Assembly: GCA_025056215.1 (NCBI GenBank)
Contig: JANWWC010000001.1
Coordinates: forward strand, 124,001-188,000
Origin: Cytophagales bacterium
Lineage (GTDB): Bacteria > Bacteroidota > Bacteroidia > Cytophagales > Flammeovirgaceae
Direction of reading: 5' to 3'
DNA length: 64,000 nt
This document shows positions 1-64,000 of the stretch, piece by piece. Position 1 is the stretch's first letter, and every line of letters begins with the position of its first letter. Under the pieces are notes generated by a model, which had not been told where the DNA came from, ran no database searches, and saw only the letters and a list, made by a program, of their open reading frames with translations. A program made the position numbers and the translations under genes.

Positions 1-639
1 GAAGAAATGTACGAACAAGTGAGATTTGTAAGAAGTCGGAAAGAGACGCTCGGAAGTGTTTTCTATAGTTACAGCAAATTAGCCCTTAATAAAGGAAAAT
101 TTTTTGATTTTTTGCGTGACGAATTTTACCAATATCCTGCTTTACCGCCTACCATGCCATGGATAGACAGCATCCCCCCTTTACCTCCAGTCCAGCTTTA
201 TATTACAGAACATCCTTTAGGAAACAAACTCTCATGGCTTTCCCCGAGCGAAGCAAAAGATGGAGAAAAGCCCTTTCGGTATGTAGTATATGCCATTCCT
301 AAACAACACACTCCTAACTTAGAAAATCCGTCGTATATTGTGGGGATTTTGCCTGCTACTCAAACAGAATTTTTACACGTTTTTAGAAGGAATTACCCAG
401 GAGAAGAACCTTTCCAATACTATGTTACCTCTCTCGACCGTTTGCATAATGAAAGTATGCCTTGGAGTGAGGAGTTAGAAGCTTTTTATAAAACAAGTGA
501 AGTATCTGATGAAAAATTTCCTTTGAATTTTGTTGTTTCAGATGAATATCCTTACTTAAGTATTCATATTCAATACTTTTATTACCAAACTTTGGAAATG
601 TTAAAAGAATGGTTGCATCTTTCTGAAAAATCTTATTGA
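1..639 (+). CDS. Family 10 glycosylhydrolase-like (GHL10/YngK) protein, C-terminal part only
   Basis: The reading frame is open from base 1 (two in-frame Glu codons precede the first Met at base 7), so the window starts inside the gene and about 212 C-terminal residues remain. The segment YSYSKLALNKG followed by YPALPPTMPW resembles the end of the GHL10 (YngK/DUF187-type) TIM barrel and its tail in Bacteroidetes proteins. The part after about residue 60 (PPVQLYITEH onward) looks like the fibronectin-III-like tail that often follows this barrel. Family members are exported, presumed polysaccharide- or peptidoglycan-acting hydrolases, but the catalytic part lies outside the window. The stop lies 14 bases before the ATG of the next gene, so the two are probably co-transcribed. 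Confidence 0.7.
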   Translation, partial: EEMYEQVRFVRSRKETLGSVFYSYSKLALNKGKFFDFLRDEFYQYPALPPTMPWIDSIPPLPPVQLYITEHPLGNKLSWLSPSEAKDGEKPFRYVVYAIPKQHTPNLENPSYIVGILPATQTEFLHVFRRNYPGEEPFQYYVTSLDRLHNESMPWSEELEAFYKTSEVSDEKFPLNFVVSDEYPYLSIHIQYFYYQTLEMLKEWLHLSEKSY

Positions 640-653
640 AAGTTGAATTGTGC

Positions 654-1187
654 ATGGAAAAAACGAATTATTGTTGGAGAATAATTTTTTTGTACGGGAT
701 TACATTGGGTATTGCTTTAGTAATCCACGCTCTTTTGATTTTCTGGACGTCTTATGTTGCTCAATATAGCTTTATTGTAACACATTTGCTCATGTTTATA
801 GTAACTTTTGCAGGATTGTACGAGTATAGAAAACAACAAAATGGATTGCTTAGCAGATTAGAAGGTTGGAAAATTGGTTTTTTTATTAATGTAGTAGCTT
901 CTTTTATAGTTGCTATCTATACCTATTTTTACATAAGATATTTTGATATGGACGAGATTCGTCGGCTTGTTTCTGTTATACAAAGCCAAATTTCGGCTAC
1001 ATCCATTTTTTCAGAGAAAGAAAAGCAATTGCAGATTGTTTTGTATAGGGATTATTTGTTTACGCCTCTTGGGCTAGGAATTGTTAATTTTTTTTCCAAC
1101 GTTGTATTTGGTTTTCTACTTTCAATTATGGCTACAGTTTTTCTTTATAAAAAAGAAAAAAACGATTCCGAAACAGAGCAATTATAA
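654..1187 (+). CDS. DUF4199 family membrane protein
   Basis: A 177-residue integral membrane protein with four predicted hydrophobic segments (roughly residues 8-28, 35-52, 74-94 and 140-163). The order of two helices, a short Tyr/Arg-rich loop, a third helix, a soluble stretch with EKEKQLQ, and a last helix before a charged tail fits DUF4199, a Bacteroidota family of unknown function. I chose the ATG at 654. An in-frame TTG at 636 would overlap the upstream stop and add six residues, but ATG is the better start. The gene follows the GHL10 gene closely and converges on lnt with a 6-base gap. Function unknown. Confidence 0.7.
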   Translation: MEKTNYCWRIIFLYGITLGIALVIHALLIFWTSYVAQYSFIVTHLLMFIVTFAGLYEYRKQQNGLLSRLEGWKIGFFINVVASFIVAIYTYFYIRYFDMDEIRRLVSVIQSQISATSIFSEKEKQLQIVLYRDYLFTPLGLGIVNFFSNVVFGFLLSIMATVFLYKKEKNDSETEQL

Positions 1188-1193
1188 AGGTTC

Positions 1194-2807
1194 TTAAAAA
1201 TGTTTCAACCTACTTTTGCGAAAAGAAGTTCGCTTCTTTACTAGCACGGAAAGCAGCATAAAAATAGCCAAGAAAGCTGCTACTTTCCCGATGGAATCTC
1301 CCGTTTTTGCGTACCATGTGAGATGGTTACAAGCTAAGACAGTTTGCCGCAAGGCTATTTTTTGTTTATAAGAAGACATTTCAAGAAACTGCCCCGTAGG
1401 TGTAATAAAGGCCGAAATTCCTGTATTAGCAGCTCGTGCAATGTATCGCCGTGTTTCGATCGCACGCAGGCGTGCGAAAGCCAAATGTTGTCGATACCCC
1501 GGAGTATCTCCCCACCAATCGTCGTTAGTAATAATTCCGATTAAATGCGCACCGTTGCGCACAAACTCGGCAACAGTTTCTCCGTATACAGATTCGTAGC
1601 AAATCACTGGTGCGATACAAATACTATCTTTTCGGCAGAATGGAACCTGATGAGCTTGCCTTCCTAAGCTCCCTACAGTGCCTCCTAAATTAAGCATCAA
1701 CCAACGAAAAAGAGTAGGGAAGGGAATAGTTTCTACTCCGATCACAAGTTCTGATTTTTTGTAATGTTGAGCAGGAGCATCTTTTTGTAAAAAAATAGCG
1801 GAGTTGAACACATCGTAGTAGCCAACTTCGTTTGAATAACGGGCGGTTGAAGTTTGAGGATTATCATATTTCAGATAAGTATCTGCTCCTACAACAATAG
1901 AAGATTTAGGAAAATGCAATTCTTGCCAATGCCGAAAAGAGCGTATATCTGGATAATTGTCGGTATAAGATTCATTTTTAGAGAGGTGCAAGGCTGTTTC
2001 AGGAAATAAGATAAATATAGTAGAATCAGTGGTTACTGTTTGAGCAGTTTGCAACATTCGTTGAATTTGTTCATCGTAAGGCATGCTATTAGGATTAGGT
2101 TCGCCGGTTTTTGCATTGTAGTTGAATTTTTCGGTATAGGTGTCTATATTAGGTTGTACTACTACTACTTCAATAGGCTTTCCTTGAATGTTGATTCTCC
2201 AAAGTATGATGTAAGATATAAGAATAGGAAGAATAATTGTCAAAAACGTAAAAACTAATCCTTTTGCTTTTCGAATAGTATTATTGATTTGCCAATTTAC
2301 AATAAGAATCCAAAGAGTTCCACCTAAAGCTCCTGTATATTCATACCACTGTACCCATGAAGGTGTATTAGCAAAAGCGTTTCCTAAATTGAGCCATACC
2401 CACGAGAAGTCCCAATTTAAATGAAGATATTCGAATCCTAACCAACAACATATCCATAAGATTTTTTGAAAAGATTTTTTATGAATGCGCAGTTTACCCC
2501 ACTGAAATAACATTAAAGGAATGCATTGCAAAAGTGCGTTGGCTATCCAAGCGGCGAGCGTAGTAAATCCTGAAGCATTCCATAGCCACCAATATACGCC
2601 TATGTTCCATAAAAGAAGGGTACAAAAAGAAAAGAGAAAAAAGACTTTTTGAGGTGATACAAAGTTTTCATAGATGTAGCGCTCTGCTTCTAATATAGGC
2701 ACAAGACCTACAAACACTAATGCTGTGAAATAAGGGTACCAAGCCAAAGAAAGGGCTGTTGCAGAAGTAATACTGAGAAATAAAAGGTAGTAATATCGCT
2801 TATACAT
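1194..2807 (-). CDS. lnt: Apolipoprotein N-acyltransferase
   Basis: Transfers the third acyl chain from phospholipid to the N-terminal Cys of diacylated lipoproteins at the inner membrane. The protein has 537 residues. The N-terminal half (about 1-205) holds the hydrophobic helices of the family, followed by a nitrilase-like domain starting at PIEVVVVQPNID (about 211). The Glu-Lys-Cys catalytic triad is visible as E270 in LFPETAL, K351 in YKKSELV and C403 in ICYESVYGE. NDDWWGDTPGYRQH and RAANTG are conserved family blocks, and a final helix closes the protein. Length is normal. Several lipoproteins encoded here (GldD, the collagen-like protein and others) would be substrates. The gene stands alone, with 154 bases to hemH, which is read in the opposite direction. 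Confidence 0.93.
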   Translation of the reverse strand: MYKRYYYLLFLSITSATALSLAWYPYFTALVFVGLVPILEAERYIYENFVSPQKVFFLFSFCTLLLWNIGVYWWLWNASGFTTLAAWIANALLQCIPLMLFQWGKLRIHKKSFQKILWICCWLGFEYLHLNWDFSWVWLNLGNAFANTPSWVQWYEYTGALGGTLWILIVNWQINNTIRKAKGLVFTFLTIILPILISYIILWRINIQGKPIEVVVVQPNIDTYTEKFNYNAKTGEPNPNSMPYDEQIQRMLQTAQTVTTDSTIFILFPETALHLSKNESYTDNYPDIRSFRHWQELHFPKSSIVVGADTYLKYDNPQTSTARYSNEVGYYDVFNSAIFLQKDAPAQHYKKSELVIGVETIPFPTLFRWLMLNLGGTVGSLGRQAHQVPFCRKDSICIAPVICYESVYGETVAEFVRNGAHLIGIITNDDWWGDTPGYRQHLAFARLRAIETRRYIARAANTGISAFITPTGQFLEMSSYKQKIALRQTVLACNHLTWYAKTGDSIGKVAAFLAIFMLLSVLVKKRTSFRKSRLKHF

Positions 2808-2961
2808 AAATTTGGTTGTGCTAATCTTGTGGTTGAAGAAAAATGATTTTTATAGATTAGATGATGCTAATATATGTTTAATTTAAATTTTAGAGCTAGA
2901 ATTCCTATTATTTTGTATTCAAGTGTATATTTTTGTATCATAAATTTTTCATTTTAAAAGA

Positions 2962-3987
2962 GTGGATACAACAACAGGCGTTTTGTTGGTGAATTTGGGG
3001 ACTCCCAAGACTACGAGTGTTCGAGACGTTCGGCGTTATCTACGAGAATTTTTAATGGATAGGCGCGTAATCGATATTCCTTTTGCATTTCGATTTTTGC
3101 TTGTCAATGGAATTATTGCTCCTTTTCGAGCACCTAAGTCAGCAAAGGAATACAAAAAAGTATTCAAGGAGGGTGGTTCTCCTTTGCTTTATTATGGATT
3201 AGCTGTAAGGAAGTTGCTACAAGAAGCTCTTGGCGAAAAATTTGAAGTGCGCTTTGGTATGCGGTATCAAGAACCGAGTATAGAGTCGGCAATTGAGGGC
3301 TTTTCAGAAAAGGTTTCTCATCTCATAGTGCTTCCACTTTTTCCGCAATATGCATCTGCTACCAGCGGTTCCGTACACGAAAAAGTCATGAAAATTTTGC
3401 GGAAGAAATTGGTTATTCCTAAGGTTACGTTTGTAGACTCTTACGCTGAGCATCCTTTGATGATTGAAACATTCGCAGAGTTGGGTAAAAAGTATTTAGA
3501 ATCTACAAAGTACGATTTTGTTATTTTTTCATATCATGGTCTTCCTGAAAGACATCTTAAGAAAGAAAATCATCATTGTATTCAACCCAATTATCAATGT
3601 TGTGAGCCTTATTTTTACAAAAACAGATTATGCTATCGCGCGCAATGCGTGCGTACCTCTCGGTTGATAGCACAACAATTAGGATTACATGAAAATCAGT
3701 ATGCAATTACGTTTCAATCTCGTTTAGGTCGCGACCCTTGGCTACAGCCTTATACAGATGAAACCCTCGAAAAGTTAGCTTCTCAAGGGGTGAGAAATTT
3801 GTTAGTTTTTTCACCTGCTTTCGTAGCAGATTGTTTAGAAACAATTATAGAAATTGGAGAAACTTATGCAGAAATGTTTCATAAGAAAACGGGAGGACAT
3901 CTTCAATTGGTAGAGAGCCTCAATACGCATCCTAAATGGATTGAGACTCTTAAGCAAATTGTTCTTGCGGAGACTATAAAGGTTTAA
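2962..3987 (+). CDS. hemH: Ferrochelatase
   Basis: Inserts ferrous iron into protoporphyrin IX (or coproporphyrin, depending on the pathway) at the end of heme synthesis. The protein has 341 residues. The N-terminus VLLVNLGTP is canonical. The metal-site His is H192 in FSYHGLPERH and the catalytic Glu is E293 in FVADCLETIIEI. It begins with GTG: an in-frame TAA lies at 2941-2943, with no ATG or other common start codon between it and the GTG. A cysteine-rich stretch (C206, C213, C214, C224, C229, ending CYRAQC) resembles the in-segment cysteines of ferrochelatases that carry a [2Fe-2S] cluster. The gene overlaps the convergent gldF by four bases. No other heme genes are nearby. Confidence 0.95.
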   Translation: MDTTTGVLLVNLGTPKTTSVRDVRRYLREFLMDRRVIDIPFAFRFLLVNGIIAPFRAPKSAKEYKKVFKEGGSPLLYYGLAVRKLLQEALGEKFEVRFGMRYQEPSIESAIEGFSEKVSHLIVLPLFPQYASATSGSVHEKVMKILRKKLVIPKVTFVDSYAEHPLMIETFAELGKKYLESTKYDFVIFSYHGLPERHLKKENHHCIQPNYQCCEPYFYKNRLCYRAQCVRTSRLIAQQLGLHENQYAITFQSRLGRDPWLQPYTDETLEKLASQGVRNLLVFSPAFVADCLETIIEIGETYAEMFHKKTGGHLQLVESLNTHPKWIETLKQIVLAETIKV

Positions 3988-4709
3988 GAGAACCGTATTC
4001 TTTTCATAACAGACCATTGGGCTAAATAAAGTCCTAAAGCTGTCAAAGAGACAAAGAAAACAATGTCTCGACTGTCGATGACGCCGCGTCCTAAAGATTC
4101 AAAATGTTGAGATGCTGAAAAATAGTTGAGAATTTTTCCGAGATTTCCTGTAAAGTTGGCGCTAATAATCTCAAATAGCAAATGAAAGAATAATCCCACA
4201 AATAAGCTTATCAAGAAGGCTACAATTTGGTTATTCGTCAGACTGCTTGCAAAAATACCAATGGCGACGTAAGCAGAACTTAACAAGAATAATCCTATAT
4301 ATCCTCCAAAGACAGCGCCTTTATCCGCATCCCCTAGCATTTCGATTGTAAAATAATAAGGAAGGGTAGCTACTAATGCAACAGCAATTAACATCATGCA
4401 AGAAAGGTATTTTCCTAAAATAAGTTGGTTTTCGGAGACCGCTTTTGTTAGAAGAAGTTCTATAGTGCCTGTTTTCATTTCTTCTGCCAATGTACGCATC
4501 GTAATAGCTGGAATGAAAAAGAACAACGTCCAGTAAGCTACTGCAAAAAATACTTGCAAATTGGCTTGATTCATTATAAATATAGTATTACCGTAAAGCC
4601 ATGTAAAAAATCCACTAATTCCTAAAAAAGCTACTAGCAACACATAGCCTATCAAAGAATCGAAAAATACAGCGAATTCTCTTTTGGCAATAGTAAGGAT
4701 ACTTCTCAT
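3984..4709 (-). CDS. gldF: Gliding-associated ABC transporter permease GldF
   Basis: A 241-residue ABC-2-type permease with six hydrophobic helices (from about residues 20, 57, 104, 136, 164 and 216). The pattern FFIPAITMRTLAEE, then KTGTIELLLTKAVS, is the conserved cytoplasmic loop of ABC-2 permeases of the GldF/NosY type. Length matches GldF of gliding Bacteroidetes. The upstream gene 6 bases away encodes the matching ATPase, so the two form an operon read gldA-gldF. GldA, GldF and GldG are reported to form a transporter involved in gliding in Flavobacterium. No gldG follows here because the convergent hemH lies directly downstream, so gldG would have to be elsewhere or absent. The transported substrate is not known. 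Confidence 0.82.
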   Translation of the reverse strand: MRSILTIAKREFAVFFDSLIGYVLLVAFLGISGFFTWLYGNTIFIMNQANLQVFFAVAYWTLFFFIPAITMRTLAEEMKTGTIELLLTKAVSENQLILGKYLSCMMLIAVALVATLPYYFTIEMLGDADKGAVFGGYIGLFLLSSAYVAIGIFASSLTNNQIVAFLISLFVGLFFHLLFEIISANFTGNLGKILNYFSASQHFESLGRGVIDSRDIVFFVSLTALGLYLAQWSVMKRIRFS

Positions 4710-4715
4710 AGTAAG

Positions 4716-5645
4716 TTAATTTTTAGTGAGTTGTCTGAAAATATCTTCGAGAGAGGTTTCTGTTCCGTGCATTTCAAGAAGATACCAATTTTTTTCAACG
4801 CAAAGTTTAAAAATATCTTTGCGCGAAGAAGTATCTTTTTTGGAGGTAACTAAGAATTTTCCTTCTTCATTGGGAACTTCTTTAATTTTTTCGATGGTTT
4901 CTAAATTTTGAAGAGCTGCAAGAATTTCTGAATTTGTATCTCCCTCGATGCGAATGGTAAGAAGTTCCGAACCTTGTGCTTGAGAACGGAGTTGTTCGGC
5001 GGTGCCATCTGCTACGATTTTTCCTTTATTGATAATAAGAATTCTATCGCAAGTAGCTTCTACTTCTGGAAGAATGTGAGAACTGAGAATTACTGTTTTA
5101 TCTTTTCCGAGTTCTCGGATAAGTTGGCGGATTTCGATAATCTGGTTGGGGTCTAAACCAGTAGTAGGTTCATCAAGAATTAATACTTCAGGGTTGTGAA
5201 TAAGTGCTTGAGCTAACCCTACGCGCTGGCGATATCCCTTAGAAAGTTCTCCTATTTTTTTATATCTTTCGAGTTTAAGCCCAACAACATCAATCATTTT
5301 TCGGATTCTTCCCGAAATTTCTGCTTTAGGGACACCTTGAAGTTCTGCGCAGAATCTCAAATAATCCACTATAGGCATATCCAAATAAAGTGGATTATTT
5401 TCAGGTAAATATCCAATTCTTTTTTTGATTTCTTGGGGTTGTTGAGATGCTGAAAAATTGTCTAACCTGATTTCACCGCTGGAAGGTTCTAAATAGCAAG
5501 TAATCATTCTCATTGTAGTGCTTTTGCCTGCACCGTTAGGACCTAAAAAACCTACAACTTCTCCTGTATTGATTGTAAAGCTTACGTTGTCTACTGCTTT
5601 TTGAACGCCGTAATATTTGGTTAGGTTCTCAACCGTGATAGCCAT
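4716..5645 (-). CDS. gldA: Gliding-associated ABC transporter ATP-binding protein GldA
   Basis: A 309-residue ABC ATPase. Walker A is GPNGAGKST (residues 35-43), the Q-loop region is YLPENNPLY, the signature is LSKGYRQR (134-141), Walker B is VLILDEPT (154-161) and the switch His is in SSHILPEV. The C-terminal 80 residues form the extra domain seen in ATPases of ABC-2 exporters, ending with TETSLEDIFRQLT. The KGYRQRVGLAQAL signature and the coupling to a 241-residue permease fit GldA. It is the first gene of the gldA-gldF operon. A good Bacteroidetes promoter sits just upstream, giving a short 5' leader of about 10 bases. Confidence 0.87.
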   Translation of the reverse strand: MAITVENLTKYYGVQKAVDNVSFTINTGEVVGFLGPNGAGKSTTMRMITCYLEPSSGEIRLDNFSASQQPQEIKKRIGYLPENNPLYLDMPIVDYLRFCAELQGVPKAEISGRIRKMIDVVGLKLERYKKIGELSKGYRQRVGLAQALIHNPEVLILDEPTTGLDPNQIIEIRQLIRELGKDKTVILSSHILPEVEATCDRILIINKGKIVADGTAEQLRSQAQGSELLTIRIEGDTNSEILAALQNLETIEKIKEVPNEEGKFLVTSKKDTSSRKDIFKLCVEKNWYLLEMHGTETSLEDIFRQLTKN

Positions 5646-5661
5646 ATTTTTGAGTTTTGCG

Positions 5662-5693
5662 CAAAGTTAAAAAATGAAGAATAGAAAAATCAA
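5662..5693 (-). promoter_or_regulatory. Promoter of gldA-gldF
   Basis: On the minus strand TAACTTTG (5669-5662) matches the Bacteroidetes -7 consensus TAnnTTTG exactly. A TTG -33 element (5693-5691) lies 21 bases upstream. The start of transcription should fall near 5655, about 10 bases before the gldA ATG. Confidence 0.55.
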
Positions 5694-5739
5694 TTTATTT
5701 GAGCCAGTTTTCTGCTCGCATGGATTAAGTTGCTTTTGC

Positions 5740-6632
5740 TTAGTCGAACAAACGCATTTGTATGTATCGCGGAGTACAGCAAGGAAGCTCGTAAGATTTG
5801 AAAACAGAAGAAGCAATTTCAAAAGTAGTAGGAATATGTTTCATGTCAGATTGATGTAGAAAGAAGTATACTTCTTGCAAACCTTTAGATTTCTAATAAG
5901 CCAAGCGCTCTGCCCATGCATGAAGCCGTTGAATATCTGTAGGATGAAGTTGATTACCTACGAAACGAATTATTACGTATGGCGTAATAAGGCGTTTATG
6001 TAAGACGTCGCGTCTACCTGCTACGTCTGTAATTACTGTAGAAACTTGATATTCTATAAGTGTTTCCCATGCAGCAAGAGAATTTGAAAACCATTCTCTA
6101 TGGCGAAACTCCATTGCAATTCATTCGAACAGGAGAGCGGCAAGAAAAAAAATTTTTTAATCTAGGGAGTTCAGCAGGAGAAAATTCTGGGGGTAGTTGT
6201 ATGAATAAGATTCCAATTTTTTCTTTCAAAAGCGAAAGACGATTGTAAAACAATTCGAGCTCTTGAGTAGGAGCAAGTTTCTGATATTGACTTATTTTTT
6301 GCGGCATCTTAGGACAAAATCGAAAATGAGAAAATACTGCTGATTTCCAATTGTTAATTTGTTGTTCCGTCGGTATTTGATAATGAGTAGCGTTAAGTTC
6401 GATAGCATCGAATTGTTGAGAATAATATCTTAAAAATTCGTTGGATTTTGCTTTTGGAGGATATAAAATTCCTTTCCATTCAGGATTTGCCCACCCCGTG
6501 CTTCCTAAATAAATGGAAAGCATTTTTATTCCCATTTGCTGAAATTTGTTTCCATAAGTGTTCGTTTTCAGGCGAATCAGGCGGGAGCGTAAAATTTACG
6601 TGGCTGATATTATGAAGTTTTCCAAACTCCAT
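5740..6632 (-). pseudogene. DUF72 family protein, broken by two frameshifts and a nonsense codon
   Basis: The three reading frames together spell one DUF72 protein of about 295 residues. It starts at ATG 6632 with MEFGKLHNISHV and FTLPPDSPEN, the usual Bacteroidetes N-terminus. The frame then shifts by one base near an A5 run (plus-strand T5 at 6523-6527) into YLGSTGWANPEWKG. It shifts again at a tandem 4-base duplication (ATTC twice, 6119-6126); removing one copy gives VRIAMEFRHREWF across the junction. The third segment runs through TDVAGRRDVLH and FVGNQLHPTD to a TAG at 5895-5893, where the family normally has a Trp (TGG). It then continues in frame with GLQEVYFFLHQSDMKH and CCTPRYIQMRLFD to a TAA at 5742-5740. 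Three independent lesions make a real pseudogene much likelier than a sequencing error. DUF72 function is unknown. Confidence 0.88.
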
Positions 6633-6706
6633 CTTTTTTTGAAGATTAAAAATGAAACTTTTATTTCATTTTTCGTATAACATATAGAAGTTTTAAATGG
6701 AACGCT

Positions 6707-7465
6707 ATGTTTACAAGAAAACAAAAAAATTGGTTGTTTTATTTTTGGATGATTACGTGGTTCATGAGTTGCTCGTCGGCAGAGCAACACGGGAAGACTC
6801 CTTTGGACGAACTTATTAAATCCCTCGATAAAGAAAAAAACTTTACTATCATATTGTACGATATGTCAGTAGAGGGTATTTTTTCAGACGTGTATAAACA
6901 TCAGTACAAAGTAATTATAGACGATGGAAATGGAAATATTCGCCAGGATACTACGCCTTGGTACGAGGTTCCAAAAAAGTTTTTTTTGCTTCATGAAAAC
7001 GATATGGGAATGGAAATCGCTTCTAAAAAGGATGGTGTCGTAAAAAAGCAAGTAGCTCCTCCAGGATACTCTAATTACGTAGGAAATCCTCAATATGGAC
7101 ACTGGGTAACGAAACCAGACGGCAGCTCTTTTTGGGAATTCTACGGACAATATGCAATGATGAGCCATCTTTTAGGAATGTTGGCTACACCTGTTCCCAG
7201 AACTCATTACGAGGATTACGGTAGATATCGAGAGATGGGAAGGCCTTATTACGGACCTACACTTCCTGATGGAAGACCTCAATATGGAACTTATTCTAAT
7301 CATCCTGACCACCAGCAAAAAAGATACGCTCAAACTAATACTTTTAAGGCTAAAGTAGCTGAAAGCACTCAGCGAAGTGCGAGTACTCAGCACACTGTAG
7401 CAGGGCGGCGCAGTGGTTCTTCATCTTATTCATCCTCGTCGAGTAGGATGCGAAAAAGAAGGTAA
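6707..7465 (+). CDS. Unknown lipoprotein with Ser/Arg-rich tail
   Basis: I do not recognise a family. The protein has 252 residues, with a positively charged start, a hydrophobic stretch rich in Trp and Phe, and a lipobox-like WFMSC that puts the lipidated Cys at about residue 23. A globular part (residues 30-150) contains KNFTIILYDMSVEG and PKKFFLLHEND. A Tyr/Gly/Pro-rich section (about 150-205) contains GRPYYGPTLPDGRPQYG, which suggests an extended linker. The last 25 residues are almost only Ser, Arg and Gly. Such basic, low-complexity ends may bind surface polymers, but that is a guess. It is likely an outer-membrane or periplasmic lipoprotein. Confidence 0.6.
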   Translation: MFTRKQKNWLFYFWMITWFMSCSSAEQHGKTPLDELIKSLDKEKNFTIILYDMSVEGIFSDVYKHQYKVIIDDGNGNIRQDTTPWYEVPKKFFLLHENDMGMEIASKKDGVVKKQVAPPGYSNYVGNPQYGHWVTKPDGSSFWEFYGQYAMMSHLLGMLATPVPRTHYEDYGRYREMGRPYYGPTLPDGRPQYGTYSNHPDHQQKRYAQTNTFKAKVAESTQRSASTQHTVAGRRSGSSSYSSSSSRMRKRR

Positions 7466-7797
7466 AAATGATTTACAAAGTAGTGAAAAAGTTTTAAGTT
7501 CACTCATGTTTTTGTCTTTTGCTTTATTGCTTCCTCCTATAAAAATGAGAACGTATACGAAAGAGTCACTTTTGAGTCTTATGTTGTTCAAACATCTATG
7601 AAAAATCAAGCGTTTTTATATGTGTTTTTAATACTAATGATTATTTGACAAAGTTTCTCAACTTCTTGGACAGGATTATGGAAGGAATAGGTGCTCAAAA
7701 GCGAATCATTTTTAAGTTAAACAAGACGTTTTACTTTTACGCAGGTTCTCGGTGCACAAGGCTAAAAAAAGGTCAGAAGTAGAATTAAAAAGAATAA
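7466..7797. other. 332-base gene-poor interval, no convincing gene
   Basis: I see no RNA gene, strong terminator or conserved reading frame here. The only suggestive piece is a 16-codon frame at 7598-7648 (MKNQAFLYVFLILMII, then TGA), which looks like a signal peptide cut short. The bases after it read QSFSTSWTGLWKE before another stop. It could be a decayed small secreted protein or chance. Confidence 0.4.
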
Positions 7798-8895
7798 CTA
7801 CTGTAATTTTTGAAGTACTTCTTCGGCCGTAGGCAAATCGTTATAATGCCATTTTGCGCGTATCCATCCATCTTGTAACAGCATAAGTCCCGGATTGGAA
7901 CGCATAGCAGTTTTGAGCATAGTGGCATCTGCTACATAATACGGGATAGTTAGTTGTGTTTCGCGGCGAAAATCTTCAAAGTTACTTCCATCGGAGGTTA
8001 CAGCGATGACATTTACTTTTCCTTTTAAAAACGAAGCTAATTGACTAATGGGAATACTTACTTTTTTTTCAGCATCTTTTGTTTTATGATAAATTACCAA
8101 TAAATAAATACCTTGCAAGGTTTGTTGAGTAACATCGTTGCCTTCTATATCAGTAATATTGTAATCTTTGATTTTAGGTTGAGTCTTTTCGAGATTTTTA
8201 ATTCGATAACTTTTGTATTCGTATCCTTGTTCAGCGGGCAGGTATTCTTTAGAAATAATCTCTTTTCCATCTTTCAAAAAAATGTATTCAATATCGGGTG
8301 CCTCTTCGGGCTGCATCGCTTTGGCAATATTGACTCCTATTTTATAAGCGCGAAAGTCGAAAATAGGCAAATGTTGAAGCGACCAGAAAGCAACTCCTAA
8401 CGAAAAAAAAACGCTTGCAACTACTGCTATTGAACTCCATTTTGATTGTTGATTGATGTTTTTCTCTTTACCAAGAAGTAGGATTCCTACGACTGCAACG
8501 AGTAAAATCACATCTTTAGCGAACGATTGCCAAGGAGTGAGTTTGATAGCATCTCCAAAACAACCGCAGTCGGTTACTTTATTAAAATAAGCAGAATAGA
8601 AAGTTAAAAAAGTAAAGAATAGAATAAGTGCTAAAAGTGCATAAAGGACATCTTTTCTTCGGAAAGAAACTAAAAGAGCTATCCCTAAAACTACTTCTAA
8701 CGTGCAGATAAAAATAGCTAAAGGCAATGAAAAAGGAACAAACGCCTGAAAAAAATTAGCTAAATCATTTGTAAAAACCTCAAAATACTCTTCCAGTTTG
8801 ATAGCTGTCCCCATCGGGTCGTTAATTTTGATGAGCCCTGAGAAGACAAATAATATTCCTGTAAATCCAACCAAAATGCGATACAATATATTCAT
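7798..8895 (-). CDS. BT_3928-like DoxX/MauE-type membrane protein with thioredoxin-like tail
   Basis: 365 residues. The N-terminal half has a DoxX/MauE-like four-helix bundle: LVGFTGILFVFSGLIK at residues 8-23, helices around 50-75 and 85-105, then DCGCFGDAIKLTPW, the Cys-containing loop typical of this family, and helices near 126-142 and 155-172. The C-terminal half is a periplasmic alpha/beta domain of thioredoxin-like shape (YLLVIYHKTKDAEKK, then VNVIAVTSDG) that lacks a CxxC. This arrangement matches the BT_3928 family in Bacteroidetes. The DoxX/MauE core suggests redox exchange with the quinone pool or a partner, but substrates are unknown. The gene stands alone, downstream of the terminator of the collagen-like gene. 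Confidence 0.75.
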   Translation of the reverse strand: MNILYRILVGFTGILFVFSGLIKINDPMGTAIKLEEYFEVFTNDLANFFQAFVPFSLPLAIFICTLEVVLGIALLVSFRRKDVLYALLALILFFTFLTFYSAYFNKVTDCGCFGDAIKLTPWQSFAKDVILLVAVVGILLLGKEKNINQQSKWSSIAVVASVFFSLGVAFWSLQHLPIFDFRAYKIGVNIAKAMQPEEAPDIEYIFLKDGKEIISKEYLPAEQGYEYKSYRIKNLEKTQPKIKDYNITDIEGNDVTQQTLQGIYLLVIYHKTKDAEKKVSIPISQLASFLKGKVNVIAVTSDGSNFEDFRRETQLTIPYYVADATMLKTAMRSNPGLMLLQDGWIRAKWHYNDLPTAEEVLQKLQ

Positions 8896-8966
8896 GATGC
8901 ATACATCGAAAGAGCTTCTGCAATTTTATAAAAATGTATGGCTTTTTCAAACTGATGGTTTTTCAA

Positions 8967-8998
8967 ATAAAAAAGCGGACTTTTTATTACGTCCGCTT
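8967..8998 (-). terminator. Rho-independent terminator of the collagen-like gene
   Basis: On the minus strand an 8-base stem, AAGCGGAC (8998-8991) paired with GTCCGCTT (8980-8973), encloses a 10-base loop and is followed by a T-rich tract. It lies 21 bases past the stop of the collagen-like gene and separates it from the DoxX-type gene. Confidence 0.85.
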
Positions 8999-9018
8999 CT
9001 TCAAAGAAATTGAATTGT

Positions 9019-9909
9019 TTAATCTTTTATGCCAAGAGCTCGGGCAACGGCGTTGTAATCATTTTTGTCAATACCTTCGAGTGGATCTATAAACTCTTGA
9101 CGAGTTCCTGGTAATTTAGTTATCTTATAAGCAATAATGCGTGCCGGAAAATTTTTTACATTGTTAGTAGGGTCTGCTAAGAAAGGCATAAATTGGCATC
9201 GTATATTGATGGCGTCAGGGAATCCTCCACCTGCTGGCAAGAATCTGTATCCAAGCGATAGAGTAGTATCTTTATTGGCACCTCCAGACCATGTATAAGG
9301 AAGAGGGGTCCAAACATTATTTCTATTGTTTCCAAAACCATTTACGCGAATATAGGCTAATAACATGTAATTAGGAGTATCAATGTTCAAGTCTAGCAAG
9401 TGAGTGGTTTTGGTTAACTCTATAGCTACTGTTTCTCTTCCGTTTGACGTACTTGTAAAAGTCGTATCCATTACAAAAAGAGTAGCTCCTCCCGAACCTG
9501 CTGGACCTTGCGGACCTTGCGGACCCTGTGGACCCTGTGGACCTTGTGGACCCTGTGGACCTTGTGGACCTGCTGGACCTTTACAATCGTTAGTATCAAA
9601 AACGTTATCTCCATTTACATCTTCACTGGGATCATTTATGCCGTTTTTATTGATATCCCAGCAATTAATACCATTAGTGCCTGCTAGACCTTGTGGACCT
9701 TGGGCTCCTGCTGGACCCTGTGGACCTTGTGGACCTGCTGGACCTGCTGGACCTTGAGCACCTGTAGGACCTTGTGGACCTGCTGGACCTTGTGGACCTG
9801 CTGGACCTTGTGGACCTTGTGGACCTGTGTCTCCTTTGTCTCCTTTGCAGAACATTAATCCGAAAACTAATAGAAGAATTGAAAGATAGCTTAGAATTTT
9901 GTTTTTCAT
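9019..9909 (-). CDS. Collagen-like lipoprotein with calcium-loop insert
   Basis: 296 residues. A signal peptide ends in a lipobox (GLMFC, Cys about 21), followed directly by about 20 Gly-X-Y triplets (mostly GPQ and GPA, residues 23-83). Next is a 28-residue insert bounded by cysteines (C85 and C112) with acidic loops [13 protein letters not shown] and [12 protein letters not shown], which resemble EF-hand or thrombospondin type-3 calcium loops. A second run of about 10 triplets (including seven consecutive GPQ) follows, then a beta-rich globular head of about 150 residues. The design suggests a lipid-anchored trimeric stalk with a distal head at the cell surface. Bacterial triple helices need no hydroxyproline, and the GPQ-rich runs fit that. 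The head's ligand is unknown. A strong terminator follows the gene. Confidence 0.85.
9497..9580 (-). repeat. Tandem 9-base repeat encoding GPQ/GPA triplets
   Basis: Nearly identical 9-base units (plus-strand form GGACCTTGT, with C/T variants) encode the second collagen run of the lipoprotein. They are prone to slippage and could vary the stalk length in steps of three residues without a frameshift. Confidence 0.8.
9680..9838 (-). repeat. Imperfect 9-base repeat encoding the first collagen run
   Basis: A longer and more degenerate array of the same unit type encodes the membrane-proximal Gly-X-Y run ([12 protein letters not shown]). Interruptions make it less uniform than the distal block. 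Confidence 0.75.
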
Positions 9910-10134
9910 AGCTGAAACTATTAATTTTAAGTTTTTCCCCTACTCTATTAAAGGATTTTCGGGTTCTCCTTTTAAAGCTTTCAAAAAAGTTTGCTCTAAA
10001 TAACAGAAATTTCAATTCAAATCAAAATTTGTTAACTTTTTTTGAAAGTTTTATAAAAATGCAAACTTTTAGCATAGAAATCTGTTTTTTCAATATTTTC
10101 ATATTTTCTTTACATCTTAACTAAATTTTAATTT

Positions 10135-10353
10135 ATGGATAAAATAAAAAAATCTTTCAAGCTCCAAAATAGTATTATCGAATACTTTAGTGTAGGAGAG
10201 GTTTTTATGTACTTCTTTCGCGTGTTTCGCAAAAATGATTCTGCTAAACATAATTTTAATCTGCGTGTGATGCATGGAATCAACAAAATTTCAATTATCA
10301 TGTTTCTTATTGCGCTTATGGTTTTGATGATTCGGTTTTTTACTCGAGAATAA
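10135..10353 (+). CDS. Small membrane protein, DUF6728-like
   Basis: 72 residues: a short amphipathic start, the block YFSVGEVFMYFFRVFRK, a conserved-looking FNLRVMHGINKISI, and one C-terminal membrane helix (about residues 52-68) ending in charged residues. The order of a FxxxEVxxYFFR block, FNLRxMHGINKISI and a helix fits my recollection of DUF6728, a short Bacteroidota family of unknown function. It has an ATG start and lies 76 bases before the CCG-domain gene on the same strand, so co-transcription is possible. A database search would settle the family name. Confidence 0.65.
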   Translation: MDKIKKSFKLQNSIIEYFSVGEVFMYFFRVFRKNDSAKHNFNLRVMHGINKISIIMFLIALMVLMIRFFTRE

Positions 10354-10429
10354 ACTTCTTTATTTAATCTTTGAGTAACTAAGCGCAATCGTTTTCGTTT
10401 AAGCAAGATAAAAATTAGAAAAAGTAAAT

Positions 10430-11221
10430 ATGAACTTGGAAAAACCTAAATTTCCATTGGCTTCTTCGCTTGCTCAAGAAGGAAAAAATTTTGATGTTTT
10501 GCTTTGGATAGGTTGTGCCGGCTACTTCGATGCTCGTTACAAACGCGTAATGTATGCAATCGCTCAAATATTAGAAATAGCCCAAATATCTTATGCTATT
10601 TTAGGAAGTGAAGAAACTTGCAGTGGTGATCCTGCTCGTCGAGCCGGTAATGAGTTTTTATTTCAAATGCAAGCACACCAAAATATTCAGACTTTTTCTC
10701 ATTATGGAGTAAAAAAAATCGTAGCTGCATGCCCTCACTGTTTCAATACATTGAAAAATGAGTACCCTGAACTTGGTGGAAAGTATCAAGTGGTTCATCA
10801 TACGGAATATATCCAAGAACTTTTGCAAAGTGGTAGAGTAAGGCTGAAAGAAACAGGAGATTTTAAGGGAGAAAAAATTACTTATCACGATTCTTGTTAT
10901 TTAGGAAGGGCCAATCAAGTGTATGAAATACCGCGTCAAATTTTAGAGGCTCTCGACGCAGAATTAGTAGAAATGTCTCGCAATCGAAAATGCGGACTTT
11001 GTTGTGGAGCAGGTGGTGCTCAAATGTTTAAAGAACCTGAAAAAGGAAAAACAGATATCAACCATGAAAGAACAAAAGAGGCTATCCAAACGCAAGCTAA
11101 AACGATTGCTGTAGCTTGTCCTTTTTGTATGACCATGATGACAGACGGTGTTAAAAAATTTGAAAAAGAAAATGAAATCAAAGTTTTGGATATTGCTGAG
11201 ATAGTTCTAAAGCATGTGTAA
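10430..11221 (+). CDS. Fe-S oxidoreductase subunit with two CCG domains (HdrB/GlpC-like)
   Basis: 263 residues with two copies of the cysteine-rich (CCG) domain that binds [4Fe-4S] clusters in heterodisulfide reductase HdrB, GlpC and LutA-like proteins. Visible ligands are WIGCAGYFD, then VAACPHCF in the first half, and DSCYLGRAN, CGLCCGAGG, then ACPFC in the second half. EETCSGDPARRAGNE is a conserved family block. Bacteroidetes often encode this protein separately from a ferredoxin-type partner that would supply electrons; the partner is not in this window. The physiological substrate is uncertain. It is probably cytoplasmic or peripheral at the membrane. Confidence 0.8.
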   Translation: MNLEKPKFPLASSLAQEGKNFDVLLWIGCAGYFDARYKRVMYAIAQILEIAQISYAILGSEETCSGDPARRAGNEFLFQMQAHQNIQTFSHYGVKKIVAACPHCFNTLKNEYPELGGKYQVVHHTEYIQELLQSGRVRLKETGDFKGEKITYHDSCYLGRANQVYEIPRQILEALDAELVEMSRNRKCGLCCGAGGAQMFKEPEKGKTDINHERTKEAIQTQAKTIAVACPFCMTMMTDGVKKFEKENEIKVLDIAEIVLKHV

Positions 11222-11255
11222 AAAGCAATATTTTTATAAATAAATTTTAGCTAAC

Positions 11256-14200
11256 ATGAAAACCCGCATTATCGGTGTATTTTTAGGGCTTAGTATACTC
11301 AAATATGCTTACTGCCAAGAAGAAAGGCTTCGAATGGAGCATATTACTATCGAAAACGGACTTTCACACGATCATATTCAAGCATTGTATCAAGATTCAA
11401 GAGGATATCTCTGGATTGGCACGCGGGATGGATTGAACCGCTTTGATGGATATGAAATGGAAATCTACAAGCGCGATGAATTTGATTCCTCTGCGATTAT
11501 TGGAAACGATATTAAGCAAATTTACGAAGATAAACAAAAGAATTTATGGATTTGTTCTAATCGCGGATTGAGTCGTTACAATTGGAAAAAAGATAACTTT
11601 AAAAATTACATTATCAATCCTTCCGCACCAGTTGTGATTTGGAGTGTTTACGAGGATTCTTACGGTAATTTTTGGGTTGCTACTAACGATAGTGGATTAT
11701 ACCAGCTCGACCGTCAAAAAGAAATCTTTATTTCTTACTTCCATCCTAAAGCTCCCAAAGAAAATGCTGAAAAGTTGTTTTCTCAACAAGTAACTTGTTT
11801 CTTGGAAAAAGATAATTTCCTTTACATAGGAACCTTACATGGACTAGCTATCTACGATTATCGAAAAAAAACTTTTCAAACGCTTCAGTACGATATTAAC
11901 GATGAAACATCCGTCCCTAAAGGATTGATATCAAATTTGTATTTAGATTCTAAAAATCAAATTTGGGTATCATCTGAACTAGGGGGAGGAGTAGCAAAAT
12001 TTAATCCTGCGCACAAATATTTTGAAAGATTGCCTGTAAGTTATACTGAAAAATCAAATGTAATTCCATCTGGCAATATTTCGCGTGGGTGCATTGTTGA
12101 AACTTCTGACGCAAGGCTATGGGTAGGAACCTCTAACGGATTAGCAATTATTAACTTGCTCAATAATAATATTCAGATTTTTAAAAAGAATCCTTTCGAC
12201 AAAAGAAGTTTGAATAATAATAGAATCACTGCACTTACGGTAGATTATGCCAGTACAGTTTGGATTGGTACACCCACAGGACTACATAAAGCAGACCTAT
12301 ACAACCAAGGATTTCGTGTAATTGAATATTTAGAAGATACTAATTCTATTGTTGAAAACAATGTTAAAACAGTTCTTGAAGATTGGCAAGGCTATTGGTG
12401 GATAGGTACCTCACAAGGCTTGAACCGCTACGATCGCAAAAATAATCATTTTAAGTTATACGATACCGATAAGAAAAATGGCGCACTCATCAGTTCTAAC
12501 ATTACTTATTTATACGAAGACCGGGCAGGACAGTTATGGGTAGGATTTTATCCAAGCGGAATAGCAAAGTACAATAGAAGCAAAGACTCCTTCGAGTTTT
12601 TTGAAAGCGAGAAAGATAACCCTGTTACTATTTTTAATAGTCCTGTAACAGTGATCTACGAAGATAATGCTGGACTATTATGGGTAGGCACTCGTGCAGG
12701 ACTTTGTTACTACGATAAAGATGCAAAAATTTTTCAGCGATTTATACATGATCCTGAAAATGAGTTTAGTTTGAGCTTTAATGATATTTCTGATATTGTA
12801 GAAGATGGGAGTGGCAACTTGTGGATAGCTACACGGGGTGGCGGACTTAACATTTTTGAAAGGCGTCATGGTATTTTTAAAAGATATAGAAATAACAAAA
12901 AAGATGCTAAAAGCCTTTCTGATGACATGACTGTCGTTTTATTGAGAGATCACGATGGAAGATTGTGGGTAGGTACTAAAGAAGGAGGCATATGTTATTT
13001 TGATGAAAAAACGCAAAGTTTTATAAATTATCGTGAAAAAGATGGTTTAGCAAGTAATAATATCGTGTCATTAGAGCAAGATGAAAGGGGGTATCTTTGG
13101 ATAGGAACTAATCGAGGGCTTTCTCGTTTTATTTATGAGACCAAAACATTTAAAAATTATGGAGTAAAAGACGGATTGCCTAGCACCGAGTTTAATTTGC
13201 GAGCCTCCTGCCAAACCAAGAAATTTGAGATGCTTTTTGGTACCAATAATGGATTATTAGTTTTCAAGCCTGCAGAAATTTTAAACAATCCTATTCCGCC
13301 TAAAGTATCAATCACCGATATAGAAATTAACTATCAGAAAGTACCTATTGGAGAACCTAATAGTCCTCTTCAAAATAGTATTACTGAAACAAAAGAACTT
13401 TTTTTGGATTACGAACACAATACGGTTACGTTTTTATTTTCAGCATTTCACTTTGCAAGACCTGAACAAAATCAATACGCATACCAATTAGAAGGTTTTG
13501 ACAAAGGCTGGGTTTATACATCATCTCGAAGAAGATTTGCAGGCTATACTCATCTTGAACCTGGAAAATACATTTTTAAACTTAAAGCGTCGAACAACGA
13601 CGGACTTTGGACAGAACAGCCTGTTTCGCTTACGTTGCACATTCTACCTCCTTTTTGGCAAACATGGTGGTTTAAGACATTTCTGTTTATCCTTTTTGGT
13701 GTGATAAGTTATCTGAGCTATAAGGCTATTTTGAACCGAATGAAACGCCAACGATTGGAGAAATTAGTAGAAGAACGCACCAAGGAACTTTTGCAAAAAA
13801 ATGAACAAATTCAGATTATCAACGAGCAACTTAAGGCGCAATCAGAAGAACTTTTAAGGACAAACGAACGAATCAACCAACAAAATGAAGAGATGCGCAT
13901 TATTAACGAAACACTGGTACATCAAAAAGCAGAGTTAGAAGAGAAAAATGAGCAAATCTTAGTTCAGCGCGATCAACTCCAATTAATTAACTTAGAGCTT
14001 GCTGAGCAAAAAAAAGAAATCGAAGCGAGTATTCGTTATGCCAAAACCATGCAAGATGCTATTTTACCTTCCTTGCAACAGATGACGTCGGTATTTCCTG
14101 ATTCGTTTTTAATATTTTTACCTCGAGATATTGTATCTGGAGATTTTTATTGGTTTTCTCAAATAAAACCGAACGTATATGCTGTTGCTGTAGTAGATTG

Positions 14201-14777
14201 CACAGGACATGGAGTTCCAGGAGCTTTTATGTCGTTAGTGGGTCACACAGCACTTAAAGAAATTATTGTACAGCGCCAAATCCATAATCCTTCTCTTATT
14301 TTAGAAGAACTCAACACAAGTATTAGAACGACGCTCAAACAAGATACATCTACCAACGATGACGGTATGGATATAGCTTTTTGCATTATTGAAAAATTAT
14401 CTGATGGTACGAATAAAGTGCTATTTAGTGGTGCAAAGCGTCCTTTGTTTTACTTTCATCCAGAAACACAATCTTTGGAAGTGGTACATGGCGATAACAA
14501 ATCGATAGGTGGTATGCAAAGAAAAGATAAGCCATTTCAAGTATATGAATTCATATTTCCACCTAAAACAATCCTTTACTTATTTTCTGATGGATTGCCC
14601 GATCAAAATAATATTCATCGCCAAAAATTTACAACGCAAAATTTTAAAGAACTTCTCGCCTCTGTCTCATCGTTGGATATGCGTACACAAAAAGAGCGTA
14701 TTTTATTTGCTTTAAAAGAACATCAAGGCAAAATGCGCCAACGCGATGATATTACAGTGATCGGAATTCGCCTCTAA
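11256..14777 (+). CDS. Two-component-regulator propeller sensor with SpoIIE-type phosphatase
   Basis: 1,173 residues. After a signal peptide (cleavage near YAYCQ) there are 14 propeller blades of the Reg_prop type, each with a motif like YLWIGTRDGLNRFDG, NLWIATRGGGL or RLWVGTKEGG; 14 blades suit two seven-bladed propellers (residues about 25-680). A Y_Y_Y domain follows (FDKGWVYTSS and YIFKLKASNNDGLW, about 690-800), then one membrane helix (about 805-825), a coiled coil (about 830-930) and a PP2C-like SpoIIE domain with VSGDFYW and DCTGHGVPGAFMSL (about 955-1173). It should sense an external ligand, probably carbohydrate or a surface cue, and dephosphorylate a cytoplasmic Ser/Thr target such as an anti-sigma antagonist. 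It has no histidine kinase domain, unlike most propeller sensors. Confidence 0.9.
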   Translation: MKTRIIGVFLGLSILKYAYCQEERLRMEHITIENGLSHDHIQALYQDSRGYLWIGTRDGLNRFDGYEMEIYKRDEFDSSAIIGNDIKQIYEDKQKNLWICSNRGLSRYNWKKDNFKNYIINPSAPVVIWSVYEDSYGNFWVATNDSGLYQLDRQKEIFISYFHPKAPKENAEKLFSQQVTCFLEKDNFLYIGTLHGLAIYDYRKKTFQTLQYDINDETSVPKGLISNLYLDSKNQIWVSSELGGGVAKFNPAHKYFERLPVSYTEKSNVIPSGNISRGCIVETSDARLWVGTSNGLAIINLLNNNIQIFKKNPFDKRSLNNNRITALTVDYASTVWIGTPTGLHKADLYNQGFRVIEYLEDTNSIVENNVKTVLEDWQGYWWIGTSQGLNRYDRKNNHFKLYDTDKKNGALISSNITYLYEDRAGQLWVGFYPSGIAKYNRSKDSFEFFESEKDNPVTIFNSPVTVIYEDNAGLLWVGTRAGLCYYDKDAKIFQRFIHDPENEFSLSFNDISDIVEDGSGNLWIATRGGGLNIFERRHGIFKRYRNNKKDAKSLSDDMTVVLLRDHDGRLWVGTKEGGICYFDEKTQSFINYREKDGLASNNIVSLEQDERGYLWIGTNRGLSRFIYETKTFKNYGVKDGLPSTEFNLRASCQTKKFEMLFGTNNGLLVFKPAEILNNPIPPKVSITDIEINYQKVPIGEPNSPLQNSITETKELFLDYEHNTVTFLFSAFHFARPEQNQYAYQLEGFDKGWVYTSSRRRFAGYTHLEPGKYIFKLKASNNDGLWTEQPVSLTLHILPPFWQTWWFKTFLFILFGVISYLSYKAILNRMKRQRLEKLVEERTKELLQKNEQIQIINEQLKAQSEELLRTNERINQQNEEMRIINETLVHQKAELEEKNEQILVQRDQLQLINLELAEQKKEIEASIRYAKTMQDAILPSLQQMTSVFPDSFLIFLPRDIVSGDFYWFSQIKPNVYAVAVVDCTGHGVPGAFMSLVGHTALKEIIVQRQIHNPSLILEELNTSIRTTLKQDTSTNDDGMDIAFCIIEKLSDGTNKVLFSGAKRPLFYFHPETQSLEVVHGDNKSIGGMQRKDKPFQVYEFIFPPKTILYLFSDGLPDQNNIHRQKFTTQNFKELLASVSSLDMRTQKERILFALKEHQGKMRQRDDITVIGIRL

Positions 14778-14802
14778 TTGATATTCTTAACGACAACCTA
14801 AG

Positions 14803-15687
14803 ATGATGAATCTGGAGTTTTACGAGAATTTTTTTGAATCTGCTTTGCTTCAATGCGGAATTTTGGCTGAAGTACAATCTTATGAGTTTGTGGCAGGGGG
14901 TTGTATTAATGTTGCAGCTAAGGTTCAGACAAACAAAGGAACTTTTTTTATTAAATGGAATGAGCACGAAAATGCTATTGAAATGTTTGATGCAGAAGCG
15001 AAAGGACTCGAAACTCTAAAAAAAACCAATACGTTTCGAGTTCCTGAAGTGATAGGGGTAGGAAAGGTGGTTGAAAAATCTTTCTTACTCTTGGAATACA
15101 TAGGATTTGGTGTTAAAAGAAAAGACTTTTGGGAAATTTTTGGTTGGCAGTTAGCTCAACTTCATCGAAATACGTCTTCACAATTCGGTTTACACTTCGA
15201 TAACTTCATAGGCTCTTTGCCTCAAAAAAATACTTTTCACGATAGTTGGCATACTTTTTATTTTGAAGAAAGACTTCGCCCTCAAATGGAGTTAGCTTAC
15301 TACCAACAACTAATAGATAAATCTTATTTGTACAAATTAGATAAACTAGAAAAAGCAACAGAAGACCTATTTCCTCAGGAACCTCCTGCTTTACTACATG
15401 GCGATTTGTGGCATGGCAATTTTTTAGTTTCTCCTGATGGAATTCCTGTATTGATTGACCCTGCTATCTATTATGGACATCGTGAAATGGAACTCTCTTT
15501 TATGAAGTGGTTGGGCGGATTTGATGATACTGTTTTTCAAGTTTATTCAAATTGTTATCCTTTGTTTTCAAACTTTGTTCAAAGAATTTCATTGTATCAG
15601 CTCTATCCGATTATTGTACACCTTAACTTGTTTGGAATCTCTTATTTGCCTTCTCTTGTTCAAGTTTTCCAATCTTACTCACTTTAA
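14803..15687 (+). CDS. Fructosamine kinase family protein
   Basis: 294 residues with the fold of small-molecule kinases related to aminoglycoside phosphotransferases. The catalytic loop LLHGDLWHGNF and the metal-binding VLIDPAIYYGHREMEL are textbook fructosamine-kinase-family motifs, and the N-terminal lobe has TFFIKWNEH and the LLEYI hinge. Bacterial members phosphorylate ribulosamine- or fructosamine-type adducts and so repair glycated proteins, though many are uncharacterised. The ATG at 14803 lies 25 bases after the sensor phosphatase, so the two may be co-transcribed. An ATG one codon later (14806) is an equal choice. Confidence 0.88.
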   Translation: MMNLEFYENFFESALLQCGILAEVQSYEFVAGGCINVAAKVQTNKGTFFIKWNEHENAIEMFDAEAKGLETLKKTNTFRVPEVIGVGKVVEKSFLLLEYIGFGVKRKDFWEIFGWQLAQLHRNTSSQFGLHFDNFIGSLPQKNTFHDSWHTFYFEERLRPQMELAYYQQLIDKSYLYKLDKLEKATEDLFPQEPPALLHGDLWHGNFLVSPDGIPVLIDPAIYYGHREMELSFMKWLGGFDDTVFQVYSNCYPLFSNFVQRISLYQLYPIIVHLNLFGISYLPSLVQVFQSYSL

Positions 15688-15793
15688 AGGTGGTGACTCC
15701 AAATTTTTGTTGCTTTTTTATATGCAAATTTTTTGCTTTATTTTTTCAAATTTTGTAATATTGTCTTGAATAACTTGTTTAACTCAAAAATTG

Positions 15794-18700
15794 ATGAAAA
15801 TGAAAATTTCTACTCAATTGATGCTTGTTCTACTGATGTTAGGGCAAGCAAGTTATGCCCAGCTAAATACGTGGATAAGAGTAAATGAAGGTTTTGCAAA
15901 GTGCGCTTCCATACATAATGGCAACGATGCTAATTTAGGAGGCGAAGCAGAGCAAACTGTAGACGATTTTACAGTGGAACAACTTCTTTCTAGAAGAGGG
16001 GAGGTATACGCTTATGTTACTTACGGAAATGCTGGTTCTAATCCTACAGCGTGTAATGGAGGGCTCTTTAAACACGATACAGTGCGCAATCTATGGCTAA
16101 AGGTAGCTGATTTGGCTCAAGCTCCCTCTTACGTTTTTACAAACGGCACTGATATATTTATTACGCAAGGAAATAACATCCTTCGCTATACTACTAATTA
16201 TACGAGTTTCCCGAATGGATGGCAAACTGTGGTATCAAATCTTAAGGGTAATGAAATTCCTGGAATGAGTTGTATAGATAATATAAATTTTGGAGAATAT
16301 ACTCACTTAAGATTTCCACAAGCAGTAGGAGATACAATTTATGCGTGGGCTTTTAATCCTTGTGGAAACTCTAACAGAATTGTGAAGTTCTATGTAGGAG
16401 GCTCGTCTTTTAATAAAGCAACTGATATAAGTGTTACAGTTGTAGGTACATTTCCAGATGAAGGCCTTCCTCAAACTTGCAATACGTCGAGCACAGGGGG
16501 TATCTCGTCGTATATAGTAACCGCACCAATTGGTGGTTTGTTTCAGTATTTCTTTCAAAGAGCTTTTCATGGACGAGATTATAGTATTCCTTTTTATGTG
16601 TGGGTATATGAGCCCCGCAACATTTCTTGGACAGACCCTGTAACAAAAGCTACTATAAATGGTCCAGGATGGAGAAATATTTCGCAAGGACCAGATTGGA
16701 AAAATGCTACTGGCAACTCAAATCCTGTAAATGTAAATCACCCTGATTTTGTGGATTTTTCAGCTGATATTTGCGACCCAGGAGATTGGACATCTGCGAG
16801 AAGTGTAAATGGAAGTGGAAGCATCATTCCACAAGGCCCTTCAGGTAAAATTATCATCTCCGACGATAGGACGCGCTTGTTCGCTTCCTCTGAAAATGGT
16901 GTTTACGAATGGATCGGAAGTGGGTGGGTATATCGTGCCGCTAGACGTGAAAATTCCGAACTTTACTTTACGAAAAATGGATTTTTCCAAATAGTCCGTT
17001 TAGGGCTTAACAGGGTAGATGGACCTAATACCCAAGAAATTGGACAGCCCGAATATTATGGAACTTGTCTTCAGAATAAGCCTGTTACTCATTTAACATC
17101 TCCAGACGAAGGCAGAACGCTGTATGCGGTCAGAAGAATTTTCCTTAATGATCCTACTTGCACTGGTTCTACAGAGGACGAAGGTATTTACAGATTAGTA
17201 GTAGATATCGACGGCCCTGCTACTGTAAGAAATATTGGCGTAGAATCTGCTACTTTCTTGGGAGATAGTACTAACCCGTCGGGTCATAATGAAGTAGTGA
17301 ACACAGGTGTAGCAGGTAACATGAACCACTTTGTAGCGGGTAACTTTGCAGGTGTTACTTCGCCTTATCCCTATGCTACTTATAATTTGCCAGCGACAGC
17401 ACAATTTCCAGCTGCTGTTTCTAGTACAAGAGCGAAAATACTGCAGTTCAATGCTCGAGGTGATTCAATTATTAGAGTTATTAACGTAGGAACTGCTGTA
17501 AACGATACTATTCATGACTTCGAGGTGATGAATAACTCACCTTTTAGGATGGTAGTGTCAGGAACTTTTGGTTTTCGCGTGCTAGATTCACTTGGAAATT
17601 TATTGTGGGGACGCAATCGCAATCAATGTCCTGGCTCTATTTATGAAGCAGGTTCTGCAGAACGTCCAGCAGGTTCTATTCTTTGCGACATTTCTAATGA
17701 CCAAAGCATTGTAATTTTGAGAGGTAAAACGTGGAGACGTTGGAATGCGAATGGAACCGATAGTTCTGGAACTCATACTTTTACCGATAATTACGTAGAA
17801 GACGTAACAATAAAGAACGATACCGCTTTCTTTGCAGGATTCAACAACTCTAACTTAGGAGGTGTTCCGAATAGTTGTGGAGAAACTGCCAGCCTACCAG
17901 TTCAATTTGCTTTTATCAAGCGATTTAAGGCTAACTTAGGAAATGCTTCTCCTACCCAAGTCGTTCCAAATACCTTTGGTATTGATGGTAATTTGTTAGG
18001 TCTCGACCAAGCCGATACGCGTGGATACCGAATCAATGTAGGGCAAGACGGCAAGCTCTATTTCATGGGAGAAGCTGCAGGAGGAAATAGTATTTTCCGC
18101 TGGAACGGACGAACTTCTGTTGAGTTAGGAGCTGACGGAACTCAAGGAACGGGCGATGATTGCAACACGTCTCTTATGTCGTCTGTAAGGAAGCTTGTTG
18201 AATCAGATCAGTTCTCCCAGCCTTTTAACACAAGCGCTGCTCACTTGGCGTATTTTGCTACTATAAATCCCAATACTGGTTTAGTAGAAAAAGGACAGTA
18301 TATTATTCCTCGCAACCAGTCAAACGGTGTTGGAAACTCTTATCGTGTAAAAGACGGCTATATTCATGCCGATAAAGACGGTTATGTGTATATTGCAGGT
18401 GCGTCTGCTTGCTGTGTAAATGGAACAGGTAGAGATATTCAAAAAGTGAACGGACAGCCTATCGCTCCTTATACAGGAGAAGACATGGCATTATTGATCG
18501 TTTCGCCTACTTATCGCACTAAGACGTTTTGGGGAGTTTTTGCAAAAGGAACTGCAGGTCGTGGACGTGGAGTAGGGATCGGAATTAGGGATACCACTCT
18601 TTCCTTTGTGGGCCGAGTGACTGCAGGAAATATGCATACTCGTAAACCAATTATAGCCAACCCTATTAACCCTGCTGATAATTCTATTTTCGACTCTTAT

Positions 18701-21700
18701 TTGGCAGTTTGGTATAGAGATATCTGGAAAACTTCTAAGCGCGATAGTATCATAGAAACCGTTCTTCCAGGAGATTCTGTCGTTCCTCCAGACGAGTTGA
18801 AGTTCAATGCAAGGTTTTCTATTAGCAACAAAACGCCGTGTGTTGCGACAGGTACAGTTAATTTCACCGATAAAACCTTTATTCCGAGTGGATGGACTGT
18901 TACTTCTCGTCTCTGGGAATTTGGAAGTGGAGCGTCACCAGCCACTTCTACCGCAGCCAATCCTACAGGAATTGTTTACAACACTACAGGTCTGAAAACT
19001 CCTAGACTTACAATTACTATCCAAAAAGGTTCTGAAACGAGGACATCGTCTTCACAACAGTTCTATAAAGATAGTATCAATGTAGTAGGTTCTGGCTATT
19101 CTCTTGGACCTATTACAGGAGAAACTCAAGTATGTCCCAATTACGAATGCGTTTACAGCATAAATCCTCCTGAACCAGGTGTGTTTTCTATCACATCCTA
19201 CACATGGACTGTTCCAGCGGGAGCAACCATCCTTTCAGGACAAGGCTCTAAATCTATTCGCGTGAAGTGGGGTAGTACGGGAGGTATGGTAAGTGTTAGT
19301 GCATCATTTGGTTGTGCCACCCCCGCTACGTCTAACTTATCAGTTACAGTTAGCACGACGCCACCGGCTACTCAAGCTTTCATGCTCGTAAATAGTCTTG
19401 TTCTTACTGCGGCTGAAACTAAAATTAGAAATATCCTGCAAGGAATGGGATACAATGTAACTATTAAAGAAGATAACAATTACACAATCAACGATGCTAC
19501 TTGCAAAGCACTCGTAGTGATTAGTAATACTAATGATACTTCTTTAGTAGATACAGCCTTCCGCAGCTTGCCTTCCAAAATGGTAGTAATGGATTCTCGC
19601 TTGTTTGGCAAGCTTAATATGACTTCTTCTCAAGGAACTACTACAGGACAAACTCAACTCAACATCTCGACATCTAACGGAGTACCCGCTACTTATACAG
19701 GATTGAATGGAGGAGTTCCTACAGGAAATCAAGTTGCTGTCACTTCAGCATCTGCATTTGGATGGGGAGTTCCTGCTGCAAGTGCTACTCACATAGCGTC
19801 TATTCTATCTAGTTCTAACCGAGTCATATTTGCTTACGACGCAGGTGCTACTATGGTGGGCGGCGCTATCGCACCCGAACTGCGAATTGGATTGGGCTTC
19901 TCCGCTGCAGCAGTGAACAACGCAAATGCCTTAGGAGACTCTCTCATCTTTAGAGCTCTCTGCTTCCCGAATAATACGTGTACACAACCTACCATCACCA
20001 CTACAAAAATAGACTCAGTAGCGTGTTATGGAGACTCTTTGACCATACGCATCCAGGTGTCTGGCACTATCAATCCGGGCAACGTTTATACAGTAGAGCT
20101 ATCTAATAGTGCTGGCTCATTTGCAAATCCAACAATATTAGGAACATTTACCTCTACATCGCTCGATACTTTTGTGAAAGTGCTTATTCCATCATCTCTA
20201 ACGCCTTGTACTTCGGGCAATTGTTATAGTATAAGAACAAAATCTTCTGCTCCTAATGCTGTAGGAACATCCACTCCAAGAGTTTATGTGGTAGCACCAG
20301 AGCCGTTTAAGATTATTGTGGTAGGTAATGCATCAGGTACTAGTAATAAAGTAAATGGAACACCTGCTGCAGTAAGTGGTTATGGTAGCGATCAAGCTTT
20401 GTTAGACTCTTTGAGAGCTTGGTATGGAAACTCAGATACGGTGGTTTACATCGATGGAGATGCATCAGCAGGTGTAACACAAGCTGATTTCAAATGCAAA
20501 GGTCTCGTAATCATAACAAGCAATGCTACTGGAAAAACTACGTGGGGAAGAGCTCTCGACGGATTAAATACCCCGATTATCTTTATGGGAGGAGAAATCG
20601 GAGAAGGTGCAGGATTCGGAGGCGCATCTAATTATACTTATGAACTAGGAGTAGGACAAGCAGGAAGAACAGACGTAAGTTCCCAAAGTACTATTCGCAT
20701 ATATGACAACACACATCCTTTGACGATAGGGGTAAATACGGGGGATATTCCTGCCTCTTTAAGTGACAATTTGGAAGCAGGTATAACTTTCTTTAGATTT
20801 TTGCCTTTCCAAGGTGCTAATATTAAATACCTCGCAGGAGGTAGAAAACCCACAACTACCTTTAATCCGACATTTTTCTATTACGATAAAGGTGATACTT
20901 TGTATGCAAACATCGATATTATTGATTTAGAAAATGCTTCATTCTCTCAGCCTAACGTCAAGGCTTTTGGAACGTGGACAACAGAAGGTTCCACAGATAA
21001 TAGGTTCGGTAGTAATGCCTATCGTACTAATAATCCTCCAACAGCAGGAGACTCCGTTCGATTTGCTTATATTCCAAGAGTGCCTGGAGTGTATGAAATA
21101 TTCGTTGGAAGCCATAGAAGTTCTAACGATTGCAATGATGCAAAAGTAAGGGTCAGAAATTCCTTAGGAAATACGGTCTTTTCTTATAATCAAGAAAGCA
21201 CCACAACCGCTTCTTATAATATCGTTAAAGTGGGCGATTTCAATTTGCCTACCGATACTACTTATGTTACAATCTTTCAAAGTGGAACTTGCGGTAGTGG
21301 AAAGGTATTAAAAGCCGATATGTTATGGGTTCAACGAAAAACGACAGCTCCTGCTAGAAGAGTAGGTTTCCCATGGACGCAAAGGCATTCTGTTGGTTCT
21401 TATCAAGGGCTGTTTAATAACTTGCATCCCAACATGCATCGATTGATGAAAAATTCTGTTTGCTGGGCTACAAATGGATTGAAAAACCGCAATACCTGTC
21501 AGTCGATTGCAGTAATTACAACAGGGGAATTGATTGTAAATGCAAACGATACACTTTGTGGTGCAGAAGGTACGAGAATAACCTTTACTTCCACACTCGA
21601 CAGCTTTAATGTAGGAAATGTATTTACTGTTCAGCTCTCTGATGCTTCTGGCAGTTTTGCTTCTCCCACTACCATAGGAACGCTTGCATCGCGCGTGCCA

Positions 21701-24550
21701 GATACTATTAAATTAGAAATTCCTGAAAGTTTGGTATCGGGTGGAAATTATAAAGTGAGAGTAGTGAGCTCTAATCCGCCGGTGATCGGCAGTGTAAGCT
21801 CTTTCAACCAAGCGTACGTAAGGATAGATAATTCCGACCCTAATCCTTTAGTAGGTTTATATAGTGATCCTTATTCAGCGCCTAGCGGTGTTAACAATAC
21901 TTTTCCTTCAGGAACAGTAGGACGCATCGGCAGTAACATGATGCACTTAACAACTTCAGACGTCGTTTTTACTCAGGGTGCAAGGTTCACTCCATCTCTT
22001 CCAGTAGCAGGGATTTATGCCGTTCAAGCATATATTCCCGATACAGTAAATACTTCTAGTTCTCCTACAATTAATAATACAGATAGGGCCACTTTTAGAG
22101 TCACGTATGGCGGTCTTAGGAGAGATATCCATGTGGATGTGACAAACGCTGCCAATCGAGGTAAATGGGTCACTATAGGTGCATTTCCCTTTACAACATC
22201 ACCATCTGATAATCATGTGATTATCGGAAGAGGAAGATCAACAGGTTCCTCTGATGTATTTGCTACTTCAAATCGTTTATCGGGTAGTGGAGTAGTACCA
22301 CTTACAGCTGCATTCTTCTTAAACGGAACATTAGATTCGAGTGGCACTCAGAGCGGAAATGGACAGGTGATAGATGCTATTCGATTTATTCCTATTGCTA
22401 ATGTGACGGGTCCACTATTGGTTGATTCGGTCATGGACAATCCTACTACAGATCCTGGTGTGGGCACTCATAGCTTCACAGTAACAAATGGTCGAGTCAT
22501 TATCCAAAACCCTACGACAGATAGAGTAACTACTTATGGAATGGATCCAAGAGTAAATGGAAATGCATTGATATTTTCTAGTATGGGAAATGTTCCTCCT
22601 GTTGATCAACCGAATTATATCGCTACTTACCGATTTGGTGTTCCTACACCAGGTAGTTATTGGCTTTATCGATTTAATAGAGCTACATCCGATTTTTGTA
22701 GCGGAGGAGGACAATTCTCTGTACAAGATAGCGTTTCTACTCATGTGTTCTCTGGAATTAATTGGGAATCAGGAGGTACATGGAGAAGAGCAATGAATCC
22801 GTCGACTCCTGATGGAAGCTGGCGAATTAAAGATACATTAACCATCACTATTACAGGTTTATGCTCTGAGAGTAGTATAAACACTCATATACCTATAGAC
22901 GGGTGGCGTTTGGTAAGTGTTCCTCCTGTTCTTACAATAAGAGTAGACTCTCAAGCTATTCGAATTGTAGGCGGAGTGAACACGTGGTTAGGTCACGACA
23001 CTGTCTGGAACAAACGGTCTAACTGGACATGCCGCGTTCCTGATAGAAATACCGATATACTGATACCTGCTTCGCCAGTGGGTGGTAACTTCCCCAGCAT
23101 TACATTGCCTGCTGAAGCAAGAAGCGTTCGCAACAGGGGTACTTTGCGCTTGCGTCCAGGTGCTGATTTGGCTGTAACAGACTCTTTCAACAACCAGGGA
23201 ACAGTTATTTCAAACACTGGTTCGATGCTCAGGATGGCATACAACCTCAACACCCATGCGTCATCAAAAGTCAGACAGCCACTCATTAGCACTACTCCAT
23301 TGACTTTGAATGGATTAGGAATTAATAGCGACTCCGGCGTAAGTCTCCAAACAAACCTGACACTAAACAGTTCTTTGTCGTTCACGAAGGGCAAGCTCTA
23401 CCTTAACGACAAAAAACTCACTCTCGACTCCACTCTTTCTATAAGCGGAGATAACGCCAGCAACTACGTAGTAACTCCGAACCAGGTGAGTGAAACGGGA
23501 GCGGGTTTTGTGCGCCGACGTGTTCGAATGGGAGGTACAGACGCAATATTCCCAATAGGAAATGATACTACCTATGCTCCTGTAACTTTGCGCAATACAG
23601 GTACTCGTAGTGTAGATTTCGAAGTGCGCACCTTCCAAGGGGTCTATTCAAATGGGTTGAGCGGTACTCTATTACCTGCTAGTCAGATAATCAACCGCAC
23701 ATGGCAAATCGACCCTTACTATTTGAACACGGCTGATTCTGGATTGCCTTCTATTGAAATTGTTTTGAGCTTCACTAATAAGGATACTACGCCAAACTTC
23801 GTATTTGCAAACGCTTATATATCTAATAATCGCCACATTCCAGGTGATAATACATGGAAGCAAATGCTCGACTTCGCAGGCTATACGTTCAATACTGCTC
23901 CTTCTGGAACAGGTACTGAAGCAGATCCTTATCGTTTAGCTGTTGGAAATGTTCGCCGCTTCTCTGTATTCGGGGTAGGCAGTGGTTCATCTCCGCTTCC
24001 TGTTGTTCTCACTCATTTCCGCGGCGTGAAAGAAGGCAACGATGCTATTTTGACGTGGGGCACTTCAACCGAATACGAGTTAGCAGGATTTGGCATTGAG
24101 CGCTCTTACAATCAAGCTGATTTCGAAGAAATCGGATTTGTAGAAGCTAAAAATGCTGGTCGGGCTACCTCTTATCGATATATCGATCCATCAATTCAGT
24201 ACGATTCTTATTATCGTCTGAAGATATATACTAATGGCGGAAAAGTGCAATATAGTCATGTTGTCTTTGTTCCGTCAGGAAAGCAGGCTAAGCCTTCCTT
24301 CGTGATATATCCTAATCCGACAAAAGGAAGCGTAACCCTTCAGTATACAGGAAAATTCGACGAGTCAGGAAATGTACTCTATATGGAATTGATGGATGTT
24401 ACAGGCAAACGAATCGGCTCTGCATCGGGTACAGTAGCATCTGTAAACGACGCTCTCAATAAGATGCTTCCTGCTGTATCGAAAGGTATGTATATCGTGG
24501 CACTGCGTTGGGGTGATGATACGCAACAAATCAAGATTGTAAAGGATTAA
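15794..24550 (+). CDS. Giant T9SS-exported surface protein with PKD, ThuA-like and golvesin-like modules
   Basis: 2,918 residues from ATG 15794 (a TTG lies one codon upstream). The signal peptide ends near ASYAQ. Residues up to about 1000 look like a beta-propeller-type sheet region with no clear name. Then come PKD-like domains (about 1005-1190, with SRLWEFGSGASP and TYTWTVPAG-like strands), two alpha/beta modules resembling ThuA/glutamine-amidotransferase folds (about 1195-1390 and 1500-1710), each followed by an Ig-like module with GNVYTVELS or GNVFTVQLS, and up to three golvesin-C-like beta-sandwiches (about 1715-1850, 2014-2205, 2210-2380). A beta-helix-like T9SS tail region (VWNKRSNW onward) ends in a type A sorting domain (VIYPNPTKGSVTLQY to IKIVKD). 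It is likely a surface adhesin or matrix protein; no catalytic site is certain. Confidence 0.85.
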   Translation: MKMKISTQLMLVLLMLGQASYAQLNTWIRVNEGFAKCASIHNGNDANLGGEAEQTVDDFTVEQLLSRRGEVYAYVTYGNAGSNPTACNGGLFKHDTVRNLWLKVADLAQAPSYVFTNGTDIFITQGNNILRYTTNYTSFPNGWQTVVSNLKGNEIPGMSCIDNINFGEYTHLRFPQAVGDTIYAWAFNPCGNSNRIVKFYVGGSSFNKATDISVTVVGTFPDEGLPQTCNTSSTGGISSYIVTAPIGGLFQYFFQRAFHGRDYSIPFYVWVYEPRNISWTDPVTKATINGPGWRNISQGPDWKNATGNSNPVNVNHPDFVDFSADICDPGDWTSARSVNGSGSIIPQGPSGKIIISDDRTRLFASSENGVYEWIGSGWVYRAARRENSELYFTKNGFFQIVRLGLNRVDGPNTQEIGQPEYYGTCLQNKPVTHLTSPDEGRTLYAVRRIFLNDPTCTGSTEDEGIYRLVVDIDGPATVRNIGVESATFLGDSTNPSGHNEVVNTGVAGNMNHFVAGNFAGVTSPYPYATYNLPATAQFPAAVSSTRAKILQFNARGDSIIRVINVGTAVNDTIHDFEVMNNSPFRMVVSGTFGFRVLDSLGNLLWGRNRNQCPGSIYEAGSAERPAGSILCDISNDQSIVILRGKTWRRWNANGTDSSGTHTFTDNYVEDVTIKNDTAFFAGFNNSNLGGVPNSCGETASLPVQFAFIKRFKANLGNASPTQVVPNTFGIDGNLLGLDQADTRGYRINVGQDGKLYFMGEAAGGNSIFRWNGRTSVELGADGTQGTGDDCNTSLMSSVRKLVESDQFSQPFNTSAAHLAYFATINPNTGLVEKGQYIIPRNQSNGVGNSYRVKDGYIHADKDGYVYIAGASACCVNGTGRDIQKVNGQPIAPYTGEDMALLIVSPTYRTKTFWGVFAKGTAGRGRGVGIGIRDTTLSFVGRVTAGNMHTRKPIIANPINPADNSIFDSYLAVWYRDIWKTSKRDSIIETVLPGDSVVPPDELKFNARFSISNKTPCVATGTVNFTDKTFIPSGWTVTSRLWEFGSGASPATSTAANPTGIVYNTTGLKTPRLTITIQKGSETRTSSSQQFYKDSINVVGSGYSLGPITGETQVCPNYECVYSINPPEPGVFSITSYTWTVPAGATILSGQGSKSIRVKWGSTGGMVSVSASFGCATPATSNLSVTVSTTPPATQAFMLVNSLVLTAAETKIRNILQGMGYNVTIKEDNNYTINDATCKALVVISNTNDTSLVDTAFRSLPSKMVVMDSRLFGKLNMTSSQGTTTGQTQLNISTSNGVPATYTGLNGGVPTGNQVAVTSASAFGWGVPAASATHIASILSSSNRVIFAYDAGATMVGGAIAPELRIGLGFSAAAVNNANALGDSLIFRALCFPNNTCTQPTITTTKIDSVACYGDSLTIRIQVSGTINPGNVYTVELSNSAGSFANPTILGTFTSTSLDTFVKVLIPSSLTPCTSGNCYSIRTKSSAPNAVGTSTPRVYVVAPEPFKIIVVGNASGTSNKVNGTPAAVSGYGSDQALLDSLRAWYGNSDTVVYIDGDASAGVTQADFKCKGLVIITSNATGKTTWGRALDGLNTPIIFMGGEIGEGAGFGGASNYTYELGVGQAGRTDVSSQSTIRIYDNTHPLTIGVNTGDIPASLSDNLEAGITFFRFLPFQGANIKYLAGGRKPTTTFNPTFFYYDKGDTLYANIDIIDLENASFSQPNVKAFGTWTTEGSTDNRFGSNAYRTNNPPTAGDSVRFAYIPRVPGVYEIFVGSHRSSNDCNDAKVRVRNSLGNTVFSYNQESTTTASYNIVKVGDFNLPTDTTYVTIFQSGTCGSGKVLKADMLWVQRKTTAPARRVGFPWTQRHSVGSYQGLFNNLHPNMHRLMKNSVCWATNGLKNRNTCQSIAVITTGELIVNANDTLCGAEGTRITFTSTLDSFNVGNVFTVQLSDASGSFASPTTIGTLASRVPDTIKLEIPESLVSGGNYKVRVVSSNPPVIGSVSSFNQAYVRIDNSDPNPLVGLYSDPYSAPSGVNNTFPSGTVGRIGSNMMHLTTSDVVFTQGARFTPSLPVAGIYAVQAYIPDTVNTSSSPTINNTDRATFRVTYGGLRRDIHVDVTNAANRGKWVTIGAFPFTTSPSDNHVIIGRGRSTGSSDVFATSNRLSGSGVVPLTAAFFLNGTLDSSGTQSGNGQVIDAIRFIPIANVTGPLLVDSVMDNPTTDPGVGTHSFTVTNGRVIIQNPTTDRVTTYGMDPRVNGNALIFSSMGNVPPVDQPNYIATYRFGVPTPGSYWLYRFNRATSDFCSGGGQFSVQDSVSTHVFSGINWESGGTWRRAMNPSTPDGSWRIKDTLTITITGLCSESSINTHIPIDGWRLVSVPPVLTIRVDSQAIRIVGGVNTWLGHDTVWNKRSNWTCRVPDRNTDILIPASPVGGNFPSITLPAEARSVRNRGTLRLRPGADLAVTDSFNNQGTVISNTGSMLRMAYNLNTHASSKVRQPLISTTPLTLNGLGINSDSGVSLQTNLTLNSSLSFTKGKLYLNDKKLTLDSTLSISGDNASNYVVTPNQVSETGAGFVRRRVRMGGTDAIFPIGNDTTYAPVTLRNTGTRSVDFEVRTFQGVYSNGLSGTLLPASQIINRTWQIDPYYLNTADSGLPSIEIVLSFTNKDTTPNFVFANAYISNNRHIPGDNTWKQMLDFAGYTFNTAPSGTGTEADPYRLAVGNVRRFSVFGVGSGSSPLPVVLTHFRGVKEGNDAILTWGTSTEYELAGFGIERSYNQADFEEIGFVEAKNAGRATSYRYIDPSIQYDSYYRLKIYTNGGKVQYSHVVFVPSGKQAKPSFVIYPNPTKGSVTLQYTGKFDESGNVLYMELMDVTGKRIGSASGTVASVNDALNKMLPAVSKGMYIVALRWGDDTQQIKIVKD

Positions 24551-24569
24551 ACCAAGTTACTATAAAAAG

Positions 24570-24595
24570 TCCGCTGCGCTTGCGGCGGATTTTTT
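24570..24595 (+). terminator. Rho-independent terminator of the 2,918-residue gene
   Basis: An 8-base-pair stem (TCCGCTGC with GCGGCGGA, one G-T pair) with a GCTT tetraloop is followed by six T residues, 19 bases past the stop codon. Confidence 0.88.
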
Positions 24596-24620
24596 GCTTT
24601 TAAATGAAACAAAAAAATGT

Positions 24621-24628
24621 TATTTTTG
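24621..24628 (+). promoter_or_regulatory. -7 promoter element before the thioredoxin gene
   Basis: TATTTTTG matches TAnnTTTG exactly and lies 24 bases before the ATG at 24653, just after a terminator. The nearest TTTG -33 candidate is 24 bases upstream, longer than ideal. Confidence 0.4.
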
Positions 24629-24652
24629 CGTTAACTTATAAAAACAACGAAC

Positions 24653-25210
24653 ATGAAAAAAATAGTGTGGATTGCGCTCTTATGCTTTGGGTTAGTAGGA
24701 GCAGCGCGCACAGTTACAGAACACCGTTCGCCAAGTACGGCTAAAATTCATTGGATTACGTTAGAAGAGGCATATCAAAAAATACAAGTAGAGCCTAAGA
24801 AAGTATTTATAGATGTTTATACAGATTGGTGTGGGTGGTGTCATCGCATGGAAGCAACTACTTTTAGCATGCCTATCATTGCCAACTATATGAATCAGAA
24901 GTATTATTGCGTAAAACTAAATGCAGAACAAAAAACAGATATTCGTCTAGGAAATGATGTGTATCGCTATGTGCCACAAGGCAGTAGGGGATATCATGAG
25001 GCAGCAGCAGCGCTTTTGCAAGGAAGATTAAGTTTTCCTACAGTTGTTTTTTTAGACGAGAAATTTAGAATCATTCAGCCCCTACCGGGCTACCAAGACG
25101 CAGCAAGCTTCCATCGCGTCGCTCTATTTTTTGGAGAAGATTATTACAAAAAGATAACATGGGAACAATATCTTGCTAAGTATGACTCAATTGTTGCAGC
25201 AAGACAATAA
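24653..25210 (+). CDS. Exported thioredoxin-fold protein (CGWC)
   Basis: 185 residues with a signal peptide (IALLCFGLVGAAR). The thioredoxin-like domain has VFIDVYTDWCGWCHRM, where the CGWC pair at about residues 61-64 is the redox site, and SFPTVVFLDE carries the cis-Pro. This resembles the periplasmic thioredoxin-like (DUF255-related) proteins common in Bacteroidetes, thought to reduce or isomerise disulfides in exported proteins. It follows a strong terminator and has its own promoter-like element, and is 21 bases ahead of the EamA transporter, so the two may be co-transcribed. Confidence 0.82.
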   Translation: MKKIVWIALLCFGLVGAARTVTEHRSPSTAKIHWITLEEAYQKIQVEPKKVFIDVYTDWCGWCHRMEATTFSMPIIANYMNQKYYCVKLNAEQKTDIRLGNDVYRYVPQGSRGYHEAAAALLQGRLSFPTVVFLDEKFRIIQPLPGYQDAASFHRVALFFGEDYYKKITWEQYLAKYDSIVAARQ

Positions 25211-25231
25211 TTATACTCTAAATAAACAACA

Positions 25232-26179
25232 ATGAAAATACATCCAGATTATTTTAAGCTCCACGGTTTAGTAATGCTTAGTAGCTTAATTCCGACAGTC
25301 ATTTTGTTCATTCCTATTCCATCTTTCGAAATAGTTTTACTGCGCTCCTTAATGGCCGTAATTATTTTATTCTTTTTTGTTTTCTATAAAAAGTTGCCTA
25401 TAAACTTAGATAAAAAGTCCATTTTTATGATGCTATTGGCAGGATTTCTTACAGCCATGTTTTGGACTTTATACTTTTTATCTTCTAAGCTGGCAAATGC
25501 TTCTGTTGCTTTAGTAGGCTTTGCTACAAGTCCGCTTTGGGTTACTTTTATTGCACCTCTTATTTTTAAGAAAAAAGTGGACTTTTATCAATTTATGACA
25601 GGCTTGAATGCTGTCTTCGGAATTTACATGATTTTTAGCACGAACTTTGACTATGAATGGGGTTTGGCATTAGCCATTATTGCTGCAGCCTTTAGTGGAC
25701 TGGTGACTGTTCTTAACTCTCAGTTTGCGCGCTTATTCAATCCTATGGTAGTAAACTTTTATCAAATGATAGGAGCCTTTTTAGGAACTCTCTTGTTTTT
25801 ACCCTTTTATGCTTTTTTCTTTTCTAAAAACTCGTCTCTTAATTTTGATGCTGGTTTTAAAGGTTTCCTTCTGATATTTTTATTAGCGCTTATTTTTTCT
25901 GTATTAGCTAATTACATTATTATTAGTATCATGAAAACAATTTCTCCTTTTACAATCTCGCTGGCTACAAACCTAAGTCCTGTCTACGGAATTATTTTCG
26001 ACTTGCTTATCAATGGTCGAGATGTCTTGATGACTATTTATTTTTATTCAGGTGCAGTGATTATTATTTCTTCTGTTACAGCCATGCCATTGGTAAGCTA
26101 TTTCTTTAAGGATAGCTTGCCCGAAGAACCAACTAAACCCAAGGTAGCTTATGTTACTAAACAAGTAACTACTAAATGA
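25232..26179 (+). CDS. EamA/DMT-family transporter
   Basis: 315 residues with ten predicted membrane helices arranged as two five-helix EamA halves (about residues 10-140 and 145-290). ANASVALVGFATSPLWV in the first half and SPFTISLATNLSPVYGI in the second are the paired conserved helices of the drug/metabolite transporter superfamily. The substrate cannot be predicted; many members export amino acids or metabolites. The C-terminus is a short basic tail. The 3' end overlaps the convergent membrane protein gene by 31 bases. Confidence 0.85.
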   Translation: MKIHPDYFKLHGLVMLSSLIPTVILFIPIPSFEIVLLRSLMAVIILFFFVFYKKLPINLDKKSIFMMLLAGFLTAMFWTLYFLSSKLANASVALVGFATSPLWVTFIAPLIFKKKVDFYQFMTGLNAVFGIYMIFSTNFDYEWGLALAIIAAAFSGLVTVLNSQFARLFNPMVVNFYQMIGAFLGTLLFLPFYAFFFSKNSSLNFDAGFKGFLLIFLLALIFSVLANYIIISIMKTISPFTISLATNLSPVYGIIFDLLINGRDVLMTIYFYSGAVIIISSVTAMPLVSYFFKDSLPEEPTKPKVAYVTKQVTTK

Positions 26180-27258
26180 GAAATTCCACTCATAAAACTT
26201 ATTAAGACCCATATAATTCCTGTTATATCGTACCATTGCAATTTTTTTGAGCATAATTTTATCCACTTACGAAAACAGTAAACATGAAAGATGTAGTTAA
26301 CAATCGATAATTGCCAACTGAAATTGAAGTGATACAATCGAATACCGTTCTCGTGAACAAAATAAGCCAATAATATTCCTATGACGAAAGTAGGAGCAAG
26401 CAATTGAAACCATGTTTCAGATTTGATGTATTGAAAATAAAAAGTACAAAACCATACGGGGACAAAAAAAGAAACTAAGATAGAAGCGAGAATATTGCCA
26501 GAGTGCAACCTCCAAGCCACGCCTAATCCGAAGCCAATAGAAGATTGAATTTGTGTTTGCGTGATTCCTTTGTCGTGATAATTACCATAATATACCCATA
26601 AAAATTGTGCGATTATGATAAGTAAAGCAGGTACGACCCACCACAACAAAATTCGTAAAAAGTGTTTAGGTATTTTTATCAATGCTAATAGCATAATGCT
26701 TGGCAGCAAGCAAACAAAAAAATTAGGTTTCGTCAGAAGACCTAAACAGATTGCAACGCTTATTCTTTTGATGTACTGCTTTTTTTCAAAGTAATTAACT
26801 ATAAGCCAAAAACTTAATAAAGATAAAAGCAGAGCTAAAATATTAGTAGGATTGTGCCAGGTGTTTAATGCAATTAATCCTCGGAACCAATCTCTTTCTT
26901 TCCAGTGAAGCGGAATAGAAGCAGACCAACTCAGTAACACAACCAAAGCATTTATTTTGAAATAAGAAAGTTTGTTTTCTTCTTTAATAATTTTTTCAGA
27001 AATGAGAGCCGTGAGAGTTTTGAAAAGAGATAACCAGAAAACAGAAATTATTAGCATTAAATGGAAATTTTTATCAAAAAAAACAGAGAAAGGCACTAAG
27101 AATAAATGATAAAAAAAGTGTGCAGGGAAATCCAAGTTTCTTTGTAGTTGAATAGAGATAATGATGTGCTCATCAATGTCGCTCAAGGCACAGCAACCCA
27201 AGCAGTAAAACGTAATAAAAAATAATGAAAACTGGGCGGCATAAAAAATAAATCTCAT
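26149..27258 (-). CDS. Polytopic membrane protein, possibly GT-C-type glycosyltransferase
   Basis: 369 residues with about ten hydrophobic helices and no family that I recognise with confidence. The first periplasmic loop carries acidic residues (ALSDIDEHI), and a later loop has WKERDWFRGLIALNTWHNPTN. An acidic first loop and a loop rich in Trp and His after several helices are typical of GT-C glycosyltransferases that use lipid-linked sugars, and the overall shape (CLGLLTKPNFFVCLLPS) fits the DUF2029/mannosyltransferase-like group. That assignment is inference. The gene is divergent from the GlmU-like gene and overlaps the EamA gene by 31 bases. Confidence 0.55.
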   Translation of the reverse strand: MRFIFYAAQFSLFFITFYCLGCCALSDIDEHIIISIQLQRNLDFPAHFFYHLFLVPFSVFFDKNFHLMLIISVFWLSLFKTLTALISEKIIKEENKLSYFKINALVVLLSWSASIPLHWKERDWFRGLIALNTWHNPTNILALLLSLLSFWLIVNYFEKKQYIKRISVAICLGLLTKPNFFVCLLPSIMLLALIKIPKHFLRILLWWVVPALLIIIAQFLWVYYGNYHDKGITQTQIQSSIGFGLGVAWRLHSGNILASILVSFFVPVWFCTFYFQYIKSETWFQLLAPTFVIGILLAYFVHENGIRLYHFNFSWQLSIVNYIFHVYCFRKWIKLCSKKLQWYDITGIIWVLISFMSGISHLVVTCLVT

Positions 27259-27270
27259 ATAAATAGCACC

Positions 27271-27302
27271 TTTGCAAATACGAATTAAAAAAACAATATT
27301 TG
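27271..27302 (+). promoter_or_regulatory. Promoter of the GlmU-like gene
   Basis: TTTG (27271-27274), 20 bases, then AATATTTG (27295-27302) matches the Bacteroidetes pattern at all but the first base of the -7 box. The ATG follows 23 bases later. Confidence 0.5.
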
Positions 27303-27325
27303 TTCTAATAAACGTAAACTAAGCA

Positions 27326-28549
27326 ATGAACATTATTTTATTTGATACACCACAAGCTAAAACTCAGCTACTTCCCTTTACTTTTTCGCGTCCTGTTGCA
27401 CATATTCGTTTAGGTATCTTGACCATTTTCGAAAAATGGTCTTATTATATTTCAGTACCTTCTCAAATTAGTGTGCTTGCAAGAGAGAAATATCTTCAAG
27501 AAATATTTCCGACTACTTGGGCTTCTGAAAATTGGTATATTCGAGCATCTGTGATTCCAGATAGTTTTATTGCAGATACTATTCAAACTCTTCCTCTGAA
27601 TACGCTTCTGAGCGATGAAAATGGAATGATCGTCGGTTTTCGGACATGCGAGAAACTCACTAGCTTTGAAGAAATAGAACTTTTTCAATCCAGATTAAAA
27701 ACAGAAAAGTACAAAGCAAAGGTATTGTTCTTAAAGCGCCCTTGGCAAATTTTCCAGTGGAATAGAGCTCAAATTATTTCTGATTTTAAACTAATTACCA
27801 AAGGAAGAAAAAGTCAACCCATTTCAGACGCTCATGTAATAGTGTATGGAAAAGAAAATATATTTGTTGAAGAGGGAGCTGTTATCATGGCTTCTATTCT
27901 TAATGCCTCTGATGCACCTATTTACATTGGGAAGAATGCTGTAGTTCAAGAAGGATCTATCATCAAAGGAGCGTTTGCTCTCTGCGAAGGAGCTACAGTG
28001 AATATGGGCGCTAAAATGCGCGGAGATACTACTGTAGGTCCCTATTCGAAGGTGGGAGGAGAAATCAGCAATTCTGTCATTTTTGGATATTCTAACAAAG
28101 CGCACGATGGTTTTTTAGGAAATAGCGTTTTGGGTGAATGGTGTAATTTAGGAGCAGATACGAATACGTCTAACCTTAAAAACAATTATTCGGAAGTGAG
28201 CGTTTGGAGCTATGCTGAAAATAAGATGATTCCAACAGGCTTACAGTTTTGTGGCTTGTTTATGGGAGACCATTCTAAAAGCAGCATCAATACGATGTTT
28301 AACACTGGAACGGTGGTGGGTTTTTCGGCAAACATATTTGGAGCAGGGTTTCCGCCTAAGCACATTCCATCTTTTGCATGGGGAGGAACTGAAGGATTTC
28401 AAAAATACGAACTTTCAAAAGCACAACAAACGGCTGAAATTGTAATGAAAAGAAGAAACGTTAATTTTACTACTTTCAATAAGCAATTATTTGAAGCTAT
28501 TTATCATTCTCCTTATGCTTTTATGTCATCTCAGAAAGATTTATCTTAA
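27326..28549 (+). CDS. GlmU-like sugar nucleotidyltransferase/left-handed beta-helix protein
   Basis: 407 residues. The N-terminal domain (1-165) is a diverged nucleotidyltransferase-like domain that starts MNIILFDTPQAK and has LLPFTFSRPVAHIRLGI; the usual pyrophosphorylase Gly-rich loop is not evident. The C-terminal part (about 170-370) is a hexapeptide left-handed beta-helix with IYIGKNAVVQEGS, CEGATVNMG and WCNLGADTNTSNLKNNY. This corresponds to the 'GlmU family protein' of Bacteroidetes, distinct from true bifunctional GlmU, and probably acts in sugar-nucleotide or surface polysaccharide metabolism. It has its own promoter and overlaps the convergent acyltransferase gene by 29 bases. Confidence 0.75.
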   Translation: MNIILFDTPQAKTQLLPFTFSRPVAHIRLGILTIFEKWSYYISVPSQISVLAREKYLQEIFPTTWASENWYIRASVIPDSFIADTIQTLPLNTLLSDENGMIVGFRTCEKLTSFEEIELFQSRLKTEKYKAKVLFLKRPWQIFQWNRAQIISDFKLITKGRKSQPISDAHVIVYGKENIFVEEGAVIMASILNASDAPIYIGKNAVVQEGSIIKGAFALCEGATVNMGAKMRGDTTVGPYSKVGGEISNSVIFGYSNKAHDGFLGNSVLGEWCNLGADTNTSNLKNNYSEVSVWSYAENKMIPTGLQFCGLFMGDHSKSSINTMFNTGTVVGFSANIFGAGFPPKHIPSFAWGGTEGFQKYELSKAQQTAEIVMKRRNVNFTTFNKQLFEAIYHSPYAFMSSQKDLS

Positions 28550-29483
28550 ATTGATGTTGTACATAGGGCTTGGCGCTAAAGCCTTCTTTCCATTCTACTA
28601 AACCCCAGTTTAATGCGTCAGAAGGTCGTAAAGTATTAACTCCTAAACTGAAAAATTTTCGATGAGAGCGATATTTTTCTATAAGTTCATGAACGAGAAA
28701 ATCTAAAGCACCATATTTTCTTCCAGTTTCATTTGACGCGATGTATTGAGCATGAGCTATTAGGGGAGAATAATCGTATAAAACAATGCCTCCTATTAAT
28801 TGGTTTGACAAGTAACTGACATACAATTTGATATTTTCTGGAAAGAAAGACTGTAATTTTTCAATTTCTTGCAAGCTATGAACAGGTGCGATTTGATATT
28901 TTCTTTGAAGGTTTGTTGTAAGTATTTGCCAAAATTCTCTGTAATCGTTGCTCTCTGAGACAGAAACACCAACTTTTTGTGCTTTCTGCATCATGCGTTT
29001 TCTCCGATACTGGTAAGAAGCGGGCTCCTGAAGAGGTACCATAAGATTGAATTCTGATTTATACAATATCGCTCCAAGTTGTTGCCATAGAAGTTCTTCT
29101 AAATTAGATTGATGAATAGTAAGCCACCAGGGCAACGGTTTAATGTATATTTTTTGAACTTTTTTTTCTTTGTAATAATTCAAAATCTCTTTTCCGATGG
29201 ATATTAAGTCAGAGATGTGAATAGGGATTGAAAATAAAATTCCTCCGAAGCTAAGTCCTTCATGTGAATGAATCGCGTTTACATTTTGATTTGCAGGAAA
29301 GATAGCTCTTATTTCTTGTTTTTTATCTAATACTAAAAGAGAAGCATCTTGAAACCGGTTTGCGTGGTACTCTAAATAATCTCTTTGCCATTGAAAAAAA
29401 ACAGAAAATGCGCGAACAAATTTGTTCCATTGCTCGCGCATAGAATGTTGATATGAAATAACTTCAAATTTCTTAATCTTCAT
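28521..29483 (-). CDS. FemAB/GNAT-like acyltransferase
   Basis: About 320 residues from the ATG at 29483 (MKIKKFEV); a longer frame would start 16 codons earlier inside the YugP gene. The pattern WNKFVRAFSVFFQWQRDYLEYH at the N-terminus, KPLPWW, YRRKRMMQKAQKVG in the middle, then GALDFLVHELIEKYR and FFSLGVNTL fits the double-GNAT FemAB-like (acetyltransferase_6) family. Members transfer aminoacyl or acyl groups in envelope or polysaccharide synthesis, but the substrate is unknown. The start overlaps the YugP stop by 11 bases, suggesting translational coupling. Confidence 0.75.
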   Translation of the reverse strand: MKIKKFEVISYQHSMREQWNKFVRAFSVFFQWQRDYLEYHANRFQDASLLVLDKKQEIRAIFPANQNVNAIHSHEGLSFGGILFSIPIHISDLISIGKEILNYYKEKKVQKIYIKPLPWWLTIHQSNLEELLWQQLGAILYKSEFNLMVPLQEPASYQYRRKRMMQKAQKVGVSVSESNDYREFWQILTTNLQRKYQIAPVHSLQEIEKLQSFFPENIKLYVSYLSNQLIGGIVLYDYSPLIAHAQYIASNETGRKYGALDFLVHELIEKYRSHRKFFSLGVNTLRPSDALNWGLVEWKEGFSAKPYVQHQFKINLSEMT

Positions 29484-30189
29484 TTTGGGTAAGACCGATA
29501 TAGCGTATAACGTAGTAGAGCAGTTGAGCAATAGCTCCTAACGCCGCTACTACGTAGGTAAGAGCTGCCCAATTCAAAGCGCTTTTTGCCATATCGTACT
29601 CGGAAGCAGTAACAATTCGATTTCTTTCAATCCATTGCAAAGCGCGTTTACTCGCATCGAACTCCACAGGAAGCGTAATGACGGCAAAAAGTGTAAATGC
29701 TAAATTACATGCTATGATGATAAGCAAAGCCGTTTTGATAGGAATGATTTGAGATGCAAAAATACCTCCCAAAAGGAGCACCACGTTAATAATATTTAAA
29801 ATAGTAGCACTAATTGCTTGTACTGGTACGAGAGCAGACCGAAGTTCTAACATGCTATAAGCAGTTGCATGTTGAACTGCGTGACCGCATTCGTGAGCAG
29901 CTACAGCAGCAGCAGCGGCATTTCTGCCATAGTACACTTCTTCACTCAGATTGACTGTTTTTTCTACTGGATTGTAATGGTCTGTAAGTTCTCCAGGAAT
30001 ACAAGTAACTTCTACATCATAAATTCTGTAATCTCTTAACATTTGATGCGCTACCTCGGCGCCACTCATACCATTCCGCAAAGGAGTTTCAGAGTACTCG
30101 CGAAACTTTCTCTTCAATTGCCAGCTTACTAGCATGCTGACAATCATAAATATAACTGCGATTATCAATAAGATAGGATCGTACATCAT
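29473..30189 (-). CDS. YugP-family zinc metallopeptidase
   Basis: 238 residues. An N-terminal membrane helix (about 5-24) is followed by a zinc-site HECGHAVQHATAY (HExxH at about residues 99-103), then three further hydrophobic stretches and a last helix near 215-230. VTCIPGELTDHYNPVEKTVNLSEEVY shows family blocks, shown here with its Asp-His-Tyr core. This is the Zn_peptidase_2 (YugP) family, a neutral zinc metallopeptidase of the membrane with unknown substrates. First gene of a two-gene operon with the FemAB-like acyltransferase. Confidence 0.9.
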   Translation of the reverse strand: MMYDPILLIIAVIFMIVSMLVSWQLKRKFREYSETPLRNGMSGAEVAHQMLRDYRIYDVEVTCIPGELTDHYNPVEKTVNLSEEVYYGRNAAAAAVAAHECGHAVQHATAYSMLELRSALVPVQAISATILNIINVVLLLGGIFASQIIPIKTALLIIIACNLAFTLFAVITLPVEFDASKRALQWIERNRIVTASEYDMAKSALNWAALTYVVAALGAIAQLLYYVIRYIGLTQNED

Positions 30190-30265
30190 TGTTGTGGAAG
30201 GTTTGTTTCAACACTTATCTTGAACAAATATAAAGCCATTTTTGTATTTCTGCCAAAATGTCGTA

Positions 30266-31060
30266 TCATAATCTTTCTAAATAATTTTCTGGTTGTTTGC
30301 GCAACTTTTTTTGAATATAAAGATTCAAAATTATGCCTTGGTTGTATTGCCAAATGCTCTGATTGTTGATTTCTCTTCCTAGTTGCAAAATTTGATAAAA
30401 ATAACCTCCTTCCAACTTGAAAACAACGTCAGACTGATAGCCTATCAATAATGCCAAACGATTTTGATCGAAAACATTTTCATTTACATTTTTTCCAAAA
30501 CCTATAAAAACCTCGTCGTAGGCAGCTAAATAAATAAAACGAGTATCTTGAATGTTTTTTTTGAAAGAGTACTGCGTTCTAAACATGTAGCGCGCCCGAA
30601 ATGCTAATGTATATTTATCTTCTTGAGTGAGCGTTGGTTGAGAATAAGTTCCTAACCAGCGTTGTTCGAATTTGATACGGTGTAAAAAATCAAAATTTGT
30701 TATTTTATCTGTAAAGATGAGTGCTTGAAACAACCGATGTTCCGTAAAGGTTTTTCCCATCGGGTGAATAGGAATTTTTCCATACGCAAAAGTTTCTATC
30801 CAACCGTATCCGATTCGAAGGGTTGATTTAGGGTGTATATGGTAATTGATCCCAACGCGGAGTAAACTTTGTTGCCATTGTGTTATCCAAGCGCTGCGCC
30901 GCCATTGGTATTCGGTATGCACAGAAATAGCATTTGAAAGTTGAAACGTTCCAAAATAGTTATACCATCCCACTTGATGAGATGTAGAATAACGAGTAAG
31001 ATTCTGACTTTTTAAAAAGCTCGCTATCGCACATAATGAAAGCGTTAAACAAAATTTCAT
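30266..31060 (-). CDS. DUF2490 family outer-membrane beta-barrel-like protein
   Basis: About 264 residues from the ATG at 31060 (MKFCLTLSLCAIASFLKSQ, a signal peptide); an upstream ATG at 31087 would add nine residues. Alternating strands such as AISVHTEYQWRRS, LLRVGINYHIHPKSTLRIGYGW and HRIKFEQRWLGTY, ending in YNQGIILNLYIQKKL, are typical of DUF2490, a family modelled as an outer-membrane barrel of unknown function, mostly in Bacteroidetes. It is a monocistronic gene divergent from phoH. Confidence 0.75.
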   Translation of the reverse strand: MKFCLTLSLCAIASFLKSQNLTRYSTSHQVGWYNYFGTFQLSNAISVHTEYQWRRSAWITQWQQSLLRVGINYHIHPKSTLRIGYGWIETFAYGKIPIHPMGKTFTEHRLFQALIFTDKITNFDFLHRIKFEQRWLGTYSQPTLTQEDKYTLAFRARYMFRTQYSFKKNIQDTRFIYLAAYDEVFIGFGKNVNENVFDQNRLALLIGYQSDVVFKLEGGYFYQILQLGREINNQSIWQYNQGIILNLYIQKKLRKQPENYLERL

Positions 31061-31194
31061 ACAATTGAAATAAAAAAGCATGCTCAAATAAAAGAGATTT
31101 TTCTCAAAAGACTCATCATCTTGAAAAAGTAGAGGACAAGAATTTTTTTAGTTTTTAAAATAAACTTCAGAGATAAGAAGTAACGCAAAAAAAT

Positions 31195-31226
31195 TTTGAT
31201 TTTTTTATCTTCGCTTGCATATTTTG
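31195..31226 (+). promoter_or_regulatory. Possible promoter of phoH
   Basis: TTTG (31195-31198), 20 bases, then ATATTTTG (31219-31226) is a partial match to the Bacteroidetes promoter. If real, transcription starts near 31233, so translation must start downstream of it. Confidence 0.3.
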
Positions 31227-31262
31227 CGTATAAATTTCATAAACATTAAACCTGATTTGTCG

Positions 31263-32246
31263 TTGGTAGAAAAAGTTATTATTTTAGAAAACATTTCTTT
31301 GTTGGAGTTTTTGGGAGCAGAAAACGAAAATATCAAACACCTAGCTGCTGCCTTTCCCAAAAGCAAGCTTATTTCGCGAGGTAATCAAATCACAATCCAA
31401 GGGAATGGCTCTGAAATTATACGCATTAACGACGTCATTTCTTTATTAGTTTCTCACTATCATAAGTTTGGCAAAATCACAAAAGAAAATATAGACGAAT
31501 ATCTTCATAAGGAAAAAGAACAATCGACCGTGTTTGTGCCTACTGAAAAGGAAGAAGATATTATCCTCTATGGAACAAAAGGATTTGGTATTCGCCCTAA
31601 AACAGAAAATCAAATTAAGTTAGTAGAAGCGGTCAAAAAGAACGATTTAGTGTTTGCATTAGGTCCAGCGGGAACAGGTAAAACTTACGTATCTGTGGCA
31701 TTAGCTGTCAAAGCGCTTAAAATGAAACAGGTCAAAAAAATTGTAATTACACGTCCGGCAGTGGAGGCAGGCGAGCATCTGGGATTTCTTCCTGGAGATA
31801 TGAAAGAGAAAATTGACCCGTATTTGAAGCCTATTTACGATGCTCTCGATGATATGATTCCCTCCGAAAAACTCAAATACTACTTCGAAGAACGCATTAT
31901 TGAAGTGGCTCCTTTGGCTTTTATGCGAGGAAGAACTCTCCATAACGCCTACGTTTTGCTGGATGAGGCACAAAACACAACTCCGATGCAAATGAAAATG
32001 TTTCTTACTCGCATGGGCCCTGAATCTAAAACAATCGTCACGGGCGATATATCTCAAATCGATTTGCCTAAAAATCAAAAATCAGGTTTAGTAGAAGCCG
32101 TGCGCATTCTCAAAGATATCCCTGGCATTGAAATTGTGGAGCTTTCAGGAAAAGATGTAATGAGACATCGCTTAGTGAAATCTATTATTGCTGCCTACGA
32201 TAAGTATGAAGCGCAAACACATGCTCCTAAGGTCTTGAATGATTAG
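31263..32246 (+). CDS. phoH: PhoH-family ATPase
   Basis: P-loop ATPase of the PhoH/PhoH-L family, which have NTPase and proposed RNA-remodelling roles. Walker A is GPAGTGKTYVS, followed by RPAVEAGEHLGFLPGDM and the Walker B VLLDEAQN, then GDISQIDLP and the terminal RHRLVKSII block. The N-terminal part is a KH-like segment. No ATG lies in a suitable position. The frame can be extended to TTG 31215, but TTG 31263 gives VEKVIILENISLLEFLG, the usual family N-terminus, and lies after the possible promoter, so I chose it (327 residues). It is 38 bases ahead of dapF, so an operon is likely. Confidence 0.9.
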   Translation: MVEKVIILENISLLEFLGAENENIKHLAAAFPKSKLISRGNQITIQGNGSEIIRINDVISLLVSHYHKFGKITKENIDEYLHKEKEQSTVFVPTEKEEDIILYGTKGFGIRPKTENQIKLVEAVKKNDLVFALGPAGTGKTYVSVALAVKALKMKQVKKIVITRPAVEAGEHLGFLPGDMKEKIDPYLKPIYDALDDMIPSEKLKYYFEERIIEVAPLAFMRGRTLHNAYVLLDEAQNTTPMQMKMFLTRMGPESKTIVTGDISQIDLPKNQKSGLVEAVRILKDIPGIEIVELSGKDVMRHRLVKSIIAAYDKYEAQTHAPKVLND

Positions 32247-32284
32247 AGCGTATTGCTATTTTTGTGCAATTTATTGTATAACCA

Positions 32285-33073
32285 ATGGAAATACGCTTTT
32301 ACAAGTATCAGGGTACAGGAAACGACTTCATTATAATTGATGACCGCTCCAATAATTTTGATATATCTCAACAAACGCTTGTTCAGAAGATGTGTCATCG
32401 CCATTTCGGAATTGGAGCAGATGGTATGATTTTGCTGCGCAACCATTCTCAGTACGATTTTGAAATGGTTTATTTCAATTCTGATGGACGGCTAGGCTCT
32501 ATGTGTGGAAATGGAGGGCGCTGCATCGTACAGTTTGCTAAAGACCTGGGGATTATCCCTGCGGATAAAGTCGTATTTTTTGTGGCTTCTGATGGTCTTC
32601 ACGAAGCTTACATGAAAGAGAACCTTATTTATCTTAAAATGCAAGATGTATATGAAATAGAAAGCTCTTCTACTTACTATTTTCTTAATACAGGTTCCCC
32701 ACATCATATCGAATTCGTTACAGGATTAGATGAGCTCAACGTATACGAAAGAGGACGAAGAATTCGTTATGATGATTACTACCATAAAATAGGAGGTACG
32801 AATGTAAATTTTGCAGAACTAGGGCGCAACAATACAGTAAGCGTGCGCACTTACGAACGAGGTGTAGAAAACGAAACGTACTCCTGCGGGACAGGTGTTA
32901 CAGCAGTAGCGCTGACTACCTATTTTAAAGGGTTTGAAAGCCCTGTTAAAGTATACACGAAGGGAGGCATTTTGAGCGTTTCTTTTGAAAAAACAGAGAA
33001 AGGATTTGAAAATATTTATCTAATTGGTCCGGCAGAATTTGTGTTTGAGGGTATATATAAATTTAAAAGATGA
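32285..33073 (+). CDS. dapF: Diaminopimelate epimerase
   Basis: Converts LL- to meso-diaminopimelate for lysine and peptidoglycan. 262 residues. The two catalytic cysteines are C74 in MCGNGGRC and C201 in SCGTGVTA, and the start YKYQGTGNDFIIID is canonical. GADGMILL and NVNFAEL are further family blocks. Its stop overlaps the start of wecE by four bases (ATGA), and it follows phoH by 38 bases. No other lysine gene is adjacent. Confidence 0.97.
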   Translation: MEIRFYKYQGTGNDFIIIDDRSNNFDISQQTLVQKMCHRHFGIGADGMILLRNHSQYDFEMVYFNSDGRLGSMCGNGGRCIVQFAKDLGIIPADKVVFFVASDGLHEAYMKENLIYLKMQDVYEIESSSTYYFLNTGSPHHIEFVTGLDELNVYERGRRIRYDDYYHKIGGTNVNFAELGRNNTVSVRTYERGVENETYSCGTGVTAVALTTYFKGFESPVKVYTKGGILSVSFEKTEKGFENIYLIGPAEFVFEGIYKFKR

Positions 33074-34200
33074 TGCAAATTCCCTTCAAACGCAATTATT
33101 ACACAGGAAAAGAACTTCTTTTTTTGCAAGAAGCGATGCAGACACATCACCTTCAGGGTGATGGTATTTTTGCAGAACGATGTCAGAGTTTTTTTAGATC
33201 GAAGTATGGATTTAGTCATAACTTTTTAACCTCCTCCTGTACAGATGCGCTCGAAATATGCGCATTATTGCTTAATATTCAGCCAGGCGATGAGATTATT
33301 GCACCTGCTTATACGTTTGTTTCCACTGCAAATGCTTTTGTGTTGCGAGGCGCTACTATTCGCTTTGCGGATAGTCAACCACATCATCCGAATATTTCCG
33401 TTGAATCTGTCGAGAAACTCATTACGCCCAGAACGAGAGCTATTGTAGTGGTGCATTATGCTGGTTGTGCAGCAGATATGGATGCGTTCGTATCTCTGGC
33501 AAAGGCTCACAATGTGTTTCTGATTGAAGATGCGGCGCAGGCTATTCATGCGTTTTACAAAGAACGTCCTTTAGGGACATTTGGAGATTTGGCAACATTT
33601 TCTTTTCATGATACTAAAAATATTTCGTGCGGAGAAGGAGGGCTATTAGTTATTAATAATCCTTGTTTAGTAGAAAGAGCGCAAATCATTCGAGAAAAAG
33701 GTACTAATCGAGCGGCATTTTTGCAAGGTGTTATTCAAAAATACGAATGGATAGACGTAGGTTCTTCTTTTGTAGCTTCTGAATTATCAGCTGCTTTTTT
33801 ATGGGCGCAATTGCAGGAAATCGAGAATATTACTTTTCAGAGGCTTCAAAACTGGTACGATTACTACGCAACTCTTCAGCCAATTTCTGCATCTTTAAAT
33901 ATTTGCCTTCCGCATATTTCTTCTTACATGAAACACAATGGAAATATATTTTACATTCTATGTCAAAATATCGGACATCGAAACAAACTGATGCAGCATC
34001 TTAAGCGACATGGAGTGGAAACAGCTTTTCATTACACAGCGCTGCATCAAAGCCCTTTTTATTTGAAAAATTATCCTAAAGTGGATTTATTGCAAGCCGA
34101 AAGGTTTGCAGATTGCTTGCTGAGATTGCCTCTCTATCCATCGCTTACCAAGCAAGAGATCGAGTATGTTGTTCAATCTATAATTTCTTTTTCACCATGA
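33070..34200 (+). CDS. wecE: dTDP-4-amino-4,6-dideoxygalactose transaminase
   Basis: A PLP-dependent DegT/DnrJ/EryC1/StrS aminotransferase of 376 residues. FSFHDTKNISCGEGG holds the Schiff-base Lys (K183); SSCTDALEICALLL and DEIIAPAYTFVSTANAF are family blocks. REKGTNRAAFLQG and SELSAAFLWAQL are diagnostic for the WecE/RffA group, which aminates dTDP-4-keto-6-deoxyglucose to give the fucosamine-type sugar of surface polysaccharides. The start ATGATG overlaps the dapF stop, and its own stop overlaps the phosphoesterase start, so the three are translationally coupled. Other dTDP-sugar genes are not in the window. Confidence 0.9.
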   Translation: MMQIPFKRNYYTGKELLFLQEAMQTHHLQGDGIFAERCQSFFRSKYGFSHNFLTSSCTDALEICALLLNIQPGDEIIAPAYTFVSTANAFVLRGATIRFADSQPHHPNISVESVEKLITPRTRAIVVVHYAGCAADMDAFVSLAKAHNVFLIEDAAQAIHAFYKERPLGTFGDLATFSFHDTKNISCGEGGLLVINNPCLVERAQIIREKGTNRAAFLQGVIQKYEWIDVGSSFVASELSAAFLWAQLQEIENITFQRLQNWYDYYATLQPISASLNICLPHISSYMKHNGNIFYILCQNIGHRNKLMQHLKRHGVETAFHYTALHQSPFYLKNYPKVDLLQAERFADCLLRLPLYPSLTKQEIEYVVQSIISFSP

Positions 34201-34907
34201 AATTAATTGCTTTTGGAGATATTCACGGCAGAAATTCGTGGAAATCAGTTCTCGACACAACCGATTTTGACAAAGCTGTTTTTGTAGGTGACTACTTCGA
34301 TACACATGAAAACATTTCTCCTGAGCAACAACTCGATAATTTTCAAGAAATATTGTTGTATAAGCGCAGTTTTCCAGAAAAAATAACACTTTTAATAGGA
34401 AACCACGATTATCACTACCTTTCTTTTACTACCGATAGGTATAGCGGATTTCAAGAAAAATTCTGCACGCCTATTCGCCTTCTTTTAGAAGATGCTTTAC
34501 AAAATCGCGAACTACAGGCTTGTTATAGGCATCATCACTTTTTGTTCTCACACGCCGGAATTACTCGAACATGGTTGTTCAATCAAGGATTTTTGTTTGA
34601 CGATTCTATTCCTGTTGAACAGTTTGTCAATGAATTATTTATTAAAAATCCGCAAGCTTTTGCGTTTACTATTGGCAAAAACCAATCTTATACAGGCGAC
34701 GATATATGCCAAACTCCTATTTGGGTGCGCCCAACAAGTTTATCTAAAGATGGAATAGAAGGTTTTGTTCATGTAGTAGGGCATACATCTGTTCACCACA
34801 TTACTTTTTTTACTAATAAAATTTTGTTGATTGATACTCTCGGAATTTCAGGCGAATATCTTGTTATAAAGGATAATCAAATACAATACGATAAAGTGCA
34901 GGTGTGA
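34197..34907 (+). CDS. Calcineurin-like metallophosphoesterase (PPP type)
   Basis: 236 residues from ATG 34197, which overlaps the wecE stop (ATGA); a longer frame starting 28 codons upstream lies inside wecE and is rejected. The metal-binding motifs are in order: FGDIHGR, VGDYFDTH, LIGNHDYHY, FSHAGITRTW and VVGHTSVHH. These are the PPP-type signatures GDxHG, GDxxD, GNHD, H and GH; the Arg of the usual GDxxDRG is missing (GDYFDTH). It could act on phosphoproteins, diadenosine polyphosphates or another phosphoester. Its coupling to wecE may reflect co-expression rather than a shared pathway. Confidence 0.87.
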   Translation: MKLIAFGDIHGRNSWKSVLDTTDFDKAVFVGDYFDTHENISPEQQLDNFQEILLYKRSFPEKITLLIGNHDYHYLSFTTDRYSGFQEKFCTPIRLLLEDALQNRELQACYRHHHFLFSHAGITRTWLFNQGFLFDDSIPVEQFVNELFIKNPQAFAFTIGKNQSYTGDDICQTPIWVRPTSLSKDGIEGFVHVVGHTSVHHITFFTNKILLIDTLGISGEYLVIKDNQIQYDKVQV

Positions 34908-35116
34908 TTTATGCGTGAGTTGATACTTACTGCATGTAAGATTGCATATTCTCCCAAGAAAAAGCTATTTAACTACAAAAAAACAGAATGCACTATAGGA
35001 TAACTTTTTTGCTTTTTAGATAGCCTTTAAAAAATTCGTCTTTTAGGAAGGATGAAAAAATGAAATAGACTAAAAGTCGGATGACAATTTTATACTCAAT
35101 TTTAAAGTAAAACTTT

Positions 35117-36481
35117 TTACAACGAAAAAAACAAAGAAGCTGTTCCAAAGTAAATTAGAAGTCCAGTAATATCTACGAGAGTAGTAATAGCTGGACTTGC
35201 AGCTACTGCTGGGTCTCCTCCCATTTTTTTTACGAGTAAAGGTAATCCTGCTCCAATAATTGTAGCGGAAATTACTTGTAAAGACAAAGCCAAAGAAATC
35301 ATAGAAGCGATTACTACTAAAGAATATTCTGAAGGAATGGGAGTTTCCCAACTTAAAAACACGACTTTTGCGAAAGCGAGAATACCCAGGCAAATCGCTA
35401 GTAAAATAGAAACTTTTGTTTCTTTCCAGAGTACTCGCCACCAATGCTGTAAGCCGATTTGTCCTAAAGCTAAGGCTCTTACCACTACCGTAGCAGCTTG
35501 ACTTCCTGCATTGCCGCCTGTATCTGCCACCATAGGCATATAAAGCGCCAGGATAAGTAATTTTTCTAAAGCGTCTTCATAGCGATGAATGATAATTCCT
35601 GAGATGATTCCTACTGCTGCTAAAGAAACAATCCAAACGACGCGCTTTTTAAAGTGTTTGTAAGAGCTCGTTCGGATGTAATCGAATTTTTCATTGGCTT
35701 GAGCAATGCCCATAAATTTTTGTAAATCTTCAGAGTGCTCTGCTCGGATGATGTCTATAGCTTCTTCATGTGTTACGATGCCTACTAACTGATTTTTTCG
35801 ATTCAGAATAGGGATTGCAACTAAATCGTATTTTTCAATAAGTTGGGCAACTTTTTCACGGTCTTCGTCTACGTATGCAAATATAAAATCGGTATGCATG
35901 GCTTCAGATACTTTGGTATGGGGCTCAGCCATGATAAGATCTTTCAAAGTAATAAATCCAATCATTTTTAAATTTTCATCTACTACATAAGTGTAGTAAA
36001 TTGTTTTTTTAGAAGGCGCATCGCTTCTGATTTTGGCAATAGCTTCATGACAGCTCATTTCTCCTTGTACAGTAGCAAAATCTGTGCTCATAATTCCGCC
36101 TGCCGTTTCAGGGGGATAGGCACTTAATCGGATAACATCTTCTCGCACATGTTTAGATAAATAAGGTAATAAGGCGGACTGCTCTTTAGTTGAGAGTTGT
36201 TGAAAAAAGTCTGCGCGATTCTCAGATGGCATATGTTCAAAAATGGAAGCAAATTGCTTTAAGGGGAGCGATTTAAATAATTTGGTTTGTTTTAAAACTG
36301 GAAAATTTGAAAAAATAAGCCCCTGCTGCTCTAATGAAAAATGGTCTAAGATTTCTATTAAGTAAGTTTCATCTATTTCTTGCAAAATCTCGCTTACCTC
36401 TACCACTGGCATTTTTTTCATGATAGGAAGGTAATCAAGTAATAATTCTTTGTTGAGTTTGTTTACTTCTTTGATATTCAT
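35117..36481 (-). CDS. mgtE: Magnesium transporter MgtE
   Basis: 454 residues in the usual order: MgtE N-domain (about 20-130, with LEQQGLIFSNFP and PSENRADFFQQL), two CBS domains (about 135-260, with TYVVDENLKMIGFITL and VAIPILNRKNQLVGIVTHEEA), a plug helix and a five-helix membrane domain (about 280-450) with DTGGNAGSQAATVVVRA and GGDPAVAASPAITT. MgtE is a Mg2+-gated channel that closes when cytoplasmic magnesium is high. It follows the MgtC-like gene by 5 bases on the same strand. Confidence 0.95.
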   Translation of the reverse strand: MNIKEVNKLNKELLLDYLPIMKKMPVVEVSEILQEIDETYLIEILDHFSLEQQGLIFSNFPVLKQTKLFKSLPLKQFASIFEHMPSENRADFFQQLSTKEQSALLPYLSKHVREDVIRLSAYPPETAGGIMSTDFATVQGEMSCHEAIAKIRSDAPSKKTIYYTYVVDENLKMIGFITLKDLIMAEPHTKVSEAMHTDFIFAYVDEDREKVAQLIEKYDLVAIPILNRKNQLVGIVTHEEAIDIIRAEHSEDLQKFMGIAQANEKFDYIRTSSYKHFKKRVVWIVSLAAVGIISGIIIHRYEDALEKLLILALYMPMVADTGGNAGSQAATVVVRALALGQIGLQHWWRVLWKETKVSILLAICLGILAFAKVVFLSWETPIPSEYSLVVIASMISLALSLQVISATIIGAGLPLLVKKMGGDPAVAASPAITTLVDITGLLIYFGTASLFFSL

Positions 36482-36486
36482 AGGTG

Positions 36487-37218
36487 TTACGAATTAATTT
36501 TTTCTGTATTAGCGTTGATTTCCCAGCTTACTTCTGTTACACCGTACTCCAAAGTAAGCAATCCGGCGATTTTTTCCATTTCGGCATCATGCTTTCCATT
36601 TGCTAAAATTTCTGCTTCTATCAAGGTAATAGAAGAATTTTCTCCGTCTTTACTTTTTAAAGAGCGCAATTGTAGATTTTTATCTTTTTGTAAAGAATTT
36701 AAAAGTAACACGCGCAGATGATTTTCTACTTGTTCTTTACATTGAATTCTGATAGAATAAAAATGCAAACTATTTTCTTCTTTCTGAAAGGTAAGTCGAT
36801 TGATAAACAATCCTACAGGTCGCAATATAAGATGAGAAAGCATCACTGCAAAAGCAACGATAACAGATTCAATAAATAGACCTGCTCCTGCAAACGCACC
36901 TACTGCCGCCGAACACCAAATGGTAGCTGCTGTATTAAGCCCTTGGATATTAACGCCATCTTTCATGATGACACCTGCTCCCAAAAAACCAATGCCTGTG
37001 ACGATTTGTCCTATAACACGTGTTGCGTCCCCTTTATAAGTACCGTCTTCTGAAGAAGTAAGCGAATAAGAGATTAGAGTAAAAGCAGTAGAACCTAAAG
37101 CTACAAGCGTATTAGTGCGCAAGCCAGCACTTCGCTGACGCCATTGACGTTCAAATCCGATTGCTGCTCCTAGAATTGCTCCTAAAGAAAGTCGAATTAC
37201 AAAGTCAAGTATTGCCAT
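36487..37218 (-). CDS. MgtC/SapB family protein
   Basis: 243 residues. Five N-terminal helices carry the MgtC signature (LGAILGAAIGFERQWRQR, then AGLRTNTLVALGSTAF, then QIVTGIGFLGAGVIMKDG and TAATIWCSAAVGAFAGAG). A C-terminal ACT-like domain (about 155-235) is also present. MgtC proteins affect magnesium-limitation survival by modulating ATP synthase or membrane potential in other bacteria; the role here is inferred only from family and context. It heads the operon with mgtE. A TATCTTTG -7 promoter box lies 53 bases upstream. Confidence 0.88.
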   Translation of the reverse strand: MAILDFVIRLSLGAILGAAIGFERQWRQRSAGLRTNTLVALGSTAFTLISYSLTSSEDGTYKGDATRVIGQIVTGIGFLGAGVIMKDGVNIQGLNTAATIWCSAAVGAFAGAGLFIESVIVAFAVMLSHLILRPVGLFINRLTFQKEENSLHFYSIRIQCKEQVENHLRVLLLNSLQKDKNLQLRSLKSKDGENSSITLIEAEILANGKHDAEMEKIAGLLTLEYGVTEVSWEINANTEKINS

Positions 37219-37270
37219 ATTTTAAATGTTGGAATTATTAAACTTTTATTAGCTATCTCCCTTAGAAAGA

Positions 37271-37278
37271 CAAAGATA
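37271..37278 (-). promoter_or_regulatory. -7 promoter element of the mgtC-mgtE operon
   Basis: TATCTTTG on the minus strand matches TAnnTTTG exactly. I see no good TTG -33 box at the expected spacing. The leader to the MgtC-like start would be about 45 bases. Confidence 0.45.
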
Positions 37279-37420
37279 GTATTGATTAGAAATTTTGAGC
37301 TAAAAAACATTCTTAGCCCAAAAGTTGAAATTTTTTGGAAAATATTTTCAGTACAAGAGGGCAAATTGAAGATAAATATCTACCCTGACGACGCTTATTT
37401 CTAACGTTTAAATTCGCTCG

Positions 37421-38299
37421 TTATACTTTTCTCAAATAAGCTGTAGCAGCAAAACCTTCTGGTGTTTCAGTTTCTACTTCGAGCCATCCGTTTACTTCTC
37501 TAAAAATTACTAGTTTTGTACCTACTGCTAAAGGCTGAGCTACGGGAGGAGCAGACTGCTCGCCGCGCGCTCGAATGTTGAGAGGTCCTGCTGTTACTTC
37601 CCCTAGTGAACCTCGTTCTTCTACAAAACGCTCGTGCACCCATCCTCTTACAGGAGGTACTTTTACGTGAGCCCAAGCTCCCTCTGCATCGAGAATGTTG
37701 AGAACACTTCCGCGCTGTAGTCGAACAACTACGGGCGCTGTTCCGTTCGCTTCTTGTCTTATGTTAAGTTGATTCGCAATAATAGTGGCGCGGTCGCCGG
37801 GCTGAAGGTCTGGTATTGGATTTTTGGAAGCGCGAAGCACAATTCCATATTCTGGTTGAGCTCCTTTAATTTCTAAATCGAAACCATTCTTTCCAGCGAT
37901 ATCTACAAGTTTTGCCATTGTCGGACGAGAAGCTGTTACATCGCAGTAGCCATCTTTATTCAAATCTTGATGAGAAACCCCTATCAAAATACAACCTTTG
38001 ATATCCCAAAAGGTGTTGCCGTGATGAATTAAGATAAAACTTCTTCCTGGTACTTCGCTGACACCATCTGCTTGAAAAATGCGATAGTGGTTCCCGTACT
38101 TTCCTGAGCCTTCGTTAGCTCCTCTAAAAACGGCGCGATAATTTCCAGTAGGAATACAAGAAATCTTAGGTTGATTGTCTCTCCATGGGAGTTCTAGTGT
38201 TTTGCATTTAAACAAAACTTGTCCATTAGGATTGTAAAGCGTGAGTTCTCCTAAAACTTGTTTATCGGTGTACGTTTGTCGTTCGATAATTGCTTTCAT
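37421..38299 (-). CDS. DUF5675 domain protein with two SH3-like domains
   Basis: 292 residues. Residues 1-140 match DUF5675 (LGELTLYNPNGQV, then CKTLELPWRDNQPKISCIPTGNYRA, with FILIHHGNTFWDIKGCILIG in the core). An EF-hand-like DLNKDGYCD lies near residue 115. Two bacterial SH3-type domains follow (about 165-230 with ATIIANQLNIRQEANG and 235-292 with TAGPLNIRARG). No signal peptide is visible. DUF5675 is frequent in tailed phages and phage-like contractile particles, but no phage genes surround it. SH3b domains commonly bind cell wall. The gene is 24 bases from the cysE gene, in the same direction. Role unknown; an autolysin-related or cell-wall-associated function is one possibility. Confidence 0.75.
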   Translation of the reverse strand: MKAIIERQTYTDKQVLGELTLYNPNGQVLFKCKTLELPWRDNQPKISCIPTGNYRAVFRGANEGSGKYGNHYRIFQADGVSEVPGRSFILIHHGNTFWDIKGCILIGVSHQDLNKDGYCDVTASRPTMAKLVDIAGKNGFDLEIKGAQPEYGIVLRASKNPIPDLQPGDRATIIANQLNIRQEANGTAPVVVRLQRGSVLNILDAEGAWAHVKVPPVRGWVHERFVEERGSLGEVTAGPLNIRARGEQSAPPVAQPLAVGTKLVIFREVNGWLEVETETPEGFAATAYLRKV

Positions 38300-38323
38300 A
38301 GTTTGTAGCTTAAAGGTGGAACA

Positions 38324-39178
38324 TTAAAAAAAATACATCATTTGTTGCGTTTGGGTATCTAAACGTTTATCGTTGTTGATTCTAATTTGTTCTTGATGAT
38401 AAACAGTAGTGTAAGGAGGCACACTTTTAGTGAGCCATACATTTCCTCCGATTACACTATCGTGTCCGATAACAGTTTTACCTCCTAAAATAGTGGCACC
38501 TGAGTAAATTACTACGTTATCTTCGATGGTAGGATGTCTTTTTTGCCCTGCCATTTCTTTAGAAACACTTAAAGCACCTAATGTAACGCCTTGATAAATT
38601 TTTACATTTTGACCAATCACACAAGTTTCTCCGATAACGATTCCTGTACCATGATCGATAAAAAAGTGAGAACCTATTTTGGCAGAAGGATGAATATCAA
38701 TTCCTGTGCGAGAGTGTGCAAATTCTGTGATGATGCGAGGCAACATCGGAACGTCTAAGTTATCCAGCAAGTGGGCAATTCTGTACATTGCGATTGCGTA
38801 AAAACCTGGATAGGCGCGAATTACTTCAAATTCACTTTTGGCAGCAGGGTCACCTGACAGAATGGCTTGAATATCTGTTTGAAGAATTTCATAAGTATCG
38901 GGCAACAATTGTTGAAAGTGGTGTACAATATCTTCTGACGAATCCGATAAATATTCTTGCATGGAATCTAATACCGATTCAAGGTCAATAAAGAGAGAGT
39001 CAAAAAATAAGCTCAGTTCGCGCTCAGATTTAAACTTGCGTTCTGCCATAGCAGGAAATAGCCCTTCTAAGAGTCCTGAAACAATCTGACAAATAGAAGA
39101 AGAAAGAGGCATCCATTGGGCTTGGCGATGTTGTTGATACAATTTTTTTATAAAGTCTGATTTTAGAGATGGATTCAT
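38324..39178 (-). CDS. cysE: Serine O-acetyltransferase
   Basis: Acetylates L-serine with acetyl-CoA, the first step of cysteine synthesis. 284 residues: an alpha-helical N-terminal part (about 1-150) and a left-handed beta-helix with the diagnostic [24 protein letters not shown] and [21 protein letters not shown], where the D-H pair and the following His are active-site residues. Longer than E. coli CysE and similar to the epsC-type enzymes. It sits between a coiled-coil lipoprotein gene (6-base gap) and the DUF5675 gene. No cysK is adjacent. Confidence 0.92.
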
Positions 39179-39184
39179 AAATAA

Positions 39185-39955
39185 TTACAATTTTTGTTCA
39201 ATTAGTTTCATTTTTTCAAGTACGTCTGTTCTTCCGCTATCATACGCTCGTTTATAGAACTCGTAAGCTTGCTGATAAGCCTCTCTTTTTTTTCTAGGTG
39301 CTAATTGAGTTCGTTCTGCTATCTCAAAAGCGGCATCTCCTTGTATAATATAAGATTCTATTTGCATTTGAAGCTGTTGATATTTTAATTCATTGATTTT
39401 ACTATTCAAAGTTGTTAGTTCTCGTTTTTTTGCTAAGATTTCCTCGTTGCGTTTTTGAAGCATCTCCTTCATGATATCAACGCGTGTAATCAGTTTGCGA
39501 TTATCTTCTTTGTACTTTTCAACTTGGGCTTGTAATTCAAGAATATGTTTTTCCTTTTCAGCTAATTTATTTTTTAGGTTGTCGATAGTTCGATATAATT
39601 CATTGTTTTCTTTGCGGGCTTTCTCTAATGCAGTTTCAATGGTAGTGAGAGTATTTTTAGAGCTATGAAATTTTTGATGCAAATGTTCAATGCGCGTTTT
39701 GAGTTCTTGGTAGTTAGTGCCTCCTTCTAGACTTACATATACTTCGTTTTCAGTTTTTTCTAAAGAATCTAATAAAGACATGAGCTCGTTTACTCCGTTA
39801 GCGATTTTATTAGTAAAGCTTTGGTTATCAATGATTTCTTGTCTTAGTTGTGCATTTTCTTGTTTCAATCTTTCTATTTCTGCATTTTCAGAAGAGCAAG
39901 AAGTAACCAAATGCCAAATTTTTACAAACAACAGGAGTGTAAGTAGCTTTTTCAT
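39185..39955 (-). CDS. Coiled-coil lipoprotein
   Basis: 256 residues from the ATG at 39955; an in-frame upstream ATG adds 35 residues that look unlike a signal peptide. The start MKKLLTLLLFVKIWHLVTSC is a lipoprotein signal peptide with the Cys at 20. Residues 25-190 are almost continuous heptad repeats rich in Lys, Glu, Leu and Asn (IERLKQENAQLRQEI, KEKHILELQAQVEKYK), a long coiled coil. The C-terminus (GDAAFEIAERTQLAPRKK, then AYEFYKRAYD) resembles one TPR-type helical hairpin. It could be a periplasmic scaffold or spacer attached to a membrane. Family unknown. It precedes cysE in the same orientation. Confidence 0.65.
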   Translation of the reverse strand: MKKLLTLLLFVKIWHLVTSCSSENAEIERLKQENAQLRQEIIDNQSFTNKIANGVNELMSLLDSLEKTENEVYVSLEGGTNYQELKTRIEHLHQKFHSSKNTLTTIETALEKARKENNELYRTIDNLKNKLAEKEKHILELQAQVEKYKEDNRKLITRVDIMKEMLQKRNEEILAKKRELTTLNSKINELKYQQLQMQIESYIIQGDAAFEIAERTQLAPRKKREAYQQAYEFYKRAYDSGRTDVLEKMKLIEQKL

Positions 39956-40080
39956 ATAATTGCCCAGTTCATAACAATCGTATAACGAAATTAATAAAAT
40001 ATATGATATTCTTGAGAAATTTTGTTTAAAAAGGATAATATTTTTTAGTTTGCTAAGCAATTAGCTTAAAAACATTGAAA

Positions 40081-40992
40081 ATGATTAATTACTCCTTGAA
40101 ACCTATTCAAAATATTGTGTACAATGGTAAAATAATCAGTAGTTTTATTACAGGAAAAGAACAAAATATCGACCAGGCTACTGTTGATGCTTTTGGGGAG
40201 GAATGGACAAAGTTTGCATCTTTTTCGAATTCAGAAATTCAAGCTGCAGGAGATGAATATTTTGATATTGTTCCACCTCAGATTTTTGATAAAGAAAGAA
40301 CAATTGCCTTAGATTTAGGTTGTGGAACAGGAAGGTGGGCAAAGTATTTGGCTTCTAAAGTCAAATTTGTAGAAGCAATAGATCCTAGCAAGGCAGTGTT
40401 TTCAGCAGTCGATTTTACCACCGACGTTCAAAACATACGAATCTCACAAGCAAGCGTAGAGAGCATTCCTTTTCCAGATGAATCTTTCGATTTTGTCATG
40501 AGTTTGGGAGTACTTCACCATGTTCCTGATACGCAAGAGGCTCTTAATAAGTTGGTTAAGAAATTGAAAATTGGTGGATATTGTCTCATCTATCTTTATT
40601 ATGCGCTTGATAACAGACCTTTTTATTACAAAGGATTGTTTTACATATCCAACTTTTTTCGGTGGTGGATTTCTCGACTTCCTAATTCGCTCAAAAAAAT
40701 GTGTTGTGATATTATTGCAATATTGGGCTACATGCCTTTTGTAGTGTTGGCGAGATTTGTAAAAAAGTTGTTTCCCACCCAAAAATACTACGAAAAAGTG
40801 CCTTTGTTTTATTATATCAACAAAAGCTTTCATATCATAAGAAATGACGCTTTAGACCGCTTTGGTACCCCCTTGGAGCAGCGTTTTACCAAGCAAGAAG
40901 TCATAAAGATGATGGAAAATGCAGGCTTAGCTGACATCGTGGTATCTCCTCATATGCCTTGTTGGCACGCTATCGGAAAAAGAAAAAAATGA
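40081..40992 (+). CDS. SAM-dependent methyltransferase
   Basis: 303 residues from ATG 40081 (a TTG two codons upstream gives a slightly longer form). The class I Rossmann motifs are ALDLGCGTGRWAKYL (motif I), EAIDPSKA (motif II) and FDFVMSLGVLHHVPD, then LKIGGYCLIYLY. A C-terminal part with two aromatic or hydrophobic stretches suggests membrane or lipid association. Its stop overlaps the glycosyltransferase start by four bases (ATGA), so it may methylate a surface sugar or lipid in that pathway. The substrate is unknown. Confidence 0.82.
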   Translation: MINYSLKPIQNIVYNGKIISSFITGKEQNIDQATVDAFGEEWTKFASFSNSEIQAAGDEYFDIVPPQIFDKERTIALDLGCGTGRWAKYLASKVKFVEAIDPSKAVFSAVDFTTDVQNIRISQASVESIPFPDESFDFVMSLGVLHHVPDTQEALNKLVKKLKIGGYCLIYLYYALDNRPFYYKGLFYISNFFRWWISRLPNSLKKMCCDIIAILGYMPFVVLARFVKKLFPTQKYYEKVPLFYYINKSFHIIRNDALDRFGTPLEQRFTKQEVIKMMENAGLADIVVSPHMPCWHAIGKRKK

Positions 40993-42083
40993 AAAATATT
41001 TTATTCTTATCGACTTATCCTCTGGGGACAGCACCTGGACAAAGATTTCGCTACGAACAATATTTTCATATTCTCACTGAACATGGTTATAACCATTCCC
41101 ATCAGCCTTTTATTGATTTTTGCACATGGAACATTCTTTACAAGAAAGGGCATATAATCAATAAAGTTTTAGGGATTTGTAGAGGATTTATAAGAAGACT
41201 TAGATTGCTCAAGCAACTCAAGCAATACGACTGTGTTTTTATTTTTCGAGAAGCGACTCTCGTAGGACCTCCTATTTTTGAATTTTTGATAGCAAAAATT
41301 TTTCGAAAGCCCATTATCTACGATTTCGATGATGCAATTTGGCTTCCTAATTTTTCAGAAGCTAACCGATGGATACACTGGATAAAAATGTACTCCAAAG
41401 TGAACTACATCATGCAGTGGAGCAGCGTAATCTCTGCAGGAAACGAATATTTAGCGGAATACGCTCGAAAACAAAATCCTAAAGCAAAAATTATAGTAAA
41501 TCCCACCACTATTGACACAGAACACTATCACAACAAAATCAAAGACCAGCATACAGAAAAATTAGTAATCGGGTGGACAGGAACGCATACAACGTTGCGC
41601 TACCTTCGAGAAATAGTTTTTATTTTGCAGGAGTTAGAACAATCTTACGACTTCGAATTTTTAGTAATTTCTAATCAAAAGCCAAATTTTTCTCTTCGTT
41701 CGTTGGTATACATACAATGGAACAAAGATACTGAAATCGAAGATTTATTGCGAATGAATGTAGGAATTATGCCGTTGGTGCGCGATGCTTGGTCTGAAGG
41801 AAAATGCGGATTTAAAGCACTTCAATACATGGCACTCGGTATTCCAGCAATCGTTTCTCCTATAGGAGTTAATACCAAGATTGTAGATAATGGAGTCAAC
41901 GGATTTTTATGCGATTCTCCCCAAGAATGGAAAGATGCTTTAGTAGCCCTTTTGAAAGAACCCCAGTTGCGCGTTCGGATGGGAATAGCCGCAAGAAGAA
42001 AAGTAGTTGAACATTATTCTGTGCTTTCTAATACACCTAATTTTTTAAGCTTATTTGAATTTCTCACAACTTATACTCAATAG
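40989..42083 (+). CDS. Glycosyltransferase (GT-B fold, GT4-like)
   Basis: 364 residues from ATG 40989, overlapping the methyltransferase stop. GT-B fold with an N-terminal Rossmann domain (KNILFLSTYPLGTAPGQRF) and a nucleotide-sugar domain containing VIGWTGTHTTLRYL, GIMPLVRDAWSEGKCGFKALQYMALGIPAIVSPIG and then NGVNGFLCDS, where EGKCGFKALQYMA is the E-x7-E-like donor site region. It is likely to act in surface polysaccharide or glycolipid synthesis. The 3' end overlaps the convergent SpoIIE gene by 20 bases. Confidence 0.85.
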   Translation: MKNILFLSTYPLGTAPGQRFRYEQYFHILTEHGYNHSHQPFIDFCTWNILYKKGHIINKVLGICRGFIRRLRLLKQLKQYDCVFIFREATLVGPPIFEFLIAKIFRKPIIYDFDDAIWLPNFSEANRWIHWIKMYSKVNYIMQWSSVISAGNEYLAEYARKQNPKAKIIVNPTTIDTEHYHNKIKDQHTEKLVIGWTGTHTTLRYLREIVFILQELEQSYDFEFLVISNQKPNFSLRSLVYIQWNKDTEIEDLLRMNVGIMPLVRDAWSEGKCGFKALQYMALGIPAIVSPIGVNTKIVDNGVNGFLCDSPQEWKDALVALLKEPQLRVRMGIAARRKVVEHYSVLSNTPNFLSLFEFLTTYTQ

Positions 42084-43608
42084 CTTGAAGTTCTAATTTT
42101 TGAAAAGTAAGAGGTGTTCTTGCTCGAAGCTTTACACCTACTATTAAAATATCATCTATTAAAGATTTCTTTCCTACCCATTGTGTAAGAAAATTGTCGA
42201 GAATTGTAGGCTGTTCTTCCAATGGGTTTTCGTAGAGATTTATAAGAAGTTCTTTAAATCCGCTCATATTGAGTTTTTTACCGTTTTGGTGATAAAATTG
42301 GTCTTTGTATCCGTCAGAAAACAAGTAAAAAGTAATATCGCCATCGCGATAAGAAATTTGAGTAGAGTTGAATTGAAGGTTGTTTGAAATTTTATTGTTG
42401 TAGTTGTAGCCTATTCCTATTTTATCGCCTTCTACAATATGAATTGTATTGTTTTTAAAATAAATGAGCGAGTTTTTAGCACCAGCAAACTCGATGGTCT
42501 GAGCTTGAAGATCAATAACGCAAATTCCTATCTCCATACCATCTTTGATAGTTTCTTCTTCTTTCAAAAAAGTTCCCTCTATTTTTTTCTGCAATTGATT
42601 AAGAATAAAACTACTTGTAAGTTGCTCAGTAGAAAATGATTTGATAATGTGATAAATAGACTCTGAGCCTATTAAAGACATAAATGCACCAGGTACGCCG
42701 TGTCCCGTACAATCTGCTACAGCTAAATAAATTTTGTTGTCTTTTTCTTCCAAAAAATAAAAATCTCCACTTACTACATCTTTAGGGCGATAATACACAA
42801 AGCTTTCGGGTAAATACTTTTTAAAAAAGTCTTCCGAAGGCAATAAAGCTTCTTGAATGCGCTTTGCGTAGTTGATACTTGCTCGAATGTTGTTGATATG
42901 CTTTTCAATCATGCGATTTTTTGAAATTAGCTCATCTTGCATCGTATTGAGTTCTTCTAAGTTTTGTTTGAGTTCTTCTTCTCTCACCTGTAATTCTTTA
43001 TTGAGTTGCTCTAAAATACAACTTTTATCTTGAATAATTTTTAGTTTTAAAGCTCTTTCTATAGTGTTTTTCTTAAGTGTATAAGCCCACATTCCTGAAA
43101 TACCACTAATAATACCGGCAAGAGATCCGTGAATGATAAAAGTTTGCAAATCCATATAGTCCAATTGTGTAAAATAAATTTCTCGATAGCCGATGTACTG
43201 CAAATAGCCAAATAACCCGTGATGAAGTACTATTAAGCTAATGAAAGGGATTTGCAAGAACGGATTTTGATAGATGATGAGAACTGTGCAGCTGATAAAA
43301 GCAAAGAAGTGCATTTCAAAAAGTCCGTGCATTTGGTAAATGAACAAGGCTACAAAAATAGCTTGAATGCTCGCCGATACGTATTGGTAGAATGTACTAT
43401 TAGGTAATACGTATTTTGAAAAATAATAAAAAGCCATGCAGATTGTGCTTACACTAATTCCTATCAACCACGTATCATAAAAAATACTCCAAAAGAGCGA
43501 AAATAGAACATAAGCCCATAAAACCTTCTCAATTAATTTATCGGCTTTTCGATAAATTTCTTTAAAAAGATTTTTTATTTCTTGTTGAGTGAGCAGTTGT
43601 GTTTCCAT
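42064..43608 (-). CDS. Membrane-anchored SpoIIE-type PP2C phosphatase
   Basis: 514 residues. The N-terminal part (about 30-185) has six or seven hydrophobic segments forming a membrane sensor domain, followed by a coiled coil (about 190-260) and a SpoIIE-type Ser/Thr phosphatase domain (about 265-500) with VSGDFYF, ADCTGHGVPGAFMSL, FAGAKNSLIY and FYLFSDGYKDQF. The same phosphatase core ends the propeller sensor at 11-15 kb, so this strain has at least two input modules for a partner-switching type output. Target not in the window. The next gene lies 9 bases upstream on the same strand. Confidence 0.88.
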   Translation of the reverse strand: METQLLTQQEIKNLFKEIYRKADKLIEKVLWAYVLFSLFWSIFYDTWLIGISVSTICMAFYYFSKYVLPNSTFYQYVSASIQAIFVALFIYQMHGLFEMHFFAFISCTVLIIYQNPFLQIPFISLIVLHHGLFGYLQYIGYREIYFTQLDYMDLQTFIIHGSLAGIISGISGMWAYTLKKNTIERALKLKIIQDKSCILEQLNKELQVREEELKQNLEELNTMQDELISKNRMIEKHINNIRASINYAKRIQEALLPSEDFFKKYLPESFVYYRPKDVVSGDFYFLEEKDNKIYLAVADCTGHGVPGAFMSLIGSESIYHIIKSFSTEQLTSSFILNQLQKKIEGTFLKEEETIKDGMEIGICVIDLQAQTIEFAGAKNSLIYFKNNTIHIVEGDKIGIGYNYNNKISNNLQFNSTQISYRDGDITFYLFSDGYKDQFYHQNGKKLNMSGFKELLINLYENPLEEQPTILDNFLTQWVGKKSLIDDILIVGVKLRARTPLTFQKLELQAIEYKL

Positions 43609-43617
43609 TGTTTATCA

Positions 43618-44232
43618 TCATTTAAAAACCCATCCTGTTGAAAACCAATCATCTTTTTCTTCGAAGATAGAACATCCGTATGGAGTAAAAGCAAAATTAC
43701 TAAAGTTTGGTAAAGGCTTTTTTTGAAGGAGAGCATCGAGTGCTAAAAAAGCAAAATCAGTTTTTTTATCTGTGCAATATCTGGATTTTTGGAAATTACC
43801 CCTGTAGTAAATTTGTTTTTTCTCATCAAGAATCACAACCTGTGGAGTAGAATAAATGCCTAATTTGTGGGCAAAAACTTTTGTTGAATCTATGAGAATA
43901 TGAGCGTTTTGATCCTCAAAATAGGAAATTGCATCTTTTGAGTCTTTTTCGATAATTGCATAAAAAGATACTCTTTCTCGAAAAGTTCTATAGATTTTTC
44001 TAAAGTTTTTTTGATTGAATCTTGAACAAGGACAGTTAGGATTAAAAAAGTAAAGAAAGATAGGAGTGGTGTCTTTGAACATTGAAACTAAAAAAGTACT
44101 ATCTATTACATTCGGTTGAAAGCCTTTAGGTACGGGCGTAGGTTGCAGGTACTGGAGTTCTTGTCTCCAGAAAATCATATAAATTATTCCTAAAAGAAAA
44201 ACCCCTATAATAATTGCTATTGTTTTCAACAA
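43618..44232 (-). CDS. Membrane-anchored thioredoxin-like protein with CPCS site
   Basis: 204 residues. One N-terminal membrane helix (about 3-22) precedes a thioredoxin-like domain with YFFNPNCPCSRFNQKNF, where CPC is the redox-type motif (two Cys separated by Pro, at residues 68 and 70), and STPQVVILDEKK as the cis-Pro strand. This fits the FxNPxCPCSRFN group (DUF6436-like) of membrane redox proteins of unknown target. It is upstream of and likely co-transcribed with the SpoIIE phosphatase gene (9-base gap). Confidence 0.7.
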   Translation of the reverse strand: MLKTIAIIIGVFLLGIIYMIFWRQELQYLQPTPVPKGFQPNVIDSTFLVSMFKDTTPIFLYFFNPNCPCSRFNQKNFRKIYRTFRERVSFYAIIEKDSKDAISYFEDQNAHILIDSTKVFAHKLGIYSTPQVVILDEKKQIYYRGNFQKSRYCTDKKTDFAFLALDALLQKKPLPNFSNFAFTPYGCSIFEEKDDWFSTGWVFK

Positions 44233-44343
44233 CGTATTGCTATAACTTTGTAGTTAAAAAAATTGTTTATCAACTAATTTTTTAGCTAAGGTAAAAATAA
44301 AAAAACGTATAGACAAGATAAAAATTAAAAAATTGCTATTCAA

Positions 44344-45318
44344 ATGCAACCTGTTCTAATTGAAGGTTCTACGCTCTCTAAGTCTATTTATCATTGTACT
44401 CATGTACCTGCTGAAACATGGATAAAATATGCGCAGGCACTATTGAGTTTAGCCCATATGGGAAGAACTCCTAGTTTACAGGAAATAGATTGGTTTCAAA
44501 ATGAATGGATTTCTACGATAGATCCTTCTCATAATCAAGCTTTTGCAGAGGCCATTGCACAATTATCTCCTCTTTCAGATATTTCTTCACTTCTTCCGCA
44601 GATTGTGTTTCCGACGCAACTCGACGTAAAAAGAGTACTTCTTTTTGATAATATTCGCATGATTCGACAAAACCCAAATTATCACAAAATTGAAAAAGAG
44701 AATCTTCAGACGATTTCTAAGTATTTGCAAATTCCTATGTATTTGGCGAAAACAATAGATGGCATAGTAAGTACAGAATTTTCTTTGAGGAGTTTAAAGC
44801 GCTCTATTTTTGAGTTTGATAGCAATCATGCTTTGAAGTTGAATCCTGGAGAGAAGGCTCTTGGGTTTGCAGTGCGCGAAACTCTCGGAATTTTTAGTAT
44901 GACGGAAGAAATGCAGTATTATTATGGTTGCGCTCTGATGGTCATAGCAGGTTCTGACGGATTAGTTTCAGAAGCTGAGCGAAATTGGTTTATTAAAACC
45001 TTAGTGCGCGACGCTCAATTTTCTGATGAAGTAGTTGAAAAAATTAAAAATTTTAATTACATTGGAGTAAATTTATTTCAGTATCTTGAAAAATTTTCTA
45101 CTTACAAAAGTGTAAACATTGCTCGCACTTTGCTCTATAATGCTATTAAAATGGCAATGGCAGACGGCGACTATGCAGATGAAGAAAAAAATGCTGTTGC
45201 AAAGAGTGGAAAGCTTTTAAATATTCCTTCGCACATTGTCCATACCATGGAATATTTAATTAGCACGGAATTAAGCTTGGAACGGATGCGAAAAACAATT
45301 TTTCAAATTAAAGACTAA
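44344..45318 (+). CDS. Tandem TerB-like helical protein
   Basis: 324 residues, all alpha-helical. The C-terminal half has MVIAGSDGLVSEAERNWF (about 199-216) and MAMADGDYADEEKNAVAKSG, both typical of TerB/DjlA-type domains with acidic metal-binding-like turns. The N-terminal half appears to be a diverged copy: IVSTEFSLRSLKRSIFEFD (about 141-159) closely parallels LISTELSLERMRKTIFQIK at the C-terminus, preceded in both by a helix. No signal peptide. TerB domains occur in tellurite/stress systems and in membrane or DNA-associated complexes; function here is unknown. The next gene starts 3 bases later, so they form an operon. Confidence 0.65.
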   Translation: MQPVLIEGSTLSKSIYHCTHVPAETWIKYAQALLSLAHMGRTPSLQEIDWFQNEWISTIDPSHNQAFAEAIAQLSPLSDISSLLPQIVFPTQLDVKRVLLFDNIRMIRQNPNYHKIEKENLQTISKYLQIPMYLAKTIDGIVSTEFSLRSLKRSIFEFDSNHALKLNPGEKALGFAVRETLGIFSMTEEMQYYYGCALMVIAGSDGLVSEAERNWFIKTLVRDAQFSDEVVEKIKNFNYIGVNLFQYLEKFSTYKSVNIARTLLYNAIKMAMADGDYADEEKNAVAKSGKLLNIPSHIVHTMEYLISTELSLERMRKTIFQIKD

Positions 45319-45321
45319 GCT

Positions 45322-46266
45322 ATGAAAGAAATCAAAATATGCTGTTTTTTAATTAGCTTGTGTGGTACAGCAGTTGCACAAAGAATTCCTTTCTTAGAGC
45401 CTAAACAGAGAGATTTACCTATCAAGCCCGGTGAAGAACGAATTCTCGACAAAGCGAACAAAGATAGCTTAGATGAAAAATTTTCATCGTGGGAACGCCC
45501 TACGATAGAACTAAATCCAGCCAAAGAAAAAGAAAAAAAACAACGCAAAACAAAAGAGAGAAAAAATGTATTCTATGACCTTAAAACCAGGAAATTATTT
45601 GTTCGCGAAGGCAAAGGCAAGAAAATAAAATATATTGAGTTTCATGTTCTCAAGAAATACCAAGCGCCTAATCCTTACATTCATGATAAATATTATTTCG
45701 ATTTAAAGACACGGCAAATCGAAGTATCTCAAAATGTGTACAAGCCTGAAGATAAAAAAATGGTCTTGCACGGTCCTTACATCGTTCGCCAAAATGGGTT
45801 AACTATTGAACAAGGATATTTTTATATTGGAGGGCAGCATGGAAGGTGGGAATATTATGAGTATCCTTTAACGCGCGTTGTTACGAAAGATACTTCTTAT
45901 ACAGCTAATGTAATGCTTTTGCGCGATAAAAAATATTTCTACAAAGGGTTTCCGCGTGATGCTGAAATTACTTACTACGACGCGCAAAAAACAAAAGTCC
46001 AAGAAGTAAATCCTATTCAGCATGGATTTCGAGATGGTATTTATCTTTCGTATTATCCGAGTGGAAATTTAAAAGAAAAAGGAAAATATCAAGATGGTGA
46101 ACGCGTAGGAAAATGGTACGAATACTACGATGCTCCTCCTCCTAAAAACAAAAAAAGAGAATTGCAGTATTGTAAAAACCCTTTTGATGAAAATTGTGGC
46201 GCTCCTGTAGTCCTTCGAGCTTGGGACGAAAAAGGCAGAAAAATTCAAGATAGTGCAGAAAAATAA
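45322..46266 (+). CDS. YwqK/MORN-type secreted protein
   Basis: 314 residues with a signal peptide (MKEIKICCFLISLCGTAVAQ). The C-terminal half has YwqK-type MORN-like repeats: GPYIVRQNGLTIEQGYFYIGGQHGRWEYYE, then HGFRDGIYLSYYPSGNLKEKGKYQDGERVGKWYEYYD, cited here by their GRWEYYE and GKWYEYY cores. The N-terminal region is Lys-rich and charged. Annotation pipelines call this family a toxin-antitoxin YwqK antitoxin, but in Bacteroidetes it usually appears in exported proteins with no toxin, and none is seen here. Role unknown. Confidence 0.72.
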   Translation: MKEIKICCFLISLCGTAVAQRIPFLEPKQRDLPIKPGEERILDKANKDSLDEKFSSWERPTIELNPAKEKEKKQRKTKERKNVFYDLKTRKLFVREGKGKKIKYIEFHVLKKYQAPNPYIHDKYYFDLKTRQIEVSQNVYKPEDKKMVLHGPYIVRQNGLTIEQGYFYIGGQHGRWEYYEYPLTRVVTKDTSYTANVMLLRDKKYFYKGFPRDAEITYYDAQKTKVQEVNPIQHGFRDGIYLSYYPSGNLKEKGKYQDGERVGKWYEYYDAPPPKNKKRELQYCKNPFDENCGAPVVLRAWDEKGRKIQDSAEK

Positions 46267-46355
46267 CAAAATCTATTTGATGCGAAATTTTGTCTTGCAA
46301 ATCATGCAAGAAGAAAATCGTTTTGTAAACTTGCAGTATTAAGAAACTGTTATAT

Positions 46356-46946
46356 ATGCGTTTCATTTTTCTATTGTGGGGAAGTTTTATGGTTGTAGGT
46401 TGTTCTTTTGAGGAGGAAACTTATTTGCCTAAAAAGCGAGGCTACCACCGAATAGAACTGCCCGCTCATGAATATCAGCTCTTCGATTCAGCGAGAGTGC
46501 CCTTTTCATTTGAATATTCTAAGCATTCTGTTATCATGCCCGATCGTTCATTTATGACAGAACCTTTTTGGTACGAAATTTTGTATCCCAAGTTTTCAGC
46601 GCAAATCAGTATCGCATATAAGCATATTGTCCATCCTGATACACTTCCTATGTATTTTAATACTTCTTCAAAGCTTACTCACAAGCATCATATCAAAGCT
46701 ACTGCTATTGAAGAATACTTCACACAAACTCCTTTCGGATATGCGGCCATTATAGCAGAATTGGAAGGGGATGTACCGAGTACATTTCAATGGTTTGTAA
46801 CAGATTCTTCTAAACATTTTCTTCGCGCTGCACTTTATTTTCCGTCTAATACTCGCAACGATTCTTTAGCGCCTGTTATAGAATTTGTTAAACAAGATAT
46901 GATGCACTTGCTCAATACAGTACAATGGAAAACCAAGAAAAAATAA
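46356..46946 (+). CDS. gldD: Gliding motility lipoprotein GldD
   Basis: 196 residues. The N-terminus FIFLLWGSFMVVGC is a lipoprotein signal with the Cys near residue 16. The diagnostic block LPKKRGYHRIELPAHEYQLFD follows (family pattern YxPKPRGYxRIxLPxxxY), then FSFEYSKHSVI and FWYEILYPKFSAQISIAYK. GldD is one of the lipoproteins needed for gliding and for T9SS function in Flavobacterium; its mechanism is unclear. The last 22 bases overlap the start of the tryptophan 2,3-dioxygenase gene. It lies away from other gld genes here. Confidence 0.9.
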   Translation: MRFIFLLWGSFMVVGCSFEEETYLPKKRGYHRIELPAHEYQLFDSARVPFSFEYSKHSVIMPDRSFMTEPFWYEILYPKFSAQISIAYKHIVHPDTLPMYFNTSSKLTHKHHIKATAIEEYFTQTPFGYAAIIAELEGDVPSTFQWFVTDSSKHFLRAALYFPSNTRNDSLAPVIEFVKQDMMHLLNTVQWKTKKK

Positions 46947-47896
46947 ATCTCTACGAAAAATTTGATGAAACCACACTCGAAAAATTACTACTGCTCTCTC
47001 AGAAATATGAAGCAGTAGGGCAAGATTTAAAAACTCATTTAGAAGGAATGTTATATGCCAATCATCTCACATATTGGCACTACATCAATCTCGATGCTTT
47101 GTTGAGCTTGCAAATTCCGCGCACGTCGTTTCCTGATGAAATGGTTTTTATAGTATATCATCAAATCACAGAGCTTTATTTTAAGCTTATTATCAACGAT
47201 ATACAACAAATTTGCCAAAAAGAAGATTCATGCGATGCGCAGCTTTATCTAAGAAACCTAAAGCGTGTAAACGGATATTTGCGCAATTTGATTAGCTCTT
47301 TTGATGTGGTAATGGCAAATATGGATAAAGAGCAGTTCTTAAAATTTCGGTTAGCTCTTGTTCCTGCAAGTGGCTTTCAATCGGTACAGTATCGAATTAT
47401 TGAGATTCTTTCTACTGATTTTAAGAACTTAGTAGCTCCCGTGCATCGTCCTTTCATCACTCGCGACACTACCATTGAAGAAATGTTTCCCAAAGTGTAC
47501 TGGAAACAAGGTGCTATCGAAAAAGAAACTGGCAAAAAGACGCTTACGCTCGAAATGTTTGAAGAAAAATATGGAAAAATTTTGCTCTACACAGCGCGCG
47601 AATATCGGAATAAAAATTTATTAATTCTATTTGAAAACTTTATCAAAGAAAAATCACCTTTAGAAAAAGAAATCGTAGAGCAAATGCGTTTGTTCGATAC
47701 TCTTATGAATGTAGATTGGCCACTCGTACATTATCGGTCTGCTGTGAAATATTTAAAAAAGAAGGAAGAAACTACTACTATTCCTTCCACAGGCGGCACA
47801 AATTGGCAAAAGTATCTTCCTCCTCGCTATCAACTTAATATCTTTTTTCCTGAACTGTGGTCTGATGAAGAACTCAAGAATTGGGGGAAGGGCTAA
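46925..47896 (+). CDS. kynA: Tryptophan 2,3-dioxygenase
   Basis: Heme enzyme that opens the indole ring of L-tryptophan to N-formylkynurenine. 323 residues. Distal-site His H79 is in FIVYHQITELYFK, the proximal heme-ligand His is H269 in WPLVHYRSAVKYL, and SGFQSVQYRIIE (with the substrate-contacting Arg) and STGG (288-291) are conserved. The N-terminal block YANHLTYWHYINLDALLSLQ matches the family. Length is slightly above the 280-residue bacterial type, partly from a longer N-terminus. It starts inside gldD and is probably translationally coupled to it; no other kynurenine gene is nearby. Confidence 0.92.
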   Translation: MENQEKINLYEKFDETTLEKLLLLSQKYEAVGQDLKTHLEGMLYANHLTYWHYINLDALLSLQIPRTSFPDEMVFIVYHQITELYFKLIINDIQQICQKEDSCDAQLYLRNLKRVNGYLRNLISSFDVVMANMDKEQFLKFRLALVPASGFQSVQYRIIEILSTDFKNLVAPVHRPFITRDTTIEEMFPKVYWKQGAIEKETGKKTLTLEMFEEKYGKILLYTAREYRNKNLLILFENFIKEKSPLEKEIVEQMRLFDTLMNVDWPLVHYRSAVKYLKKKEETTTIPSTGGTNWQKYLPPRYQLNIFFPELWSDEELKNWGKG

Positions 47897-48049
47897 AAAA
47901 AATTATTTTTCTGTTTACGATTTCGTAACTCGTTTTCTTTTTAAAATCTTCTAAAAAAGCTAAACTTTGTAAGGAATTTGGATATGCGAGAGTACGTCTT
48001 AAAACAAAGTACACTCAAAAGAATTTCCCAAAATTAAACTCTTTTGCGC

Positions 48050-51000
48050 ATGAAAACATTTTTACTTTGTCTACTGATACTATGTTCACTTACATCTTTC
48101 GCTCAAACTAATCCTACTCCTCAAGCAATTCCTTACACGCAAGATTTTTCTTCTTTAACGCATAGCTCTACTACTTACCCAGCGGGGTGGCAAGGTCATA
48201 CAATTTCAACGTCTCCAGGTGCTTCCTATAATACAACTGGACCTACGAGTGATAGGTCTTTAGTACAGAATGCGACAGCAGCTGATAATGTAGGAAACGT
48301 CTACAACTACAATGGTAAAATCGGATTTTTGAATACTGGCTCTCTCGATTTAACTCTCACTTTGGCTATTAATACCTCCAACGCTTACAATATTGAAGTA
48401 CAATACGATATCATGACTATTAGAAATCCTTATGATGGGAGTTCTAATACTCGCATCAATGAAGTAAGTTTACAATATCGGGTGGGAGTTACCGGCGCAT
48501 GGACCACCCTCACAGGGCAAGAGTATCAAAACAATACCACTCCTCAAACCAGCGGAACTACGCCACAGAAACTTGAAACTAAATCTGTAATCTTGCCAAG
48601 CGCTTGTAATAATCAGCCAGTAGTTCAACTGAGATGGGCTTCTCGCCAAGTTTCAGGAACTGGAGCAAGACCCAGTTTTGCGGTTGATAATATAGATATC
48701 CGACCACTTAATAAGTTTTGGGATGTTTCTGCTGGAGCAGGAAACGGAGTAGGAGGTACTGGCACGTGGGGAACTACTTTTTCTTTTCATGACAACGGAA
48801 GTGCTACTCTTACTACAGCGTCTGCTACAGATTCTGTTATCTTTCAAGGCAGCAGTGGAACTGTTACCCTAAATGCTAATCAAACTGTTGCAGGAATGCG
48901 TGTGAACGCTTCAGGATACTCTATCGCTACATCTGGCGGAGATAGAACTCTCACTGGCGGAATAAACCTCATGAGCAATAATCTTACTCTTGCTCCTGCT
49001 GCGGCTACAACGCTAACACTTCCGAGTGTAATTTCGGGAAACGGAAGCCTTACCCAAAATGGGGCGGGCACAACAGTGTTGGGGGGAGCCAACACCTATA
49101 CAGGCGGAACTACTATTTCTAACGGCATTCTTTCTATTAGTGCCGACAACAATTTGGGCGCTTCGGGCAGTAATGTTACAATCAACAATGCTACACTCGC
49201 CACTACAGCAACGTTTAGCAGTCCAAAAGTCTTTACACTCAACCATGCAAATTCCACTATTGATGTAGCATCGGGAACAACTTTTACTATTACCTCTACC
49301 AATGGCTTGACGGGCTCAGGTGGACTTATCAAAACGGGCGCTGGAACGCTTAAACTCGACCAAACTAATAATTATACAGGAAAAACAATCATCAACGGTG
49401 GAACAATTAATGCAGCAGGCGAAGGAAGATTTGGAACCAATCCCGGAAGCTTTGTTCCTGATCAAATTACTTTAAATGGAGGAACAATTCAAGCAACAGA
49501 TGGAAATATCACTTTTGATTCTAACAGAGGAATTACGCTCGGTGCAAGTGGTGGCACATTCGATGTAGGAGCTACCAGAACCATTACAGCAAGAAACGTG
49601 ATTACAGGAACAGGAGACCTTACTAAAACAGGTGATGGCGTTTTGGTATTCGATGTGCTAAGTACAGGTACTCATACTTACACAGGCGCTACTATTATCA
49701 ATGCAGGAACTTTAAGACTAGGAAACAGCCACGATATTCCCAACAACAGCAATATGGTGTTAAATGGTGGGACATTCTCCACTGGCAGTGGTGTTGGATA
49801 TAGCGATTCACTTGGGACGTTACAGCTACTTGAAAACTCTACAATTGCTTTAGGAACAGGCTCTCACACAATTGTATTTGCTGCTAGCAATGCCGTCTCT
49901 TGGACCTCTGGTAAAACTATTACTATTACAGGGTGGACAGGCACTGCAGGTAGTGCAGGAACTGCAGGAAGAATTTTTGTAGGAAACTCTTCCTCTGGAT
50001 TAACTACTGCTCAACTCTCACAAATCAATTTTTCAGGCTTTGGGTCAGGTGCAGAAATTTTAAGTACGGGCGAAGTTGTTCCAGCTTCTCCTCCCACACG
50101 TCTCAAAATTACGGCTATTGATTTTGTAAGTCCTGTTTCTGCGCTTACAGCAGGACAGCCTTTTCGCATTACTGTGCAATCGCAAGATAATGCGGGAATT
50201 CCTAAAAATGTTACTTCAAACACAGATGTACAAATTGCTAAAGTAATTGGAGATGGAAACCTTTCAGGTACACTAACAGGAACTATTCCGAGTGGCTCTA
50301 ATACAGTAATTATTTCAGGCGTATTGTATTCTGAGGCTGATACAGCTCGTTTTCGAGTATTTCGCACATCAGGAATGACGTTGAGCCCCGATACATCTAC
50401 TACTCAGCGCTTTTTCGGGCTTTCTGAAATTATTCTTCCTCAGTTTATACAGGGTCTCGATGGAACTAACAACAATCGCATTCCTACGGCTTATTACGTA
50501 AAATTCTTCGGTTTAAATCCTAACAGAACGCACCGCGTGATTAATCAAGTAATTGTATCGAGTGATGGAATTACTACTGATGGAGCAGGAAACTGCATCT
50601 TTGTAGATGGCTCTGGCAATTTTTCGCGCACATCAAGCCCCTCTTTAAGTACAGCAGGTTCTCATTTTTCCTTTACAACAAACTCGTTCGGCGAATACTC
50701 AGGTTGGTTTATTACTGAACCTACAGGCAACACCCGGTTCGCTCCTAACAACAACATTTATATTCGCTTTATAATAGACACATCGAACAACGGAGTTGCA
50801 GATATTCGCCTTACTACATCAGGCTCTTTGAATGTACTCAATTTTAGTACCTCTACTGGAGCGGGCAACGGTTCCGGAATTAGAAGTACTTCCATGGGAA
50901 CACCCAAAAATTTCGTAAGCGTGTTTGACAATACATCAGGCAGCGGACGACCTATTGCTTGTACTTACTTAGAAAGTAACGGATTAGATGAGCCTGATGC

Positions 51001-54000
51001 TAACTATGTTGATTTTCATGATACGCATGTAGATGGTACAAACGGAGCGTGGGGAATTATTTTTCCCAACGATAATTCAAATGGAGTAAGAAGAATCGAA
51101 CAACGCTCTCGAACCGATGGAAGTTTAGTAGGATGTGCTTACACTAGTAACAACGGAGTTTGGGGAAGTGTCAATACTACTGATAACACAGGCTCCACAG
51201 CAATGGTAATTACAGACGGCTATTTGGTATGTGCTCCTGAAATTAATGTAAAACAAAACAATACCGATTACGCTTCAGGTAGCACTTTTGCATACGGGCA
51301 ACGCCTATTGGCTAACAACCACGATATGACATTCGTAATTCAAAACTTAGGAGGAGCCAACTTGACAATTACCAGTACTACAGTTTCAGGAACTGGTTTT
51401 AGTTTGGTCAGTTCTCCGGCTTCTCCAGTCGCTCCAGGAGATTCTGCTACTTTCGTTGTTCGATTTACTCCAGCCACATCGGGAAGTTATACAGGAACGC
51501 TTACTATTAATAATAATGATTTTAATGAAGGTACTTATACTATCAATCTTACAGGATTGTGTACACCTGAAATCAACGTACAAGAAAGCGGCTCAGATAT
51601 TCCTGATAATACAGGAAGTGTGAACTTTGGAAGCGTTTCTACTAATTCTTATGCTGAAAAAACGTTTCTTATCCAGAATTTAGGAGGCGCCCCTATGAGT
51701 TTGAGTTATCCGAGTTTCACAGGTTCTAATCCTTCTGATTTTACTTTGCAAGGAGAATTTCCTGAAGATATCGCTCCTTTCTCGACAGGCTCTTTTATAT
51801 TGAGATTCACTCCTGGCGCAACAGGAGCACGCAGCGCTAACATTTCTTTTACTAACAACGATTCAGACGAAAATCCGTACAACTTTGCTCTCAATGGAAC
51901 AGGAGTAACTCCGCCTTCTGTGAGTATTACAGCTAACGATCCTACTCCATCGTTGGAATTGCCATTAGGCTCTATGAACAACGTTCTGTATAGAATCAAG
52001 GTAAAAAGTACGGGCACATCAGCTACTATCAACGCTATTACTGTTACTACGTTAGGAAGTTACAATATTAATGATGTAACTGCTTTTCGTCTTTGGTATT
52101 CCGCGGATAGCGTCTTCAACGCTTCATCTGATGAGTCATTAGGCGCTTCGTTTACGTCTGCTACTGCTATTTCTAATTATGTAGATGGCTTTACGAAAGT
52201 AATTGCGGCGGGCGACTCTGCTTATTTCTTCGTTACTGCCAATATTAGTATCAATCAGAGTGCAGCAGGAAAAACTGTAGGTGCTAAAATTAACGTAAAA
52301 GAGCATGTTCATTTCGTAGGAACACCTAACTGGGGAACTATTAGCATTGTAAGCGGCGCCGCTCATAATATCGTCTCCCCCTCTGTGCGCTTTAATATTG
52401 CAGAATCGTCCATTAGCGAAGGAACAGGTGTGGGAACAACTACTTATAATATCGCTTTGCGCTTATTTGGAAATATTCCAACTAACCAAGATATTACTTT
52501 TGCTATTAGTGGAACAGCTACTTGGGGAGGTTCGAACGATTTCACATTCGGAACTCTTGGAAGTGGATTTACTAAAATTACTGAAAACGCATCTACTCTT
52601 GTAATTAGAACACCTTTGAGTTCTATTAGTACACCTTTTACCCTGAATATTCCCGTGAATATTCTGCGCGATGCTATTGATGAAAACAACGAAACGGTGG
52701 TTCTCACTATTACAAATGCTGGACCCATCCATATCGACAATAACAATAAGATTTTTACTCTCACTATTCATGATGATGACGAGCCTTCTGTGATCAGCAT
52801 GCGTTCACCTCTCCAAATCATGGGAGAATCGGGCTCAACAGCTCAAAGAACTTATACTGTATATATGGACATAGTACCAGCTACGCCATTAGCTTCTACT
52901 ATCAAAATAAAAGTTACCAATCATGCAGGCGCTACCTATGGAGGAACTCACCCTAACGATTATATCACTTCGCCTGCTGTAGTGTCTGATACGATTACGG
53001 TGAATGCGAGCGTAAATGCTGCAAGCGTTTCATTTACAGTAACTGTTACAGAGGATGCATTAGGTCTCAACGAATCTCCTGATAGTGTGACTTTCGAAAT
53101 TGTGAGTGCTACTAACGGCATTTTAATTAATAATACTCAAAAACGCCACAGACTCGAAATTGTAGACGGCGCTTTTCTTGATGTAGGAGATTTCCTAATA
53201 TTAGGCGTAAATGCAAACGATAATGGTTGTAGTGGGCAACCAGATGACTACATTAGCTTTGTGTGTTTTAAAGATATCACTGTAGGAACAAGTATAGACC
53301 TTACAGACAATGGCTATGACAGATTAGACAATGGCAAATGGGGAAATAGTGAAGGTACTTTCCGATTTACTCGTACTACATCAACTATTCCAGCAAATAC
53401 AATTATTAAAATCAAATTGCCTAATACAGGAACTCCTTCTGGTGTTTCTCCAGATAACAATTGGAGCGTTACAAACCTAAACTTTGGAACCACTAGTTTT
53501 AATATGAACAGTGGAGGAGATCAAGTCTACTTTATGCAAGGCGGAACTTGGAATAGTGGTACATCTCTTGGTAGCCATGATGCTGAATACGTAGGCGGAA
53601 GGATTCTTTTTGGGTTTTCTTCCTCAGGTTCTTGGTGTACATCTAACTGTAATTCTTCTCAAAAATCGAAGCTATATCCCAATTTAGAGTGTTTTAACAT
53701 AGCTCCATCAGTTGCTACCGATTTTAGCTCTATCTCATCTTCGGTACTGACTACTCCTAAAACTAAAAGAGAGTGGGTGTTAGCAGTTGGCAATTCTTCT
53801 AATTGGGTGAATCGAGGCAATTGTTCTAACTACAATGCTAACGAACCTTCCGGAACTATTACAGTCAATCCTGGCGGATTTGAAAAGGGGCTATGGGTAG
53901 GGAGCGCCTCAACAGATTGGTATAACTGTGCAAATTGGCAAAGTTTATCAATCCCAGAACTTACAGACAACGTAATAATTCCTTCTTCTGCATCAAATCA

Positions 54001-56017
54001 TGTGACAATTAATACGGCTTCTAAAACAGCGTGGTGCCAAAATCTTATAGTCCAAGGCGGTCGTTCGCTTACTTTAGGAAATGGCGTACTCAAGCTTTAC
54101 GGAAACCTGTATGACAGTGGTCAATTCGTACATTCAGGAGGAACTTTAGAAATACTAGGCACTACGCCTACTATTATCGATACGCGTGATTCCACTCAAA
54201 CATTCCATACCGTTGTAATCAATAACCCTGGTGGAGTCATTTTTAATGATAGCATTACGATAACTAATTCTTTAGCTCTTACAAGTGGAGAAGTGAACCT
54301 TAATGGTAAATTGCTCACTTTAAATAATGCAAATCTAACCCTAACATCTGGAACTCTTAATGCAGATGCTGCCAATTCTCAAATTTCCTTTACGGGAAGC
54401 GGAAACGCCACCTTACCATCGGGAAGTTATGAACGCATCTCTATCAATAGAAGTGGCGCTACTATCACGATGGCAGGAGACGTAACCTTGCGCGGAGAAA
54501 GTGGAACAGCTCTTGCATTAGATAATGGAACATTAAATCTCAATAGCTTTAAACTTACTATTGAAAACGGTGATATTACAGGAACTAATGGAAGCCTTTT
54601 TGCTTCTGGCACAAATTCAGATATCGTAATTAACGGAACCGGAAATGTAGGGACAATCCGTTTTGCGCCTTCATCTGGTGCGCTTGATGATTTTACTCTG
54701 AATCGCGTAAGCGGAAGTGTTACTTTAGGTTCTAATCTAACTATTGAAGACCAATTTATCTTACAAAATGGAGAGTTTAACATTGGTAGCAATACGCTCA
54801 CGCTTCGCAATTCGATTATACAAACTGATGGAACGATGAGAGGTGGTGCGAATGCACGTTTAGTAGTAAGTCAGGTAAATGGAAGTACAGAGCGTCTAGT
54901 AATTCCTGAAATTTTTGATAGCCTTAAAACTATTGTGATGAGTCGCTTAAATGGAGCTTCAATTGCAAAATCTCTTTTAGTACGTGATACCGTGCAATTT
55001 CAAGCGGGTTCGGGCGGGATTTTTACAGGAAATGATACTCTCAACTTAGGTACAACAGGTGTCGTGATAGGAGAAACCAGCGGAGCTAATAATCGTTATG
55101 TAAATGGCATCCTTCGTGTAACGCGCTCTATTCCAGCCAATACTAATTTCGGAGATGTGGGAGGTATTGGGGTGCTTATCAACAATACAAGTTCTACTAA
55201 CTTAGGAAACGTTACAATTACAAGATATGCAGGTGCGACGCGTTCCGTGCTTTCTCCTATCAATACTCGAGGCATCGAACGTTATTGGCATATTGTTCCT
55301 ACTACCCAACCTGCTTCGAATGTTACAGTAACCTTTCGCTGGCCTTCTGACGATGATAATAATCGCAACCTAGCAAATATGCAAGTATGGAAACGCAATG
55401 AAACAGATACTTTTTGGGTGCGAGTAGGCTCTACTTTCACAGCATCAGGTAATCCAAGAAGTGCTACTGTTACTACTAATTCGTTTTCTTTTTGGACGAT
55501 TTCAGATCTCTCAAATCCACTTCCTTTAACGCTAATTTTCTTCAGTGGAAAAATAGAAAACAATCAGATAGTACTGCGCTGGAGATTTTCAGGAGAAAAT
55601 CCAAGTGATGTAGTTCTCGAAAAATCATTTGAGGGAATTACTTTTATGCCTTTGTCAAATGTTACAGCTCTTTCTGAATTTATCGACGTTGGTTTGCAAT
55701 CAGCCTACTATCGTTTGAGGTTCCGCTCCAAAGAAGGAAAAGAATTGTATAGTTCAGTAATATACTTGCAAGTAGAAAAAGAAATCTTATTATATCCTAA
55801 TCCGATGCGCGATAATGTAACCCTTGAAATAGATGACGAGCGCGCAGAAGTGTCAATTTACTCTGCTGATGGAGCACTGCAACTTTTAGTAGAAGAAACA
55901 GAAGAAGTACTCAATCATCATATAAATACTTGGCTTTCAAAGGCTCCTCACGGATATTATTTGATAAAAGTAAAGACTTTACAAAATCAGCAAGCGTTCA
56001 AAATGATAAAAGAATAG
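48050..56017 (+). CDS. Giant T9SS-exported adhesin-like protein with autotransporter-type beta repeats
   Basis: 2,655 residues from ATG 48050 (a TTG two codons upstream). Signal peptide MKTFLLCLLILCSLTSFAQ, then a MAM-like N-terminal domain (about 25-220) ending FAVDNIDIRP. Residues about 230-680 hold autotransporter-associated beta-strand repeats (GSLTQNGAGTTVLGGANTY, GGLIKTGAGTLKLDQTNNY, GDLTKTGDGVLVFD), forming a beta-helix. Then come Ig-like domains, two choice-of-anchor-D modules (CAPEINVKQNNTD and CTPEINVQESGSD), Calx-beta-type domains (about 1445-1710), a lamin-tail-like block near 1720, further beta-helix turns (about 1950-2400) and a type A T9SS sorting domain (LLYPNPMRDNVTLEI to FKMIKE). 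It is probably anchored at or released from the surface. A terminator follows. Confidence 0.85.
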   Translation: MKTFLLCLLILCSLTSFAQTNPTPQAIPYTQDFSSLTHSSTTYPAGWQGHTISTSPGASYNTTGPTSDRSLVQNATAADNVGNVYNYNGKIGFLNTGSLDLTLTLAINTSNAYNIEVQYDIMTIRNPYDGSSNTRINEVSLQYRVGVTGAWTTLTGQEYQNNTTPQTSGTTPQKLETKSVILPSACNNQPVVQLRWASRQVSGTGARPSFAVDNIDIRPLNKFWDVSAGAGNGVGGTGTWGTTFSFHDNGSATLTTASATDSVIFQGSSGTVTLNANQTVAGMRVNASGYSIATSGGDRTLTGGINLMSNNLTLAPAAATTLTLPSVISGNGSLTQNGAGTTVLGGANTYTGGTTISNGILSISADNNLGASGSNVTINNATLATTATFSSPKVFTLNHANSTIDVASGTTFTITSTNGLTGSGGLIKTGAGTLKLDQTNNYTGKTIINGGTINAAGEGRFGTNPGSFVPDQITLNGGTIQATDGNITFDSNRGITLGASGGTFDVGATRTITARNVITGTGDLTKTGDGVLVFDVLSTGTHTYTGATIINAGTLRLGNSHDIPNNSNMVLNGGTFSTGSGVGYSDSLGTLQLLENSTIALGTGSHTIVFAASNAVSWTSGKTITITGWTGTAGSAGTAGRIFVGNSSSGLTTAQLSQINFSGFGSGAEILSTGEVVPASPPTRLKITAIDFVSPVSALTAGQPFRITVQSQDNAGIPKNVTSNTDVQIAKVIGDGNLSGTLTGTIPSGSNTVIISGVLYSEADTARFRVFRTSGMTLSPDTSTTQRFFGLSEIILPQFIQGLDGTNNNRIPTAYYVKFFGLNPNRTHRVINQVIVSSDGITTDGAGNCIFVDGSGNFSRTSSPSLSTAGSHFSFTTNSFGEYSGWFITEPTGNTRFAPNNNIYIRFIIDTSNNGVADIRLTTSGSLNVLNFSTSTGAGNGSGIRSTSMGTPKNFVSVFDNTSGSGRPIACTYLESNGLDEPDANYVDFHDTHVDGTNGAWGIIFPNDNSNGVRRIEQRSRTDGSLVGCAYTSNNGVWGSVNTTDNTGSTAMVITDGYLVCAPEINVKQNNTDYASGSTFAYGQRLLANNHDMTFVIQNLGGANLTITSTTVSGTGFSLVSSPASPVAPGDSATFVVRFTPATSGSYTGTLTINNNDFNEGTYTINLTGLCTPEINVQESGSDIPDNTGSVNFGSVSTNSYAEKTFLIQNLGGAPMSLSYPSFTGSNPSDFTLQGEFPEDIAPFSTGSFILRFTPGATGARSANISFTNNDSDENPYNFALNGTGVTPPSVSITANDPTPSLELPLGSMNNVLYRIKVKSTGTSATINAITVTTLGSYNINDVTAFRLWYSADSVFNASSDESLGASFTSATAISNYVDGFTKVIAAGDSAYFFVTANISINQSAAGKTVGAKINVKEHVHFVGTPNWGTISIVSGAAHNIVSPSVRFNIAESSISEGTGVGTTTYNIALRLFGNIPTNQDITFAISGTATWGGSNDFTFGTLGSGFTKITENASTLVIRTPLSSISTPFTLNIPVNILRDAIDENNETVVLTITNAGPIHIDNNNKIFTLTIHDDDEPSVISMRSPLQIMGESGSTAQRTYTVYMDIVPATPLASTIKIKVTNHAGATYGGTHPNDYITSPAVVSDTITVNASVNAASVSFTVTVTEDALGLNESPDSVTFEIVSATNGILINNTQKRHRLEIVDGAFLDVGDFLILGVNANDNGCSGQPDDYISFVCFKDITVGTSIDLTDNGYDRLDNGKWGNSEGTFRFTRTTSTIPANTIIKIKLPNTGTPSGVSPDNNWSVTNLNFGTTSFNMNSGGDQVYFMQGGTWNSGTSLGSHDAEYVGGRILFGFSSSGSWCTSNCNSSQKSKLYPNLECFNIAPSVATDFSSISSSVLTTPKTKREWVLAVGNSSNWVNRGNCSNYNANEPSGTITVNPGGFEKGLWVGSASTDWYNCANWQSLSIPELTDNVIIPSSASNHVTINTASKTAWCQNLIVQGGRSLTLGNGVLKLYGNLYDSGQFVHSGGTLEILGTTPTIIDTRDSTQTFHTVVINNPGGVIFNDSITITNSLALTSGEVNLNGKLLTLNNANLTLTSGTLNADAANSQISFTGSGNATLPSGSYERISINRSGATITMAGDVTLRGESGTALALDNGTLNLNSFKLTIENGDITGTNGSLFASGTNSDIVINGTGNVGTIRFAPSSGALDDFTLNRVSGSVTLGSNLTIEDQFILQNGEFNIGSNTLTLRNSIIQTDGTMRGGANARLVVSQVNGSTERLVIPEIFDSLKTIVMSRLNGASIAKSLLVRDTVQFQAGSGGIFTGNDTLNLGTTGVVIGETSGANNRYVNGILRVTRSIPANTNFGDVGGIGVLINNTSSTNLGNVTITRYAGATRSVLSPINTRGIERYWHIVPTTQPASNVTVTFRWPSDDDNNRNLANMQVWKRNETDTFWVRVGSTFTASGNPRSATVTTNSFSFWTISDLSNPLPLTLIFFSGKIENNQIVLRWRFSGENPSDVVLEKSFEGITFMPLSNVTALSEFIDVGLQSAYYRLRFRSKEGKELYSSVIYLQVEKEILLYPNPMRDNVTLEIDDERAEVSIYSADGALQLLVEETEEVLNHHINTWLSKAPHGYYLIKVKTLQNQQAFKMIKE

Positions 56018-56039
56018 TTGATGAGTTGATTTTAACGAG

Positions 56040-56073
56040 ACACTGTCTTCTTTACAAAGGCAGTGTTTTTTTA
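56040..56073 (+). terminator. Rho-independent terminator of the 2,655-residue gene
   Basis: ACACTG pairs with CAGTGT around an internally paired loop (CTT/AAG), and the hairpin is followed by seven or more T residues, 22 bases past the stop. Confidence 0.8.
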
Positions 56074-56169
56074 TTTTTCACCTTCAGATTTTTTAAAAAA
56101 TTTTAATTATTTTGTCTTTTTGTTGCTTATTTTGCAAAACATTATGTTAATTTTTAAGAAAAATACAAT

Positions 56170-59100
56170 ATGGGCATTATAGTAGCTATTTCTCATAAAA
56201 CGCGGTATGCATATGAGCGGTTAGTACAACTAACTCCTCATATATTTCGGTTGCGTCCCGCTCCTCATAGCCGTACTAAAATACTTTCTTATAGCATCAA
56301 CATTAAGCCTGAAAAAAAATTCTTGAATTGGCAACAAGATCCTTTTGGCAATTATTTGGCACGTGTAGTATTTCCTGACCCTGTACAAGAGCTTTCGATA
56401 GATGTAGAAGTGATTGCTGATTTGACCACTATTAATCCTTTCGACTTTTTTGTAGAGCAGTACGCTGTAGATTACCCTTTCCAGTACGATGTTCAGCTTC
56501 TTAAAGAACTTACTCCTTATACCGAACTTGCTGATGATAGTCCAGCAATGTTGGAGTTTATTGAGAAAATTAGACCTAAACAAAAAGTTCGAACTATAGA
56601 TTTTTTAGTATCCGTAAACCGCGCTGTTTTTCAAGAAATTGCTTATAATATTCGGTTAGAGCCTGGTATTCAGACGTGCCAAGAAACTATGACTCTTAAA
56701 ACTGGTTCTTGCCGAGATAGTGCTTGGCTTTTGGCTCAAATCATGAGACGGTTCGGCATTGCTTCCCGTTTTGTTTCGGGTTATTTAGTGCAGCTAACGC
56801 CCGATATAAAATCATTAGACGGACCTTCTGGACCTGAAAAAGATTTCACAGATTTGCACGCTTGGTGTGAAGTGTACATTCCAGGAGCTGGCTGGATAGG
56901 CCTTGACCCTACATCAGGGTTATTTGCAGCAGAAGGACATATTCCTCTTTGTTGTACGCCAAACCCTGCAAGTGCCGCCCCTGTTACAGGAGGGTATTAT
57001 GGAGAAGCAGTAGAAACAGAATTTACTTTCAGCAATACTGTTACTCGCATTCATGAGGATCCACGCGTAACTAAGCCATTTTCAGAAACTGAATGGGAAC
57101 TTATTAACGCTTTAGGTTATAAAGTAGATGCCGATCTCAACGCAATGGATGTACGACTCACAATGGGAGGAGAGCCTACTTTTGTTTCTATAGACGATAT
57201 GGAGTCAGCTCAATGGAATACTGATGCTGACGGACCTCAAAAAAGAAAATTAGCAGGTGAACTTATTCTTCGACTGCGAGATACTTTTGGAAAAGGAGGA
57301 CTTTTACATTACGGACAAGGGAAATGGTATCCTGGTGAACCTTTTCCTCGTTGGCAATTGGCTTGCTATTGGCGAAAAGATGGTTTCCCAATGTGGCATA
57401 ATCCCGATTTGTTTGCAAAAGATTATCAAGATTATGGGTTTACTACCAAGCATGCTCAACAATTTATGAATGAACTTTGTAGGCGTTTGGCCATAAGTAA
57501 GCTAAATATTTCAGAGGCCTACGAAGATCCTTTGCAATTGCTTATCGATGAAGGAAACATCCCTATCAACATAAATCCTTTAAAATATAATTTAAAAGAT
57601 GATGCTGTGCGTCAGAAACTCGCTAAAGACCTCGCCTCCATTGGTGAACCAGTAGGATATGTTCTTCCTCTTCAATGGAACTATAGCCTTCAAAGATGGC
57701 AAAGTTGTACATGGGAGTTTAGGCGTGGAAATTTATTTTTAATTCCTGGTAATTCTCCTATTGGCTTGAGACTTCCTCTTAAAGCTTTGCCGTGGATAGC
57801 ACCAGAAAAGCAAGAAATTACTCCACAACGAAGTTTATTTGCAGATTTACCTCCTCTTCAGACAAACTTTCGAGAAATTGTAGAGCAGCGACTTGAACAA
57901 CCATCAGAGTTCTTTATGCCATCTAAAAAGGAAGTGATGGGTACGTATCGAATCGAAAAAGAAATCTATGAAGAGAATGGAGAAGAAATTACTGTAAAAA
58001 AAGAAGTTACTGAATACCCAGAAGTACACACTGAATATGTGCAAATTATTAAAACAGCATTGTGCGTTGAACCTCGAAATGGAAGGCTTTATGTGTTTAT
58101 GCCGCCTGTTTCCTATTTAGAACATTATTTAGATCTTCTTGCAGCTATTGAAAGCACTGCTGAGGCACTTCAGATGCCAGTTCTTATCGAAGGATACGCT
58201 CCGCCTACAGACTATAGAATAGAAAAAATCGTGGTGGCGCCTGACCCTGGTGTAATAGAAGTGAATATTCACCCACAACATTCTTGGAAAGAACTCGTCA
58301 ATACTACTTTAGAGCTCTATGAACAAGCGAGATTATGCCGTTTAGGAACAGAAAAATTTATGCTTGACGGACGCCATACTGGAACAGGGGGCGGAAATCA
58401 TATTACCATTGGGGGACCTTCACCAGCGGATTCTCCTCTTTTGCGGCGCCCTGATTTATTAAGAAGTCTTATCACTTATTGGCAACATCATCCTGGTTTG
58501 TCTTATTTGTTTTCTACCGCATTTGTCGGACCAACTAGCCAAGCACCTCGCGTAGATGAAGGGCGAGATGAGCGGCTTTATGAATTAGAAATCGCTTTTG
58601 ATGAACTGAGTCGTTTTTCTAATCCACCTTTTTGGTTAGTAGATAGACTTTTACGCCATCTGCTTGTAGATTTGACAGGCAACACGCACCGAACAGAGTT
58701 TTGTATTGATAAGCTTTACAATCCTGATTCTATGTCGGGAAGATTGGGTATTTTAGAAATGCGTGGTTTTGATATGCCTCCGCATCCTAAGATGAGTTTG
58801 GTACAAATGCTTTTGATTCGAGCTTTGATTGCTTGGTTTTGGAAACAACCTTATCATCATAAATTGGTGCGTTGGGGAACAGAACTTCACGATAAGTTTA
58901 TGTATGAGCATTTTGTGCGAGAAGATATGCGAGACGTCGTAGAAGACCTAAACCGAGCGGGATATCCTTTTCGCATGGAATGGTTGGATGCGTTCTTTGA
59001 ATTTCGCTTTCCAAAACATGGCACTGTAAAAGTGCGAGACATTGAAATGGAAATTCGCGCTGCTATTGAGCCTTGGCACGTGCTCGGCGAAGAACTTACC

Positions 59101-59616
59101 AGTTTTGGTACGGCGCGCTATGTGGATTCTTCTGTGGAACGTATACAAGTCAAAGTAACAGGCATGGTGGAAGAACGTTTTGTAGTTACTTGTAATGGCA
59201 GACGAATTCCGATGCGTGGAACTGGAACATTTGGAGAATACGTAGGTGGGGTTCGTTATCGCGCTTGGTGTCCTCCGTCTGCTTTACATCCTACTATTTT
59301 ACCTCATTCTCCTTTAGTATTCGATATTATCGATACTTGGAATGGACGTTCTATCGGAGGGTGTACTTACTTTGTAGCGCATCCTGGCGGAAGGGCATAT
59401 CACACGTTTCCTATTAATAGTTACGAAGCAGAATCTAGGCGCGTGAGCCGATTTTGGGACTATAATCATACTGTTGGATTGATTCCACCACCAGCGCAAT
59501 ATTCGCAAATGAGAAGATTTTTCCCACAGGGAAGTAATCAGTTAGTATTTACTCCTCCAGCAGAAAAAATCAATCCAGAGTATCCTTACACACTCGATTT
59601 GAGAAGGAGTCTATAA
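56170..59616 (+). CDS. Transglutaminase-like protein fused to DUF2126
   Basis: 1,148 residues. The N-terminal transglutaminase N-domain (about 1-90: TRYAYERLVQLTPHIFRLRPA) is followed by a transglutaminase-type Cys-protease core (about 150-270) with Cys in TLKTGSCRDSAWLL, His in DLHAWCEVY and Asp in WIGLDPTSG. The rest is DUF2126 (about 300-1148) with LTMGGEPTFVSIDD, KRKLAGELILRL and GGGNHITIGG. This architecture is the usual one for the family. In many bacteria it neighbours an alpha-E (DUF403) protein and an ATP-grasp-like protein, proposed to form a peptide-synthesis or protein-modification cluster, but neither is present here. Cytoplasmic; function unproven. Confidence 0.92.
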   Translation: MGIIVAISHKTRYAYERLVQLTPHIFRLRPAPHSRTKILSYSINIKPEKKFLNWQQDPFGNYLARVVFPDPVQELSIDVEVIADLTTINPFDFFVEQYAVDYPFQYDVQLLKELTPYTELADDSPAMLEFIEKIRPKQKVRTIDFLVSVNRAVFQEIAYNIRLEPGIQTCQETMTLKTGSCRDSAWLLAQIMRRFGIASRFVSGYLVQLTPDIKSLDGPSGPEKDFTDLHAWCEVYIPGAGWIGLDPTSGLFAAEGHIPLCCTPNPASAAPVTGGYYGEAVETEFTFSNTVTRIHEDPRVTKPFSETEWELINALGYKVDADLNAMDVRLTMGGEPTFVSIDDMESAQWNTDADGPQKRKLAGELILRLRDTFGKGGLLHYGQGKWYPGEPFPRWQLACYWRKDGFPMWHNPDLFAKDYQDYGFTTKHAQQFMNELCRRLAISKLNISEAYEDPLQLLIDEGNIPININPLKYNLKDDAVRQKLAKDLASIGEPVGYVLPLQWNYSLQRWQSCTWEFRRGNLFLIPGNSPIGLRLPLKALPWIAPEKQEITPQRSLFADLPPLQTNFREIVEQRLEQPSEFFMPSKKEVMGTYRIEKEIYEENGEEITVKKEVTEYPEVHTEYVQIIKTALCVEPRNGRLYVFMPPVSYLEHYLDLLAAIESTAEALQMPVLIEGYAPPTDYRIEKIVVAPDPGVIEVNIHPQHSWKELVNTTLELYEQARLCRLGTEKFMLDGRHTGTGGGNHITIGGPSPADSPLLRRPDLLRSLITYWQHHPGLSYLFSTAFVGPTSQAPRVDEGRDERLYELEIAFDELSRFSNPPFWLVDRLLRHLLVDLTGNTHRTEFCIDKLYNPDSMSGRLGILEMRGFDMPPHPKMSLVQMLLIRALIAWFWKQPYHHKLVRWGTELHDKFMYEHFVREDMRDVVEDLNRAGYPFRMEWLDAFFEFRFPKHGTVKVRDIEMEIRAAIEPWHVLGEELTSFGTARYVDSSVERIQVKVTGMVEERFVVTCNGRRIPMRGTGTFGEYVGGVRYRAWCPPSALHPTILPHSPLVFDIIDTWNGRSIGGCTYFVAHPGGRAYHTFPINSYEAESRRVSRFWDYNHTVGLIPPPAQYSQMRRFFPQGSNQLVFTPPAEKINPEYPYTLDLRRSL

Positions 59617-59632
59617 AATTTTATTAAAAAAA

Positions 59633-59663
59633 TTTGTGTTCAAGGTTTTTCAAAATATATTTG
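59633..59663 (+). promoter_or_regulatory. Promoter of tRNA-Glu
   Basis: TTTG (59633-59636), exactly 19 bases, then TATATTTG (59656-59663) is a full match to the Bacteroidetes vegetative promoter. Transcription should start near 59670, nine bases before the mature tRNA. Confidence 0.8.
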
Positions 59664-59678
59664 CAGCGCAAAAAAGAT

Positions 59679-59750
59679 GCACCATTCGTCTAGGGGTTAG
59701 GACACAAGATTTTCATTCTTGTAACAGGGGTTCGATTCCCCTATGGTGTA
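59679..59750 (+). tRNA. tRNA-Glu (UUC anticodon)
   Basis: 72 bases that fold as a full cloverleaf: acceptor stem GCACCAT/ATGGTGT (first pair G-U), D arm GTCT/GGAC, anticodon stem CAAGA/TCTTG with loop TTTTCAT and anticodon TTC at 59712-59714, and T arm AGGGG/CCCCT with loop TTCGATT. The discriminator is A59750 and the CCA end is not encoded. A perfect promoter lies directly upstream. Confidence 0.96.
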
Positions 59751-59806
59751 CAAGAGCGGGAATTTTAGAGGTTTTCTAAGATTTCCGTTTTTTTATTAAT
59801 AAAATT

Positions 59807-61069
59807 ATGTCGCTTGTGGAGTTATTGTTGGTTATTCTAGTTTTTCTTGTCATCTTTTGTATTTACAAAATTCATGGAATTGATTCTCGCATAAATTCTG
59901 ATGAAATTAAGAACTTGTATCAACTTATTTCCTTGCAACGAGAAGAAAATTCCCGACAAATGCATGAATCGAGGCTTGAAATCAATCAAGCGATGAATGC
60001 TTTTACAGATGCTACCCTCAAAAGATTGACAGAAAATGTCTTGTTGCAAAATCAACACCTTGAAAATCTCACGAATCAAATCGGACGTTTTGCAAAAGAT
60101 ACTATCGCCGAACTACAATCTAATTCATTCAAATTAGAACAGCGATTTCACTTTTTTCTTGAAGAAAATTCGCGCAAGCTCGAACAAATGCGCCAAACAG
60201 TAGATGAAAAACTTCAATCTACCTTAGAAAGAAGGTTATCAGAATCTTTTCAATTAGTAAGCGAACGATTAGAGTTAGTCTATAAAGGACTGGGAGAAAT
60301 GCAGGCGTTGGCAAACGGAGTCGGGGACCTTAAAAAAGTACTTACTAATGTCAAAACAAAAGGCTTGCTCGGGGAATATCAGTTAGAAGCTATTCTAGAA
60401 CAGTTGCTTTCTCCTGAGCAATACGTAAAAAATATCAATCCTAATCCTCATCAGCCTCGCGTATTTGTAGAGTTTGCCATCAAAATTCCTTCAAAAGAAG
60501 ATACAAGACAATTTGTGTATCTTCCTATTGATGCAAAATTTCCTACAGAAGATTATCAAGCGCTTCTGTATGCCTATGAAAGCGCTAATGCCGATGAAGT
60601 AGAAAGTAAGCGAAGAAATCTTTATAACAAAATCAAGCTTTTTGCCAAAGAAATAAAAGATAAATACATATCGCCTCCTTTTACTACAGATTTTGCCATT
60701 ATGTTTCTTCCTTCAGAAGGACTGTACGCAGAGGTTTTGCGTTTACCAATGTTGTTTGAACAACTTCAAAGAGAGTTTCGCGTTACGATTGCAGGACCTA
60801 CGACCTTAGCAGCCCTTTTGAATAGTTTACAAATGGGGTTCCGTACATTAACCATCCAACAACGCACTAGCGAAGTGTGGCAATTACTAGAAAATGTTAA
60901 AACGGAATTTAGTCTCTTCGGAGAATTGTTAACAAAAACACAGCAAAAACTTTTAGAAGCTACTTCAACGCTCGAGAAAGCTGGAGCTCGTTCAAAAGCA
61001 ATTGAAAAAAAGCTCAAAGAAGTGCAACTTCCTGCTCAAAAAGAGGAAAATTTGCCGCTTGATTCTTAA
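59807..61069 (+). CDS. rmuC: DNA recombination protein RmuC
   Basis: 420 residues. A single N-terminal membrane helix (about 4-21), a coiled coil (about 30-160) and the RmuC core (about 170-380) with LTNVKTKGLLGEYQLEAILEQLL, PIDAKFPTEDY, IMFLPSEGLYAEVL and FRVTIAGPTTLAALLNSLQMGF, cited by their cores. RmuC is predicted to carry a restriction-endonuclease-like fold and limits inversions at short inverted repeats in E. coli. Starts with ATG 57 bases after the tRNA and is followed by the lipid synthase gene. Confidence 0.92.
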   Translation: MSLVELLLVILVFLVIFCIYKIHGIDSRINSDEIKNLYQLISLQREENSRQMHESRLEINQAMNAFTDATLKRLTENVLLQNQHLENLTNQIGRFAKDTIAELQSNSFKLEQRFHFFLEENSRKLEQMRQTVDEKLQSTLERRLSESFQLVSERLELVYKGLGEMQALANGVGDLKKVLTNVKTKGLLGEYQLEAILEQLLSPEQYVKNINPNPHQPRVFVEFAIKIPSKEDTRQFVYLPIDAKFPTEDYQALLYAYESANADEVESKRRNLYNKIKLFAKEIKDKYISPPFTTDFAIMFLPSEGLYAEVLRLPMLFEQLQREFRVTIAGPTTLAALLNSLQMGFRTLTIQQRTSEVWQLLENVKTEFSLFGELLTKTQQKLLEATSTLEKAGARSKAIEKKLKEVQLPAQKEENLPLDS

Positions 61070-61178
61070 AATTTTAAAAAAAATTAACACTCTATTGATT
61101 TCACCTTTGTGGAAACTTTTCGTATGTTTAAGTAAATTTATAAATTGTTTCACAATCAACTCTTTAAAATTTTAGAAA

Positions 61179-62957
61179 GTGGAACTCATTGAAAAAGAAC
61201 ACATTATTTCAGCAGCACAACTCGATAAATTTCATTTGGAGTTCACGGCGGACTTCATTATGAAGTTATTCGATTTTGACCGATTTAATGAAGTTTATGC
61301 AGAACTTTCTATTTTCAAAGGTGTAAATTTTGTAAATGCTGCTCTAGAAAGGTTAAAAGTAAAAATTGATATTCCTGAAGAAGATTTAAAACACATTCCC
61401 CAAGAAGGTTCTTTTATTGTAGTGGCTAATCATCCATTTGGGTTGTTAGATGGTTTAGTCATGATTAAACTTTTCGGAGAACGAAGACCCGACTTTAAAA
61501 TTCCTGCTAATTTTCTTCTTAAAAAAATTGAGCCCGTAAGCGATTTTATTATGCCTGTAAATCCTTTTGATAACAAACAGATTGCGAGTAGTGTGAGCGG
61601 GCTGCGCCAAACTTTTCAGCATATCCAAGAAGGACATCCTATTGGGTTGTTTCCTGCTGGAGAAGTGTCTACTTATCAAAGCGAATTTGGAATGATTACT
61701 GATCGACAATGGCAAGACGCTGCTATCCGAATAGTTAAAAAAGCTAACGTACCAGTGTTACCTATGTATTTCCAAGGCAGCAACAGCCTTGTATTTCATC
61801 TCTTAGGGCTCATCCATCCAAACTTAAGAACAGCTCGAATTCCTACAGAACTATTTAAAAAAGAAAATTCGACGCTCGTTACTCGAATAGGTTCTCCTAT
61901 TTCACCTAAAGAACTTTCTCAATTTGATAAGACTTCTAAGCTAGGTAGATATTTAAGAGCCAAAACCTATGCATTGGGCTCGGGGTTGAAGGTAAAACGC
62001 TTCTTTAAGGGTGGTTTTCGCTTATTTAAGCCGAAGGATATTATTCCTCCTACAGAAAAAGAACTTATTCTCAATGAATTAGATAAGCTTCCAGCATCCT
62101 GTAAAATTCATACACAAAAAAATTATGAACTCTATATTGCTACAGCCGATTTAATTCCTAACATATTAAACGAAATTGGACGCTTGCGAGAAATTACTTT
62201 TCGCGAAGTAGGGGAGGGCTCTAATAAAAAAGTGGATTTAGATGAGTTCGACTTATATTATCATCATCTTTTCTTATTTGACAGAGAAAAAGAGCAAATT
62301 GTAGGGGCTTATCGCATGGGAAAAGGAAACGATATTTTCAATAAATATGGTAAAAAAGGCTTTTATGTAAATAGTTTGTTTAAGTTTGATAAAAGTTTCG
62401 AGCCTATCTTTCGTCAGTCTATTGAGTTAGGGCGCTCTTTTATTGTAAAAGAATACCAAGCCAAGCCGCTTTCATTGTTTATTTTGTGGAAAGGACTGTT
62501 ATATTTCTTACTTACAAATCCAGAATATAAATACTTACTCGGTCCTGTCAGTATTAGCAATTCTTACTCTCATGTTTCAAAGAGCTTGCTCATTGAGTTT
62601 ATCAAACAGCATTATTACGATGAAAATTTGGCCAAACTTGTTCAACCTCGCAAAGATTTCGAACCTAACTTTGAAAATTTGGACACCGAAATATTAGCAG
62701 AAAAATATTTTAAAGACAAAGATATGACCGAGTTAGACAAACTCATTGGAGAAATAGAACAACATCGACAGCGTATTCCTGTACTTTTAAAAAAATACAT
62801 CAAACAAAATGCAAAAATTATCAGCTTTAACATTGACCCAAAATTTAATGATGCTCTTGACGGACTGATGATTTTAGACTTAAAAAACCTTCCAGAAGAG
62901 ACTATTAATAGCTTGAAAAAGGAAATGAATATTCAAATCGCTAAGTTTGATAGGTAA
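61179..62957 (+). CDS. Bifunctional PlsC-GNAT acyltransferase, OlsF-like aminolipid synthase
   Basis: 592 residues with a GTG start. The N-terminal acyltransferase domain (about 70-250) has the active-site VVANHPFGLLDG, an H-x5-D form (H85, D91) usual in this subfamily, then GLFPAGEVS and PVLPMYFQGSNS. The C-terminal half (about 290-520) is a hemolysin-type GNAT domain with GRLREITFREVGEG, YYHHLFLFDREKEQIVGAYRMG and LGRSFIVKEYQ. This matches the OlsF-type architecture in which one polypeptide makes ornithine lipid by N- then O-acylation; the glycine-lipid enzymes GlsA/GlsB are related. Whether the substrate here is ornithine, glycine or serine is unknown. A terminator follows. Confidence 0.83.
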   Translation: MELIEKEHIISAAQLDKFHLEFTADFIMKLFDFDRFNEVYAELSIFKGVNFVNAALERLKVKIDIPEEDLKHIPQEGSFIVVANHPFGLLDGLVMIKLFGERRPDFKIPANFLLKKIEPVSDFIMPVNPFDNKQIASSVSGLRQTFQHIQEGHPIGLFPAGEVSTYQSEFGMITDRQWQDAAIRIVKKANVPVLPMYFQGSNSLVFHLLGLIHPNLRTARIPTELFKKENSTLVTRIGSPISPKELSQFDKTSKLGRYLRAKTYALGSGLKVKRFFKGGFRLFKPKDIIPPTEKELILNELDKLPASCKIHTQKNYELYIATADLIPNILNEIGRLREITFREVGEGSNKKVDLDEFDLYYHHLFLFDREKEQIVGAYRMGKGNDIFNKYGKKGFYVNSLFKFDKSFEPIFRQSIELGRSFIVKEYQAKPLSLFILWKGLLYFLLTNPEYKYLLGPVSISNSYSHVSKSLLIEFIKQHYYDENLAKLVQPRKDFEPNFENLDTEILAEKYFKDKDMTELDKLIGEIEQHRQRIPVLLKKYIKQNAKIISFNIDPKFNDALDGLMILDLKNLPEETINSLKKEMNIQIAKFDR

Positions 62958-62981
62958 GCAATTGCTACGACATAGCCCAAT

Positions 62982-63005
62982 AAGCGAGTAAAAGCTCGCT
63001 TTTTT
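62982..63005 (+). terminator. Rho-independent terminator after the aminolipid synthase gene
   Basis: A 7-base stem (AAGCGAG with CTCGCTT), 6-base loop TAAAAG and a short T-tract, 24 bases past the stop. Confidence 0.85.
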
Positions 63006-63058
63006 AGTTTTTTTAACAGAGTTTCTTAGAATTTCAAAAAAAATTATAAGTTTTTCCA

Positions 63059-63066
63059 TAAATTTG
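63059..63066 (+). promoter_or_regulatory. -7 promoter element before cheR
   Basis: TAAATTTG matches TAnnTTTG and lies after the terminator and 30 bases before the ATG, but no TTG -33 box is visible at the right distance. Confidence 0.35.
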
Positions 63067-63096
63067 AACTTAAATAATTAATGCACTTGTGTTATT

Positions 63097-63942
63097 ATGT
63101 TTCCAGAGCAAACCCAACAGGATGATATTGAAATTGCTGATATCCGCAAGCTCACGCAACTTATCAAAGATAAGTATGGATATGACTTTAAGGATTACGC
63201 AATGTCTTCTTTTAAAAGAAGAATCAAGCGCGTTATTGAAATTTACAAATTCAAATCGGTAGATGCTCTTATCCAGAGGTTGGACACTCAGCCTTCATTT
63301 TTTGAAGAATTCGTTTCCGAAATCACAGTAAACGTTACGGAAATGTTTCGAGATCCTACCTTCTGGAAAGCTCTTAGAGACCAAATTATTCCAAGTATTC
63401 TTCTAAACCATAACAAAATTAGCATTTGGCATGCCGGTTGTTCTTCAGGTGAAGAAGTTTTTTCGATGAATATTCTTCTTTCTGAAATGGGTATCCTCGA
63501 TAAAGCAAAAATTATCGCTACAGATATTGATACTTCTATTATTGAAAAAGCAAAAAAAGGAGCTATCAATATCAAAAATATGGAAGTTAATATTAAAAAT
63601 TATCAACGATTTGGAGGAGTTGCCTCTTTAGACAAATACTACAAAGAAGTAGATAATATAGCTTATATTAATCGAGAATTGGTAGATTCTGTTTCTTGGC
63701 GCAAGCATGATTTAGTTCAAGGCCCTGTCTTTTCTAAATTTGATTTAATTTTATGCCGTAATGTAATGATTTATTTTAATCAAACATTACAAAATAACGT
63801 CCTTTACAAATTACACGAAAGTTTGTTTAAATACGGTTATTTAGCAATTGGCTCTAAAGAATCGCTGATTTGGTGTGATATTGCTAATAAATTTATTGTA
63901 GTGAATAATGAAGAAAAAATCTATAAAAAAATTAAGGACTAA
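63097..63942 (+). CDS. cheR: CheR-type protein-glutamate methyltransferase
   Basis: 281 residues. An N-terminal helical CheR_N part (about 10-75, with KDYAMSSFKRRIKRVIE) is followed by the SAM-binding domain: ITVNVTEMFRDPTFW, SIWHAGCSSGEEVFSMNILL (motif I), ATDIDTSII, and FDLILCRNVMIYF. CheR methylates receptor glutamates; in gliding Bacteroidetes without flagella the pair is often attached to hybrid-kinase signalling. The stop overlaps the next start by one base (TAATG), coupling the two genes. Confidence 0.92.
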   Translation: MFPEQTQQDDIEIADIRKLTQLIKDKYGYDFKDYAMSSFKRRIKRVIEIYKFKSVDALIQRLDTQPSFFEEFVSEITVNVTEMFRDPTFWKALRDQIIPSILLNHNKISIWHAGCSSGEEVFSMNILLSEMGILDKAKIIATDIDTSIIEKAKKGAINIKNMEVNIKNYQRFGGVASLDKYYKEVDNIAYINRELVDSVSWRKHDLVQGPVFSKFDLILCRNVMIYFNQTLQNNVLYKLHESLFKYGYLAIGSKESLIWCDIANKFIVVNNEEKIYKKIKD

Positions 63943-64000
63943 TGCCCAAGTTTAGTTTGTTAAGTCCAAAATATAAAGCAGTAGTAATTGGAGGCTCCGC
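63942..64000 (+). CDS. cheB: CheB-type protein-glutamate methylesterase, 5' end only
   Basis: Only 19 complete codons are present before the window ends: MPKFSLLSPKYKAVVIGGS. The YKAVVIGGS start is the first strand and serine loop of the CheB catalytic domain (VxIGxSAGG, with the nucleophilic Ser). It begins without an N-terminal receiver domain, a stand-alone CheB form. The one-base overlap with cheR supports the assignment. Confidence 0.75.
   Translation, partial: MPKFSLLSPKYKAVVIGGS

Follow-up and report, generated by a model that had tools for sequence, protein, structure and literature searches.

Profile comparison indicates two homologous alpha/beta modules, one split by a golvesin domain, in a giant T9SS protein of a Cytophagales bacterium

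Introduction

Among the closest described systems are two glycan binders with a ThuA/GATase1-like fold. According to the accessible text of the respective reports, CBM87 of Agd3 resembles GATase1-like and ThuA-like proteins most closely, is without the Cys-His-Glu triad and binds glycan (PMC7229062), and the ThuA/GATase1-like C-terminal domain of the levan SGBP, a Bacteroidota surface protein, binds glycan as well (PMC7618045). In the available parts of two further reports, glycan binding was suggested by the authors for a PelA domain with ThuA-like DALI hits (PMC12022489), and a domain of ThuA/GATase1-like fold lies inside an enzyme, dimethylformamidase (PMC7686228). Golvesin, as far as the accessible text goes, carries a CBM6-CBM35-CBM36_like_2 domain, a type discussed together with the lectins Cbeg4 and Cbeg5 (PMC9166713). 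We infer that this domain is the Pfam family Golvesin_C.

Here we describe a giant protein (hereafter, P0001) encoded in a Cytophagales bacterium, in a stretch of 64,000 nucleotides that was analysed as a whole (hereafter, the window). Two of its modules, M1 and M2, are likened to CBM87 and the levan SGBP domain by description only, and the accessible text on these two describes no split by another domain, unlike what we report for M2. The papers listed in literature searches on ThuA-like domains, alone or together with the binding of glycans or type IX secretion, included the reports above and none on the M1/M2 domain.

Results

Domain layout of the giant protein

P0001 is encoded by an open reading frame of 2918 aa on the forward strand (15794..24550), as are all of its features given below. 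Its N-terminus is signal-peptide-like by eye, and its C terminus has the T9SS sorting tail of type A cargo, which was matched by both PF18962 (Por_Secre_tail, residues 2838-2915, 24305..24538; 30.7 bits, cut-off 27) and TIGR04183 (residues 2838-2917). The giant T9SS protein reported at 15794-24550 in the preliminary description is thus confirmed, and the sequence strings quoted there are present at residues 1237, 1261, 1568 and 1593.

In the central part, a PKD_6 domain (residues 1104-1184, 19103..19345; Pfam 66.6 bits, cut-off 25) is followed by M1 (residues 1192-1396, 19367..19981) and a spacer that looks Ig-like by eye (residues 1399-1502, 19988..20299). M2 consists of an N-terminal piece (residues 1503-1712, 20300..20929) and a C-terminal piece (residues 1849-1902, 21338..21499), the latter being the last strand and helix of the module, and between them lies a golvesin domain (residues 1713-1848, 20930..21337; PF25275 at 1719-1843). 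A second spacer (residues 1934-2001, 21593..21796) resembles the first, with a phmmer score of 39.7 bits. Golvesin_C scored 67.5 bits over the whole protein, above its cut-off of 31.6, in two stretches of which 1719-1843 was the best; a phmmer query with this first stretch returned itself alone and not the second. M1 and M2 themselves had no match at cut-off to any Pfam or NCBIfam model, and the weak Pfam rows below cut-off were RodZ_C on M2 (E 0.025 and 0.0033 in two scans) and DUF5440 on M1 (E 0.14). As part of the overall explanation weighed in the Discussion, P0001 may be a surface protein secreted by the type IX system, in which a unit of alpha/beta module plus spacer occurs twice.

Several other genes of the window were also inspected. 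A fructosamine kinase gene (14803-15687) lies directly upstream of the P0001 gene on the same strand, and two genes upstream is one for a protein with a Reg_prop propeller, Y_Y_Y and SpoIIE (11256-14777). The reverse strand encodes, at 9019-9909, a protein of 296 aa whose triple-helix repeats are collagen-like (Pfam Collagen). A second giant T9SS protein of 2657 aa (48044-56017) has PATR repeats together with an Ig domain of the HYDIN/ASH type, and the independent HMM (see below) detected no module of the M1/M2 family in it.

Relationship of M1 and M2 and the split of M2

The M1-M2 relationship was evaluated with an HMM built from 12 related modules without any P0001 sequence (hereafter, the independent HMM). 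It matched M1 at residues 1193-1396 with 124.6 bits, and M2 as two pieces at 1561-1652 (12.6 bits) and 1849-1894 (8.9 bits), the gap between which is filled by the Golvesin_C domain. When the two pieces of M2 were joined, the best-domain score was 34.4 bits vs 19.1 for the N-terminal piece alone. We also joined the N-terminal piece with other stretches of P0001, excluding in advance five start points that overlap the true C-terminal piece; 139 control joins were scored, and the 10 starting in M1 were removed before the count. The remaining 129 reached at most 19.1 bits, and 6 of the 10 starting in M1 scored 27.8 to 36.6, as expected of M1 pieces. Shuffled M2 sequences produced a score row in 584 of 1000 cases, with a maximum of 5.0. 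The control joins ruled out that residues 1849-1902 are an unrelated linker.

When built from the 10 canonical members alone, an HMM detected the M2 pieces only faintly, with 4.2 bits (E 0.0087) and 5.9 bits (E 0.0026) when six proteins were searched. Profile A5, which contains M1, had two matches in the whole genome, one to M1 (5.3e-64) and one to the N-terminal piece of M2 (2.0e-4). The 110.8 and 37.6 bits given to the M2 pieces by an HMM that includes M2 itself are not independent evidence. The direct local alignment of M1 and M2 was not significant, its score of 47 being matched by 80 of 1000 shuffles. The alignment of the two copies claimed in the preliminary description thus finds no support in direct comparison, and is supported through the family profile and two cysteine columns that joined M2 has in common with M1. 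Its limits for M2 (1500-1710) were incomplete, as the module ends with a strand and a helix at about 1849-1902, beyond the golvesin domain. It had also missed the insertion of this domain inside M2.

At the level of profiles, these results establish M1 and M2 as homologous members of one unnamed, presumably extracytoplasmic family. They likewise establish M2 as a split domain, given that Golvesin_C (1719-1843) sits between its two pieces. The golvesin domain would be inserted into the loop preceding the last strand, by which M2 would display a second binding domain.

Cysteines and conserved positions

Exactly three cysteines were found in five of the six T9SS modules, i.e., M1 (Cys 1237, 1390 and 1396), M2 (Cys 1568, 1890 and 1902), G058_a, G043_a and G043_b, and not in G058_b. 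Among the canonical members, 9/10 have no cysteine and one has a single cysteine, and the module is without cysteine in the five single-domain forms aligned. The three cysteines of the T9SS modules precede the third strand or lie at the C-terminal end. In the alignment, which used joined M2, two cysteine columns are common to all five three-cysteine modules, the first preceding the third strand and the second within the last helix; the remaining cysteine falls in one column in M1, G058_a, G043_a and G043_b, and six columns off in M2. The M2 pattern requires C1890 and C1902, both of which lie beyond the golvesin domain.

We found no cysteine column common to the 10 canonical members, as the Cys-His-Glu triad of class I GATases would need. 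A total of 46 positions are conserved in at least eight of these members, which individually keep 37 to 45 of them; M1 keeps 27 and M2 22, a loss that points to degenerate modules or to a change of ligand. M1 and M2 could be active ThuA-type enzymes acting on sugars, in line with a possible ThuA-like topology and with the alginate lyase in one relative (P0006), but we consider this very improbable, given the absent conserved cysteine, the erosion of family-conserved positions in both modules and the lack of any family match above cut-off on them.

The lost positions could also mean that M1 and M2 are mere structural spacers, which, like the PKD and Ig-like repeats, would extend an adhesin stalk without binding any ligand, with golvesin as the only binding domain. 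Their placement among PKD and Ig-like repeats would fit such a role, as would the cysteine pattern, which was found in 5/6 T9SS modules and 0/10 canonical members and suggests stabilisation. However, an alpha/beta domain of 200 aa would be a costly spacer, and the family includes single-domain relatives with a signal-like start (by eye). Taken together, a pure spacer role seems unlikely to us.

Predicted fold

The AlphaFold2 model of M1, based on three alignment rows, has alternating strands and helices, though at low confidence (pTM 0.56, mean pLDDT 46.7, residues 81-152 of the modelled segment below pLDDT 50). That of M2 was unusable (mean pLDDT 39.4). The alternating strand/helix structure proposed in place of a beta-sandwich is therefore retained for M1, at this low confidence, and the prediction failed for M2. 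In fold searches with the M1 model, Foldseek returned no match at E <= 0.001 in the PDB, and BFVD likewise gave none; the M2 model was too poor for a search. The VIA-align comparison of the M1 model gave a Z of 5.7 at best, below the guide value of 8 for this tool, with mixed rows of flavodoxins (Z 5.2-5.6), GATase subunits (anthranilate synthase and aminodeoxychorismate synthase, Z 5.4), the C-terminal region of catalase HPII, and OST48, each represented at Z 5.3 to 5.6. ThuA is absent from the VIA-align rows listed, which we did not count as evidence. Sequence searches of the PDB with P0001 and with the module profiles had no hit at E <= 0.05 (best E values of 0.071, 0.3 and 1.6, and one search without any hit), and the PDB sequence matches of the relative P0007 were confined to its fibronectin part.

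Profile-profile comparison gave similar scores for several families. In local hhalign runs the canonical set had its highest scores with ThuA (26.3), GATase (26.2) and flavodoxin (24.3), which are indistinguishable and have probabilities of 7-10%, followed by DJ-1 (13.3) and GldG (11.1). With the T9SS modules except M2 added, the scores were 21.1, 29.1, 20.5, 13.1 and 13.5, respectively, with a GATase probability of 21.6%. Across runs, the probability of the module family to ThuA was 2-9%. As yardsticks, ThuA scored 20.5 to GATase and 21.7 to flavodoxin, so hhalign barely separates these families at this depth. In global mode, the ThuA and GATase scores of the canonical set were equalled or beaten by 78 and 65 of 80 block-shuffled nulls, respectively, and its DJ-1 score was reached by only 2/80; a 183-column ThuA alignment was obtained with A5 and none with the canonical set. 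Column-shuffled nulls exceeded the real ThuA score in 1/200 cases for the set with T9SS modules and in 0/200 and 1/60 for the canonical set, these null sets containing unexplained outliers of 133 to 136. The ThuA family PF06283 (cut-off 33.4 bits) had no match in the own genome, including P0001, M1 and M2, or in the scanned relatives, and class I GATase PF00117 (cut-off 22.8 bits) had seven matches in the own genome, none of them in the P0001 gene. Resemblance to ThuA (PF06283) is seen in a similar predicted order of strands and helices and in an aligned HP-x-x-x-GL-like motif, the HP of which is present in 9/10 canonical members.

The comparisons support a putative Rossmann-like alpha/beta domain, and the choice between ThuA/GATase and flavodoxin is not decided by sequence. 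If M1 and M2 were flavodoxin-like domains unrelated to ThuA or class I amidotransferases, this would agree with the flavodoxin score of the canonical set (24.3 vs 26.3 for ThuA and 26.2 for GATase), the many flavodoxins (Z about 5.5) among the top VIA-align rows, and the absence of both a ThuA Pfam match and a global alignment of the canonical set with ThuA. Against it, the strands and helices modelled for M1 and the HP-x-x-x-GL motif come in the same order as in ThuA in alignments, GATase has the top score (29.1) once the T9SS modules are added, and GATase subunits and OST48 appear at almost equal Z. We regard the flavodoxin alternative as somewhat unlikely, and infer a possible ThuA/GATase1-like topology of the modules. 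Of the fold claim in the preliminary description, what stands is that a giant T9SS protein has a pair of homologous alpha/beta modules, and the specific ThuA/class I GATase label was not established.

Relatives in Cytophagales and the phylum

Used as a single query, M1 had matches in 6/390 genomes of the order, the own genome included, and the M2 core (P0003) matched only itself in these genomes. A 13-module profile had matches in 10 of the 390, and an earlier 7-row profile in 4/296 genomes of the phylum, in both cases including the own genome (for the latter, with three others). Three of the modules newly matched by the 13-module profile are in open frames of ~2300 residues, one of which was fetched (L130, below). 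No relative of the module was found in viral collections (five scans) or in phage records, and no model reached its cut-off on further modules scanned with Pfam (five) or NCBIfam (four).

P0004 and P0005, from two genomes of the same order, are giants built like P0001 with two modules each (P0005 is cut by its contig end), and P0008 also has two modules. Spacers resembling P0001 1399-1502 were detected at 1934-2001 and after every module of P0004, P0005 and P0008, all of which share the domain family and the two module-plus-spacer units with P0001. Unlike M2, their modules are uninterrupted, without an insert; the best of the three golvesin stretches of P0004 (2358-2467) is outside its modules, whereas that of P0001 is nested inside M2. 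M2 of P0001 was the only inspected module with a golvesin insertion. Other relatives have a single module, which is accompanied by an alginate lyase domain in P0006 and by fibronectin repeats in P0007 (Flexithrix dorotheae). In a 2306-aa T9SS protein from a genome of the same family (L130:1343-8263), the module occurs alongside PKD, CBM_3 and cytochrome c domains.

An unrooted tree was built from 16 divergent sequences; it placed M1 with G058_a (support of 0.898) and M2 with G058_b (0.860), and several of its other nodes were weak. Since M1 and M2 group with the first and second G058 module, respectively, the module pair probably predates the split of the P0001 and G058 lineages.

Stand-alone relatives on proteobacterial plasmids

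A module relative is encoded in 12 of 72,556 plasmid records, which belong to Cupriavidus, Caballeronia, Acinetobacter, Novosphingobium and Polymorphobacter. The proteins at the seven loci fetched have roughly 215-270 residues, and the five plasmid proteins that were read have signal-like starts by eye. One of the single-domain members, WP_151764412.1 of Acinetobacter soli, was assigned to the family of the P0001 modules by profile or tblastn. The plasmid single-domain relatives that were scanned likewise had no match at cut-off to a Pfam or NCBIfam model.

At five of the seven loci fetched from the 12 records, the single-domain gene starts <200 bases after, or overlaps, a gene for a TonB-dependent receptor (L041:3881-4567, L112:5926-6576, L042:3857-4567, L044:2797-3612 and L045:2869-3615). 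The four receptors tested passed the TIGR01783 siderophore-receptor cut-off, and the fifth is annotated as a siderophore receptor. At the two Polymorphobacter loci (L043 and L113), the single-domain gene is preceded by a 2-hydroxycarboxylate transporter gene. The Cupriavidus locus has a FecR gene upstream and a GH3 gene downstream, ~2 kb from the module copy. The TonB siderophore receptor neighbours point to a different ligand for the stand-alone relatives.

Discussion

The context, the precedents and the neighbouring domains suggest that M1 and M2 are most likely non-catalytic glycan-binding modules on a T9SS surface protein, and binding would be more likely than catalysis. They would bind a glycan or a similar ligand without catalysis, with adhesion or capture of polysaccharide as the outcome. 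The non-enzymatic carbohydrate-binding role considered in the preliminary description is thus plausible by precedent, as judged from the accessible text on Agd3 (PMC7229062) and the levan SGBP (PMC7618045). A carbohydrate setting is seen in some relatives, with the alginate lyase of P0006, CBM_3 in the L130 protein, golvesin in P0004, and GH3 near the Cupriavidus copy. On the other hand, P0007 and P0008 have no Pfam domain of a carbohydrate-active enzyme or carbohydrate-binding module above cut-off, which counts against glycan binding as a trait of the family, and the cytochrome c domains of the L130 protein count against a carbohydrate role. The best explanation as a whole, i.e., a surface protein with two homologous alpha/beta modules, M2 split by golvesin, and glycan binding, has in our judgement an even chance of being correct.

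More speculatively, and in our view doubtful as a complete picture, the modules may represent an undescribed extracytoplasmic alpha/beta family of ligand-binding domains. Its members would serve in Proteobacteria as small secreted or periplasmic partners of TonB siderophore receptors, and in Bacteroidota as paired adhesin modules, with one copy carrying a lectin-type golvesin domain to form a composite glycan-binding head.

For stretches without a Pfam or NCBIfam model at cut-off in the scanned proteins, the results provide a domain worth naming, which occurs in further members of the order, in three additional genomes sampled from the phylum, and on proteobacterial plasmids. P0001 would be a case of a domain nested in a domain within a T9SS surface protein, for which insert-free relatives exist. 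The linkage of small hypothetical proteins to TonB siderophore receptors makes the role of these proteins testable.
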